Positions 1 to 64,000 of a stretch of 64,000 nucleotides of DNA are shown here, piece by piece. The notes beneath the pieces are model-generated. The model made no database searches, was not told the DNA's origin, and worked only from the letters and a program-made list of their open reading frames with translations. Position 1 is the stretch's first letter. Every line of letters begins with the position of its first letter. The stretch is taken from the NCBI GenBank assembly GCA_964030475.1, contig CAXIPT010000012.1, positions 1,039,640 to 1,103,639 on the forward strand, in the 5' to 3' direction. The stretch comes from Tethya wilhelma. Lineage: Eukaryota; Porifera; Demospongiae; Tethyida; Tethyidae. Position numbers and translations under genes: made by a program.

Positions 1-26
1 GTTATTGTCACGATGGTCTCAACTTT

Positions 27-212
27 TTGCAGCAGGTAAAGTTTAGAGATGACTCCTCCTTGTTTGTAGATTTACTGGCATCAAAGCATGACCAAGAGGC
101 CCCAGCTGGGGCCATGAAAATCACTAGGAGTTCAGTTTTAGTGAACAAAACAGCTACTAGGAATGAACTTAGACCAGTTCAACTCAAAAGAACTTGGTAT
201 ACTAGAGAATAG
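27..212 (+). other. Possible 3' exon of an unknown gene
   Basis: A 61-codon open frame ends in a stop at 210-212 and is preceded by a pyrimidine-rich stretch ending in cag near 30-36 that could be a splice acceptor. The peptide is polar and carries no motif I recognise. It could be the last exon of a gene that begins left of the window, or chance. No neighbour on the plus strand continues it. Confidence 0.15.
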
Positions 213-945
213 TTGCAGAAAATCTTGATTTTTTTTCGTGCACAGTGTCACAATGTGCACCAAAATGGCCGCCGTTTGCTTCGCGGCAAGTCCCGCCCCG
301 TTTTTGACGTCACATGAATACGCTCTATTATGGTTTTCGAGCGAGCATGCACTTTGAATGATTGCATCATAGAGTATCCTTCACAGCAAACATTCCTAGT
401 AAATCAAGTTACATTCTGATCAGATCATTATAATAGTGCTGCTGTTGTTGTTGTTGTTATTATTATCATTATAGATGTAACCAGACAGCCTAGATCAATT
501 TATTGCATGTCTACTGTTAATTTTAATTCTTAATTATCTATTTAATTTAATTTGCTACCAGTATGTCTCTACCTTAAAATAAATAGCTATAATTATGTTG
601 TGTGCTTTAGGCTCCTCCTGGTGGGGTGTTTATTATTAATATTATTATTATTATTATTATAATATGAAGTACACGCCACAAGATTGGCACAGAAAAGAAC
701 ATAAAAAATAGAATCATGGTCCCGAGTTCAGTTTAGTCATTCTATAATGAGAATGTTTAACTAATATATAAACATATATCCATTGGACCAGGCTTGTTCA
801 GGCTTATAATGATTCTATATCTTACGTTCTTTTCTGTGCCAATATTAATCTTGGGTGTGTACTTCACATTTTCCACTCGTGCCTGCATGTGGGGTGCGCA
901 TGCTCGGTGCATATAATATGTGCATCTTGGTACAGTACAGTATAT
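213..945. repeat. Non-coding stretch with a foldback element (663-869)
   Basis: No gene is seen here. Positions 663-720 and 805-869 are an imperfect inverted repeat: both arms contain GGCACAGAAAAGAAC and end in a GAAGTACAC-type sequence. This is the pattern of a small foldback transposon (MITE). Short ATT/TTG microsatellite tracts lie at 438-475 and 633-660. Confidence 0.55.
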
Positions 946-1160
946 AGGTCGTTCTGAGAACGGCTTTGCTGTTGTAGGACGCGCTCTGTTAGGAGGTCGT
1001 TCTGAGAACGGCTTTGCTGTTGTAGGACGTGTTCTCTGTTAGGAGGTCGTTCTGAGAATGGCTTTATTGCTAGAGGACGCGCTCTTTTTTAGGAGGTCGT
1101 TCTGTAAACGACTTTATTGCTGTACAACGCGCTCTAGGTTAAAAGGTCATACTGAGGACG
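946..1160 (+). repeat. Minisatellite of about 50-bp units
   Basis: Four to five head-to-tail units start near 946, 992, 1042, 1092 and 1142. Each opens with AGGTCGTTCTGAGAACGG or a variant and contains GGACGCGCTCT. Divergence rises toward the right end. The array lies immediately upstream of the Death/Kelch exon. Confidence 0.75.
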
Positions 1161-1217
1161 GCTTCCGGGGACGTCGTAATTTTTGAAGGGGGTTTTGTTA
1201 TGTTTGGCTTGCCATAG

Positions 1218-1831
1218 ATTGGGAGTTGGTCGCTCGCCACCTTGGTCTAACTGAAGCACAGATCCAAGAAATTGATCGTGATTTGAGAAGCCAGCAAGAG
1301 AAGAGGCTGAAATGCCTTATAGTATGGAAAGATAGCTTTTCCTTCAAAGCTACATATCGAAAACTAATTAAAGTTCTTTTGAAGCTAGGAAAGGGTGATC
1401 TAGCAAGTAAAGTTTGCGGTCAGCTTGTTCTTCCTGAGCCTAAAATGGAAAACAAAGCACCATTCTGTAGTGAAAGGGGATCATATGTTGTCTTCAACAA
1501 TGTGGCTTACTTCTTCTCATTGGGGCATGTGTATTCATATGACATCTCGTCTAAAGAGTGGGCTACTCTACCAACATGTCCACAGTGGGGAGGTAGCTTA
1601 GTCATGTTAGAGGAACAACTCACTTACATTGGTGGAAAGGAGACCTCTAACAACAAGAGGACCAACAAGCTTGTTACTCTTTTAGCTCCTACCTCTTGCT
1701 TCAAGTGTTTGAAAATCAGATCAAGAAGAGAATGGCGTGAGATATACCCACCAATGTCTATATGCCGTAGTCGCACTGCGGCAGTCACTTATCAGGAAAG
1801 ATATTTAATAGTCCTTTTCAAAAGAATTTAG
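1218..1831 (+). pseudogene. Death-fold plus Kelch-repeat gene fragment
   Basis: The open frame is entered through an acceptor-like cttgccatag ending at 1217. The first ~65 residues read like the C-terminal helices of a Death domain: WELVARHLGL, then EIDRD, then KATYRKLIKVLLKLGKGDLA. From about residue 80 Kelch-type blades follow, with a VYSYDISSKEW strand, LTYIGG, and a second blade beginning REIYPPM. The frame runs out of homology after YLIV, where repeat sequence starts near 1812, so the 3' half of the propeller is missing. No upstream exon for the first Death helices was found. I read it as a truncated gene, though an exon of a working gene whose neighbours are lost in repeats is possible. 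Confidence 0.6.
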
Positions 1832-2280
1832 ATTGCGCTACGTGACGTCACAATTAATTGGGTCTGTACTTCCGAAGTAAAATTTTGCTTACGTGGCACT
1901 TAGTTTTGTATAGAAGTCAATGGGAAAATGGGCCGTTTTTGAACGGCGAGCATTCCGTAATGCTACCGTATATTCCTATATCTCTGGTTCTCTGGAAACC
2001 GTGTTCAAGTAAGTCAGTTAGTACGTACGTAAGTACGTTAGGAGAACAAAAATGGCACTGTTGTGGCTTCCCACGAGCGCTCTCTACGAGTGTCCACTAA
2101 AGTTTCTGTGTGTTTCAGGCCTTGCATGCAGTTGGTAATCTGTTGGGGAGAGACTTTGAGCAAGTTTGAGGGCTTAACTTTGTTTTGCTAGGTTTTTATG
2201 GCGATAAACATTTTGTATTGGGTCTATGAGACATGTGGCCCATTCCTACTATACGTACTACCGTACGTATGATGATTCAA
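1832..2280. repeat. Dispersed repeat, also at 41253-41560 and 17030-17300
   Basis: This stretch matches, in reverse orientation, the block at 41253-41560. Shared landmarks are the tacgtacgtaagtacg tract, the ctctggttctctggaaa segment and the terminal cctactatacgtacta. A more diverged version lies near 17030-17300. It is probably a DNA-transposon-derived repeat and has truncated the Kelch gene to its left. Confidence 0.55.
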
Positions 2281-2380
2281 GGTGTACAACCATGATTATT
2301 GTATACAAAAAAATTATTTGTTTTCGCACGTGCGTATGTACAGTATGTGTGGCTTTCTTCCAGTATAGTATGTACAATGG

Positions 2381-2752
2381 TCACATTACACTTATGTATG
2401 AATACCTGTTTGCCAGCAACTTGGGAATTTCAGCATATAAATGCGGAAAGGCAAGTGATTGAGAATCTATTCTCATATCTGATCCTGAAATTTTTTTCCT
2501 GATTCCAGAAATGCCAGCTGTCTGTGGATTGCTTCTACAAAGTGGTTTTGGTGCATGTCCCCCACTCATATTTTCTCTTCTGGCTTGACTGAGCACTATG
2601 CCACCAGATTCAGAAAACGATCTTCCTATTGTACTACTAGTCAGAGGCATGCTTGTTGTAGCAGTTAATGGGCTATTGTTGTATATGGGATTAGCCTGAA
2701 CTGTAATGTTAGTGTTATCAGAATTGGTCAATTTCTCAGAACGATTAGAATC
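2381..2752 (-). CDS. C-terminal tail of the kinase, in a shifted frame
   Basis: This frame is rich in Ser, Thr and Asn. It starts upstream of LTNSDNTNITVQANPIYNNS, runs about 120 residues and stops at 2381. It abuts the end of the kinase domain but in another frame. The frame changes at a run of A residues (plus 2753-2757, ttttac side): one extra A there would join the kinase to this tail. The NPIYNNS stretch is a plausible phosphotyrosine-type tail. It may be a real tail broken by a one-base deletion, a sequence error, or a separate exon. Confidence 0.45.
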   Translation of the reverse strand, partial: DSNRSEKLTNSDNTNITVQANPIYNNSPLTATTSMPLTSSTIGRSFSESGGIVLSQARRENMSGGHAPKPLCRSNPQTAGISGIRKKISGSDMRIDSQSLAFPHLYAEIPKLLANRYSYISVM

Positions 2753-3660
2753 CTTTTACAAATTTGTTTGGCTGTGGGTCTTTCGATGTCTCTGTCCTGG
2801 AGGCAACCGAGAGCAAGTTGACGGAGAGGGTGGGCCATGGGGATGAGACTGAGGTGATTCTTACGTCGCTCCTTTTCACTGACATGGACTCGTGCATGAA
2901 GCTGGCATGATTGCATTCTAGGGTTGACTGGGGCCTCCTCTTCATTAAATCTGCTGGTTGGATTTGGCATCTTTCGTGTAATGATTTGCACAATGAGAAC
3001 ACCAAAACTGAAGCAATCAAGTTTCTCTGAGTACACTGCTGGCACATCGAGAGCTTCAGGTGGCATGTAGACAGGGGTACTACCAGGACACTCTATGGTG
3101 CATTCAAGGTAAGGATCACTGGTAAGTTTAGATAATCCGAAGTCAGTGACTTTTGCCCAATATCCAGAACCAATGAGGACATTATTGCTCGACAAGTCTC
3201 GGTGGATTATGTCGTGATAGTGTAGGAAGGCGAGGGCCAGTGCTATGTTGTGAAGAATGCTGAGCTGCAGGTGGACCTCCAGAGGGTTGAGTAATCTTTT
3301 CAGGAAGTTGGTGAGGTTGTTCTCCATGAGTTCCATTAGAAGCACAGGTGCATTTGTGTCAGGATCACGATACATCCCTATGTATTGGACAATATTTGGG
3401 TGCTTGAGCTGGATGAGGAAGTGGCACTCCTTTTCAAACTGCTTAATTAAAATTCGGCCTTGTTTAGTAATTTTTGTAGCATTGATGCTTAGATCAAAGA
3501 ACATTGGGTAGAAGAGCTTAGCAGCACAAGGCAGGCTGTCACATTCAGCTTTGCAGACAGTTCCATATGATCCAGTTCCAAGAGTTTCATTTTTGAAGAG
3601 TTTAACACTTTCAAGATTGAGTTCCCTTCCCCTACCTAATCCTTTCTCTAATGCAGCCAT
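2728..3660 (-). CDS. Protein kinase domain, tyrosine-kinase-like
   Basis: From the ATG at 3660 this is a 310-residue uninterrupted kinase domain. Visible elements are the glycine loop GTGSYGTV (28-35), the ATP-binding lysine in CAAKLF (K48), the alpha-C glutamate in FEKECHF (E78), the catalytic loop HRDLSSNN (153-160), DFG (173-175), a PPE in place of APE, and a C-lobe ending in ERPTAKQIC. All catalytic residues are present, so activity is expected. Family: serine/threonine or tyrosine-kinase-like (TKL) on motif style. An acceptor-like tctag lies at about 3682 upstream, so an earlier 5' exon could exist. The gene lies about 450 bp beyond the 3' end of ACS-1 on the same strand. A decayed copy sits in the equivalent place behind ACS-2. 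Confidence 0.8.
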   Translation of the reverse strand: MAALEKGLGRGRELNLESVKLFKNETLGTGSYGTVCKAECDSLPCAAKLFYPMFFDLSINATKITKQGRILIKQFEKECHFLIQLKHPNIVQYIGMYRDPDTNAPVLLMELMENNLTNFLKRLLNPLEVHLQLSILHNIALALAFLHYHDIIHRDLSSNNVLIGSGYWAKVTDFGLSKLTSDPYLECTIECPGSTPVYMPPEALDVPAVYSEKLDCFSFGVLIVQIITRKMPNPTSRFNEEEAPVNPRMQSCQLHARVHVSEKERRKNHLSLIPMAHPLRQLALGCLQDRDIERPTAKQICKRILIVLRN

Positions 3661-3696
3661 TGTGTTCAGGCTCTCCTCAACAGAACTAGACTTCAA

Positions 3697-4109
3697 AAAA
3701 GGAACTTATAATTTTATCAGCAATATTTCTTATAGAATCCTATCAGTAACAATTAAGTAAAAATGTCTACAATAGTTTTGCTAGAATTAATGTTTGACAA
3801 AACTAAGCATTTAACTCTTACAGACACAATCCAGTTGAGCACTGCATGTATGTTAGCTCATAACAACCTTGACTACAATAATCAGAGTAAGGCATCTAGA
3901 TAGAGGCTGCAGCTGTATGGTATACATACAACCAGTGCTATAGTGAATTATACATAAATGAATTCACTGCAACATAGAATGCAAACAAACAAAATATTAA
4001 TAATAGTAGACTTAATTTCACTCAGCTTTGAATGTGTACATAAAAATTATTATTAATAATACAATTATACTTCTAGCAACATAATCTGTGTGTCAACATT
4101 ATAATTAGC
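3697..4109. other. Intergenic spacer conserved between copies
   Basis: No gene is seen. The block around 3781-3960 (agaattaatgtttgac; agatagaggctgcag; ccagtgctatag) recurs at 6965-7140 and about 17505-17575. This shows that the kinase/ACS spacer was duplicated with its genes. Confidence 0.55.
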
Positions 4110-4588
4110 ACTGTAGCAGGAGTGGATGTACATGAATTACCTAAGTTCGAGTGACCATATGTCTCGCTATAAGTCTTCATTTCCTCATTGGTGAGGCCCA
4201 AACAGTGGCTATCCATGTTGTCACAAAACTTGTGCTGAGCTATCTGTTTCAGTGCTGGACGAATGTTCTTTCCTGTGATGGTCTTGGGTAGGTTCTGATA
4301 TCCAGTGAACTGTATTGTAGAAGAATAAGCTCATTTAAACACAGCAAACACACAGATATCATATTTCAAGGCATAATGACCATGCACTACAATAAATCAA
4401 GACAAAGTTGTATCTAGACATGTACAGCCTATTGGTCTAATAACCTACAATAACAGCTTCTCGACCAAAATGTTGATGAATGGATGTTGTCTCACATTAC
4501 TAAATTAATGCATAATACACAGCTACTGCTAAATTATGCAGTAGGTGGTGTAAGCCTTTTTTGAGTCTCATCAAACATAATTCATACG

Positions 4589-4652
<64 letters not shown>

Positions 4653-6072
4653 GAGAGGAGAAGAACTCTTTCACAGTAGACTACCTCCAAGCTATCAGAA
4701 AAAGAGTGCTCACAGCCTTGCTGTAAAGATTGATGTGTTTCAGGTAATAACAAGAGTATAATAATAGCATGCTATTATATACTCACTTTTGGTCATAATC
4801 AATAGGATTAAAAACAGGATATATACCACTAAACACTTTTCTCTGTAAACAACTTAGCTAGTACTGTACTTCAAACAAACTTAAAGAGCCATGTACGTGT
4901 CCAAGTGGGATGACAATGTAGTGACAACATCAGCATAATAAAGTGATTTGGGGAGAGGATTCAGATGTGCACTTGTAGATTTAGTTGAAAGTACACTATG
5001 AGAATTGCCATACATTACACTAAGTAATATAAAATGTTTATCAAATCACAAACTAGTATTAGGGAGTTTCAGAATGACATTGCAAAACGAACTAGCTGAT
5101 GCCAAACATGTGCATAAACAATTGCAATGTGTACTCATGCCTCTGATTGCCTCAGTATGACCCTCACCTTGTGTATGGCAGTGGCATAGAGAAGGTAGCC
5201 AGCTTGAGAGTGCATGACAGCAGTAGGAGTACCCTTCCCAGTGCCTGAGGTGTACAATATGAACAGCTCATCCTCACTGTCCATGGGCTCTGGGTCACAC
5301 ACACATGGCTGGGATCTCATTGCCTGGGGAGTGAATATGAAAGAATGTCAGACTAGTATAGCAAACAACTCTGAGTCTGTTCCACAATGTGACATTATAA
5401 CCGTTAAAACATTAAATTTTATAGGGATCATACAGGCAAATCGACCCTAGTCAGTCAGTGGGCATGTGGTGTTATGACATGATATTGTGGTGATATTCAG
5501 AGGGAAATGCCCAGGGAATACCCACAAATGAAGATACATGATTGTCATTCCCACACCTAACAACATCAGGTCAGATGTCTAGTAATGTTAAACATCAATA
5601 TATAGCCCTCCACAATGTCAGGTACACAAGGGACAAGGTGTAGGTGACACAGTTATGTATTGTAGGTATACAAGGATATGCATGGTTACACTTAATCAAC
5701 AATTACCTCATCTAAGTTCACATCATGATCAGACATGGCCACAGCATTAGCAATTCTCTTGGCTACTAGCACTTTGACCTCTTTCAGAGCTTTATCACTC
5801 ACTTCCTACTATTCTCTTTCCGAGATCGTCTGGACCAAATTCAGGGAAGACAACACTAAAAAGAGATGCAGTCATGCAATGCAGCATATCACAGTTTGTC
5901 CCTAGCCCTAATGTTGGTGCTTGAGGTATAATAATTTTCTTGAAAATTGTGACAAATCATATATACAATAATATTATTAAAACACATGGTGCAGCGTAAT
6001 GAGAATCATTATAGGCTGGATACATACCAGTGCACAGCTCCTATCCTGGCACAGCCCAGCATGGAGGCAATT
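4110..6072 (-). pseudogene. ACS-1: gutted acetyl-CoA-synthetase-like copy
   Basis: Recognisable pieces remain. The last exon (about 4110-4309) has the A10 lysine motif LPKTITGKN, but a 4-bp insertion near its end shifts the frame. The A3 exon (5168-5321) encodes [14 protein letters not shown]. At 5706-5860 two exons are fused by a deletion of about 190 bp that removes the intron between them. A stump of the exon encoding CARIGAVHW (6026-6068) runs straight into kinase-derived sequence. The eight exons that should lie between A3 and the last exon are absent. The A3 and middle exons resemble ACS-4 and ACS-5, while the last exon resembles ACS-2 and ACS-3, so this locus looks recombinant. It cannot make an enzyme. 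Confidence 0.75.
4588..4658. repeat. (CA)n then (GA)n microsatellite
   Basis: A short (AC)n run passes into (GA)n. The same microsatellite occurs at 33038-33073, and a minimal version at 27474-27485 lies in the intron before the A3 exon of ACS-4. Here it marks that intron in ACS-1. Confidence 0.9.
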
Positions 6073-6895
6073 GTTACTTGAAGCTGGCAGGATTGCATTC
6101 TAGAGTTGACTATAGATCCCTGTTTCAAATCTGTTAGGGTATGATGATTTGCACAACAAGAACACCAAAACTGAAGCAAATGAGTTTTCTGAGTACACTG
6201 CTGGCACATCAAGAGCTTAGGAAGGCCAGGGCCAGTGCTATGCAGGCCTGGGGGAAGTGCATAGGCCAGTCAGGCCATGGCCTGACCAATAATTGGAGCT
6301 TTGTAATCTTTTGATTTATCAAGGATGCAGCTTTCAAGAAAAATCCAGTCTCACCACTGTGAAAAGCAGTCTTTGTGGTAATGATAACCAATCACAATGC
6401 ACCAGATTTTCACCTCAATTCACCTTAAGGCAACCAAAATCCCAAACTTTTCTGGGGGGCATGCTTCCAGACCCCCCTAGCTGAACCACTTGGCAGCTCT
6501 GGCCTTACCAATATTATCTATCTTCCCCTGGCCCTGCTATGTCATGAAGAATGCTGAGCTGAAGGTAGACCTCCAGAGGATTGAGTGATATCTTTGCATT
6601 GGATGAGGAAGTGGCACTCCTCAGTTTCAAACTGTTTGAAGTTGCTGTGTTGATAGTTAGATTAAAGAACATTGGGTAGTAAGAGTTTAGCAGCACAAGG
6701 CAAGCTGTCACATTCAGCTCTGCACAGTCTAGAGAGCTCCCTATGACCTTGTTCCAACTAAGGGTTTGATTCTTCAAGAGTTGAACACTTTCAGACTGCA
6801 TGAAGTTGAGTTCCCTTTCCCATTTCTCCAATGCAGCCATTGTGTGTGGGCTATGAACTAGACTTAAGACTTTCACTTGGTAGCTACTGGAAGTA
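6070..6895 (-). pseudogene. Decayed kinase copy behind ACS-2
   Basis: The segments 6537-6840 and 6070-6242 match the kinase at 2728-3660. MAALEK at 6840, YYPMFFNLTIN, NPLEVYLQLSILHDIA and then LALAFL are readable. The glycine loop, lysine region, catalytic loop and DFG are disrupted or deleted. A 294-bp hAT-like element (6243-6536) splits the copy. Left of it, the kinase remnant NSRMQSCQL is fused to a stump of an ACS-1 exon. The position matches that of the intact kinase behind ACS-1. It is clearly non-functional. Confidence 0.75.
6243..6536. mobile_element. hAT-like MITE in the kinase pseudogene
   Basis: The element has imperfect 15-bp terminal inverted repeats: CAGGCCTGGGGGAAG on the left and the complement of CAGGGCCAGGGGAAG on the right. 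It is flanked by a perfect 5-bp direct repeat, CTATG (6238-6242 and 6537-6541). The interior has the ggggggcatgc motif seen in the other hAT-like elements here. Removing the element and one CTATG restores alignment to the intact kinase (gtgctatg...gaagaatgctgagc). Confidence 0.8.
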
Positions 6896-7700
6896 AGGAT
6901 TGTCAATAAAATTACATGCAAGGTTTTGTTCTCTTTCGTTTCCTTTTGCCAAGAATAATTTTGACAGAATTAATGTTTGACAGAATTCTTGGGCTACCTT
7001 TCACTCCAATGAAAGCACAATCCTGTAGAGTGCTGTAGCTCAAAATGACCTTAATTGACTACGTACAATAATGAGAGTAAAACATCTAGATAGAGGCTAC
7101 AGCCGTGTATGGTATACACACAACCAGTGCTATAGTGCATGTGTTAAAGAATTCACATAGGGCTAGAACTTCCAAACAAATTCATTGGGTTATAGTAGTT
7201 ATTTTGTCTGTCTGCCTGTTTGGATACGCAATCTTGATTAACGTACATTTTGATACAGATCTTACAATGTCATGTATTTTCAGAGAAATGGTAAGGTTTG
7301 CAGCTATGACCTGGCAGTGGCTAGTAGGTGCACATGACCACTTCTACTATTGTGTCAATCTCTGAATCTAAAGAATATATAGCAGCTCTAGGAACGACAT
7401 CAAGGGTGCAAAATTAATATTCACAAACTATGATACTATAAGTTGAATGATGTGCTTATTACAAGCTTTAAAAATACTTACAGCGACTTGACACGTTATC
7501 TCAATGATTATGCACAGAAAATGAAGACATTATACATATTCAACAACAAGATCTAGACACACATTGGCTATATACAAAAAAGCAAACACAGAAAGTAATC
7601 AGACTTTATTACACTCAGATTTGCATGACATTGTGTATTATAAAAAATAGACCATTATAATTATACCGACATGCTTTCAGAAACACAAATAATCAGTATG
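6896..7700. other. Spacer 3' of ACS-2, homologous to 3697-4109 and 17500-18320
   Basis: No gene is seen. The sequence shares blocks with the spacers 3' of ACS-1 and ACS-3, including the gcagctatgacctggcagtgg-like segment with 17960-18010, supporting segmental duplication. Small open frames here show no recognisable family. Confidence 0.5.
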
Positions 7701-7702
7701 TG

Positions 7703-10700
7703 TTAGTGTTGTAGCAGCAGTGGATGTGTAGTACCTAAGCTGGAGTGACCATACCTCTCATTGTACCTCTTCATTTCCTCATTGGTGAGGCCCAAACAGT
7801 GGCTATCCATGTTATCATAAAACTTGTGCTGAGCTATCTGTTTGAGTGCTGGACGAATGTTCTTTCCTGTGATGGTCTTGGGTAGGTTCTGATATCCAGT
7901 GAACTGCATGTATATGGTAGCATGAAATGGGCCCATAAAATACAAAAAGAGGGAGAGGGTACTTACAATAAACTTTTCAGGAGGTGGAAGATTTTCTTCC
8001 TTAAGTTTTTTCTTTATGGATTTAGCAAGATGCTGCTGCTGTTCGTGTTGGTTAAGAATTTCCTCAGAAGTAATTCCAACAAATGCACAAGTAGAACGAT
8101 CTACAAAAGAGAGTTAGGATAGAAGAGTAAGACACCAACTACCATCCATTTCTGATTTGCCTGTGTGTACTACTAGCTGCCTCAACTTTGGTACTACAAG
8201 ATACCGTACAGCGGGAAATTTTTTGTGAATTTTCGGTTTGGCAGCTTTCTGCGAAATTTTCCACCACGAAATTTGTAAGGTACAAGGTCGTCACATAATG
8301 TTGAGACGCAATCCACGAAAATTTTCCCCACGAATTTCTATTCAAGATGAAAATTCAAAACTTTTCAGGGGTCATAAGCAGTGTGGTTGGAGAATCAGCT
8401 CAAATCCATTTTTAGACTGCAGATCTGAAATTAATTGGATATAGCTATTTTCACTATTTGATTGAATTTGTGCATGCAAGCGGGTTTTGAGATGATAGAC
8501 TGCATAGTAACTAGCTTATTGTTAACTTCCATAGGTGGTTATAAGTACCAGTGACGGGTGTCGTAATAATTATATTTCCACAGCTGCACTACAGAGGCAA
8601 CAGATCAATATTGATAACAGGGGTGTGACTAGGAATTACTTCTGAATCAGCCAATATTATTCTGGTGCTGCCACAATTTTAACACAAGCTGCAGTACATT
8701 TGCGTCGTTCCCAGGCTCATCCATTGTGTATATTTTCTTTGAAAGGGAGGAGCCTGGGAACAAGGCTAATAGTACATAGCTATGATTGGTTAACTTCTAC
8801 CTTTTGAACTTTGGTATTCCACCAGTAGTGTTTCATGGATGCAATCATCAGCTAATTTCTAAAGAGAAAACAATCACATCACAATTTCATTTTGTAGCTA
8901 CACACATAGCTATATAGAAAGACTTCTTTTAATTACCATGACACTTTCAATGTAGGGTACATCAGCCCAGACTCCCTTGATACGGACTGCATCATCCACT
9001 CGGCCAAGAATATGGGAAAGTGCGTCAAGCTCTGCCATATCATAGGTGTAGTAATGTCCTGAAACATAAAGATGACATAGGACATTAACAATAAAAATCA
9101 CTGGACTGTAGAGTCCACAAAAGCATATCATACTACTGCAGTATTAAGTCTATCGAAGCTTACCAGGATACTCTGTGAAGTAAGCTTCTTTGAATGACTC
9201 AACAGGTTTCATTTGAGTGCTTTGGATTCCTTTGCCCATTCCTGGAATTGTTCTCTTTAAACAGAGATGACCTTTGTTGCCTTCCTGCAAATTAACATAG
9301 TGTTCCATACAAACTTAATTTACTAATCTTCAATGTGTAGTAGCTAAATAGAATAGTCTATATACCACATACCTGGGAAAGGAGGACTGGCTCCACACCA
9401 AAGAAAAAGAAACATTCTTTTGATGGATAGTGAGCAGGAGGTTTGCACTTCTTGTCAATTGGTGGGTAAAATTTGACTGTTGCTACACTGCCAGTTTCTG
9501 TAGAGAATTATAGACCTTCAAGTTCACAATTTCAGCTACGTAAGTAAAACTGATGTTGTTCACAAAGCATGTCATCATCTATACCTGTTTGCCACCATGT
9601 GTCAAGAACAGTACATTTGTCTGTTCCCAGATGTTTTCGATACCAATCCAGCACAAATGTTTGTAGGGGTTCACCAGCTATAGTATGATTAAAGCATTAT
9701 AATTTTAATGACACAATAATTGCTGTTGATGTAGCTGAAACTACCTGCTGCAATGATTCGAAGTGAAGAAGTATCATACTTCTTCTTTTCTCCTCTGTGA
9801 ACACTACGTCCTTGAGCAAACATTAGAGACTTCACAACAAAAGGAGTGATGTAGAACTGGGTGATTTTAAGGCGTTGAATTGTCTCCCAGTAACGCCCTG
9901 AATACGGACAATACATGCAGCTAAACTTTATAAATAATGTGTGAAACCTAGGTCTTAGACATAAACAACACATTATATCTGGCTGCAGATAAGATCCGTG
10001 CACCTAAACCTTATCTCTACAATAAAACAACATTGTTACAATAATATCTGGCTGTATTAACAACGTTCGAAGCTATGTGTATAAGGTGTATACTTACAAC
10101 AATTAGGGTAGGTAGCAATACTTTCAAAGAGCACAGCTGTTCCACCATTACACAGAGGTCCATACACAACACAGGTATGACTAGGTATCCATCCCAGATC
10201 AGACATACATCCAAACACATCATCAGGTTTATGGTCGAATATGAACTGCAGTTAAATGTTGGACAAAAGAGTTAGGAAAACTAAGTACATGTATGTACTT
10301 GTGGCTCTGACATAGTACCATAATATAAATTATAGATATCGGGATTTTTCAACATAAAATTTTTTTTTTTTTGCTACGTGTGAGAGGGTGAACACTTAAA
10401 AAATGCATTGTGATCTATACCGAATTGGTAAAAGTGCCAAAAATTAAAGCATGCAAAAAATACAAAAATGAAAATTTCATTAGCTAAAATTTCTTAATCT
10501 ATGTTACAAATGTAAGCAAGGATGTTTTAACTCAAAGCCTTTGTTATACATTCCAATTAAACTTAAAGAATGCCAAAACACATGTCAATTATATACATAA
10601 AATTTGATATACTTCTCTGAGTACGATACAGTGGCTGCAACAACACTTGGTCAGCATGTGAAAATCACATTGTGACGAACCTTATGTGTAAAAGCTGCAT

Positions 10701-11779
10701 ACAGCAGGTAGCCAGCTTGAGTATGGATGATGCCCTTGGGTTCTCCAGACTTCCCAGTAGTACCAGAGGTGTATATGATAAACAGGTCATCATCACCATT
10801 CATGGATACAGGGTCACATTCACTTGGGGCATGCTCCATAGCCTAAAGCAGTAGTCAGTATAACAACAATTACTTGTAATGAATTTGTACGTTCAAAAAT
10901 AGTGGCCTTAGGTAAATGTACTATACCTGCTACAGTATACTTGATCACAAGGCATAGGAAAATGGGAGAAGAATACACCTACCTGATCAAGGTCTACATC
11001 TCGAGGTTGAGTACAAAGTTCACTATCAGGGCAAGGGATTCTCCTGGTAACCAATACGTGCTTCACATTGTGCTGACAACCGTCCAGAGCCATATCAACA
11101 TTCTCCTTCAGATTGATCTTCTTTCCACCCACTACTCTCACATTAGCTGTGATGATGACTTTAGCTCCAGCTATACAAATATTATAGAGTGTATAATTTG
11201 TCAATAATAACAATAACTTGAACATAATATACTACTAATTAAAGCAAACTTACTATCAACAATCCTTTTTTCCAATGCCTTAGAGCCAAGTGAGGAGTAC
11301 AGGACACTGAATAAAATAATGTTGACAAAAGCATTGTAAAACAACTTTGCTACATAACGTTTGCTCTTACCAGTGCACAGCACCAATTCTGGCACAGGCC
11401 AGCATGGAGGCGGCTGCTAGAGGCATAGTAGGCATACAGATGATGACAATGTCTCCTTTTTGCACATCATTGTTTTTAAGAACATTGGCAACTTTGCAAG
11501 TCATCTCAAAGAGCATTCTATACAATGACAATACAAAAAGATACATGTACAATAATATTTAAAATAAACTTTCAGTCACAAATTTCCAAAACTACATCTA
11601 CACAATGTATGATATTACACATTAGAGTGACGACTTTTCACTCAAGATATTTCCGTGTTTCCTTCTTGACAAATTTAACAGATGTCATTAAATTATACTC
11701 TTCAGTTACCTGTAGGTAATGTTCTGGTGGTTGTTTGGTTCATCTTGCTCCCAGATGATGGCAACCTTGTCTGGCTGTG
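7703..11779 (-). CDS. ACS-2: acetyl-CoA-synthetase-like, 5' truncated
   Basis: The exons are 7703-7903, 7967-8100, 8801-8858, 8937-9058, 9164-9284, 9373-9497, 9585-9677, 9745-9897, 10098-10245, 10681-10842, 10983-11170, 11254-11306, 11371-11517 and a partial exon from 11710. Their lengths match ACS-3 exon for exon, differing only by multiples of three. The motifs are intact: A3 [17 protein letters not shown] (note the inserted SGE before PKG), A5 DTWWQTETG, A8 [13 protein letters not shown] and A10 LPKTITGKN with the catalytic lysine. The 5' part is missing. The exon with the AIIWE-type motif dies in a T-run at about 11770, and no ACAS_N exon was found up to the Death exon at 14.2-14.5 kb. 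The donor of the A3 exon is GTTCGT, weaker than in ACS-3. It is either a truncated gene or one with a rearranged 5' end. Confidence 0.75.
8202..8365. repeat. Dispersed repeat (taccgta-cagcggg type)
   Basis: It opens with TACCGTACAGCGGGAAA and contains several GCGAAATTTTCC and CACGAAAATTTTCCCC blocks. A close copy lies at 18723-18899, in a different intron of ACS-3, so the two are independent insertions. A related start occurs at 14552. Confidence 0.7.
8704..8768. repeat. Short hairpin element (cgttcccaggctc type)
   Basis: The arms CGTTCCCAGGCTC and GAGCCTGGGAAC flank a loop of about 30 bp, followed by aaggcta. Similar hairpins lie at 13877-13950, 32852-32916 and 51461-51537. Confidence 0.7.
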
Positions 11780-14191
11780 TTTTTTTTTGTGATGCAATAT
11801 TATATTATAATAATAAAATTATCATACTAAAAGGCAAAGACCTGGATTCATATGTTCATCTTGGACTTCCACAATCCCATTCACACCTATACACAAACAA
11901 AAAGCCATATGTATAGAGCAGTAAATAAATACTTCCAACAAGAGATACCAAGATCATTTTTAGCTAGCTAGAGTATTATGTAAAGATAGAATTTGTAATT
12001 AAGGTTCCTATAATACTAAGTTGATAGTATAAACTTCTTTGTTCTGTTCTACGATTATGTAAAAATGTATGCATGCCTATGACTGAATCTCTGTGCTTCC
12101 ATTCAACACAAATTCTAGATAAGGCACACCAAATCAATAGACGTGGCCTCGAAGCTAAGCGCTAAAAGAAGCACAAAAGCCTCAAATCTCAGCAACTACA
12201 GTGCTTTGGACGGCAAAAAATAATATTATGTCTACAAGATCAGTCAGAGTTATGAACATAAGTACCATCAATTTTGTCGCTAGAGCTGTCTTTCTTGAGA
12301 TTTCGATGGAACAGACAGACAGACAAAACGACTACTGTAATCCTCTGCATGTGCTACACACATGCCGAGGCTTAATAATTTTTTACACAGTCAAACCGCC
12401 ATTCTATCTTGTTTGTTTTCTTTTTACAATTTAGTCATTCCTACAGTGTACTTTTACAATGTTTTTTTACTTGTTTAATTTATTTAATTCCACGAATAAT
12501 ATTTAGGTTTGTGCGTATAATTATGATAGTTACTTGTATGCTATCAGCATGGATGTTATAGCTTATAATATATAATCTATGCAGATAAAAGTTAGGGATC
12601 TCAGGAGGCTGAAGCTGTATCTAAAAAAATTACTTGCTTTAATATTGCTCATCTAATCTTCTTATAGTGACAACTACATAATAAATGTAACAAAGTATTC
12701 ACCTCCTACATGTTGAAGACTGAAAGGTTACAGAGAGTTCAGCACAACCAGAAATCTTCAGGTATATATTGCAGGCAGGAAGCAAATATTTGGATTCCAT
12801 ATAACACACACATGTCTCTCTGGAAAACGGTCATTATTTTGAATTCTCAAGTAGCTTATGAATTATGCATGAGTGTAGAAAATGAATGGCTGTCATATGG
12901 AAGAGGAGCTTTTTGCCTTGTATCTAGTCACCTATAGAGAGACATGGAAAACCGATACCAAAAGCACGTGTAGACAAAGATACAGTACCACGTTTATTTG
13001 TTCAAGAATCAGCTTCTGAAAGTGAACAGTCTGAGAAAAGTTGAGCCATGATAGAAGAAGAAAAAGTTGGAAAAAAATTAAAGGTTTGGCATATTTAGGT
13101 ACTTTAGCAATAATTTTAGGCCTTGTTTTAGGCTTGTTAGAAAGAGAATGAACTATATAGTAGCTTATAAGAAGCCTTTTAGTAGCAAGCACTCAGTTTT
13201 TGCACAGTTATTCGAGTGAATATTTGTATTGCGCTAATGGGCCATCTGTGCAATTCCTATGCACCCTGTACTACTGTACTGGGAATACTCTGATCATGCC
13301 ATTATTGGATAAAGTACAACTCATGTAAATGGGTGGTTATAATAAATCATTTATACGCAAGCGTACATATGCACAAAATCGTGGGTCTCTTGCTACTGAT
13401 ATTGAATTAGACAGAACTAAACAAAAATAAAGATATAAATTTTCTAAACTACAGAGTACACTAAGCCTATACTGTACCAGGCGCTTGCCTACTGAGTTAC
13501 GCTACGTGGGGAACACCCGACTAGTGCTTACCAGCATGCTCAGTGCTTCACTATAATAGCGAGCTAAATCTGTTTTTGAGGCTTATTTTACTCTATCTCT
13601 AGAGGTAACAAACGAACCTGAGCATTTCAGGTCTAAGACGGCTCCAACATAATTCAAACAGTTTATTTTTGCTTCTTTCTTGACTCTTTTGTTGTCTTTA
13701 TGAAAAAGAAGTGAATTTTCGAGTCTTGTCACAACTTTACTTGCCTAATACTGGAAAAGCAGCCATCTTGCTGCAAGCTGCCAGCAAAACTTAAATTATT
13801 TGCATGGGCGCAACATAGCATCACGCCCACACACAATCAAATATGATGCAAATCTGACGTACTTCACATGAGGACATGTACCAGGCCCTCCCGATTTCAG
13901 CGTGAAACACTAATAAAAAAAAAGAGGGAGTGGCCTGGGTACGAGGCTAGTACACTTGTGGATCAGTCTAGCATACATTGTACATTCAAATAAACCACCT
14001 ACCACTCCCAGTGCAATGGCATGATGGAGAGGATGAACTGGACACTCAAATAAGCAATGCTGCGCAAGCGTGCTGTGAATTTGGAGCACAGTTGGACTGC
14101 TTTCTACCAGGTGTACTCTGGGCATATCATAATACACCCCACGAGACTACTAAGGAGAAGCCATCGTTTCTTCTATACAGAATAATACTGA
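11780..14191. other. Repeat-rich gap between the ACS-2 core and the Death exon
   Basis: No coding exon is recognised, and I looked specifically for the ACAS_N exon and the middle domain that ACS-3 has. 12370-12480 resembles 44280-44390 and 56750-56870. 12600-13320 is a copy of the element at 62797-63415 and, in reverse, 43190-44020. 13877-13950 is a short hairpin with arms near GTACCAGGCC and GGCCTGGGTACGAGGCTA. Confidence 0.6.
12600..13320. mobile_element. Dispersed element, family of 62797-63415
   Basis: It shares long colinear identity with 62797-63415: tattcacctcctaMATRTTGAAGACTG, then tttgttcaagaatcagc, then tattgcgctaatggg. It ends at a palindromic cagtactactgtactggg-like terminus. The 43190-44020 copy is in the opposite orientation. 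No transposase is visible, so it is non-autonomous. Confidence 0.65.
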
Positions 14192-14213
14192 TTACAAACC
14201 TCTTTCTTTACTA

Positions 14214-14515
14214 GAGTCACGAAGATAATCTGCCAGCCGTTTCATTAGTGGTGAAGAATCTTTTAGTGTACTTAAACACGATATCAACCCAGACCACTTT
14301 GACTCCTTATTCTTCTCCATCCACAGTTTCAAGAAAGTCTCAGTGTTGGTATCTTGAGGGACCTCCTGAGGAGAGAGGGAGAGACATCTAGCTACCTCCT
14401 CAACACCATGATGATCACTGAGCCGAGTGGCAATGGAGTGTAGGTCCTCATCAGTGATGTCCCTCTCCTGACACGACTCCCATGTCTCAGGATCAAACTC
14501 CTCTGGGCAACTCAT
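14214..14515 (-). CDS. Death-fold exon, probable 5' exon of an ACS gene
   Basis: The frame starts with ATG at 14515 and encodes about 100 residues. Helical segments follow Death-fold spacing: DEDLHSIATRL, HGVEEVARCLSLSPQEV, ETFLKLWMEKN, SGLISCLSTL and MKRLADYL. A good donor (GTAAAG) lies at the 3' side, so the exon probably ends inside RDSS. It lies upstream of ACS-2 on the same strand. A broken copy of the same exon lies at the 5' end of ACS-5 (36250-36572). ACS-3 has a different Death-like exon in the same position. I infer that it is the N-terminal exon of an ACS gene. The 2.4-kb gap to the ACS-2 core lacks the middle domain, so whether it is still used is unknown. Confidence 0.65.
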
Positions 14516-14551
14516 AGCAATGACTATTGGGATGTGTAAAACAAAATTATA

Positions 14552-15206
14552 TACCGTACAGTATAGCGGGAAAGTTTTCAGGGTTTAATATAACTTTCTC
14601 AGTTTTTGCGGATCATGATCCATCCATGAAGGTTTTTATCTGCGAATTTTTCCGTAATGTATTGTACATTAAGGGGTGGCCACTCCCTTAGGCACTGTAC
14701 TTAGATCCGCGACCAGGGTCACTACAAGGCCACTGGGGTTTTTTCGATGTGGTCGCTCGGTCACGAAGCAAAATTTGGTTGCTCCACGGTCACCAGGTCA
14801 CAGAGCCAACAAAACCAAGAGAGTCGATTCAGAGAAATATATATTATCCACAAGGCTTACAGGCCAAATTTAGGCTGTCATGAATTGTGACCCCGGTCAT
14901 GGATATAAGTACAGTGCATATGGGAGTGACCACCCCTTGTACGTATGGGCTCACACATCTCATGCGCGAAAGTTAAACCGCAAAAAATGTTTGACTAGAG
15001 AGATCTGTGAAAGTTTGACACCAGAGGAGGTTCGACACAGTTGACCTTTGCTTGATCTTTTGTAATTAAAGTCCTCCACGCGCACGTATAATGTATTAAA
15101 CACATGCAGGACGTGGAGGACTTTAATTGTGAAAGGTCAAGCAAAGGTTAACCGTGTCGAACCTCCTCTGGTTTGACACCGTGAAACTTTCCCGCCATAT
15201 TGTATA
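14552..15206. mobile_element. Inverted-repeat element with nested foldback
   Basis: The outer ends are TACCGTACAGTATAGCGGGA on the left and a matching complement (tttcccgccatattgtata) on the right. Inside, 15016-15080 and 15110-15172 form a foldback with near-identical arms containing CCAGAGGAGGTTCGACAC and AATTAAAGTCCTCCACG. No coding capacity is seen. Confidence 0.7.
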
Positions 15207-18200
15207 GAATAATTTATGTCTAGCAGTAATGATTCCCCACGAAAAACTCCCCACCGAGCTGCATGCATGGCTAACAGCTAGCTTCTGAGAAGCCAATCTA
15301 AACACTTTGTAGGGTTCCCAATATAAAAAATGAACTTGCGACTTTTGAACATATAGAGTAGGTTGGTACTTATACCTGTGCACCTCTGTTTCCAGATCTC
15401 AGTTGCTGAAGTAAAGTAAACTGGAAATTTAATATTGCATTGTCAGCAAAAATTGCGCATTTTTTACCGCTCAAATTGCGATTATTTGCAATTTTTACTT
15501 ACAGGCAAGAAAGGCGAGAATTCCTCCAGGTTGGATTATTTAGGGGAGGGTTCTAACAATTCAATGGTAGAGTTGAAATGAGCCTAAAATTAATTATTAG
15601 TAACCATCTGGTTGATTCTGCTGAAAGTACATAGTACAAAGTCGCTTGTTGATTGGGGGCAACTAAGTTTGAAGGTGTGCTGATTTAAGTACCACCCTAC
15701 TCTACAAAATGCATGGATTATAAGTTGTTCAAAAGTCGCATATTGATTTTTCATAGTGGGAATCCTACATTTTGCAGTGCTGTTTTTGGCTCAATGAGTA
15801 TCCTAACTTTATAGCCATTCTGGAACTAGAATTATGCTTCCACCATAGATAATTATGGAGTGCGACCATATAACTTATGTATGGCTCCACCCACAGTAAG
15901 CTACATGTAGCTGTACACCTAATACATACCTTTTGTGGCTTTTCACCATCTCATCTACGCCAGCTGACGAACAGCTAGCTTCTGTGAAGTCAATCTAAAC
16001 AATTTTCAGTGCTGCTTCTACCTTTATAGTACTGTGGTTCCTGCCTCCTCCCTCCTTCACAAGCGAACAGCGAATATCGAATATCGAATTATGATTCGAA
16101 TAAACCCCGAATATCGAGTTGGGGCGTAGTTTACGGAAATCCGCAAAACATTCCGTACATGCATATTATTATCTTACTTCACGTGCGCACAACTTTGCGC
16201 ACGCGCAGGAAGCCGGCCCAGATCTATCATCATGAGCATTGTATAATACTGCATGAACATTTCAGACATTGCCCAGTAACTGACTCAAGTTTGGATATTT
16301 TGAACCGCTGAATAATGAGTCACTTGCCTTGGTGAGTATAATTATTTAGTAAAAATTTCACTAAAAAAGAGCAGTGTAGGAATGGGAGTGCTGTAAAAGT
16401 AAGGAAACAAGGTATGCATGTCACAATTTCGGCACATGACTATATACTTCATTTTCATTTTTAAGTTCCTCATGCATCCTGTCATATCAAATATTAATAA
16501 TTATGATTCAAACAATGCTGTACATGACGGTTGATATAATAATATAGTTTGAAGTCATAGATTGTGCACATCAATCAGTATGGTGGCTATGAGCGCTGCA
16601 GGCAACCTAGGCAATGTTGTTTTAGTTTAATTAACTCTCAAAACCCTTGGTTTAGATTGCAAGACTTGGGCTTTAAAATGAAGTAGTCAATGCACTGTAT
16701 ATTCCATACAAACCGAATGATTGGTCAATAAGTGTTTTCTTGCCCTGCTATACTATGGTAAAAAAAACTTCCTGGCAACAAACAACTGGCACACTATAAA
16801 TAGCTAGCTTCGTAAGTTGCAAGCCATTTTTTTTGAATTTCTCGATCTTTCAACAACAACGTATCCAGAAAAAGACATTGAACTCTTTCAAGAAACTTGA
16901 ACTGTCCCGGAAAAAACAATTCTATCCAGAAAAAGACTTAAGTTTCTAGAAAACTGTTCTGAATGTACCTGTAAACAGCCAAAAGAAAACACTCTGCTGT
17001 TTCACATCGCTATAGCTAAAACAGCAACAGCATGGAGCGTGGGACAGCAACGGGACACAATATAAAATATGTTTATCACCATAAAAATCTAGCAATACAA
17101 AGCTAAACCTTCAAACTTGCTCAGAAGCTCTCTAATTAGACAGATTACCAACAGCTTGTGTGGCCTAAAGCTCACAGAACTTTCCTATAGCACTATTTGA
17201 GAGCATTAATCAGAAGCTACACCCACGCATTTTTTTTTGCCTAAATGTGTCAAAACAAGAGCTAGAAAGCTTTTAAAACATATTATAATCATGGATATTA
17301 TAATATCTATAATCAATGCAGCCATCTTTGGAGCTAGAATTCAAAGGTCGTTATATCTATCCACGTGGCACATGCGCATTAGCAAACTCTTACTTCCTGC
17401 TACTATACTCAAGTTTTTTTTGGCTTTGTAGAGACAAACCAGTCTCTGATAGCCTCCACACTTAAAAAAGTGAATGAACAAGTATAGTAAACCTTGCCAC
17501 AGAGTAAGGCATATCTAGCTAGAGGCTGCAGCGCTGCACATGTATCAGTATGGTACTATACAACCAGCACTATAATAATATTATTATACCTTAGAATTCC
17601 TGAGGTATGGAATTTCCATACCAGAAAGTATCCAAGCAAAAAATTTTTTTAAAAAAATCTAAAAAAAAAAAAAAAAATTTTGAAGTGTCTAAGTTTTCAA
17701 GTATCCAATGGGCAGTGGTAGAATTAATGAAAAAACACAAGACTAGGAATTAACTTCAGTACACAAAAACTCTTATCTTTACAAACAATCCCAAAACTAT
17801 AATCCTTCTTCCAATACTCACTCAGGCAAGTCTCCATAGTAAATTGGAAAAGGGATGAGTCACTCAGGAACCTAGTCTTTGCCTCAGAATGTACTATGAT
17901 CTTTCAACATAATTATATGCATGTGTATAATTATAATTTCTGAGAAATAAGATTAGCAGTTTTAAGTGGCAATGGCTCTGTGCACATGCCCATCACCACT
18001 TTCATTCAGTGTCAACCTCAAATCTAAAGAATATCTGCCCTAGTTATGAAATTGAGGGTGCAAACATTCATTATGGTACTATAAGTTAAAATACATGCTT
18101 ACAAGCTTGCAAAATCTATATATACCAACCATATGACAGTTATCTCAATAATATACAAAAATGAACATATACATTCATCAACAGATCTAGACATACATTG

Positions 18201-18320
18201 ACTACAGTAACAGAGAATGCAACCACAATAGTAGACTGTATTACACTCAGATTTACATGTAAAAGATAATAATTTTGTTATACCAACATGTTTCTAGTAA
18301 CACAAATATTTAATGTGCCA
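15207..18320. other. Repeat-rich intergenic DNA
   Basis: No gene is recognised. 16330-16460 carries one copy of the terminal sequence of the foldback at 41770-42170 (agtgtaggaatggg; caatttcggcacatgac). 17030-17490 matches 41300-41775 in diverged form. 17505-18320 is the duplicated 3' spacer of the ACS/kinase unit. Confidence 0.55.
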
Positions 18321-18973
18321 TTAGCACTGTAGCAGCAGTGGATGTGTAGTACCTAAGTTGGAGTGACCATACCTCTCACTGTAGGTCTTCATTTCCTCAT
18401 CAGTAAGACCCAAACAGTGACTATCTATGTTGTGATAAAATTCGTGCTGAGCTATTCGTTTCAGTGTTGGACGAATGTTCTTTCCTGTGATGGTCTTTGG
18501 TAGGTTCCGATATCCAGTGAACTATATGGTAGCAAACATAAACCCATTAAAACAGAGTAAGCATATGGATATCATAATTAATGGCAAAATGACCATGCAC
18601 TGTCTTAAATCAAGACAAATACCCTTGTATATATCAAAGCATCTGGCCTTTTGGTCAGATAAAGGCCTCTGCCTAGCTTCCCCAAAAATTTTGATGAATG
18701 GCTTATTAATACTGCATTATAGTACCGTATAGCGGGAAATTTTCGTGGGGGAAAATTTTTTGCGAATTTCGCGGTTTGGCAGCTTTCCGCGAAAATTTTC
18801 CCCCATGAAATTTGTAAGGTATGTGGTCGTCACGTATAGTTGAGACGCAATCCACGAAAATTTTCCCCGCGAATTTCTATTCAAGATGAAAACGCAAAAA
18901 TATTATCCATAGAGTAAGGCTTCTAGATTCTTCTTGGCACAAAACTTAACACACACATAATAGATGCAAAAAG

Positions 18974-19020
<47 letters not shown>

Positions 19021-22000
19021 GAGAGAGAGAGAGATCGAGTACTTACAATAAACTTTTCTGGAGGTGGAAGGTTTTCTTTGTTCAGTTCATCTTTCATGCA
19101 TTTAGCAAGATGCTGTTGCTGTTCTTGTTTGATAAGAATTTCCTCCAAAGTAACTCCAACAAATGCACAAGTAGAACCCTGATCTACAAATTAAAGTAGG
19201 ATGCTACTCAATATAAATGTGTCACAATGTGCTACTATATACACTATAATAATTTATGATTATGATCATTAAAGTGTTTTGCCTTCAAATACCTAGTAGA
19301 TCTATAACATAATGCTGAATCTATACATTAGTTTTTTTACACTTATCTAAAATTAATGTAAGTGCAAATTGCCACGATGTGCCCTAAATGCACAGCTTAA
19401 AGAGTCAACACTATATAGATTCTTCTAATTTGACACAAGTTTCAGAATCAGTATAATTATAGCCATGCATGATTGCTTCACTACCATAATTAATTTTACC
19501 TCTTGAACTTTGGTATTCCACTAATAGTGTTTCGTGGATGCAATCAGAAGCAGATTCCTAAAGAGAAAATCGCATTAGAGCCACACACATAAATGGTGAC
19601 GACTCCTTACCATGACACTTTCAATGTGTGGTACATCAGCCCAGACTCCCTTGATACGGACAGCATCATCCACTCGGCCAAGAATATGAGATAGTGTGTC
19701 AAGCTCTGCCAGATCATAGGTGTAGTAATGCCCTGAAACATTAAGATAACATGATGTATGTGAAGGGCATTAAACATTAAAGTTCACAAAACCATACTAT
19801 TCCATGCTATGCGTTAATCAAAGCTCACCAGGATACTCTGTGAAGTAAGCTTCTTTGAATGACTCAACAGGTTTCATTTGAGTGCTTTGGATTCCTTTGC
19901 CCATTCCTGGAATTGTTCTCTTTAAACAGAGATGACCTTTGTTGCCTTCCTGCAAATTAACATAGTGTTCTACACTTAAATAAGAAGCTCATGCACTTTT
20001 CTAACCTTAGTAGCTAAATACAATAGTCTATATATATATACACCAACATACCTGGGAAAGGAGGACTGGCTCCACACCAAAGAAAGGAAAGTATTCATTT
20101 GATGGATAGTGAGCAGGTTTGTATTTTTTATCACTTGGTGAGTAATATTTCACTGTTGCTACACTGCCAGTTTCTACACAGAATTAAATCCTCATGTTAT
20201 GCGTAGCTGTTTAGCTAAGCAGAATTCTTTAAAACCGATTCTGCTCAATGAATATGTATATCATCAACTATATATACCTGTTTGCCACCATGTGTCAAGA
20301 ACAGTACATTTGTCTGTTCCCAGATGTTTTCGGTACCAATCCAACACAAATTTTTGAAGGGGCTCACCAGCTAATAGTATGATTAAAGCATTAATCTCGA
20401 ATTTTAGTGACACAATAGTTACTGCTATTGTATCTGAAACTACCTGCTGCAATGATCCGAAGTGAAGAAGTATCATACTTCTTTCTTTCTCCTTTGAGAA
20501 CACTACGCCCTTGAGCTATCATTAGAGACTTCACAACAAAAGGAGTGATGTAGAACTGGGTGATTTTAAGGCGTTCAATTATCTCCCAGTAACGCCCTGA
20601 ACACAGACAACACATGCACCTAAACTTTATACATAACGTGTAAAACCTAGGTCTTAGACTCTACAAACAAGCAACACGTATATCCGGCTGCATAGCTAAG
20701 ATCTATGCACCTAAATTATGCATAATAAATCTACAAAACAAGCCTCACGTATATCTGGCTGTGTTTACAATGTGTGAAGCTATATATAAGTTGTACTTAC
20801 AACAATTAGGGTAGGTAGCAATACTTTCAAAGAGCACAGCTGTTCCACCATTACACAGAGGTCCATACACAACACAGGTATGACTAGGTATCCATCCCAG
20901 ATCAGACATGCATCCGAACACATCATCAGGTTTATGGTCGAATATGAACTGGAGTTAAAGGTTGGACAAAAGAGTTAGGCATACTGAGCTCTGACATAGT
21001 ACTGCTATAGATTGGGATATTTTCACTATTAAAAATTGCTTTGCTACACACGAGAGTGGTAAAACATGACATATTGGGTGATCTATACCAAATTGGTCAA
21101 AATAACAATATTAGGCACACGAAAATTAAACAAGTGAAAATTTTTAACAGCCAAAATTTCCCAATATACGTTTTACATGCAGCAAAGCAATTCCCATGTT
21201 CTTGCTCAAAAGTCTTTGTTATACATTCCAATTCAGCTTAAAGAATGCCGGAACACATGTCAATTATGATATGCTTCCATGAACACAATAATTATTGTAG
21301 CTGCAATAACATCAGGCTGTGAAAATGACATTGTAAACATACCTTGAGTGTAAAAGCTGCATACAGCAGGTAGCCAGCTTGAGTGTGGATGATGCCCTTG
21401 GGTTCTCCAGACTTCCCCGTGGTACCAGATGTGAAAATGATAAACAGGTCATCATCGCCATTCATGGATACAGGGTCACATTCACTTGGGACATGCTCCA
21501 TGGCCTAAAGCAGTATAGTCACAAGAACAACAACAAAACTATCAAGCATACTGTAACAGATATAATACAGTTATAAGTAAGAACACTATTAGCAGCTAGG
21601 TACTAATTTACCTGATCAAGGTCTACATCTCGAGGCCGAGTACAAAGTTTACTATTAGGGCAAGGGATCCTCTTGGTAACCAACACATGCTTCACATTGT
21701 GTTGACAACTGTCAAGAGCCTTATCAACATTCTCCTTCAGATTGATCTTGTTTCCACCCACTACTCTCACATTAGCAGTGATGATGACTTTAGCTCCAGC
21801 TATACAAACATTATAGAGAATGTTGAATATCTACTAATTAAAGCAAACTTACTATCAACAATCCTTTTTCCCAATGCCTTAGAGCCAAGTGAGGAGTACA
21901 GAACACTGAATAAAATTAATGCTGACTCAAGCATTGTAAACCAACTTTGTCACATAATGTTTATTCTTACCAGTGCACAGCACCAATTCTGGCACAGGCC

Positions 22001-25000
22001 AGCATGGAGGCGGCTGCTAGAGGCATGGCTGGCATATAGATAATGACAATGTCTCCTTTTTGAACATCGTTGTCTTTAAGAACATTGGCAACTTTGCAAG
22101 TCATCTCAAAGAGCATTCTATACAATGACAATGCTAAGATTAGAAAAAAAAAACCCACTGATTTCCAAAACTACATCCATGCAATGTCTGATATTATACA
22201 TTAGGGTGATGACTTTTCACTCAATAAATTATTTCCATGTTTCCTTCATGACAAATTTAACAAATGTGATTTATTCTTCAGTTACCTGTAGGTAATGTTC
22301 TGGTGTTTGTTTGGTTCATCTTGCTCCCAGATGATGGCAACCTTGTCTGGCTGTGTTTTAACATGCCGGTCCAGGCAGTTCACTACATGCAAGGATAAAA
22401 GTACTTTATATAGCCAGAAACATTTGCAAGGATTTTATTTGGGCAAAATTGGCGAATTTCTCCAAATCGTCAAATTTTAAATTAAATCCGCCAAAATTTA
22501 ATGGCCGAAATATGAATATTTGAATACGCCCTAGCGCGATCAGGGATTCTTAGCGATAACGTCGCATTTGAAAGCTTGCATGATTGCTTGGCTAAAAAAA
22601 AAACTAAGTTCCATGGCGATATTGTAGCCAGTCCATTATAGCCCCTCCTGTATTTTTTTTACACTGCCAGAAGCATCACTATTTATGCAAGAAGGCTTTC
22701 AGCAGTTAGTTTGATTGTTGCTTAGCTAGCTTCATGACTTGAAAAGCTTTGTCAAATCTACTTTAGTAAAAGAAAAGCTCTTGCGATTGGCATCATCAAA
22801 ACCGGAAGCATTTTGCAGTGATACTAGAATTATAGTTATTTTTGCCATATGCGAAGTGACTCATTTACATAATTGCAAGAGCTCTCAGTAGCTACTATAC
22901 TGATTTCGCCGTATGACGTAATGCACTTTCTGTGTCTCGTTCATCAAAATTAAAGTTCGCCAATAATATCGATTGAACTCCCTTTCGCCAATTAAATTCC
23001 CGCCAAAATAACCGGCTATACGGTAATTGAATCACACACATTTTACCCACAGTTGCACATGCATGCATAATAATATTCTCCACCTCACCGGACACATTCA
23101 ATTTTCCATCAGGAAACCAACGAACGATGCCTTCATTCATGTCACTGGTATCAGCTTTCTTAAACATTTCATCCCACTGCAAGTAACCTCTTGCCTGTGC
23201 TGACCAGAATATCTCAGAGTTACTAGAGATGCTGTCTTCATACATCCTCTGAAATGATGGTTTGAGAGGTGGAGCCTGGAAGGAATTATGTATCAGTATA
23301 TAATACTACAAAGACTATAACAGAATGTATTAACTATTGTTCTACCATAACGAAGATTTTCTTTCCAATGACCAATTCTTCAATGCCATACTTGGCAAGA
23401 TTAGGGTGAGTTGTGCTCTCCATTTGCCTCAGCATCTCCTTTGCTGCTGACAGTGGCACAAGCCACATAATATACAGACTACCACTGCCACCATTGCCTA
23501 GTCGAAGCACATACTTCTTGAGACTGAACTCCCCAGTGAGATCCTTTTCAGTAATACTGACATCTGCTAAGGTTGTTGTAGAATAGTCCCTTTGGAGCTT
23601 GGCAATTACAGGTTGGCAATCAGGCAGTGAATCTTCCTTGCTTCTGCCATCCCAAAAATGAAGAAAGTTAGCCAATTTTGTCTTCTTCTTGAATCTGTCC
23701 ACCTCATCAATGTAGGACTGCATCTGCTCATGAACTTCATTAAGCTCAAACTCTTCCTTGATTTCCAAGACCAATTGGAAGTTGAGAAAATCCCAAGCTC
23801 CAATTCGACTCATGAAGAGGAAGATCTGCTCGAGGGATGAGTGGTTGATGATCTCTGACATTGATGATTCAAAAAGAGAGATGGAACTCTTTTTGTCTGC
23901 ACACCGTTGGTTGAAGAACACCCGGACTTCAGCGAGAGAAGTGTTACTCTCAAGACATGCTTTGAAAGTCTTCCTCATCAAACTAGCAAACTTTTTTTGA
24001 AGATCATTCATGTCAATCTTCACACTCTTTGGGGCAGAGGGAGGACTACGATCTGTTCGTGAATCATTCATGTACATTAAAAGCAATCTAATATAATATT
24101 TGGCAAATGTATAAAATTCAGTGTCGTTCCCAGCCCTCTCCACTATGATCACAACATTAACACTATGGCGGACGCCTGAGAATAAGGATAGAATCAATAT
24201 ACCTAGAACATAGGTAGGTGAAACCTGACCACTCAAGAGTCTCTGGTAGTTTTTAGATCGTTCTTCTATTGATGAAATATGTCCAGAGAAGGCAGCTGAG
24301 GCTGAACAAAATTCACTTTATACACTTAATTTTCAATTGTCCAGTAAATTTCTATTAAACTTTACTTACAATTATCTCCATTGTCATCAGCACCATTATA
24401 GGGGTATACAGGAAGATTAAGTCCACTAGCTGACATTGTTCTGCAAGCTTTATAATAATATTATATTAAAGAGTTGAAATTAAGGTTGAGTAAAGGTGCT
24501 GTTACAACACTCATTTTGATTCAAAATAAGCATTTAGCCTAAACTTTCCATCTGATGTCGACATTGCAATATGAGGCAGATATGCACAGACAACAATAAT
24601 TACTATTACCTCTGTCAGCATCTGATGAGTCAGTATTTTCGGGTTGAGCTATGACTTTTATGACATATTGTTGCCTCCGAGACTCTAGTACATAAAATGA
24701 AAATAATAATGAGAATACATCAACTTTTAAATTGGTTTTTGGAATCATAGATGATGTAGTATTTAGGCAGTTATTATCTCATTTAATATTTACCCTGAGG
24801 CTGACGTATGAGCCTATCAATGGCTTGGAGAAGGTCTGGACTGTCTAGTTGTTCAAGACAGCGAAGCAGTGCCCCCCAGACTGCTGGTTGAACTGTTGTT
24901 ACACAACTTTCAGACCATTTGCTCAGTGCAACATGAAACCTACAAATATTCTGGTCTGACTCTGATGTGCAATTCTTATAGACCTCATCACTGTTGACAC

Positions 25001-25169
25001 CAAGGCACCTGATGACAGCATCAATGGGATGTGAGGACCTCAACAGGTTACTCACTGACACAAGATCGTAGTCCTTGCATTCAGCTGCCTTACACATGTC
25101 CCAGAGCGATGCCCCAAATCCTCTGGGGCACTCACCATAGTCTAGATTTACAGGTATAACTTCAGCCAT
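18321..25169 (-). CDS. ACS-3: Death-fold/alpha-beta/acetyl-CoA synthetase fusion
   Basis: Twenty exons close in phase: 25169-24794, 24684-24610, 24447-24370, 24301-24203, 24052-23346, 23275-23089, 22382-22286, 22117-21971, 21905-21853, 21799-21612, 21504-21343, 20948-20801, 20596-20444, 20370-20278, 20173-20052, 19949-19829, 19732-19611, 19557-19500, 19183-19047, 18521-18321. Together they encode about 1107 residues. Residues 20-120 look like a Death fold, 126-209 are linker, 210-445 are an unnamed alpha/beta domain, and 446-1107 are acetyl-CoA synthetase, about the usual 650-residue length. Motifs: A3 [14 protein letters not shown] (~693-706), A5 DTWWQTETG (~849-857), A8 [13 protein letters not shown], and A10 LPKTITGKN with K~1055. 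The WW pair that shapes the acetate pocket is kept. The expected reaction is acetate + ATP + CoA to acetyl-CoA via acetyl-AMP. The exon-3 acceptor at 24448 is chosen for phase; ATG 24436 is an alternative start without the Death fold. Confidence 0.85.
18723..18899. repeat. Dispersed repeat (taccgtatagcggg type)
   Basis: This is a close copy of 8202-8365: TACCGTATAGCGGGAAATTT, then gcggtttggcagctttccgcg, then ttgagacgcaatccacg. It lies in the last intron of ACS-3. Confidence 0.7.
18981..19034. repeat. (GA)n microsatellite in an ACS-3 intron
   Basis: An almost pure GA run lies just downstream of the donor of the penultimate ACS-3 exon. It is intronic. Confidence 0.9.
22409..23020. mobile_element. 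MITE-like insertion in an ACS-3 intron
   Basis: The ends are inverted: TATAGCCAGAAAC...GGCAAAATTGGCGAA on the left, and on the right the complement of TATAGCCGGTTATTTTGGCGG. Both run into GGCGAA-rich interior sequence. A much shorter relative (about 100 bp) lies at 44523-44624. It occupies most of the intron between the ACAS_N exon and the next exon. Confidence 0.6.
23346..24052 (-). other. Unnamed alpha/beta domain exon of ACS-3
   Basis: One 707-bp exon encodes about 235 residues that fit no ANL family part. The order is amphipathic helices ([20 protein letters not shown]), [18 protein letters not shown], a charged helix [32 protein letters not shown], a beta/alpha stretch ending [29 protein letters not shown], and [10 protein letters not shown]. 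The same order with clear similarity is found in ACS-4 (31523-32379) and, broken, in ACS-5. From memory, domains of this style accompany Death folds in sponge proteins; I cannot verify that here. Its role is unknown. Confidence 0.7.
24794..25169 (-). other. Death-like fold exon of ACS-3
   Basis: The first exon begins with ATG at 25169 and ends in a GTAAAT donor. After about 20 residues it shows Death-fold-like helices: [63 protein letters not shown] and [11 protein letters not shown]. The layout parallels the exon at 14214-14515 (helix, LGV/LSLS turn, charged residue, W, LL-CL), although identity is low. The assignment rests on pattern, not on a profile search. Confidence 0.6.
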
Positions 25170-25610
25170 CTTTGTTTGGTCCAGGACTCCTACAGTACCA
25201 AGAGTGTCCTACTGGCACAAATTTTTATAGACTGAACTGAAACAAATCATAAGTTTAGTTGAGAATATTCCTCACACAGAAACAGATAGACTATTATAAA
25301 CATTATTAGTAAATTTACACGAAGACGTGCTCTACCTTAATTTTTGAACCGTCAATCGATCTTGAGACGACACAAACACTGGCTACAGCTTCTATATATG
25401 TAACCACGCCCCTATAGATTTTCCTAGCATCATATACTGCATGCATCCCATATTAAAATAAATAATTATCATCATTACATGTAACAAAATTTATAATGAG
25501 AGATAAATGAATTAATGGCATGCAGCTAGATCTATAGAAAAAATAAACAAAAATTGCTATGAATAACTATCTTTTTTTGTGCGCAGCATGTAATAGACTA
25601 ATAATTAAAG
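25170..25610. other. ACS-3/ACS-4 spacer
   Basis: Nothing coding is recognised. The stretch must contain the ACS-3 5' region and the ACS-4 3' end. No TATA box or polyadenylation signal was called with confidence. Confidence 0.4.
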
Positions 25611-28600
25611 TTAGGTTCTAGCTAGAGTGTGGTATACAATAAACCGATCAAAGACATTTCGTCCAAACGAGAGAGTCTTTTGAAGTAGGGACTGCTCAAG
25701 GCATTGCTGAACTTCTGTCTTGAGCTGATGATGGGCTCTCTTTCCAGACAGTGTCCTAGGGACATCTTGCATGAACTACAACAACAACAAAAAAAAACAT
25801 CATTGCAATTACAGTGTATGCTTATGCCAGCTAGAAGTTTTCTAGTGATTGTAGATAAGTAATCCTCCTTACTATATAATCCTGGGGTGTGGTATCCACT
25901 TCTAGTTTCTTCAAAACATCCTGTAGCTCAGACACAAGGCTCTCTTGTCCAGACTCCTCCAGGTTAGTTGAGGGCACAATTGCAATAGCTGAAGTTTTAA
26001 TTATAATTATTAATCAGGAATGAGCTATACGACTATGATGAATATACATGCAATCCAAGACAATCATGATTGTTTTATTACCTGCTTGACTTGAAGCTGG
26101 TGAAATTAAGACTTTAAAGATCATGGCATCTCGAATAGACTCTGAGTCACCTTTTAGCTGATCTTTCTGCATTTGTTAATTAAGTCAGACAAAATTAATG
26201 ATGACAATTTTATTTACAAGATTAATTTTAACAGACTTACCACAAGTGTTTCAACTTCAGTGACTCCCCAACACACTCCCTTAATACGGACAGCATAATC
26301 AATTCGTCCAATCACTTGAAGTTTATTACATGAAAACCCTTTCACCAAGTCATAAGTACGATAGAAACCTGCACACATGTACATACACAGAACAGGACTT
26401 GGGCTAGACAGGAGAGCCAAGCTAGTGACCAAACACTATATTTCCACAAGCATTGGAATCACTAGAGAGCATACCTTTCATCTTAGAGAAATGTACTTCC
26501 TTTAAGGTCTCAACACTTCCATTGAGTTTCCTTCCCATGCCCGGAGTTGGCTTTTTCAAGTAGAGTTCACCACGATCACTCTATGAAGGACATATCATAA
26601 TGGTATACATGAATTCCATACTTAATGCAGGAACAGTTCACACCTCTAGATTTGGATCAGTGATCTCCACATGGGGGTCAACTCCAAAGAAGGTAAAGGA
26701 TGTCTCCTGAGGGAATCGGCCAGGAGCCTTACCATCACCACTCCTCCAGCGAATGAGAACAATTGAAGCTAGTTCTGTAGACAGAGTGTGTATACAGGCT
26801 ACCATTATGGGTGATGTTATACTAGCTGTATTACACATACCAGTTTGACTCCAGGTATCAAGAAACAGGCATCTGTTCTTGCCAACTGTGCTGAAATACC
26901 ACTCTTCAACATCAGGTGGAATAGGCTCTCCAGCTGAGTTAACCAAATACATGTTAATTAAAATCTTACAGGAACAAACTACAAGAATTAATGCATATTT
27001 TCAGTACACTAATGTATACACTAATAACAAAATAATAATTGTCCAGCATACCAACAGCAATGGTCTTCAGTGATGATAAATCATAACCTTTGACAAACTT
27101 GTCACCAAGTCTAGAGAGTCGTTTCAGCACTGATGGTACTGAATAGAAGTGAGCAACCTTGTGCTTCTCAACAGTCTTCCAGTAGCGACCTAAGAGCATA
27201 TCATGTTATGTGAACTTCATAGCAATGTTAACAAATTACAGGTAATTTAAAATAAATACAAAACATAATGTTGTTCCCTTAAGTTTAACACAACAACAAT
27301 TTAACAAGGACATTACATACCTTCATCAGGAACATTTGGAGTGCCCTCAAAGAGAAGTGTGGTGTCTCCATTAGACAGAGGCCCATAGACCACAGAGGAA
27401 TGGCCTGCCATCCATCCCAGCTCTGCCACACAGCCACACACATCATTAGGCTGACAGTCAAACATGAACTACATGAGAGAGAGGGGGAAGCACTCTTGTA
27501 CAGTAGACTACCTGGTGTAAAGATTGATGTGTTTCAGGTCATAATAGAGTAATTTAAAAACAGGACCAGGCATTACCACTAGCCACATTTTCTCTGTACA
27601 CAACTTAGCTAGTATTTCAAAAGGGCTTAATGAGCCATGACAATGTCCAACTGGGATGACAATGTAATAAACAAAGTGACAACATCAGCACAATGAAGTG
27701 ACTTGGGGAGAGGACTGAGTTGTGCACTTGTAGATCTACTGATCTAGTTGAAAGTACACTATGAGAATTGCCATACATCATAATACACTAAAAGGGTTAT
27801 CAAATCATAAAATAGTACTAGGGAGTTTCACAATGACATTGCATGCAAAACAAACTGATGCCAAACATGTGCATAAACAATTGCAATGTGTACTCATGCC
27901 TCAGTGTGGCCCATACCTTGTGTATAGCAGTGGCATAGAGAAGGTAGCCAGCTTGAGAGTGCATGACAGCAGTAGGGGTGCCCTTCCCAGTGCCTGAGGT
28001 GTACAATATGAACAGCTCATCCTCACTGTCCATGGGCTCTGGGTCACACACAGATGGCTGGGATCTCATTGCCTGGGGGGAAATATGAAAGAATCACCAC
28101 TGAATGTCAGACTAGCCTGCACTGCTGCAAGCAACTCTGAATCTTCTTAACAATNGGAACAGTTCACACCTCTAGATTTGGATCAGTGATCTCCACATGG
28201 GGGTCAACTCCAAAGAAGGTAAAGGATGTCTCCTGAGGGAATCGGCCAGGAGCCTTACCATCACCACTCCTCCAGCGAATGAGAACAATTGAAGCTAGTT
28301 CTGTAGACAGAGTGTGTATACAGGCTACCATTATGGGTGATGTTATACTAGCTGTATTACACATACCAGTTTGACTCCAGGTATCAAGAAACAGGCATCT
28401 GTTCTTGCCAACTGTGCTGAAATACCACTCTTCAACATCAGGTGGAATAGGCTCTCCAGCTGAGTTAACCAAATACATGTTAATTAAAATCTTACAGGAA
28501 CAAACTACAAGAATTAATGCATATTTTCAGTACACTAATGTATACACTAATAACAAAATAATAATTGTCCAGCATACCAACAGCAATGGTCTTCAGTGAT

Positions 28601-31600
28601 GATAAATCATAACCTTTGACAAACTTGTCACCAAGTCTAGAGAGTCGTTTCAGCACTGATGGTACTGAATAGAAGTGAGCAACCTTGTGCTTCTCAACAG
28701 TCTTCCAGTAGCGACCTAAGAGCATATCATGTTATGTGAACTTCATAGCAATGTTAACAAATTACAGGTAATTTAAAATAAATACAAAACATAATGTTGT
28801 TCCCTTAAGTTTAACACAACAACAATTTAACAAGGACATTACATACCTTCATCAGGAACATTTGGAGTGCCCTCAAAGAGAAGTGTGGTGTCTCCATTAG
28901 ACAGAGGCCCATAGACCACAGAGGAATGGCCTGCCATCCATCCCAGCTCTGCCACACAGCCACACACATCATTAGGCTGACAGTCAAACATGAACTACAT
29001 GAGAGAGAGTGGGGAAGCACTCTTGTACAGTAGACTACCTGGTGTAAAGATTGATGTGTTTCAGGTCATAATAGAGTAATTTAAAAACAGGACCAGGCAT
29101 TACCACTAGCCACGTTTTCTCTGTACACAACTTAGCTAGTATTTCAAAAGGGCTTAATGAGCCATGACAGTGTCCAACTGGGATGACAATGTAATAAACA
29201 AAGTGACAACATCAGCACAACGAAGTGACTTGGGGAAAGGACTGAGTTGTGCACTTGTAGATCTAGTTGAAAGTACACTATGAGAATTGCCATACATCAT
29301 AATACACTAAAAGGGTTATCAAATCATAAACTAGTACTAGGGAGTTTCACAATGACATTGCATGCAAAACAAACTGATGCCACACATGTGCATAAACAAT
29401 TGCAATGTGTACTCATGCCTCACTATGACCCTCACCTTGTGTATGGCAGTGGCTTAGAGAAGGTAGCCAGCTTGAGAGTGCATGACAGCAGTAGGAGTAC
29501 CCTTCCCAGTGCCTGAGGTGTACAATATGAACAGCTCATCCTCACTGTCCATGGGCTCTGGGTCACACACAGATGGCTGGGATCTCATTGCCTGGGGGAA
29601 AATATGAAAGAATCACCACTGAATGTCTGACTAGCCTGCAGCAAGCAACTCTGAGCCAATGTGACATTAATGATTGAAACATTTAGAGGGATCAAAGAGG
29701 GAGATCAACCCCTAGTGGTAGATGACAGGACATTGTGGTGATATTCCTAGGGGAATGCCCAGGGAATACCCAGGAATTGTATTATGATTGTCATTCCCAC
29801 ACCTGACAACATCAGGTCAGATGTCTAGTAATGTTCAACTATCAATATTGACATAGCTAGCATGCCTCCCACAATGTCAGGTACACAAGGGACAAGGTGT
29901 AGATAATACAGTTTATGTATTGCATACAAGGCATGCATGGCTACACTAAATTAACCGACCATTACCTCATCTAAGTCCACATCACGATCAGACATGGCCA
30001 CAGCATTAGCAGTTCTCTTGGCTACTAGCACTGCTTCAACTTTGACCTCTTTCAGAGCTTCATCAACCTTCTCTTTCAGTGAGACACACCTCTTGTCCAG
30101 TATCTTCTCATTGGCTGTGATGACCACCTTGGCATTGGCTAAATAGATATAAGAATACATTACTGTAACACCTCCCACCGAGATGAAATGTCCATGAGTT
30201 ACTGTAACATGTAGTACAACATTATCACTCACTTCCTTCTATTCTCTTTCTGAGATCCACAGGACCAAATTCAGAGAAGACAACACTGAAAGCAGACGAT
30301 ACAGTCATGCATATAATTTCACAAGGAATAAACAGATCATAGTGGGGGCTTTCTTCTGGTGCTTGAGGTATAATCATTGTCTTGAAAATAGTGACAAATC
30401 GTGCAATATTATCAAAACACATAGTGCAAGGACAAAGCGTAGTGAGAATCATTGTAAGCTGGGTACATACCAGTGCACAGCTCCTATTCTGGCACAGGCC
30501 AGCATGGAGGCAATGGCCAGAGGCATGGCTGGCATATAGATGATGACCCTGTCTCCTTTAGTGACTCCCTTCACCTTGAGAACATTGGCCACCTGACAAG
30601 TCATCTCCAGGAGTTCACTGAAGGGAAGAAATTATATATCAGAAATATCATGCTACACTGTGCTGTATACATGAAAATTCAATAGGAAAAAATTGTGAGA
30701 TCCACCTGGGATTTAAACCCTGTAGGTCTTTCAAACTCTAACCAACTTTCAAACCAGTCACCTACACGTAATGGCATGACCCACATGCATCCAAAGGTAA
30801 TTCAGTGATCATTTATCCATAACTACAATATCAGAAAATAAAATAGCCACTACCAAGCTCTTTCTTAGTTCTTCTCTCTCTCTCTCATTCAGTCACACAG
30901 ACATAGCTGGGATAGGGAATACAAATATGTGATATCAGGTTATCAACCATGAATAGAATGTAACTCTACCCCCAAATGGAATGACATAATAATGCGTGGG
31001 AGTTAACCACTAGTGCAGCAAGCAGAATGTTCACTACCAACCGATAGGAGAGTCTTTCACTGTGTTCATCCTCTCGCTCCCAAATAATAGCTGTCTTCTC
31101 AGGGAACATCTCCACATGACGATCCAGACAGTTCACTGTCAATACAATGACACACACATGTACTCCTAACAACAGATTAAGGGTTGCCAATGTAACATAG
31201 CTACATACCTGATACATTTAGCTTCCCTCCAGTGAACCATCTGATGATTCCCTCCTCTGGTTGGCAGTCATATGCTCTCTCAAATGATACATCCCACACC
31301 ACCAACTCCTTAGCCTTGGTAGCCCAGAAGCCCTCCAAGTCCTGAACACTCCTCTTGTGTATCTCATTGAAAGACTGCAGAATGTCAAGTATTAAACAAA
31401 CATGAAATTAATTTTACAGCAACATTATGTTTGGAACATAAAGCTCAAACTGGAATGGGCATACTGATAACATCACTAGTGACTATTCACACAGTTTGAA
31501 TAAAGTTGTCCAAACCACTCACTGTAATCCTCTCAATCTTGATCTCTTCAATACCACATGGGAGCTGTTGTGGCCAGTCTGATGCCTTCATCCTCCGTCT

Positions 31601-32776
31601 CATGTAGTCCCCAACAGAAGTGGACACCATCCACACAAGGCACACAGAGCCCATGTAACCATCTTGAAGATGAAGTAGAAGCTTCTTGAGCTTGAACACA
31701 CCAGTGAGGTATTTTTTAACCTCAGCAACTTGAGCAAGAGTGTATTTTGGCCAATTTGCTCTCACTTTCACTACCAAAAGATCGTATTCTGGAGGAGTGG
31801 GTGACTCGTAGCTGCGATTCCAAATGATGAGAAAATCACTCAGCAATGTACCCTTCATGAACAGCAGGATTTTCTCCTTGTATTCAGAGATCTTGTCATC
31901 CAAACCAAGCTTGAATTCTTCATTCACATCTTCCAGAAGATGATAGTGGAGGAATGTCCAGATACGATGTTTACTTAGAAACGTGAAAACATCTCTACAC
32001 GTGTTGTTTGCGAACAACTGGGCAAATTTTGAATCATATTGAAATATGATTTCCTTCTCATTCGGACAGATGCTGGATAGATACACCTTCAGTTGACTGA
32101 CGATAGAATCTGATGATGGCTCTGATGGCTGTGATGGCTGTGATGGTTGTGATGGTTGTGCTGGTTGTGCTGGTTGTGATGGTTGTGATGGTGGTGATGG
32201 TGGTGATGGTGGTGATGGTTGTGATGGTTGTGATGGTTGTGATGATTGTGATGATGGATAGGCCTGCTCAAATCTGTTCAGAACCTCAACTAGTAGATCG
32301 GAGAAGTCACCTTCTAACTTTCTCATCTGTGGTTCCACATTAGGGTTGCTTGGAGTGTGTTCACCATATCGACTTTCATCTGTAGAAATGTAACAGGACA
32401 GTGTGTTCGTAATTTACTAAGAGTTCAGCAATAACTTTACAACTATAATCATTACATCATAGATGGGCACTTGTTTAACTTTCTTATACTTAATTTTGGC
32501 CATTTCGATTGATTTGGTAAAGATCTCCATAAACTATAAATAATTTTTAACTACCACCTGAGAAAATTAACATTTTAACACTCAAAATCTCCCAACCTAC
32601 ATTATCAAGTCATGGATACATAATCCAGGACATTGTCACAATAAAAAGCAGACATAATGCCATAATGGTACAATACCTACTTGAAATTTCTCCTGAGACT
32701 TGTGACGAGAAGTGCGGAGGGCATTCCTCTTTGGATGGTGAGGAAAAACGACCTTGTTCATTGTCACTCTGGTCAT
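25611..32776 (-). CDS. ACS-4: synthetase-like with degenerate active site
   Basis: Exons: 32776-32681, 32379-31523, 31374-31209, 31135-31038, 30617-30471, 30285-30233, 30138-29966. Then come two versions of the A3-to-A5 block (29592-29437, 28994-28847, 28715-28578, 28459-28367, 28300-28170; and 28072-27917, 27468-27321, 27189-27052, 26933-26841, 26774-26644). It ends 26580-26475, 26368-26241, 26166-26082, 25988-25873, 25775-25611. The middle domain is present, preceded by a Ser-Gln-Pro repeat linker. A3 reads [10 protein letters not shown], without the TTGKPKG loop. A5 reads DTWSQTELA: one pocket Trp and the ETG are lost. A8 is [13 protein letters not shown]. The A10-type lysine survives in PRTLSGKR. 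No Death exon is seen before the contig break at 33037. I infer a pseudoenzyme or an altered substrate. Confidence 0.7.
26630..28154. repeat. Contig-end overlap, left copy
   Basis: It repeats at 28156-29650. About the first 850 bp appear identical at an offset of 1526; beyond that there are scattered substitutions and small indels. It ends exactly at the single n at 28155. It carries the A3 to A5/A6 exons of ACS-4. Confidence 0.85.
28155..28155. other. Assembly joint (single n)
   Basis: A single undetermined base lies between two copies of the same ~1.5-kb sequence, the signature of two contigs whose overlapping ends were not merged. Confidence 0.85.
28156..29650. repeat. Contig-end overlap, right copy
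   Basis: This is the second version of 26630-28154. It has an in-frame TAA in the A3 exon (ctta at 29451-29454, where the left copy has cata), small indels in the following intron, and continues directly into the next upstream exon of ACS-4. It most likely represents the other haplotype. Confidence 0.8.
32110..32262 (-). repeat. Coding Ser-Gln/Pro tandem repeat in ACS-4
   Basis: GGTTGTGAT/GGTGGTGAT-type 9-bp units encode a linker of SQP and SPP tripeptides, interrupted by AQP, before the middle domain. The length is likely to vary between alleles. The other frames give poly-His/Asn and poly-Val/Met shadows. Confidence 0.85.
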
Positions 32777-33037
32777 CTACAAATTGATGTAGATGTTGTT
32801 GAATGTCATCAGCTTGTATGTTGTACATGTAACTCATATACAAGGCAGAGCTAGCCTTGTACCCAAGCTCTCTCCTTTGACCTTTTGATGAGAGAGAAGC
32901 CTTGATACGAGGCTAAGGGGGTGTTATATCGTATGTAAGTAAAACTATGAGATGGCATTACATTTACATCTGCAACCCTCTTTCACTCCCAGTTACTATG
33001 CAAATGGTCATCTCTCTAGTCAAACCTAACTAATTAN

Positions 33038-33075
<38 letters not shown>

Positions 33076-33560
33076 GCACTCTTATACTGTACACTACCTC
33101 CAAACTATCAGAAAAAGAGTGCCCGTAGCCTTGGTGTAAAGATTGATGTGTTTTAGGTGATAATAATTAATTATGTCAATGACTGTACTAGTATCAAGGG
33201 GATTAGAGTAATTTAAAAACAGGATCATGTATACCACTAAACAAGTTTCTTTGTAAACAATTTAGCTAGTACTTCAGATTGGTTCAATGAGCCATGTACA
33301 TGTCCAAGTAGGATGACACTGTAGTGACAACATCAGCACAATAAAGCTATTTGGGGAAAGGACTGAGTTGTGCATTTGTATATAGTTGAAAGTACACTAT
33401 AATATGAGAATTGCCATACATCACATTACAAGAGTTATCAAAATTAATCACAAAGTAGTACTAGGGAGTCTCAGAATGACATTGCAAAACAAACTGATAC
33501 CAAACATGTGCATAAACAATTGTAATGTGCACTCCTGCCTCAGTCACTGTGACCCATACC
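32777..33560. other. 5' side of ACS-4, contig break, hairpin
   Basis: No Death exon is visible. 32852-32916 is a hairpin (CTAGCCTTGTACCCAAGCTC with its complement ending GGCTA). An n at 33037 abuts a (GA)n tract (33038-33073), and after it comes intron sequence like that of ACS-1 and ACS-4. The true 5' end of ACS-4 may be missing here. Confidence 0.6.
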
Positions 33561-33564
33561 TCAC

Positions 33565-36500
33565 CTTGTGTATGGCAGTGGCATAGAGAAGATAGCCAGC
33601 TTGAGAGTGCATGACAGCAGTAGGAGTGCCCTTCCCAGTGCCTGAGGTGTACAATATGAACAGCTCATCCTCACTGTCCATGGGCTCTGGGTCACACACA
33701 CATGGCTGGGTTCTCATTGCCTGGGAAGGGAGGAGGGGAATATGAAAGAATCACCACTGAATGTCTGACTAGTAGCAAGCAACTCTGAGTCTGTTTCACA
33801 ATGTGAATTTACTGATTGAAACTTTTACAGGGATCATAGAGGGAGATCAACCCTAGCCACTCAGTGTGCATATGGTAGCTGACATAACATTGTGGTGATA
33901 TTCATAGGGGAACGCCCAGGGAATACCCACAAATGAAGCCGTGATGCATGATTGTCATTCCCACACCTGACAACATCAGGTCAGATGTCTAGTGTTGTTA
34001 AACTATCAATATTGACATAGCTCCCACAATGTCAGGTACACAAGGGACAAGGTGTAGCTAATACAGTTCATGTATTGCATACAAGGCATGCATGGCTACA
34101 CTAAATTAACCGACCATTACCTCATCTAAGTCCACATCATGATCAGACATGGTCACAGCATTAGCAGTTCTCTTGGCTACTAGTACTGCTTCAACTTTGA
34201 CCTCTTTCAGAGCTTGGTCGACCTTCTCTTTCAGTGAGACACACCTCTTGTCCAGTATCTTCTCATTGGCTGTGATGACTACCTTGGCATTGGCTGGATA
34301 GATATAAGATTATATTACTGCAACACCTCCCACCGAAAAGAAATGTCCATGCATGAGTTACTGTAACATGTAGTACAACATTATGACTCACTTCCTTTTA
34401 TTCTCTTTCTAAGATCCACTGGACCAAATTCAGAGAAGACAACACTGAAAGGAGATGATACATTCACGCATATAATTTCACGAGGAATAAACACATTCCC
34501 GGGCCTTCTTCTGGTGCTTGAGATAATAAAATTTGTGACATCATGTAATATCAATAAACCACATGGTGCAAGGAGAAAGCGTAATGAAAATCATTGTAAG
34601 CAGGGTACATACCTGTACGCAGCTCCTATTCTGGCACAGGCCAGCATGGAGGCAATGGCCAGAGGCATGGCTGGCATAAAGATGATGACCCTGTCTCCTT
34701 TAGTGACTCCCTTCACCTTGAGAACATTGGCCACTTGGCAAGTCATCTCTAGGAGTTGACTGAAGGGAAGAAATTATCATAAAATCATGCTACACTGGGC
34801 TGTGTACATGAAAATCCAATGGGAAAAAAAATCCATTTGGGATTTTTAGGTCTTTCAAATTCTAGCCGACTTTCAAACCAGATCTCAAGGCCTATATACA
34901 CATATGGCATGACCCACAATCATGCAGATGCATGCATATAAGCATTTAACTATCAATCTCAACAAAATTCACACTAAGTTTCCACGGTAACTTAGTGCCG
35001 GATCATCCATCCATAACTGAAAAATCAATAGCCTCTACCAAGCTCTTTCTCAGTTCTTCTCTCTCATTCAGTCACACAGACATAGCTGCATAGGATAGGG
35101 AATATGTGATATCAATTCATCAACCATGAATATAGAATGTAACTCTAACCCCAGGCCTAATGGAATGACATTAATGTGTGGGGGCCACTAGTAAAGCAAG
35201 CAGAATGTTCACAACCAACTGATAAGAGTTTTTCACTGCATTCATCTTCTCGCTCCCAAATGATGGCTGTCTTCTCAGGGAACACCTCCACATGAACATT
35301 GACGATCCAATGCAATGACATGTACTCATAACAATAGACAAAAGGTCAAAGGTAATTAACATGCATACCTGATACATTTAGCTTCCCTCCAGTGAGCCAT
35401 TTGATGATTCCCTCCTCTGGTTGGCAGTCAAATTTATAGTAACATCATGTTTGGAATACAAAGCTTAATCTGGAATGTGCACACTGATATCACCACTAGT
35501 GACTATATTCATACAGATTGAACAACATTGTTCAAATCACTGTAATCCTCTCAATCTTGATCTCTTCAATACCACAGGAGAGGTGTTGTGGCCAGTCTGA
35601 CTCCTTCATCCTCTGTCTTATGTAGTCTCTGTGATATCGTGGGTAGATTAACTCAATATAAATCGAATAACTTCTCTGAATATGTGTTACAAAAAGAGTA
35701 GCCTATTTATACAAAATTAAGGTGACAGAAAAGGTAGAAAGGAAGAGGAGCAAAACATACAAATAAGTACATATACAGTACAAGATTAAAGAATACATAT
35801 TCTATACAATTACTAAAGTCATACATCCTAATCATATTAGCTTAGTCATCTAATTAGTTACAGTATAAGTCTATTCAGCTAGTGACATGCATAAGTTACA
35901 GGTGTGAGCATGCATGCTAAAGAGATAAAGAGTTAGGATTTCCTGTGTGTGGACATTACCAAAATAATTATGGTAATTAATGGTTAATCTTCCAATTATG
36001 ACAGTCTCCAACAGAAGTGGACACCATCCACACAAGGTACACAGAACCCGTAGTTATTGTAGCATTATTAAGAAAAAGTAGAAGCTTTGTAAATTTGAAT
36101 TCACCAGTGATCGAGATATTCTTCAACCTCAGCAACTCGAGCTAGAGTCTGGTAGCTGCGATAAGCAACAATGAGTAGAACCAGCATATTATGTGTGCGT
36201 ATGTGTAGATAATTCAATTATCATAACCACTGCAAAAATACAAACCTCCTTTTTTACTTGAGACACAAATTAAGGCAACCTGCCATCCATTTCATCATGC
36301 AGAGATGATGATGCCAGTGTGCTTAAACATGTTATCAAACCAGACCACTTTGACTCCTTAATTATTCTTCTCCATCCACGTACAGCTTCCTTAGTGTTGG
36401 TACCTTGAGGGACCACCTCAGGAGAGAGGGAGAGACACCTAGCAACTTCCTCAACACCACGACGATCACTGAGCTGAGTGGTAATGATTCAGAAGTGAAG

Positions 36501-36572
36501 GTCCACATCAGTGATGTCCCTCTCCCAATACGACTCCCACATCTCAGGATTGAACTCCTTTGAGCAACTCAT
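33565..36572 (-). pseudogene. ACS-5: synthetase-like pseudogene
   Basis: Order on the minus strand: a Death-fold exon (36572-36250) starting MSCSKEFNPEMWES, with a frameshift and TGA after DVDLHF; middle-domain fragments (about 36170-36004 and 35629-35530) split by an LTR; an eroded ACAS_N piece (35370-35430); a rearranged AIIWE exon (35190-35310); then better-kept exons at 34760-34613, 34446-34393, 34296-34122 and the A3 exon 33722-33572 ([10 protein letters not shown], as in ACS-4). Nothing 3' of A3 is present before the break at 33037. Its Death exon is closest to 14214-14515. It is broken at several points, so non-functional. Confidence 0.75.
35630..36003. mobile_element. Solo LTR inside ACS-5
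   Basis: A 374-bp insertion begins TGTGATATCG and ends ATTATGACA (TG...CA termini). It is flanked by a perfect 5-bp target duplication GTCTC (35625-35629 and 36004-36008). The flanks rejoin exactly to the sequence of the ACS-4 middle domain (tagtctcc/aacagaagtggacacc). No internal retrotransposon sequence is present, so it is a solo LTR. Confidence 0.8.
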
Positions 36573-37009
36573 CAAAATTTGTCAAGCTTTAATAGTGGAG
36601 GGGTTATTAAAGGGTGTGCATGGGAATTTCAACAATAATTAATTTTATTTAAAAAAAGCATTGTATCCAAATTAACTTACTGAGTACCAGTCTTTAATCT
36701 GGCAAGTTTTTAAAGCCTACTTTTATATTATACAGACTCAGTTTACAACAATACAATACAATTGGGCGTAAACAAATGTGCACTTGATGTCTATATTAAA
36801 GCTAGATTGGGTTCAAAGGCCACCACCTTGAAAGTTATAGCTTTTTACTATAATGTCCTGTACCATAATACATATACACCACCAATGAAGAATATTATAA
36901 ATTATAATCACAATTTCAATAAAAACTTTTCTATTTACTGTGACAATACAACAGCTAATAAGTATCTCCATTAGATAAAACTCATAAAATTCTACTTATT
37001 TATGCAGGG
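36573..37009. other. ACS-5/ACS-6 spacer
   Basis: AT-rich, with no exon or repeat family recognised. Confidence 0.4.
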
Positions 37010-40000
37010 TCAACGATGACATATCTTACCAGTACCCACATGTTCTAAAATCATATTGTCAGTGTATTTAACAGAGCTAAATGTTTCCTTGATTTCCTTA
37101 CATGTAGCCTGTAGTGTTTCTGCTTTCAGATAGGAATCAAGTGTATTACTAAGAACTACAACAGTTTTTTTCAGCGACCTCACTGATTCAGATACGAATA
37201 GTATTTCAGACAAAGAAGCTAGAACAGAATTCATCCGCTTTCCGGATAGGGTTTTGAGGATGCAGTCTGTAAACTGAAAAGTGACACAAAATCATAATTG
37301 CAATATAAAACTAAAGTAGGAAACACTTACTATAAACTGAAGTGGTGGTAAATTGTCTTTATTAGCATGAAACAGTTCTCTGAGACCACTCTCTACTGCA
37401 GACACCAATTCCTTTGAAACTGTGTCTTCCAACTTTTGACCAGTATATTCAAATGCCATGGCAACCCATACATTCAAGTCTAAAAATAATGGTATTTGTT
37501 CTGAATAATTATGATTGCAAAAGTATAAAATTATTGAGACAAGGCTGGCCAAAATATACCTAGTAACCTTGTTACTATGCCTTTCTATCCAATAAAGCTG
37601 AATCAAAGTTTTATGGGGATTGTCAGTACAATTTGCTTACGTTTTCTAGGTTCTGTTGCAGCAGGCTGAGGTGTTGGGGGTAAAACAATGACAGTGTTCA
37701 ATTTTGGTATTTTGGATGCTGAGTCAGACATCTTGATTCTATCATTCACAGTGCTTGTCTACAAATTTAAACAAATTGCATGCACATACAAGGCATCAAT
37801 AACAAACTTATTGTGATGTAGATACTGCATAAATAATGGACATACCAAATGGGATTCTACATAGTTTATCCCCCAGTATTTTGAATTTAATTCAATGAGG
37901 TCATTAGATCTGCCACTGATCCAGTACGGTATCCCTACACCTTCTGATTCTGCTTCAATAAAAAAACTGGCTTTGTCTTCTTGTTTCAATTCAACTCCTT
38001 TCACTAGATCTTGTGTTGAGTATGTATTACCTGCAAAACCGTGATTATATTGTAAGTTTATTATGAGTCATAACTGTCAGCAAGCAAGCAATGCGATGTA
38101 GCATGTAACCCATTACACATGACACTGTGCACTATATACTGTAGATCAGGAAATTTATTGCTTGTAAAAATTTCAAGCAGTCTATAATTCAGGATGAGTT
38201 GGGAAAACATTACTACACAGAATTCATTGTTGTGCTTAATTTATTGATAAAGATTGTTAGTAAAACATTAATTTTCTTCTAACACTGAAATTTACAAATG
38301 CACAGTATTAAACTATAATAATACAAATTTTACCTTCAAAAGACTTGGGATGAATGTCAAACACATTCCTTGCTATACAGGGCACATTAGTAACATTGTC
38401 AATACATAGATCATACATCGAATTCTCAGAAATCTTTTTGTCTTTGCTCTGTAACAATAAAATGAAGACACACTATGAATGTAACTATTATTATTGTAAT
38501 GATAGAGAACTGTCAATTGGTTACCTCTCTTGTTCTAGGAGTTACGCCAAAAAATGGAAACATCCCACTCTTTGTTTTGGGAAAATGAATTGGGGAACTT
38601 TCTTTCGCTCTAATCAATACTGTTCCACCAAGTTCTATAAAAGGAACATTCAACATATTTATTAATTATAATGAAAAACAAAATTTTCTACACATGCCTG
38701 TGAAAGAAACAATTCATACTCGCTACTTTAATTAATTTTGAGGAATATTTCCATTACAAAGACCTCTTTCATTGCAGCTAACAATTAAATTATGTATTAT
38801 TATACCTGTTTGACCATAAGTATCAATGAAGGAACACCTTCCTTTTCCAAGCTTCTTCACACACCACTCCTCAACATTAGGTGGGATAATATCTCCAGCT
38901 AAAATATAGTATACATTAAATTAATCTGCATTACAAATTGTATGTACTTGTACTCCAACACCCATGCACACTGACTGACCTGAAGCAATGACTTTTAGTG
39001 AAGACAACTTATATTTTGTCAACACACTTTCATCTAATGCACTCCAATGCTTGTACACATCAGGGACAGTGTAGAGGTGGGTCACTCTCAAATCATCAAT
39101 CATTTTCAGACATTGTTCTACAAAGGTAGCAAATCACATGACAAAAACATGTCAGAAGAATACTGCTATATGTTTGTAGTGTGCCACATACACCCCCATA
39201 CATGTATATCAGTGTTTAATTTTAAAAGTTTTTGAATGTGGGGTGGGGGCGAAAGATTTTTAGACATGCACTACACTATCTAGGGAAGTCTGGGGGCATG
39301 CCCCTGCAGGAAATTTTTAGACCATCTGAGATCACTTCTGGTGCATTTTCAGACCATTTTTGAGGCTTTCAAGTCTGGTGCTAACACAACACTTACACCA
39401 GCTTACCAGCTGACCTAGCAATAGTTATTATCTCGAAGACATTGTACATAATATTACACAATGGGTAGAAGAATAGTTGTTTAAGAGTGAACATCATAAC
39501 CAGTTAATTCTTGCTTGAGTTATATATATATCTATATATACTTTACATGGAAACTAAAAAAACCCCAAACAAATAGCTTATAAGTATAAATTTGAGGGGG
39601 GCGAGTGCTCTTCCCTTTCTTCCTAAATAAAACCCTGATAATATTATGCGGCGTACAAATTACTTTACACAGAAGTTTATGAAATGATCATCAATATTAC
39701 CTTCATATGGGCATCCATCAAACAGTATTGTAGTTCCACCATTAGCCAATGGACCGTAAACCACAGAATTTTGTCCAGCTAACCAGCCTAGACCAGCCAA
39801 GCAGCAAAAGATATCAGTAGAAGTGCAGTTGAAAATGTACTACATAGCAAAAAATAAATAATCGTTATCATACGTACGGTAGTACNGAGAACTGTCAATT
39901 GGTTACCTCTCTTGTTCTAGGAGTTACGCCAAAAAATGGAAACATCCCACTCTTTGTTTTGGGAAAATGAATTGGGGAACTTTCTTTCGCTCTAATCAAT

Positions 40001-43000
40001 ACTGTTCCACCAAGTTCTATAAAAGGAACATTCAACATATTTATTAATTATAATGAAAAACAAAATTTTCTACACATGCCTGTGAAAGAAACAATTCATA
40101 CTCGCTACTTTAATTAATTTTGAGGAATATTTCCATTACAAAGACCTCTTTCATTGCAGCTAACAATTAAATTATGTATTATTATACCTGTTTGACCATA
40201 AGTATCAATGAAGGAACACCTTCCTTTTCCAAGCTTCTTCACACACCACTCCTCAACATTAGGTGGGATAATATCTCCAGCTAAAATATAGTATACATTA
40301 AATTAATCTGCATTACAAATTGTATGTACTTGTACTCCAACACCCATGCACACTGACTGACCTGAAGCAATGACTTTTAGTGAAGACAACTTATATTTTG
40401 TCAACACACTTTCATCTAATGCACTCCAATGCTTGTACACATCAGGGACAGTGTAGAGGTGGGTCACTCTCAAATCATCAATCATTTTCAGACATTGTTC
40501 TACAAAGGTAGCAAATCACATGACAAAAACATGTCAGAAGAATACTGCTATATGCTTGTAGTGTGCCACATACACCCCCATACATGTATATCAGTGTTTA
40601 ATTTTAAAAGTTTTTGAATGTGGGGTGGGGGCGAAAGATTTTTAGACATGCACTACACTATCTAGGGAAGTCTGGGGGCATGCCCCTGCAGGAAATTTTT
40701 AGACCATCTGAGATCACTTCTGGTGCATTTTCAGACCATTTTTGAGGCTTTCAAGTCTGGTGCTAACACAACACTTACACCAGCTTACCAGCTGACCTAG
40801 CAATAGTTATTATCTCGAAGACATTGTACATAATATTACACAATGGGTAGAAGAATAGTTGTTTAAGAGTGAACATCATAACCAGTTAATTCTTGCTTGA
40901 GTTATATATATATCTATATATACTTTACATGGAAACTAAAAAAACCCCAAACAAATAGCTTATAAGTATAAATTTGAGGGGGGCGAGTGCTCTTCCCTTT
41001 CTTCCTAAATAAAACCCTGATAATATTATGCGGCGTACAAATTACTTTACACAGAAGTTTATGAAATGATCATCAATATTACCTTCATATGGGCATCCAT
41101 CAAACAGTATTGTAGTTCCACCATTAGCCAATGGACCGTAAACCACAGAATTTTGTCCAGCTAACCAGCCTAGACCAGCCAAGCAGCAAAAGATATCAGT
41201 AGAAGTGCAGTTGAAAATGTACTACATAGCAAAAAATAAATAATCGTTATCATACGCACGGTAGTACGTATAGTAGGAATGGGCCGGCTGTCCCATAGAC
41301 ACAATACAAAATGTTGGTCACCATAAAAATCTAGTCAAACAAAATCAAACTTTCAAAGTTGCTCAGAGGCTCTCACTAACAGATTACCAACTGCTTGCAA
41401 GTCTTGAAACTCGCAAAAAGTTTCCTCAGCACTCGTAGAGAGCGTTAGGGGGAAGCCACCATAGTGCCATTTTTGTTCTTCTAACTTACGTACGTACGTA
41501 CGTACTTCCTAACTGACTTACTTGAAAAGCATTTCCAGAGAACCAGAATGTGTTGAGCCAACTTTGACAGCACAAAGTAAGTTCTTTTCATAAGTACTAC
41601 ATTCCTTGATACTCGTTTTCATCACAAATAAGCCTAAACAAAAACTAGAAAGCTTTGAAACTGAGAGTATAAATTCATGTACTTCAATGTAGTGCTGCTA
41701 CTCAAGCTTTTTGTAAAGACTAACCAGTCTCTAATATTTTCCACGCTGTAGTGTTGAAAAAAGTGAATGAACAAGTAGTAAAAATTTCAAAAAAATAAGT
41801 AGTGTAGGAATGGGCAGTGCGGTAAAAAGTATTGGAACAAGGCATGTCTCAATTTCGGCACATGACTACTTCATTTTTTATACCCAACTCTTGGCTAACA
41901 GTCCAGTTTAAGTTACTTGTCTGTTATAGTTTGCTCCACTGCTTAGCCTACTGATTAGTAGGAATTTGAACCAATACAATAATAAGCTACCGCACTATTG
42001 TACAGATCAGTGCATTTACGACACTTAGCAGGATCCTAAGGAAGGATCAACTGACAATAATAAAAATGAAGTAGTCATGTGCCGAAATTGAGACATGCCT
42101 TGTTCCAATACTTTTTACCGCACTGCCCATTCCTACACTACTTATTTTTTTGAAATTTTTACTACTTGTTATATGTGCATGGATGAGACAAAGTTTTTTT
42201 TACACAAGATTACATAAGTCATGATGATCACAAACACTGACCTTGTGAGCAAGAGTGTTGTACACAAGATATCCAGCTTGAGTGAAATACAGTGGCTTGA
42301 GATGCAAATCATCTACACCTGTTCCAGAGCTATACACAGCACAAAGAAGATCTTCACTGTCCATTGGTTCCGGTGGGCACTCAGTTGGCTGAAGTTTCAT
42401 CTCCTACACAGGCAGTTAGCAAATTTATGATTTGTGGCCGAATCCTATTTTGGTGGTATAGCGCTTACAGCAATTTAAGCATGCATATTCTATACGTACG
42501 TGCAGCAAAAAAATGAGTGTTAGTGGATTTTAAGGTTACGATCTAGTGTTTGAATATGAATAATTCATGACCTAGAAAATCTAGCCATATCTAGGCTTAT
42601 ATATCAGGCACAACTTCTTGGACAGGCTTCTACAGCTAGAAGAGCACAGTCAGCACCAGTTTATTCTTAAATTATCGGAATCCCTGGATATTTATAGCGC
42701 TTCTGTCGAGTGCTACAGTGAAATATTGGCTCAAATAAATTTAGGACTCAGTTTTTTCCAACCAGGTAAGTTCTTATCTCCTGTGGCAGAGAATAATTAC
42801 GCAGGTTCTCGGGGGCAGCACGAGGAGACTTTCTTTCAACTCTGGCTACAAACTGTCAGAGCAGGTAAAAAGTCTTCAGTAGAAGTGCCCAAGGTACCTG
42901 CCATACAGCTACTAAAGAGCACTTTGACGATTTATAGCTGTTCTTTTTGGAAAAAATCTTCGTGCCACCCTTTACCTTGCACCGTGCAGTACTTTAGTCA

Positions 43001-46000
43001 ACAATATACGGTTAGATTTTTTTGCAAGCTCTGCAAAAATTTGAGTCCAAAAATTAACTGCCTGCTTCCAGATCTAAATTAACTAGCATTTGCTTATTAG
43101 CATATTCATGAGCAAACACTAGACCGTAACCTTAATATTGGCAATCCTTACCAAAATCTGCCAAATTTTTGAGCTATATGCATGATAGTAATATTCCCAG
43201 TACGGTAGTACTGGGTACATAGGAATGGCACGGATGGCCCATTAGCGCAATACAAATATTCACGCGAATAACTCTGCAAAAACTGAGCGCTTGGCACTAA
43301 AAGGCTTCTTAAGCTACTATTTAGCCTTTTCTCTTTCTATTGAGCCTAAAAACATAGCCTAAAACCATTGCTAAAGTAACAAACCAAAGTATGCCAAACC
43401 TCCAATTTTCTTCTTCTTCTTCTTCTTCTTCTTCTTCTTCTTCTTCTTCTTCTTCTTCTTCTTCTTCTTCTTCTTCTTCTTCTTCTTCTTCTTCTTCTTC
43501 TTCTTCTTCTTCTTCTTCTATCTTGGAACGACTTTTCTCAAAGACCCTTGCTTTCAGAAGCTGATTCTTGAACGAATAAACTTGGCTTGTCTTCATGTGC
43601 TTTTTGTATCGGTTATTCGTCTCTCTAGCTGAGTCGCTAGATACAAGACAAAAAGTGCCTTCTCCGTATGTCAGCCATTCATTTCTATACTCATTAATAA
43701 TTCATTAGCTACCGTGGAAATCAAGTTGACGACCCTTTCCAGTTAGATAAGTGTGCGTTATTTGGAATTCAAATATTCGCTGCCCTTCTGGTTGTGCTGA
43801 AGTCTCTGTATTAAACCATAGAATCTGATACTATGCTGTAACCAGTTACCTTTCAGTCTTAAATATTTAGGAGGTGAATAGACTACTTTGTTACATAGTT
43901 CTCATTATAAGAAGATGAGCAAAGCAAGTAAATTTTGTAAGATACAGCTCCAGCCTCATCCTGAGATGCTTCACCTGACTTTTATACTGAGAGCATAGAT
44001 TATAACATAAGCTATAATATCCATGCTGATAGTGTACAAGTATAACTACCAAACTCAACTGTGATGTAGAATTATGAAAAAATCAGAACAAACGGCAAGT
44101 GAAAAAAACATTGGAAATGTAATGAGACATAAGAATGGCCTATAATTGTAAAAAATAAAGCAAAGAAGATGGAATCGCTGTTTGAGTGTGTAAAGAATTA
44201 TTCCTATGGGCAACATGAGGGACTCAAAATGGGAAGAGAGTACTACATGCAGCCCACGCAGGAATTTAATGATTCTGCATGCACCGCACTCAAACAGCCA
44301 TTCTATCTCGTTTGCTTTCTTTTTTACGATTTGGCCATTCCTATGTCTCAATACATTTCCAATGTTTTTTTTCACTTGTATATTGATTCTGGAAACAGTC
44401 ATTCACCATAATATGGATATACTGTATCAAAAAATCAACGCTTATTAACGGTCAAAACATTTTGACAATTTACTCCACAGATTGTAAAATAAAATATTAA
44501 TTTAACAATGTGTGCATGTGCATATACAGTGGCCAAAATATCGGTGGATTTTAATTTAACGATTTGGACTTGACCGTCAAACCATTAAATTAAAATCCCT
44601 ATCAATATTTCTGGCTATATACGGTCTATATATAGTTAATGAGATTTAGACTAAAAATATCCATACATACAAATTCTATGCATGCATGCTAAGAAACGAA
44701 GCAAAGAGAATTCTGGTTAAGGTTACGGGTACATTCTGTTATGAATATTTAATGAGCAAGAATAAAAAGTTTCTTTTTGGCAAATTATACTGGAGCAATT
44801 TCCTGCCAAATTTTATATATAATTAAACAACAGCTTAGACAGTTATTCTTTTTAACTTTCAGGGCTAAACAGCGAAAAGACACCCCCAGCATGCTTACTA
44901 CGCTCAGAGATACCAACAGGAAAAGTAGCAAAAATTTTTGGCGTCAGTTTATTTCAAAAGCAACTTTCCAGATCAACTATATGGCGCTTATTTCCAACTC
45001 TCTATACAGGGCCAGATCTATTCAGTTGGCTTCTCTTTCTTATAGTATGAAAAAAATGGTAGCTCAAACTCAAATTCTTGTCGTGATTCTGCAGCAGAAG
45101 CGAAGACAAAAGCTGCCGTTTCTCTGTCATTGAACGTGCTGTCAAATTTCTCTTTAGATCTGGCCCTGCCCACATACAATCCGGTTAAAAAGAGCATTTT
45201 ATACCGTCACATGCGGAACACTTTGGAAAAAAACTGATGCCAAAATTCATGACAACAGTTTTGCACATGCAAGTTGCGGTTTGCTCCGCACTAAAATAAC
45301 TACGCGTGCTCATTAAAATATTCATGAGCAAACGGTAGCCCGTAACCTTAAGGATGCATTCTAGCTATGAACAAACCTCTTCTAGCAATGAATAAGTACA
45401 TCTTGTAGTCAGAGATTCTGTAGAAGTCTGCACAACAAGTACAGTAGTTGGCTTTCCATCACTGGAACTAGAATCGTTTAAAACAGCATCAACTTCCGAC
45501 AAAGGATGGTAGTCATTTCTTTCATTCACAGTAATGATCACCTTAGCTTTGACTGAGATAATAATTAAAACAAACTCCTCATTGGAGCAAAATTAACATT
45601 ATAAAATATCAATACCATCGGAAAGACGTTTCTATAGTACTTTCTGGCGATAAGCAGGAAATATGACACTGTATTATTATTAATAGTAGGGATAAAGACA
45701 AATTATTGTTAAATGAAACTACAATTACCAGTGCACTGCTCCAATGCGAGTACAGGCTAACATTGATGCAACTGCAAGAGGAATGGCTGGCATGTAAATA
45801 GCAACACAATCTCCTTTAGAAACTCCTTTACACTTGAGGACATTAGCCACTTGACAAGTCATGGTCAGCAGTTCCCTAATAGTATATACAGAAAATATTA
45901 AAATTTAATACCCTAGATCAGTTCTATTTAATTCTTTTCTGGAAGAGAAGGAAAGGACATGGGGGTTAGAGGGGGAGACAGGACCCTGATCATGAAACAA

Positions 46001-47421
46001 TTAAGGCTACTTACACAAACATGTATTTACCTGTATGTTATATAATGTTCAATGCAGGAAGAATTCACTGAAATGATAGCTACAGCATCTTTTAGATTCA
46101 ACACATGGCGGTCCAAGCAGTTCTCTGTATGATAGTTTAGTTACATTTCCTTTCTTCTCTGTGTTAAATCACACCATCCATGCCTTACCTGATACATTCA
46201 GCTGTCCACCTTTGAACCACTTAATGGAATGAGTATTGACAGCACTAGAATTCACAGATACAGAGGGTTTCATCCACTTTACCAATTGGGTCATCTTTTG
46301 CCAAAAGATTTCAGGATACTGAATACTCTCCTCGTACATTTCCTCATATAGGTTATTGTTTCTGCAGATCTGTAAAAGACAAAAACAGGAGATCATTCCA
46401 TTAATTTTCTGTCAGTAAACGATTGCATGTACATGTATAATAACATTAATCTTTGCTTTNAATTCTTACCTCCAATGCTATCATCAAGATCAGTGTCATC
46501 AATGCCATTATCATCAAAGTCACTGGCCAAGAAAGGGTCCTTCTGTAAACAATACAAGGATATACTATGTATACCATAGCAAGGGTAGGACAAGACCATA
46601 CCTGCTGTACTAACACCCACGACCAGGATCAAAATTTTTATCTGTCCAATTTGATCGTACAGAATTTGACATTTGACCCAACTAAAATGTGCTGGCTGTA
46701 GCTAGTGACCATTGACCGTTGATTGAAAGCGAGCAATTGAGCTCTCTTGACCCTTGATGAGGCCAATTTTTGTTGCATCTCATCTTGATCCATCCAGGTT
46801 ATGGGTGTTAGTACAGCGGGTATGCATGGTCATGACCACCCCTTGCATAGATAGGAATCAGAGGAGGTACAGCAGCCTTGTATCATGCTGAGCTGGCATT
46901 TTAGCACATGTGTACTTTTTACCCGTACAATTTGTACATCACACTAGGAGCTTAAGTAGTAAAATAATCACGTGCACTAAAAATGCCAGCTCAGCATGAC
47001 ACACACGGCTGTACGACACAAGCGTGCCTTTAATTTGCTGAGCTGGCAATTGGGTGCACGTGATCAACTCTCCATTGCGGACACATGATTGGAATGTAAT
47101 TAACAGACTTGCCAGCTCAGCAAAGGCACATTCATGCCATACCTCCTCTGGATAGGAATAATACAGGCTGTGGATACTGCACCAGCTCCGTAAACTAAAG
47201 CTAAATACATTGTAGTCAATGGCCTCGGTTATTTAATTTGCTGTACTGGCAAAATCTGGATACTATATATTACACAACTCTACAATACAAAAGCAATAGG
47301 AAAGTATACGGACTGCCGGTATCTATACACAGCGAATAATAAACCATGTGTCTTACATGCAGTCAACAAAACATCACGTTCGCTTATAGAAACTACAGAA
47401 ACATACCTCTAAGTCTCCCAT
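37010..47421 (-). CDS. ACS-6: divergent synthetase-like, no Death fold
   Basis: Exons: 47421-47407 (MGDLE), 46542-46470 (acidic, [15 protein letters not shown]), 46369-46189, 46124-46031, 45875-45729, 45668-45616, 45552-45377, 42403-42242, 41221-41083 (duplicate 39839-39701), 40499-40362 (39117-38980), 40280-40188 (38898-38806), 40016-39907 (38634-38525), 38448-38334, 38030-37846, 37758-37641, 37479-37331, 37273-37010. A short acidic N-terminus replaces the Death and middle domains. A3 reads [12 protein letters not shown], losing the phosphate-binding loop. A5 is DTYGQTELGG, A8 is [13 protein letters not shown], and A10 keeps lysine in LKTLSGKR. The exon with [12 protein letters not shown] has an in-frame TAG (45632-45634). 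The phase between the second and third exons does not close, and a contig joint (46460) lies in that intron. It is a pseudoenzyme or a pseudogene. Confidence 0.6.
38505..39885. repeat. Contig-end overlap in ACS-6, left copy
   Basis: It is nearly identical to 39887-41267 at an offset of 1382 (differences such as atgtttgtag/atgcttgtag and tacgtacgg/tacgcacgg). It ends at the single n at 39886. It contains four ACS-6 exons. Confidence 0.9.
39210..39637. mobile_element. hAT-like MITE candidate
   Basis: The left end is CAGTGTTTAATTTTAAAA. The right end complements CAGGGTTTTATTTAGGAA. The interior has the ctgggggcatgcccctgcagg motif shared with the elements at 61243 and 6243. The terminal repeats are imperfect and no clean target duplication is seen. 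The contig-overlap copy is at 40592-41019. Confidence 0.45.
39887..41267. repeat. Contig-end overlap in ACS-6, right copy
   Basis: This is the second version of 38505-39885. It continues to the right into repeat DNA, as expected of a genuine contig. Confidence 0.9.
41268..41769. repeat. Dispersed repeat, reverse of 1832-2280
   Basis: It shares cctaactgacttacttgaaaa and tacgtacgtacgtacg, and ctctcactaacagattacc, with the block at 1832-2280, and with 17030-17490 including the caaaccagtctct segment. It lies in an ACS-6 intron. Confidence 0.6.
41770..42170. mobile_element. Foldback MITE with ~109-bp arms
   Basis: Positions 41770-41878 and 42062-42170 are essentially perfect inverted repeats beginning AACAAGTAGTAAAAATTTCA and ending TGACTACTTCATTTTT. 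The spacer is about 180 bp, with no open frame. The near-perfect arms imply recent insertion or correction. A single diverged arm exists at 16335-16450. Confidence 0.85.
42530..43135. mobile_element. MITE (ttaaggttacg family), copy 1
   Basis: The ends are TTAAGGTTACG and its exact complement CGTAACCTTAA; a TGAATATGAATAATTCATG-type subterminal region repeats at the other end. The 154-codon open frame at 42618-43082 lies wholly inside and resembles no protein I know. Confidence 0.75.
43190..44020. mobile_element. Dispersed element, reverse copy of the 62797-63415 family
   Basis: It begins at a palindrome CCCAGTACGGTAGTACTGGG and runs colinearly, in reverse, with 62797-63415 and 12600-13320. 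It is interrupted or expanded by the CTT microsatellite. The same palindromic end occurs at 51998-52035. Confidence 0.65.
43408..43519. repeat. (CTT)n / (GAA)n microsatellite
   Basis: About 37 uninterrupted CTT units. Read on the minus strand they make a poly-glutamate open frame, which is not a gene. Confidence 0.95.
44085..44390. mobile_element. Foldback element
   Basis: 44090-44190 and 44280-44390 are inverted repeats (aaaacattggaaatgtaatgag versus cattacatttccaatgtttt type, with CTCAAACAGCCATTCTATCT). Single arms recur at 12370-12480 and 56740-56870. Confidence 0.65.
44523..44624. mobile_element. Small MITE
   Basis: It is about 100 bp. The left arm (TATACAGTGGCCAAAATATC, then GGATTTTAATTTAACG) is complementary to the right arm (TTAAATTAAAATCC, then AATATTTCTGGCTATATACG). 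The ends are similar to those of 22409-23020. Confidence 0.7.
44717..45351. mobile_element. MITE (ttaaggttacg family), copy 2
   Basis: It has the same termini as 42530-43135: TTAAGGTTACGGG on the left and CCCGTAACCTTAA on the right. Subterminal ATGAATATTTAATGAGCA is repeated inversely. Both copies sit in one ACS-6 intron. Confidence 0.75.
46880..47150. mobile_element. Double foldback repeat
   Basis: Two inverted pairs share the core GCTGAGCTGGCA. The first is 46882-46913 with 46970-47001, the second 47024-47050 with 47105-47130. It lies in the first ACS-6 intron. Confidence 0.65.
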
Positions 47422-47847
47422 ATCTTGATTTGTACATGTAATTTTACTCCAACATCAATCCAAGATCACTTCAAGAACGTACAAGGCTAGCTGTGCTCGA
47501 TCAGACAATTTCAGTGTTTCATGAGATGTGGTTGTTGTGTAGTAGATATACACATTACAGAGGTCGTTTGGAAATGGTCGTTAGTACGCAGATCTGCAGA
47601 ATATTATCTGAGCTGAAATACTGACCATTACCTAACCAGCTAATAAAATTAAATCACGCAATACTATTAAAAATTGAACAAACAAACACAACACACAGTG
47701 TGTAGCAAGTTTAGCAATGTCCTGCAATAGATAGCAAGCAGACTATCTGTGCAGAACAAGTCTATCATGTACTTGTCCATCATCATTGATCATATATTCA
47801 AAAACCAGAGAGGAAGAGTTTGCCATGAACCTTGAATAGCCCCAGTG

Positions 47848-47900
<53 letters not shown>

Positions 47901-50536
47901 NNNNNNNNNNNNNNNNNNNNNNNNNNNNNNNNNNNNNNNNNNNNNNNNCTGTACGCGATCGCCGTACAAGGAGAGGCAATATGCACGAATAGAAAGCTAC
48001 TGTATGAAAGCGCTTGGATTAGACAAGCGTGTACAAAGCTTTGGCTTGCTTTTCTGTCTATGTGCTGTAGCAAAATTTTGAGATTAGTCAGCTTATAAGT
48101 CAAAGAAAGCACCAAATAAAAATTCATTTTTAGTGGCAGCTGCCTTGCTCATAAATATTCGCTACGGTTTGTTGCACAGCATAGCAACTGTCCTCCGTGT
48201 TAGCAACTAAGTAAAAATGAACGAGGCTGACATTGCTGTCTATATCTCTGCAACAGAAGCAGCTCCACCCCTCAAATTTTGCATGGAGCATGCTGAGATG
48301 TAGCGCATCACAGCCGTGCAAGAAAAAAATTTTCGCGCAAAAACGCGAATTAAACTAAAACCGCATTTTACTCCAAAAACAATAATTTCCTAACCGGCAC
48401 GTTTTCCCTTGACAGGTCACAAATATGGCTCTAAGAACTTTAGCTACTTCTTTTCTGGCTGTTTCTCTTGTGTTGTTTTTACTTCCATGTGCTTGGCCAC
48501 CATTTTGTTTAACTTCTGGGTGGAAATTAATTAAGGATGCGTTCTTGTAGACTGAATGTCAAGACTCTACCAAGAAAATCTGTTGCTAAAGTAGTAGATG
48601 AGTACAATTGTCGTTTTGGGCGGGCACTCGTTCCACTTACCTCTTAGTGTAAGCAAATTCCTCTGCTTCTCCAGAATTTTAACAAAAAGTGGAGCCCACA
48701 TAGTCAAAAGAAAACATATCTTGAAGTGTTTTCATTGACAGCATGCACAAACTTACCTGCAGAAGAGAAAAGCCAGCACAGACTTCAAAATTGTACTGCA
48801 TGCCATTCTCAACACCTGTCGCTGACAAGAACTTTTCCCAGTAAACAAGGGAGAAAATGCTTAAAGAGCAACTTCCATCAATCACAAAGATTTGTCTTCT
48901 CCAACAACATGTGGGAGGAAGGTGCTCAAAGAATTAAATTTCATTTGTCAAAAACAATTTCATGCTACTGCACAAACAGTACTCTCTGAAACTCCTCGAT
49001 CTATACTGGTTGTAAAACCCTTCAGTCAAACAGGTCAGCATGAAAACAGCCAAATAGTACATTCAACAAAAAATGTGATTCAGGAAGCAATGGATGACTG
49101 CATTACAAACAGTTATGGTTAATAGAATTAGCTAGCGGAAATTTGACAAAATTCGTAAGTCTGATTCACTACAAGAAGCTCAGCCTGACAGTCAAACACC
49201 AAATCGAGTACATGGTTCAAGTTTCAGAGTTATCGTGGCCAGACCATAAAGGAATATTTGAAAGATAAAAATATACCCGCCGCAATGAGAGTCCAACTTC
49301 ACTCATCTAAAATGAAACGCAAAACCTTACCTGGTGGTGTGCCATTTCCTATGCATTGTCCTTGAGCTATACACAAGAAGAAGTTGATTGACCAAATGCA
49401 GTCTGATGACAATACAACCATTGATGTTGTTCCGACTACTACAGACAGTTATGCCTATGATGCAGAGCAAGGAACAGTATAAGAAAGAACTTCCGACAGT
49501 GTATGCCAAAATGATTAGTTTTACCAAGATTAGGAAAAAATTGCTGCGTAAACATGAACTATTGGGATTAATGCGTAACAATGTTGACGGTAGTAACATG
49601 AATTGTTATTTGAAAATTTAGCATGACCATTCGACTGTAAGAGGTCATGGTCACTTGTTGGTGTTGATTTCAGTCATCTATGATTCATCGCTATATTACA
49701 CTTCTCAGGAGGTCGAAGAAATGCAGAAGAAAAATTGACGTACAAAGTATTGTTGAAGCTCCTGAAGTTCACATATTTGGTAGATGCTCTTCATCTATTG
49801 ACGATCATGCTCTCTATACAAAGTGTCGAAACGAATGTATTGCTGAGTTAAGTTCCCCGTTGGAATCAAGTATGGATTAACTGATTACATGCTCGCTTAA
49901 ATTTTAAATTAATTACGTCATACCGCGAAGATTAAAATTCAAATTTCAAGAGCAACGCATTATTCTTGTATTTTTTTTTTACAAAGACAGGTTGGACTCT
50001 GTTTCTTTTATGAGACAGCTAAGCAACTTTTATGCTAACTATGATGCAAGCCTCGCTGCTCTAGTGTAGCTTTTAGCTGTAAAAAAAGAGCCAAAGTATG
50101 GAAGGGTCTAATCGTCCAATGCGGTAAAATTTTTTTAGCATCTTAGGCTTTTTTTTTTGGTAGGCAGCAACACTTACAAAATCGATGCTATGGCTATATA
50201 GCTTAACTATCCCTGCACCTATGTAGCAACTTTGAAGCTTGTCCTTTGAAAGGCTGTAGAGAAAACGTCAATCTAAACATCACAATCATGATCGCGTTGA
50301 TTGACCAGCCACTAGGGAGAGAAAGTTAGCCACTTAAAATTTAACCCCTTTTCTATCATGTGATCAGTTTGAGATTTAATTTTTTTCTCTGTACCGTCCA
50401 GAATCTTTGTCTGTGCTCTGTGTCCCTCGGGCTGTGTTAGTGTACGCCAGGAGATCCAGAGTGATGAAGATCAACCCTGAACATTCAATGCAGGTAAACT
50501 TATAAAAATAAGAGGTAGTTTAAGTTCTATGGCTTG
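47422..50536. other. No recognised gene; TG microsatellite and N gap
   Basis: A (TG)n tract at about 47849-47900 runs into 48 undetermined bases (47901-47948). 48125-48330 shares a repeat (ttgcacagcatagcaac; gcagctccacccctcaaatttt) with 52080-52260 in reverse, and weakly with 58975-59080. Open frames at 48726-49122 and 49388-49880 show no family I recognise. Confidence 0.5.
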
Positions 50537-51091
50537 TATAGACCTTTTCCACGCACACGGGAAAGTAGCGCGAAACAAGTGGAAGTGACATATTTTGACA
50601 CTTTATGACAGGTTATGACACAGGCCACGCCCATTGGTGGGCAAGCGAATGGAATTTTGTACTGGCTGAGACTGGAGGCTAAGTTTAGTGCTAGCTCAAG
50701 AGCCTTCTACTGGAAATAGAAGCAGCAAGCCAGCTAGATAAAACATGGAGAAGGGTCCATACAAACTTTGAATAGCAACAAATCCGAGAAAATAGCACCA
50801 CATTACATAAGCATGGAAAAGCCACCATGAACTGGACTTACTGGTGTTTCAGATCTATACAAACATTTTGAGTGAGCCAACGAGAGTTCTAGTGAAGTAT
50901 GAGTTAGTCTACAATTACCCGAGAAGTTGGCTGAAGCATCCTTCCTCACTGAAGTGCTCTTTTCAAGTTTGGCAGTATCACTACTGTACAAATTTGCCAA
51001 CCAAGGGGCGTGTCCACCATCACAATTCGTCATGACACGTCATTCATCTCATTAAAAAATCGCTACTGTTCCCGCGTGGAAAAGGTCTATA
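50537..51091. mobile_element. MITE with TATAGACCTTTTCC ends
   Basis: The left end TATAGACCTTTTCCACGC is complementary to the right end gcgtggaaaaggtctata. The TATA at both outer ends may be the target duplication. The length is 555 bp, with no transposase. Confidence 0.75.
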
Positions 51092-52968
51092 AACTACATA
51101 TAAAATTTGTGATAGGGTGTTATGTAACCTACAAGTCAATATCTTAAGTTATTGAGTCAAATTGACAACAGCTTACTTACTTGTTTTTTTTTTATTCTAG
51201 TACACAATACAGTTGATGTCACCATATGGCTGACATCAATACATTGTACTGTGAGACACCACAGACTATAAGGCCAAGTTCAGGTTTTTGCCTGCTGTCT
51301 ATGTTTGTGCATGGCTGCTATGATGCTCTTCTATTTACTCAGTTAAAGGTTAGTTTAAGTTAAATTAGTCGTACAGAATGATTTTTTTCTTGGTAGAAAA
51401 GCTCATGTTGCATGTTGCTTGTTTATCTCATCATATGCATAGTGTTATTGTGAGTTGGCTTGTTCCGGGCCCAGATTCCTTTTTTGTATATGTTTTCATA
51501 TTTAATTTTGCGAATGAGCTAGGAGGAGCCTGGGAAAGCAGCTGTAAATTGTATAGTATCATCTGTACTAGTTCTTAGCCTGTCCCAGCCTATATACATT
51601 CATACACTCAAACCTCCAAAATGGACGCTTTGGGGACAATATAAATTCAGTTTTTTTGTCCTTTGTGGAGAAGTTGTCCTCTTCTCAGAGGTTCTGTTTG
51701 TAATGCTTCAATATACAGAATTGGAATTTTGGGTAACCGAGAATCGTCCACAGTCGGAGGTTCTACTGCATGTAGCTATAATTGTAATAATCAGGTTCTT
51801 TTAGTACTAGTTATATAATAATCATTCTGTTTCAACTTGCAGGTGGAGTAGGATGAATATCTAGCTGATAGAGGAATATCTTTTGGAGCATCTTACCTCA
51901 ATCCCACAATGTTATAAAAATTAATATTGTTGTAGCATATTAGTGCATTCATGATATAGCTATGTTTCACTACCAGTGAACTTGCATCTCAGTAAATTCC
52001 CAGTACGGTAGTACTGGGTACATAGGAATGGCACGCGTGCCCCATTAGCGCAATAAAAATATTCACGCGAATGGGTTTTGCGCTACATTTTAGCATGCTC
52101 CACACAAAATTTGAGGGGTGAAGCTGCTTCAGTTGCAGAGATATAGACGGTAATACCAGCCTGGTTCTTTTCTATTTAGTTGCTAACACGGAGTTGCTAT
52201 GCTGTGCAACAGACCATAGAGATTATTGATGAGATAGGCAGCTGCTGCTAAAAATGAATTATGGTTCAATGTAATTTCTGCTTTATAGGCTTTTTTTCAC
52301 AGAATTTGGTTACAGCACATGCACAGAGAGATCAGCTAAAGCTTCTGATATGATTCAAGCGCCCACATAGAGCAGCATTAATTCTACTCATGGGTGTTGC
52401 CTCACCCTATATGCGATCGCATACAGGTTATTTTGAGGCTTATCTTAGTTCCTAGAACTTACTCTACCTAGAATCTACCACTTTACTAGCAAGCGCTTAC
52501 CTCCACGAGTCCAGTAGCCTTCTCCTGGGTCTTCTTTCCTATAGCTACTCGCTTCTCACTTAATAATTAAACTGGTCACGTGGCTGTTTGTGGCATGTAC
52601 TGTATACGATCTAATTATGATACGGAGCATAATACAGACCGCCCATAGTTTACCTAGCAACAACTTTACAACCGTTTTTCTAGGAAGCCACGAGTGGAGG
52701 CAGGGCTGTTTGCAGCAGCTATATCTGGAAAACTACTATAGCAAATTTTGACATATGCTTCCTGAGAAGGCCTAGATATACGTGGAATAGCTAACTCAAA
52801 ATTTGCGGAAATTCCCAAACGTCAGATTTTCACTTGACAGGTCACATATATGCACATGCACTAATTTACACGGGTGCCTGTAAGCTAGTGTATCTATTTA
52901 GTAATTTAATGGTCAAAAATTATAAATACATCAGTCCTGATGTCTTCAATTACATGCAATTTTGTATA
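51092..52968. other. Repeat-bearing intergenic DNA
   Basis: No gene is seen. It contains the hairpin element 51461-51537, and 51997-52260, which joins the palindromic cccagtacggtagtactggg end to the repeat seen at 48125-48330. Confidence 0.5.
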
Positions 52969-53660
52969 CAGTGCTTCCAACTTAGTCAGGGAAAATTTTT
53001 ATTTTGTACTTATATTAGTTTTTAGTGACTCAAATACCTTCAGATAACCTTGAAACCTCTTAAAAACTTGAAAAATGCAAAAAAAATAATTTTTTTTTAG
53101 TATCACAGCAATACAAAATTTTGGTGGGTGTGGTCAATTTTGCAGTAAATTTTTGACTTTTTTGACTTTCCTGCAGCGTTTTGAAGCTATGCAAAATTAT
53201 CTCACAAAACAAAGTAGATAGCCATGAAACTACATGCACTTAGAATGCATGTTTGCAGTATTTTCTCTTAACGGAGCTTAGTTCGGCTGTATTGTGCCTA
53301 AGCATTTTGCACCTCAAAAAACAGGTTTTTGCAAAAGTGCGCAAGTATACTTTGGAGTTAAAAGACGGGACTTATACCAAAAGGGAGCTCAATGCAGTGC
53401 CTACCCATGGTTCAAAGCTTTTTTCTTAACTCGAAGCGGTTTGCTAATAATGTGCCTAAGCAATTTTGAAAACCACTGCAACAAATGAAGCCATATCACG
53501 CACAGAAAGTGGTGCCACGCCCCCATGTTCCTGTCAAAAGATCCCAAGTGACTCTTGTTTATGTTTGTATAATCAAACTGCAGCTAACTTGAACATGGTT
53601 TTGTTAGAGATCAAAAAATGTAGATAAACAAGAATTTCCCTGACTACGTTGGAAGCACTG
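52969..53660. mobile_element. MITE with CAGTGCTTCCAAC ends
   Basis: Inverted ends run CAGTGCTTCCAACTTAGTCA on the left and tgactacgttggaagcactg on the right, one mismatch in about 25 bp. It is 692 bp with no coding signal; the open frame at 53294-53488 lies inside it. Confidence 0.75.
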
Positions 53661-53814
53661 TATGTGTCCATAACATTCTACTAATTAGTATTCAAATATT
53701 CGTTGTAATTCATGTAACTAAACATAAGTTTAACAACATGAGTAAACCATGTTGTATTATAAGCAGTTGGAATGCATTCTACTGTTTTGTAGCTTGTGTT
53801 AGGTACAATGAGTC

Positions 53815-53850
53815 CAGGGTTTTAGCCAGGATTAATAAGAAGGATGGGGG
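53815..53850. mobile_element. Possible left end of the hAT transposon
   Basis: CAGGGTTTTAGCCAGGATT lies 160 bp beyond the transposase stop codon and resembles the ends of the small hAT elements here (CAG-GGCGTAGCCAGGATTTT). No matching right end was found up to 57100. Confidence 0.45.
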
Positions 53851-53972
53851 GTACACATTTGTAACTTTAATTATAACGTCATGATAGATATAGCTATAGT
53901 TTTATTTACAGTATAATAACATGTATTATACTATACACAATATTAAAAATTTCACACTGAAAAATTGTACAG

Positions 53973-56549
53973 CTATGAGTTGAACAATCTACGGTTTCGA
54001 ATGGCTGACCATTTTTTAACTGCCACACTAAAATTAAATTCGGTTAGTTCAGGACCCTCAATACGAATTCTTAACAGTTTGTCCAAAGTGTTAGTTGACA
54101 ATCTGTTCCTGAGTGATGTCTTTACTTGTTTCATAGTACTGAAGCAAAGTTCACAGTCTGCAGTTGATACTGGTAACACGAGAGCATGCACCAACAGCGG
54201 CGTAGCCAGGATTTTAGAAAAGAGGGAGCAATAAAAATATTGCGCGCAAAGTGCACAGGAAATTTTGTGTGACCGGAAACCACACCCACTTAATTAGCTA
54301 GTTTTAGCTCCTCCCATTCATTAAATTGAACTGCAGCACGCGCTCGCTAGATCGAACGCTCTCTAAGTTTTGTAGCAGCAAAAAGAAAGCTTTTAAAAGT
54401 TGTTTGTATTGAATTCTGGCCAAAGATGACTGTTAAGCAGCGTTGCTAAAGTAAGTGCACGAAAGAATAGCGCATTATAATACCAAAGCGTAAATTTCGC
54501 GACTGAAAATAGGGGGGGCAAATGCCCCCTGTGCCCCCCCCCTGGCTACGCCACTGCACCAATAACTTCGAAATATTTGGAAAAAGGTCAACAATTGAAT
54601 CCCGGCTAAGCATTGCTTCTGCAAGTTGCTGCAAATTATTACACTTTTTCAAAACCATGTGGGCTTTCACAAAAGATGCAAACTCAGAATATTCTTTTTC
54701 ACAATCAGCTTTGTTAATTTCCATTGGACCACTTGTATCATAATGTTCCAAAAGAACAGTGAGATACTCTTTCGCACTGTCAGGTATTTAAAGCATGCCT
54801 GATGGATCAAAAATACTAAATGCTTCAATAATACTCACGTGAGGAAATCGTTCAGTGATATTAGTAATAACTTTGTCAACAAACTGTTGACGAACACGTG
54901 TTTCAAACTTTTCAGGTTCTCCTTCATTGACTTTGACAATAAGATCTATTTGAGATTCAGTTTCCGAATCAGAATTATCACTTTCATGATCAGCACTCAA
55001 ATCTACATCAGAGGCTTCTTTGGTTGTTTTAGAGATAAGATCCATCACTTTCTTCTTAAAACAATCTGCTGTTTCCTGCTTTATTTTTTTGAGGGTGTCC
55101 ACAGTCGAGTTTAACAGAGGTAAGACATCAATAGAAGATTTCTGAATAAGTGATTCACTGCTGATAACACTTCCTCAAGCAAGATAAGAGAAGCAAAAAA
55201 AACTGTAGGTTGCCATGACCTTATATAACCCCAAAGCAGTAGGATCACTTTGCTGATACAAAAAAACTAAAACTGATGCTAATGATCTCAAGAGAGTACT
55301 GACCACAGCTTTGTGAGAGAGCCATCTTGTGTCAACAGCTCTAGTAACCTTGAGTTGTGGATTGTTGAGTGCTTCATGTACCTGTTTTAACCTGGCAGAC
55401 CTGACTGGTGATGAATGAAAGAAATTATACAAGGTAAGAAGACAATCTTTGACTTTCTTAAGGTATTTAACATCACTTGAGGCTTGTCCACTAGCCAAGG
55501 CTAATCTATGACAAATGCAGTGGACCGAGATCATCTGACTATTAAGAGCACCCAGTCGCATAGCCACACCAGTACGACAGCCAACCATGACACTTGCTCC
55601 ATCACTTCCAAATGATGACATGTTTTCGATGCTTAGGTTTGAAGACCGAAGGTAATAATAGCATCTGTTATTGTTGCAGCCGTACCATCTTCAAGGTCAC
55701 CAATATGCAAAAAACATGACGTTAATTTCCCCTCACCTACTGCTCTTCCATAAAGGACAAGCTGCTTGAAAACACTGATGTCAATAGACTCATCAATTAA
55801 CAAACTGAAGTAAGAGCTCTTTGTCATTAGACTTAGAACATCTTCTTTTACCATCTCATTTATAACCCCAAGAAATTCGTCCACAATTTGTGGAGAAGTG
55901 TAAGTAGCATTTCGACCAACTCTTAAAGCTTTAAAATACTCACATCCAAGGTTTTCTGCCAGTTGCAATAGACTTGGGTACGTAGTCGTATGTGCGATTT
56001 CATTTTTACATAGCCAATAGATACATTTACAACATCTTTCATTTCAAGACTAATAGCATCAGACAAAGCTTTCTCAATACCACCTGCAGTAGATTCTGCC
56101 TTTGCTGAAATGGCTGCCTTGTGCATAGAACTTTTTCCATGCTTGACAATTTTGTCTTTTCTCAACGTATAACAAGGAATAGTAAGTAGACCAGCTGCCT
56201 TTACCATTTCGTGGGGTCTTTCCATACACAGAGCACACTTTACACTTTAGGCCAGTCTTACCATCATCAACTGTGCGCTCAAGCCAATCGAACTCTTTCA
56301 ACCAATACGGATTGAATCCACTTTTTCTGTGGTGGCCATACTCTTTACCGCACCTTACTGAATGTAATTTTTGTTTCTTTGGCGGAGGTTCCACGCCGTC
56401 TTCAACTTCAGAAATAGAGTCGTCACTCGATTCAACATTCGAAGCGGATTGAATACTGACTGTTTCTTCGGGTTCTGTGCTAGTTGTCCTTGTGTCACAC
56501 TACTGCTGCTACTCCTATAAAACCTTTTCAAAGACGACTGCATTGCCAT
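53973..56549 (-). pseudogene. hAT superfamily transposase, broken
   Basis: Segments run from MAMQSSLKRFYR at 56549 to the stop at 53973. An N-terminal zinc-finger-like part (FDWLERTVDD, LKCKVC, then SSMHKAA) is followed by the RNase-H-type core: LLIDESIDIS with the first acidic residue, GSDGASVMVG with the second, and HCICHRLALASG. The C-terminal hAT dimerisation region reads VSTADCELCFSTMKQVKTSLR, where the third acidic residue is expected. The reading frame is broken by frameshifts near 56390, 56220, 55960 and 55630, and by a 362-bp element at 54195-54556. The type resembles the transposase family domesticated as zinc-finger 862-like host proteins. It is inactive as it stands. Confidence 0.85.
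54195..54556. mobile_element. hAT-type MITE inside the hAT transposase
   Basis: Terminal inverted repeats are CAGCGGCGTAGCCAGG (54195-54210) and the complement of CAGTGGCGTAGCCAGG (54541-54556), one mismatch in 16. A direct repeat CACCAA flanks it (54189-54194 and 54557-54562), extendable to GCACCAA if the ends are shifted by one. Removing the element and one repeat joins KLLV to HALVLPVSTADCE in frame. It has no coding capacity. Confidence 0.9.
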
Positions 56550-58821
56550 TCTATACTTGAACAGGCTAGCTAGCTTTTGCGTGCACGTGGCAATTAAACA
56601 CGTGATAGAAAAAGGGGCAGGTGCGATTCAAATATGGGCGAAGTCAAACTTTCCTAGGGCACGAAAAAAAAAAGGCAGCGCAGCGCCCTCGTTAAACGCT
56701 TTAGCTAAATCGCTGGAGTCAATTAGGAGATTGTTAAATGCAGCCCATACAGGAAGAATTCTGCACACACTCACAACAGCCATTTCATCTTGTTTGCGTT
56801 CTTTTTACGATTTAGCCATTCTTGTGTCTCATTACATTTCAATGGTTTTTTCTTACTTGTAGTTATTAAATTTACTCTGCCAAACTTACCAGAATTCAAT
56901 TAACTACAACTCAGTTACCATTAGCTCTACCTCAACCTACCTGCAAACCTCTGTAAAACACTTTTGTGAAAAGCAGTTTTCACTTCGTACCAAGAATAAA
57001 CTTATAGTCAATTTTAGTGACTATGGACTTAGAAATAATTTAAGTCCAAAAAGCACACTTTAGTGAAAGAATGTTTATTTGCTATAAAAACATTTTCTAG
57101 TGTTAACTCTTTAGGGCCTAAATTTATTATGCATACTAAATTTAGATTTTATGAATATTTTATTAACCTTGGTTTTTGTACATTTTTGTTCTTACTTTAG
57201 CCTTAGCCACTCTCTTTTGTAGCTAGTTGAGCTTAGCTATGGTTGTACTAAGCCATGGCAATATCAAATTAGTTGTAGGTTTGCTTTTATTAACTTTAAA
57301 AGCTTGCAAAAATGGAAGGGGTCAAAGTTCGCCAAATGACCTGCATACTTCACGCTTTTTTTCCAGCTTTATGAGCAGCACTGCAAAAGCGCTTGCATGC
57401 AGGTATAGCCTAAGCCTCCCTACACCTCCATAGCTAGCGTCAGGCTTCTCCTGAGAAAAAAACGTGAGTTTAAAACCAAACGTCACGATCTCGCCACGAT
57501 CGCGACCTTTGAACTCTAAAGCCTCTATCTCCCCTTCCACTAATCAGACCTGACTCTTACTTGGTATTTAAGTAGAGCGCTTCCTTATCTAACTGTACAG
57601 CAAGTCTAAAGTTTATAGCTCAAACGCTATCACTATAAAATAAAAAATGCGAAAAATCGCAGATTACGCGATCGTTGAATACACACGTGTGGATAAATCC
57701 GCAATCAGCCTTAAAGAGTTAAAGAAACACTTTTGTGAAAGTTTACTTTTTTCAACTGTTGGAATGTTCTTAACAATTGAAAAACATTGTTTACGAAAAA
57801 TGAAATTTTAAGATAAACGTAGTCATTTTGAGTGTCTGTTGACTTAGAAATTTTTCTCAGTCCAAAAGGTACACTATTGCGTAGAAACGTTTATTTCGCT
57901 ATGAGAACATTATCTAGAGCAAGAAACACTTTTGTGAAAGTGTAATGGTCAGAATGTTCTTGTGGTTAAAAATTATTGTTTATGAAAATTAAAGTAATAT
58001 TTTATACCAAGAAAATACTTAGCCATTATGAGTGAGTATAGACTTAAAATTTTTCAATTTCTAAAAGTACACTTTTGATAAACGTTTGTTTTGCTATAAT
58101 AACATTTGTGACCTGTTGAAGGAAAAACTGATGGTTAGGAAAATAATGTTTTTGGATTAAAATACGGTTTTAGTTTAACCCTTTACAGCGCGTAATAAAA
58201 GGACCCGAGAACTTGTTGAAATACTGAATTCAAAATTAAATTTTAGTAATGTATGATTAACACTTATTTTGTAGCTTTAGCATTATATTTGTTTCAAGTA
58301 TGACAAACTATTGTTACACTACCTATCTATTACCTGTACGACTACTTATATGTAACGCCCTGCAGCAAGAACTGAATAAATAACAAACTATGTTGTGATT
58401 AACAGATGTATGATTTGTATGTAGGCACTTTTATGGTTTATACTGTTGTGTATAAATAGTCTGTTTTGTGCAAACCAGTTGAGTTGGTCTTTTGTGAGTG
58501 TAGAATTATAAAATTATCACACAAGCTGATATTCCTTTTCTGACGCCCAAGACCGAGGCGTTACATATACTAGCGTGGTCTCAGAAAATTTTCTAAGTTG
58601 ATAGTCAGTCAAAAAGACTAAGTTCTTTATCTGTACTCTGAGAAAACTTTGTTTATCACAAACAATGTTTTTCACCTCAAGATAATGTTTCAAGTGTTGA
58701 AAAAAGTAACTATTCACGATAGTGTTTCTTTTGTGCTAAAAATGTTTTCAAGGCAAAATGAATGTTTTGGCAAAAGTGTACTTTCTCAGTGCAGTTAAGG
58801 CTGACTCAAGTTTTGAACACG
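56550..58821. repeat. Diverged repeats, no gene
   Basis: 56740-56870 is one arm of the 44085-44390 foldback. From about 56955 to 58110 related blocks recur: aaacacttttgtgaaa at 56960, 57725 and 57925, and tttatttgctataaaaacatt-type blocks at 57070, 57890 and 58085. These are old tandem or nested copies of one element. No host gene is seen. Confidence 0.5.
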
Positions 58822-60672
58822 GTAATATGTGACCCAATTTTAGAAAACCGACCAGATGTAGTAAACCTTTATTTATAGTAATCAGCGATTGTAGTGTAAT
58901 TCGCAACACGCGCACGAAATTACTTTTTTTGCACCAATGGGGAAGGACACACCTTGGCAAGCTGTGGACATGATTTTACAGGTGGGGCTGCTTCTATTGC
59001 TGAGATATAAGCGTTTGAATGCAGCTATGTCAGCCCATGGCTAGCTTCTCTCACAAGGGATGCGTTGCTATGTTCATTGATTAATTATTCTGATAAGTAC
59101 ATGATGCAGATGCTGCTTTGCATCTGATTATAATCTTGCATATTTAATGTATGACAAAAAAAACAATGCATGTTCATGAGCTAAACACTTCTAGCAGAAA
59201 GAAATCTCTTCCAGATGATCAGAAGTTGGCCCACAGTGTTGTAGAATCGATGGGCTATGCCAGGAGCTGTTTATCTGTGCATATTAATGAATGAATGTTT
59301 TGTACATTGTGTATAATAAATTTGCAATGAAATTTGGGGGAAAAGAAGCTAAGCGCTTCTTATTATTGACAATAAGTATTAGCTAAACTATTTCCTACAG
59401 TTAGAAGAGCTATGCATGCATGTATTATTATTGGGCGCTTATACTACATTACATCATCTGTAATTAATTTGATTGGTCAAAAAGTGTAGAATACATAAAG
59501 GCATATTCTACAGACTTATTTTACAGGAAGTAAAATACGCAGGGGTCATTTTTCTCTGCAGCGTTTTTCACTTTTTCCCAACAGAAGGCTAAAATTTTTG
59601 CAACAAAAGAGTGATGTTCGTGTTCACAGTTTCTGAAATCGTAGTCCACTGTTTGGTAAAGGTCGACCGTCTCAACCTCGTGACAATTACAAAAGGCTGA
59701 TAGCTATACAGCTGGTCCAGCAGGCACAGACGACGAAAAAGGTTTTTTGTCCAGTAAACAAACAGCATAGGAAAATGGTACAGCAAGTCTCACTGTTTCT
59801 GAGAATACGTTCTGGACATAGAGAAGGAAGAAAGTTGAACGGTTGATGTGTGGACGTGGATACCGTCTTCCAGCAAAAATGTGACCAGAAACAGTTAGGC
59901 GCTAGGCCTAACTACGGCCTCTTTTACAATCAGTGAACAGCAACAGCATCCAGGAGTGTTTCTTTTTAAAAATGGCAACCAATGACAACACGAGCCTATA
60001 TAAACAAACGGTTTCCTTGACAATGCTACTACTGCGCATGCGCACTAATGAAGAAATAAGTTAGATAGACTACACCCACTCGTAGATTATGCGCCTTACG
60101 TAACCACCTTACGTAAACTCCTTGGTTGGATTAGCCCTCGGCTGCGCCTCGGGCTAACCACAACCGCAGAGGTATACATAGGCGCATAATCTACTCTTTG
60201 GGGTAGTCTATCCTATACTTATTTCTGCGCCATTTACAGCCTAGTTACTCTAGTTACAGCGCACCTGCTACATTACTTACCTCGTTAGTGAATCCTCCTG
60301 GAAGGCTCCCTTGTCGTCTGTGTCTTTAAAGAGACTCCTAAAGTAAGTTTTAACTAGCGCTTTAACTAACTTCATGCATATTCTGATACTACACTAAAAT
60401 TGTACCACAAACATAAATTGTTTGTAACACGGATAGTATACGGAGTTTCTGTACTCGTGCTTAGCAACGTATTCGCTCACGATTTTAGCGAGTAAAATTG
60501 GAATGAACGGTCGGTATATTTGAGCTCATATCTCCAAAATTATAGCGCCTAGCCGCTTCAAAATTGGAAAATAGCTAGCTGCAATGACGTAGATTACAAT
60601 GCAAGTGCTATCTCAAAATTTGCAATTACTACATCTGCATGGTCGGTTTTCCAAAATTTGGTCACATATTAC
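58822..60672. mobile_element. Large inverted-repeat element (1.85 kb)
   Basis: The left end GGTAATATGTGACCCAATTT...GAAAACCGACCA is complementary to the right end (tggtcggttttccaaaatttggtcacatattac). The interior has no recognisable transposase and contains a nested element at 60040-60235. Probably non-autonomous. Confidence 0.65.
60040..60235. mobile_element. Nested MITE
   Basis: GATAGACTACACCC, then TAGATTATGCGCC, on the left is mirrored by GGCGCATAATCTA, then GGGGTAGTCTATC, on the right. The centre is GC-rich (cctcggctgcgcctcggg). The inverted match extends outward through AAATAAGT. Confidence 0.75.
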
Positions 60673-61242
60673 ATAGATATATATATATATATGAATACAC
60701 AATTCATTTTTGATAACAGGGACTACTATTCTTGCAATTATATTTATAATATGTTTGTACGAAGTGTGATGTGCAATTTGTGTAACTAGTTGCTATAGCA
60801 ACCCTCGACCGTACCATTATCAGCTGTCCTAATGAGTCAAATCCTTAACATGAAAAATCAAATATGAGGGAAGGAAACACTTCCAAAAAGGTATCTTTTT
60901 TAGCAGATATAGAACTTACTACTGTGTATTACAATGAACTACCTGGAAATTTAAGTTGCATTAATCAGTTTTGGCATAATAATCCAAAAACCACAAAAAA
61001 TTACAATATTGAATGTCGTTAACTTAAAAAGCCCTTCTTTTCTCATACTAGCATATATAGTATACCAAATTAGTAGTTTGATTCTAGTAGATATACCTTT
61101 TGAGGAGCTGTGCTGTATGTATGAAACTGATTAGATGGGTCTTTGCTTCCCACATAAGTCAATCAAGTTGTGCATCTTCTTGTGTATAATTTTACAATTA
61201 TCTATGCGGCCAAATATGATGTAATGGAGGGGATTTCCCTAA

Positions 61243-61872
61243 CAGGGCCGTAGGAAGGAAGTTTGTAGTGGGGAGGCTATGCTCTGGCCAAAGGCCAGAG
61301 CTCCTGTAGGGGGGTCCGGGGGCATGCCCCCCCGGAAAATTTTGGCATTTTTCATTGCTGGAGATTAATTCTAAGCCAATTTTAGTGTATAAAATGGCAG
61401 CTCAATTAAGTGACTACAGCTTACAAAGTTATGTGTGAAAGCAAAATGGTATGTAAGTATTCTACCTGGTCACCCATCCACCTCAAGAATGTCACTGTGG
61501 CTATGGCTTGCCATCTTCAAACACTTGAACAGCTGATCTACATTTCCTTTTTTCCAGCTAATGCAATTGCGCATGCGTTTATACTATAACACGTATATAT
61601 ACGTATGTGCGTGCGCATAGTATTCCATATACATGCCTCTGATACACGCCTACTGAATTTCATATACACGCGCAGGCTTCGCGTACTGAATTTCCTGTCA
61701 CGTGCATGGAATTACAGGCAGTACAGGGCTGTCAGAGTAGTGCAGTGCAGTTTGGAGTCAGAAGTCAGTGCGCGCGAGTAGTAAGCTAAACTACCAGGCA
61801 AGCAGCTTTGGTGGGACTAAAAAAGTGGGGAGGCCTGAAGCCTCCCCAGCCTTCCCTACTCCTACGGCCCTG
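61243..61872. mobile_element. hAT-like non-autonomous element
   Basis: The ends CAGGGCCGTAGGAAGG and CCTACGGCCCTG are inverted. A 5-bp direct repeat CCTAA flanks it (61238-61242 and 61873-61877). The interior has gggggcatgccccc and GC-rich gaggct segments. It is 630 bp with no coding potential. Confidence 0.8.
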
Positions 61873-62187
61873 CCTAAGATGTTTTGAAGCGCGCTTTTGC
61901 AGGAAATACAGCCGCGTGTACTGCTGCACATCTGTAGAAGCTCAGCTTGTCTCAGCGCTTGGAATTCGGAAGTTTATATTGCAAAGTCGCAGGAGTTGGA
62001 TCTACCATTCAATAGGTAGGTAAATATTGTAGGATGTACATTAATTGTCATGATAATAAACTAAATTTTATGAAAACAATAAATAAAACAGGCGGTAATT
62101 ATGTCCCTGGCATCAGTGAACTTGACATGATTTTTTTTTTTTTTTTTTTTTTTAAGTGCCCCTTCGGGTTTACCACAATTGTGGCTN

Positions 62188-62796
62188 TAGTCTAGCCCTA
62201 GACCCCGCCTCTTTCACCAGTGAAAAATGGGGGTCTAGAAAAACTGGTGCACTTCCGCCGTTCTCCGCCAGAAATCGGGCGGCACCAATCAGATCGCTTA
62301 GATGAAGTCATGTGACAATCATGTCACATGACTGAACATTGATTGTGGAAGTCGCGAAAATTAGTTGTAGGTTTGCCAGCGTGTATAAAAGTTTTGAAAC
62401 CTGTTGGAAACTGGAAACAACGTACAATTGACATCGCTGAAGCTAGCGCTTTCATCTCTGAATGGAACAGGTTAGTCTGGCGTAGCAAGGGTCTGGCTAA
62501 AAGGCATGAGCAGTGGTAGAGTTTAGCGTGACCTTGACTCGAAGGACTCAATCTATCCTACGAAGATTATTTACCAACTACTCTTTCCTCGAAAGGCTTA
62601 CTGTTCACTCTAAAGTTAGTATCCCGCTTTGACACACACAAAAAAAACTTACTCGCGAAAATGCAGCAAAATCTTTGAGGTTAGACTGCACGTGAATCAT
62701 GACGAAGCTACATTCCAGAATTTCACCGGAAGTGCACCAGTTTTTCTAGACCCCCATTTTTCACTGGTGAAAGAGGCGGGGTCTAGGGCTAGACTA
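62188..62796. mobile_element. MITE with ~70-bp perfect terminal repeats
   Basis: The left arm TAGTCTAGCCCTAGACCCCG...CTGGTGCACTTCC and the right arm GGAAGTGCACCAG...CTAGACTA are exact complements over about 70 bp. An undetermined base (62187) abuts the left end after a poly-T tract. The element lies directly beside the 62797-63415 repeat. Confidence 0.8.
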
Positions 62797-63415
62797 ACAA
62801 AGTATAGTCTATTCACCTCCTAAATATTGAAGACTGAAAGGTTACTGGTTACAGAGACGTCAGCACAACTTGCCCAGAAATCTTCAGGTAAAACTGGCAG
62901 GCAGGGCAGCGAATATTCAGATTCCAAATAACGCACACTCGTCAGTCTGGAAAAGGGTCGTTAACTTGATTTCCAAAGTAGCTAATGAATTATTAATGAG
63001 TATAGAAATGAATGGCTACCATACGGAGGTGGCATTTTTCGTCTTGTATCTAGTGACTCAGCTAGAGAGACGAATAACCGATGCAAAAAGCACGTGAAGA
63101 CAAAGAAACCAAGTTTATTTGTTCAAGAATCAGCTTCTGAAAGTGAGCGGTTTTTGAGAAAAGTCGTTCCAAGATAGAAAAAGAACTGAGAAGAAGATGG
63201 AGAAAACTGGAGGGTTGGCATATTTTAGTTTGTTACTTTAACAATGGTTTTAGGCTATGTTTTTAGGCTCAATAGAAAGAGAAAGAGCTAAATAGTAGCT
63301 TAAGAAGCCTTTTAGTGCCAAGAGCTCAGTTTTTGAACAGTTATTCACGTGAATATTTGTATTGCGTTAATGGGCAATCCATGCCATTCCTATATGTACC
63401 CAGTACTACAGTTGT
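62797..63415. mobile_element. Dispersed non-autonomous element
   Basis: Colinear with 12600-13320 and, in reverse, with 43190-44020. It ends near cccagtactac. Small open frames inside are not conserved between copies. Confidence 0.65.
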
Positions 63416-64000
63416 CCTAGTGTGGAATGTCCCCCCTCATATTGTTCCCCCGGACATTATTCACTAGTGAATTTTGTCTCCCCTCAGTGAATAATGTCCC
63501 CCCTTCCAAATGATGCCACATGATGTGAATGATGCGCAAACAGTGTTTTTCAAGGGGGGACAATGAATTTTGTCCCCCCTCCCAAACTCTTCCACACAAA
63601 CTGCATGCAGCTTAGCCTCATTCTATTGGCTCAGCTACGCAGCTAGGAAGGCCTGGAAGACCAAATTACCTCAGCAGCATGTAGGCTAAGCTTCAGTACT
63701 ACCTGCCTTGCCTCCCAACTTTAAAGTTTAATATGCGTGCCACGAGTCTTTGCTGTAGCCTACTTGAAAATTAATATTGATTATCTATGTTTAATGACAG
63801 GGCGTAGTACAAGTAAGCATTAACTAAATTGTCAACACTGATGGTGCACAATTATATCAGTCACTGTATGACTTACAAAGTTCAAAGTTAGGCTAGCTAA
63901 TAGTAGCTGCATACTGATCTATGCTGCACAATAAGTGGGAGTGGCTAAGATTGCCATACGTACGTTCTAATAGTACGGTGCATGGTACACAGCGATACAG
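63416..64000. other. Low-information end of window
   Basis: Several gaatgtcccccc/gtcccccctc motifs (63425-63590) suggest part of another repeat. No gene is seen to the end. Confidence 0.4.

Follow-up and report, generated by a model that had tools for sequence, protein, structure and literature searches.

A predicted Death-TRADD-N-ACS gene within a tandem array of synthetase-like copies in the sponge Tethya wilhelma

The window, i.e., the whole 64,000-nucleotide stretch of Tethya wilhelma DNA analysed here, holds a tandem array of six acetyl-CoA-synthetase-like (ACS-like) copies, A to F, which an earlier note on this DNA had overlooked (Table 1). Gene A, on the minus strand (25169–18321), is modeled as 19 exons that form a single open frame of 1151 codons without a stop, with GT-AG borders at 18 of 18 introns; a spliced aligner returned the same 19 exons, a matter of self-consistency only, as the query was the same model. 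The earlier note was right that minus-strand exons across this interval close in one frame, and its order of Death-like domain, middle domain (X) and ACS is borne out in the reading frame of gene A, but its 20 exons and about 1107 codons become 19 and 1151. An in-frame intron is possible within exon 4 (e.g., 24229–24053) and would give 20 exons if real; P0001, a protein from another source, lacks the stretch matching about this part of exon 4, and none of the well-scoring introns tried in gene A reproduced exactly 1107 codons.

Table 1. Features of gene A and of the other ACS-like copies in the window.
Feature	Position	Strand	Evidence
Gene A exon 1: Death-like domain, residues 1–125, phase-1 donor	24794..25169	-	splice model, AF2 model, Foldseek, own-genome Death profile
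Gene A exon 2: linker of 75 nt flanked by phase-1 junctions	24610..24684	-	splice model; weak
Gene A exon 3: linker of 60 nt flanked by phase-1 junctions	24370..24429	-	splice model; weak
Gene A exon 4: middle (X) domain; about 24229–24053 a possible in-frame intron	23346..24301	-	
X domain, helical half (genome-wide family)	23613..24023	-	profile built from an alignment including the gene A sequence
X domain, TRADD-N-like half; Gly-Ser turn within a 12-residue stretch	23352..23621	-	profile matches
Gene A exon 5: first part of the ACS module (ACAS_N)	23089..23275	-	splice model, Pfam
Gene A exons 6–19: remaining ACS module through the stop codon	18321..22382	-	splice model, Pfam, PDB match
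Gene A exon 10: A3 motif (13 residues), three-residue insert	21343..21504	-	motif alignment
Copy B: X domain and ACS, changed A3 (11 residues)	26235..32215	-	
Copy C: decayed Death, TRADD-N and ACS pieces, order kept; a frameshift	33580..36581	-	
Copy D: ACS fragments with a single in-frame stop	38537..46348	-	
Copy E: 5'-truncated ACS, 532/590 aligned residues identical to gene A	7709..11783	-	
Death-like exon upstream of copy E	14195..14515	-	
Copy F: ACS remnants, a frameshift	4108..6185	-	

The other copies vary in completeness. Reading by eye extends copy B through more 3' exons as far as about 25600; some of its exons occur twice at 98%, and a search for its Death exon found none; no X domain was found in copy D, or between copy E and the Death-like exon upstream of it. 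A further copy, G, lies to the right of the window in the order Death, X, ACS; where X meets ACS, its path runs through a single stop, which may be an error of the aligner given the splice donor and acceptor flanking it. One might read the array as a decaying cluster of duplicates, with gene A as a young pseudogene still open by chance: copies C, D and F are broken, E is truncated at its 5' end and B carries some exons twice. This is highly improbable, however, given that gene A is open across 1151 codons, that dN/dS between the ACS modules of A and E is 0.265 over 590 codons, and that X-ACS genes are maintained elsewhere in the genome as well as in another source.

By its modeled structure, exon 1 probably carries a Death fold. 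The earlier note had called this exon Death-like and had let that reading depend on a profile search of residues 1–125; the claim stands on structure and finds nothing in Pfam, whose scan of gene A reported no Death domain in exon 1. A two-row AF2 model (pLDDT 80.2) shows the six helices of a Death fold, and the best 19 of the 50 matches listed by Foldseek are all Death-domain entries (probability 0.99), although the best E value was only 0.18 and none reached 0.001. Against a profile of 11 Death exons from the same genome, exon 1 scored 11.2 bits (E 0.011), above all 600 shuffles, the best of which reached 6.0, and hhalign gave E 6.7e-5 with a probability of 63.8; the Death-like exon of copy E scored 4.8 bits, and four shuffles scored higher. 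A three-row Death profile matched solely TAL-effector repeats in the PDB, which we regard as an artefact (29 rows, each with 0 stretches passing alone). The Death exon shows little constraint, as dN/dS between copies E and G is 0.809 over 107 codons.

The middle domain, which the earlier note had left unnamed, is one of a family matched at least 58 times within this genome, and its second half is probably TRADD-N, as transitive profile matches suggest. PF20694 is above its cut-off at four loci, all of which match the profile of the second half of X (E 3.2e-7 to 2.7e-11, in a small ORF set); in a re-scan of these loci both matches overlapped in 3/3, of which only one passed the Pfam cut-off. 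A direct match to TRADD-like_N occurred in 1 of 30 X members (E 0.01; not gene A), and in the same scan the unrelated family NifW matched one member at 1.8e-4. Searched against the PDB, the X profile matched no TRADD chain; PF13820 found nothing and was set aside as a test of TRADD-N, as all 14 of its controls were silent as well; and the AF2 model of X was too poor for fold comparison (pLDDT 54.6). TRADD-N is defined by a tiny residue plus Ser (or Cys) in the β2-β3 turn (Kaur et al., 2021; PMC8195603). In gene A, a Gly-Ser turn precedes LYIMWLVP, and the aligned X rows have Gly-Ser, Gly-Cys or Asn-Ser at this position, the exception being the truncated L018.

Proteins with a Death-like domain, TRADD-N and a variable C-terminus have been described in the sponge Amphimedon (NCOA6 clade), where the C-terminal domains named are ankyrin, SH3-LRR, kinase, MATH, SH2, PDZ, caspase, PNPase and HD; such Death-TRADD-N proteins are predicted to act as bridges between sensing and effector modules (Kaur et al., 2021; PMC8195603). 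The scaffold therefore already has a description, which the earlier note, knowing of no such system, had missed. Gene A resembles the Amphimedon proteins in its order (a Death-like domain at the N-terminus followed by TRADD-N and a variable C-terminus), and both belong to large sponge expansions, comprising here at least 58 X matches and at least 150 Death exons; it differs in its ACS-derived C-terminus, ACS being absent from the domains in section 10 of that paper, whose supplementary tables may include it. By its predicted order and frame, and by the single frame shared by Death and X in the sister locus L010, gene A would belong to this class. Sponge Death-NACHT proteins (NLRD type; PMC12909245) offer a second likeness, limited to these domains: X is common to X-NACHT genes, lying ahead of NACHT in L008 and, together with a Death domain, within the single open frame of L010, whereas gene A has an ACS module in the place of NACHT.

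Death and X are also linked by position in the genome. Of 58 X loci, 14 have a same-strand Death exon no more than 3 kb upstream, compared with one downstream, none on the opposite strand and about 0.1 expected (58 X loci against 150 scored Death exons, both lower bounds for the genome). X before ACS is kept in B, G, C11 and C1, and P0001 has TRADD-N and ACS in one frame that aligns to residues 264–1040 of gene A at 43%. P0001 starts about 25 residues ahead of X and has no Death domain; thus the three-part joining of Death, X and ACS is predicted from this genome alone. A search of a protein database with residues 1–500 of gene A gave 0 of 7992 scored candidates at E 0.001, weak evidence of absence since P0001 was missed too. 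It could be that a Death exon or gene has been wrongly joined to an adjacent X-ACS gene: P0001, C1 and C11 have X-ACS without a Death exon (one was looked for at both loci and none found), no homolog was found for linker exons 2–3, and the E and G Death exons are little constrained. This seems decidedly improbable: A, C and G share the order Death, X, ACS; the Death-X linkage includes a single frame in L010; and in A, C, E and G a GT stands at the matching position immediately behind the Death domain (read directly as phase 1 for A, E and G; a weak donor in G). Exon 1 is presumably spliced to the remaining exons, and gene A probably encodes a Death-TRADD-N-ACS protein; we lowered our confidence in this slightly because the Death exon of copy E is weakly constrained and scores poorly against the profile.

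The C-terminal half of gene A is homologous to ACS throughout. Pfam reported ACAS_N (498–554) and AMP-binding (555–950) in gene A and did not report the AMP-binding C-terminal domain; the acetate–CoA ligase profile (TIGR02188) covers the module nearly to the profile end (7–609 of 629), and the module matches the PDB acetyl-CoA synthetase 5ifi (E 2.6e-119). In a 28-row tree (midpoint root), the six fused ACS modules form one clade (6/6 rows, 100/100) on long branches among animal ACSS, and the four bacterial rows sit on a separate branch, so that a bacterial origin of the module is rejected. The module, grouped in a single clade with the rest of the fused copies, would descend from an animal ACSS1-like gene and has changed fast, and from this clade and the occurrence of P0001 in another source the X-ACS fusion is, on sequence grounds, retained. 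Unlike animal ACSS1, the fused modules fall under the equivalog cut-off: gene A scores 554.7 against 724.95 and P0001 621.6, compared with 884.4 and 930.5 for two sponge ACSS. Two ordinary ACSS genes lie elsewhere in the genome. The notion of an ordinary acetyl-CoA synthetase that carries an unrelated stretch at its N-terminus for localisation, which would fit homology across the entire C-terminal half, is barely credible alongside these two genes, the missed cut-off and a middle domain common to X-NACHT genes.

Catalytic motifs, as defined for A3, A5, A7, A8 and A10 in PMC11255334, are unevenly preserved. Gene A retains 137 of 185 invariant ACS columns, and both it and copy E keep A5 (DTWWQTETG), the A8 pattern RX(D/K)X6G, the A10 Gly-Lys and GEP; gene A has an altered acyl pocket, a three-residue insert in A3, TYD in place of (S/T)GD at A7 (Gly lost, Asp kept) and no Arg two places past the A8 Gly. 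The earlier note, which listed A3, A5, A8 and A10 as intact, was therefore correct for A5, the A8 pattern and the A10 Gly-Lys but not for A3 or the Arg after A8. None of the six fused modules, B, G, C1 and P0001 among them, has an unaltered A3, and in three of them (B, G and P0001) A5 is altered as well. With the cut-off missed and A3 so changed in B, G, C1 and P0001, "a complete ANL enzyme" is too strong a description, and acetyl-CoA production at a Death assembly, as the earlier note proposed, overreaches. The retained A5, A8 pattern and A10 lysine favour some catalysis; adenylation of a carboxylate, perhaps larger than acetate, may persist in the modules of copies A and E.

The gene A product is best explained as a whole, with a probability of about 0.6, as a sponge immune-type multidomain protein, in which a Death-like fold (1–125) would be followed by a linker, a helical region with TRADD-N (about 260–488) and an ACS-derived module (490–1151); its assembly, ligand and immune role we infer. 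A binding change in the ACS module (ATP, short carboxylate, acyl-adenylate or CoA) would be passed on through domain rotation to the Death fold by TRADD-N, which, placed between the two, would relay changes between both, and the Death fold would then nucleate a signalling assembly. That the module is mainly ligand-responsive or regulated rather than a supplier of acetyl-CoA is a tentative reading, at slightly under even odds, which we base on the missed TIGR02188 cut-off, the changes to A3 in 6/6 modules and to A5 in B, G and P0001, and the two ordinary ACSS genes elsewhere. A more specific form of it, an enzyme turned receptor for a short-chain carboxylate or acyl-adenylate, in which rotation via TRADD-N switches Death-fold assembly on or off and the sponge senses microbial or mitochondrial acetate-type metabolites directly, is unlikely. 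Conversely, and closer to the earlier idea, Death-fold assembly could free the ACS module from inhibition by TRADD-N, the module then adenylating a carboxylate and either yielding acyl-adenylate or acyl-CoA or depleting the local ATP and CoA. Such an effector enzyme would accord with the motifs retained in A and E, with purifying selection on their ACS modules and with the other enzymatic C-terminal domains reported for these proteins (PMC8195603); we consider it rather unlikely in light of the missed cut-off, the A3 insert, the A7 change and the lost Arg in gene A, and of the A3 changes in B, G, C1 and P0001, by which full catalysis seems not to be what the family conserves.

Among openly licensed PMC papers, with topic judged by title, no report of a Death-TRADD-N-ACS-type fusion was found, and gene A appears to extend a known class of immune-type sponge proteins by a part derived from a metabolic enzyme. 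Gene A, with many ACS motifs retained, and its sister fusions with changed A3 form a testable pair. A metabolic enzyme kept in such a fusion, both at several loci and in a second source, would mean that Death-fold signalling in an early-branching animal is coupled directly to the metabolism of short-chain acids or nucleotides.

Gene A, in which a Death-like exon 1 precedes a middle domain (X, exon 4) and an acetyl-CoA synthetase-derived (ACS) module, was modeled in the window (G000:C12:1039640-1103639; 124.6-Mb genome) as 19 exons joined by 18 GT-AG introns, giving 1151 codons without a stop. The one continuous frame reported in the earlier note stands, with these counts in place of the 20 and about 1107 given there. 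Exon 4 may contain an in-frame intron, with several GT-AG pairs that preserve the frame. Pfam assigns ACAS_N to residues 498-554 and AMP-binding to 555-950, and gives no significant match N-terminal of ACAS_N.

Features of the array and related loci (window numbering unless a contig, C1 or C11, is given)
Feature	Location	Strand	Remarks
Gene A	25169-18321	-	Death-like exon 1, X, ACS
Exon 4 stretch	~24229-24053	-	Hydrophobic; missing in P0001; possibly in-frame intron
Separate Pfam Death exon	1217-1414	+	Strand opposite to array
Copy B duplication	26630-28140 / 28156-29654		Tandem, 98%; repeats some ACS exons
Copy D duplication	38505-39885 / 39887-41267		Tandem, 99.9%; repeats some ACS exons
470-bp pair, ACS N-terminal exons	45990-46459		100% identical to next; no X domain found
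470-bp pair, second member	C11:2284346-2284815		X domain upstream, 41% identical to X of gene A
739-bp pair	62188-62926 / C11:2278205-2278943		100% identical; perhaps mobile repeat
L035, ORF right of window	66395-66796	-	Matches A/E/G Death profile, E 1.1e-11; outside described copies
Copy G, outside window	80477-70462		Death, X, ACS
C11 locus	C11:2283568-2284775		X and start of ACS
C1 locus	C1:21213457-21205465		X and ACS without stop; C-terminal end not recovered; P0001 score above gene A score; no Death exon detected upstream
Ordinary ACSS gene	C1:15770638-15775552		475/644 identities in alignment with Halichondria panicea P0017
Second ordinary ACSS gene	C1:15791601-15785387		424/643 aligned residues identical

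The X domain, described earlier as unnamed, is not unique: it has at least 58 matches in this genome at E <=0.01 (125 of 130 candidates scored), and transitive evidence from sequence comparison identifies its second half as probable TRADD-N. A genome search with PF20694 returned 16 places at E <=1, of which the four above cut-off were all matched by the X second-half profile (E between 3.2e-7 and 2.7e-11, against a limited number of ORFs); the two kinds of match overlap in all three loci re-scanned as whole frames, one of them above the Pfam cut-off. Locus L040 carries the helical half of X (E 1.7e-21) together with TRADD-like_N (E 3.9e-4), and the Gly-Ser turn described for TRADD-N (PMC8195603, in part) is found in gene A. 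Against this assignment, a direct PF20694 match was obtained for 1 of 30 X members (E 0.01), with chance-looking families scoring similarly or better; no TRADD chain was among the PDB matches of the X profile, and the AF2 model of X was poor. At 14 of the 58 X loci a scored Death exon lies no more than 3 kb upstream on the strand of X (downstream, 1; opposite strand, 0; 150 of 591 candidate Death exons scored), where about 0.1 was expected under uniform placement; gene A falls outside the 14 because its exon 1 is invisible to Pfam. L010, a single open frame, holds Pfam Death (61-117), X (243-468) and NACHT (553-690).

The Death-TRADD-N scaffold is already known: among 357 NCOA6-clade TRADD-N proteins of Amphimedon, the majority of architectures place a Death-like unit N-terminal to TRADD-N and a variable C-terminus (PMC8195603, in part). 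The modeled gene A would share this order but end in ACS, which is absent from the C-terminal domains named in the main-text section on Amphimedon, the extent of this comparison.

For exon 1, support for a Death assignment is thinner from sequence than from structure. Its AF2 model (two-row input; mean pLDDT 80.2) gave 56 Foldseek matches in the PDB at E <=10; among the best 50 of these, every one of rows 1-19 is a Death-domain entry (RIPK1, Fas/FADD, ankyrins, p84, TNFR1; best E 0.18, probability 0.99), Death entries are mixed with unrelated ones from row 20 onward, and none reaches E <=0.001. A single-sequence PDB search found PIDD chains (E 1.3 and 1.9). The Death-like nature earlier ascribed to residues 1-125 finds some support in a profile built on 11 of the genome's own Death exons (L031 and 10 that lie ahead of X domains), which exon 1 matches at 11.2 bits (E 0.011), above all 600 shuffles (best 6.0), but not in Pfam, which gave no Death match, nor in a PDB search with a three-row profile, whose sole matches were TAL-effector repeats. 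Aligned by hhalign with a profile made from the three exons of A, E and G, the profile of 11 gives E 6.7e-5 (probability 63.8, 82 columns).

The X-ACS fusion is retained. Death, X and ACS follow one another in copy G and also in copy C, which has decayed; a GT occurs at the matching place after the Death domain in A, C, G and the 5'-truncated copy E, and copy B has X and ACS; the copy G path contains one stop, at the X-ACS junction, with usable donor and acceptor either side. P0001, a database protein of another source (JGI; 844 residues; 5 member sequences; a single 2969-base contig), lines up in a single frame with residues 264-1040 of gene A (43%), spanning X, TRADD-N and most of ACS without the A10 region, and is the only protein among the best 120 of 6793 to span 98% of residues 255-900. 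Its frame is open across the positions of many introns in this genome, which suggests that it derives from a transcript. In a 28-row tree the six fused ACS modules form a single clade (100/100) among animal ACSS (ordinary acetate--CoA ligases), set off by a stem 0.83 changes per column long; dN/dS is 0.265 between the ACS of A and E (590 codons) and 0.329 between B and G (748 codons). Against the Death assignment of exon 1, and for a Death exon and X-ACS being two genes instead, stand a dN/dS of 0.809 when the Death exon of E is compared with that of G (107 codons) and the 4.8 bits of the copy E exon against the own-genome profile, exceeded by four shuffles; the copy G exon is absent among the listed matches to that profile. 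The first two results lower the probability that gene A encodes a three-part Death-TRADD-N-ACS protein to about 0.8 and raise that of two separate genes, which stays low. The fused gene noted earlier is partly confirmed.

The ACS module departs from its ordinary relatives. The two ordinary ACSS genes of this genome fall together with proteins of H. panicea and Ephydatia, and the genome is taken to be that of a demosponge. Each keeps 182/184 of the columns invariant across 16 animal ACSS (185 columns in all). Two sponge ACSS score 884.4 and 930.5 bits with TIGR02188 (cut-off 724.95). Gene A (554.7 bits; 137/185 columns) and P0001 (621.6; 124/166) fall below that cut-off, and the columns kept are 126/174 in E, 128/184 in B, 116/158 in G and 127/157 in the C1 locus. 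The score and columns of gene A speak against the full enzyme claimed earlier. By motif definitions in part of PMC11255334, A5, the A8 pattern and A10 are kept, as stated earlier, but A3, also given as intact, has three extra residues, and A7 lacks its Gly. A3 is changed also in B, G, the C1 locus and P0001, and A5 in B, G and P0001. In alignments, the canonical V/I-T and V of the acyl pocket are I-P and A in gene A; in our numbering these positions would be V310, T311 and V386 of Salmonella Acs, which have a role in specificity (PMC8511477, in part).

Since the architecture is kept and the catalytic motifs are not, a ligand-responsive or regulated ACS module is favored, with residual or shifted activity possible in gene A; the earlier interpretation is supported in part, its proposed production of acetyl-CoA at a Death-fold assembly going too far. 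The best-supported alternative makes ACS an effector enzyme that assembly would release. If the module is instead ligand-responsive, its ligand state would be relayed through TRADD-N, proposed to keep the domains on either side of it inactive pending a signal (PMC8195603, in part), to the Death fold.
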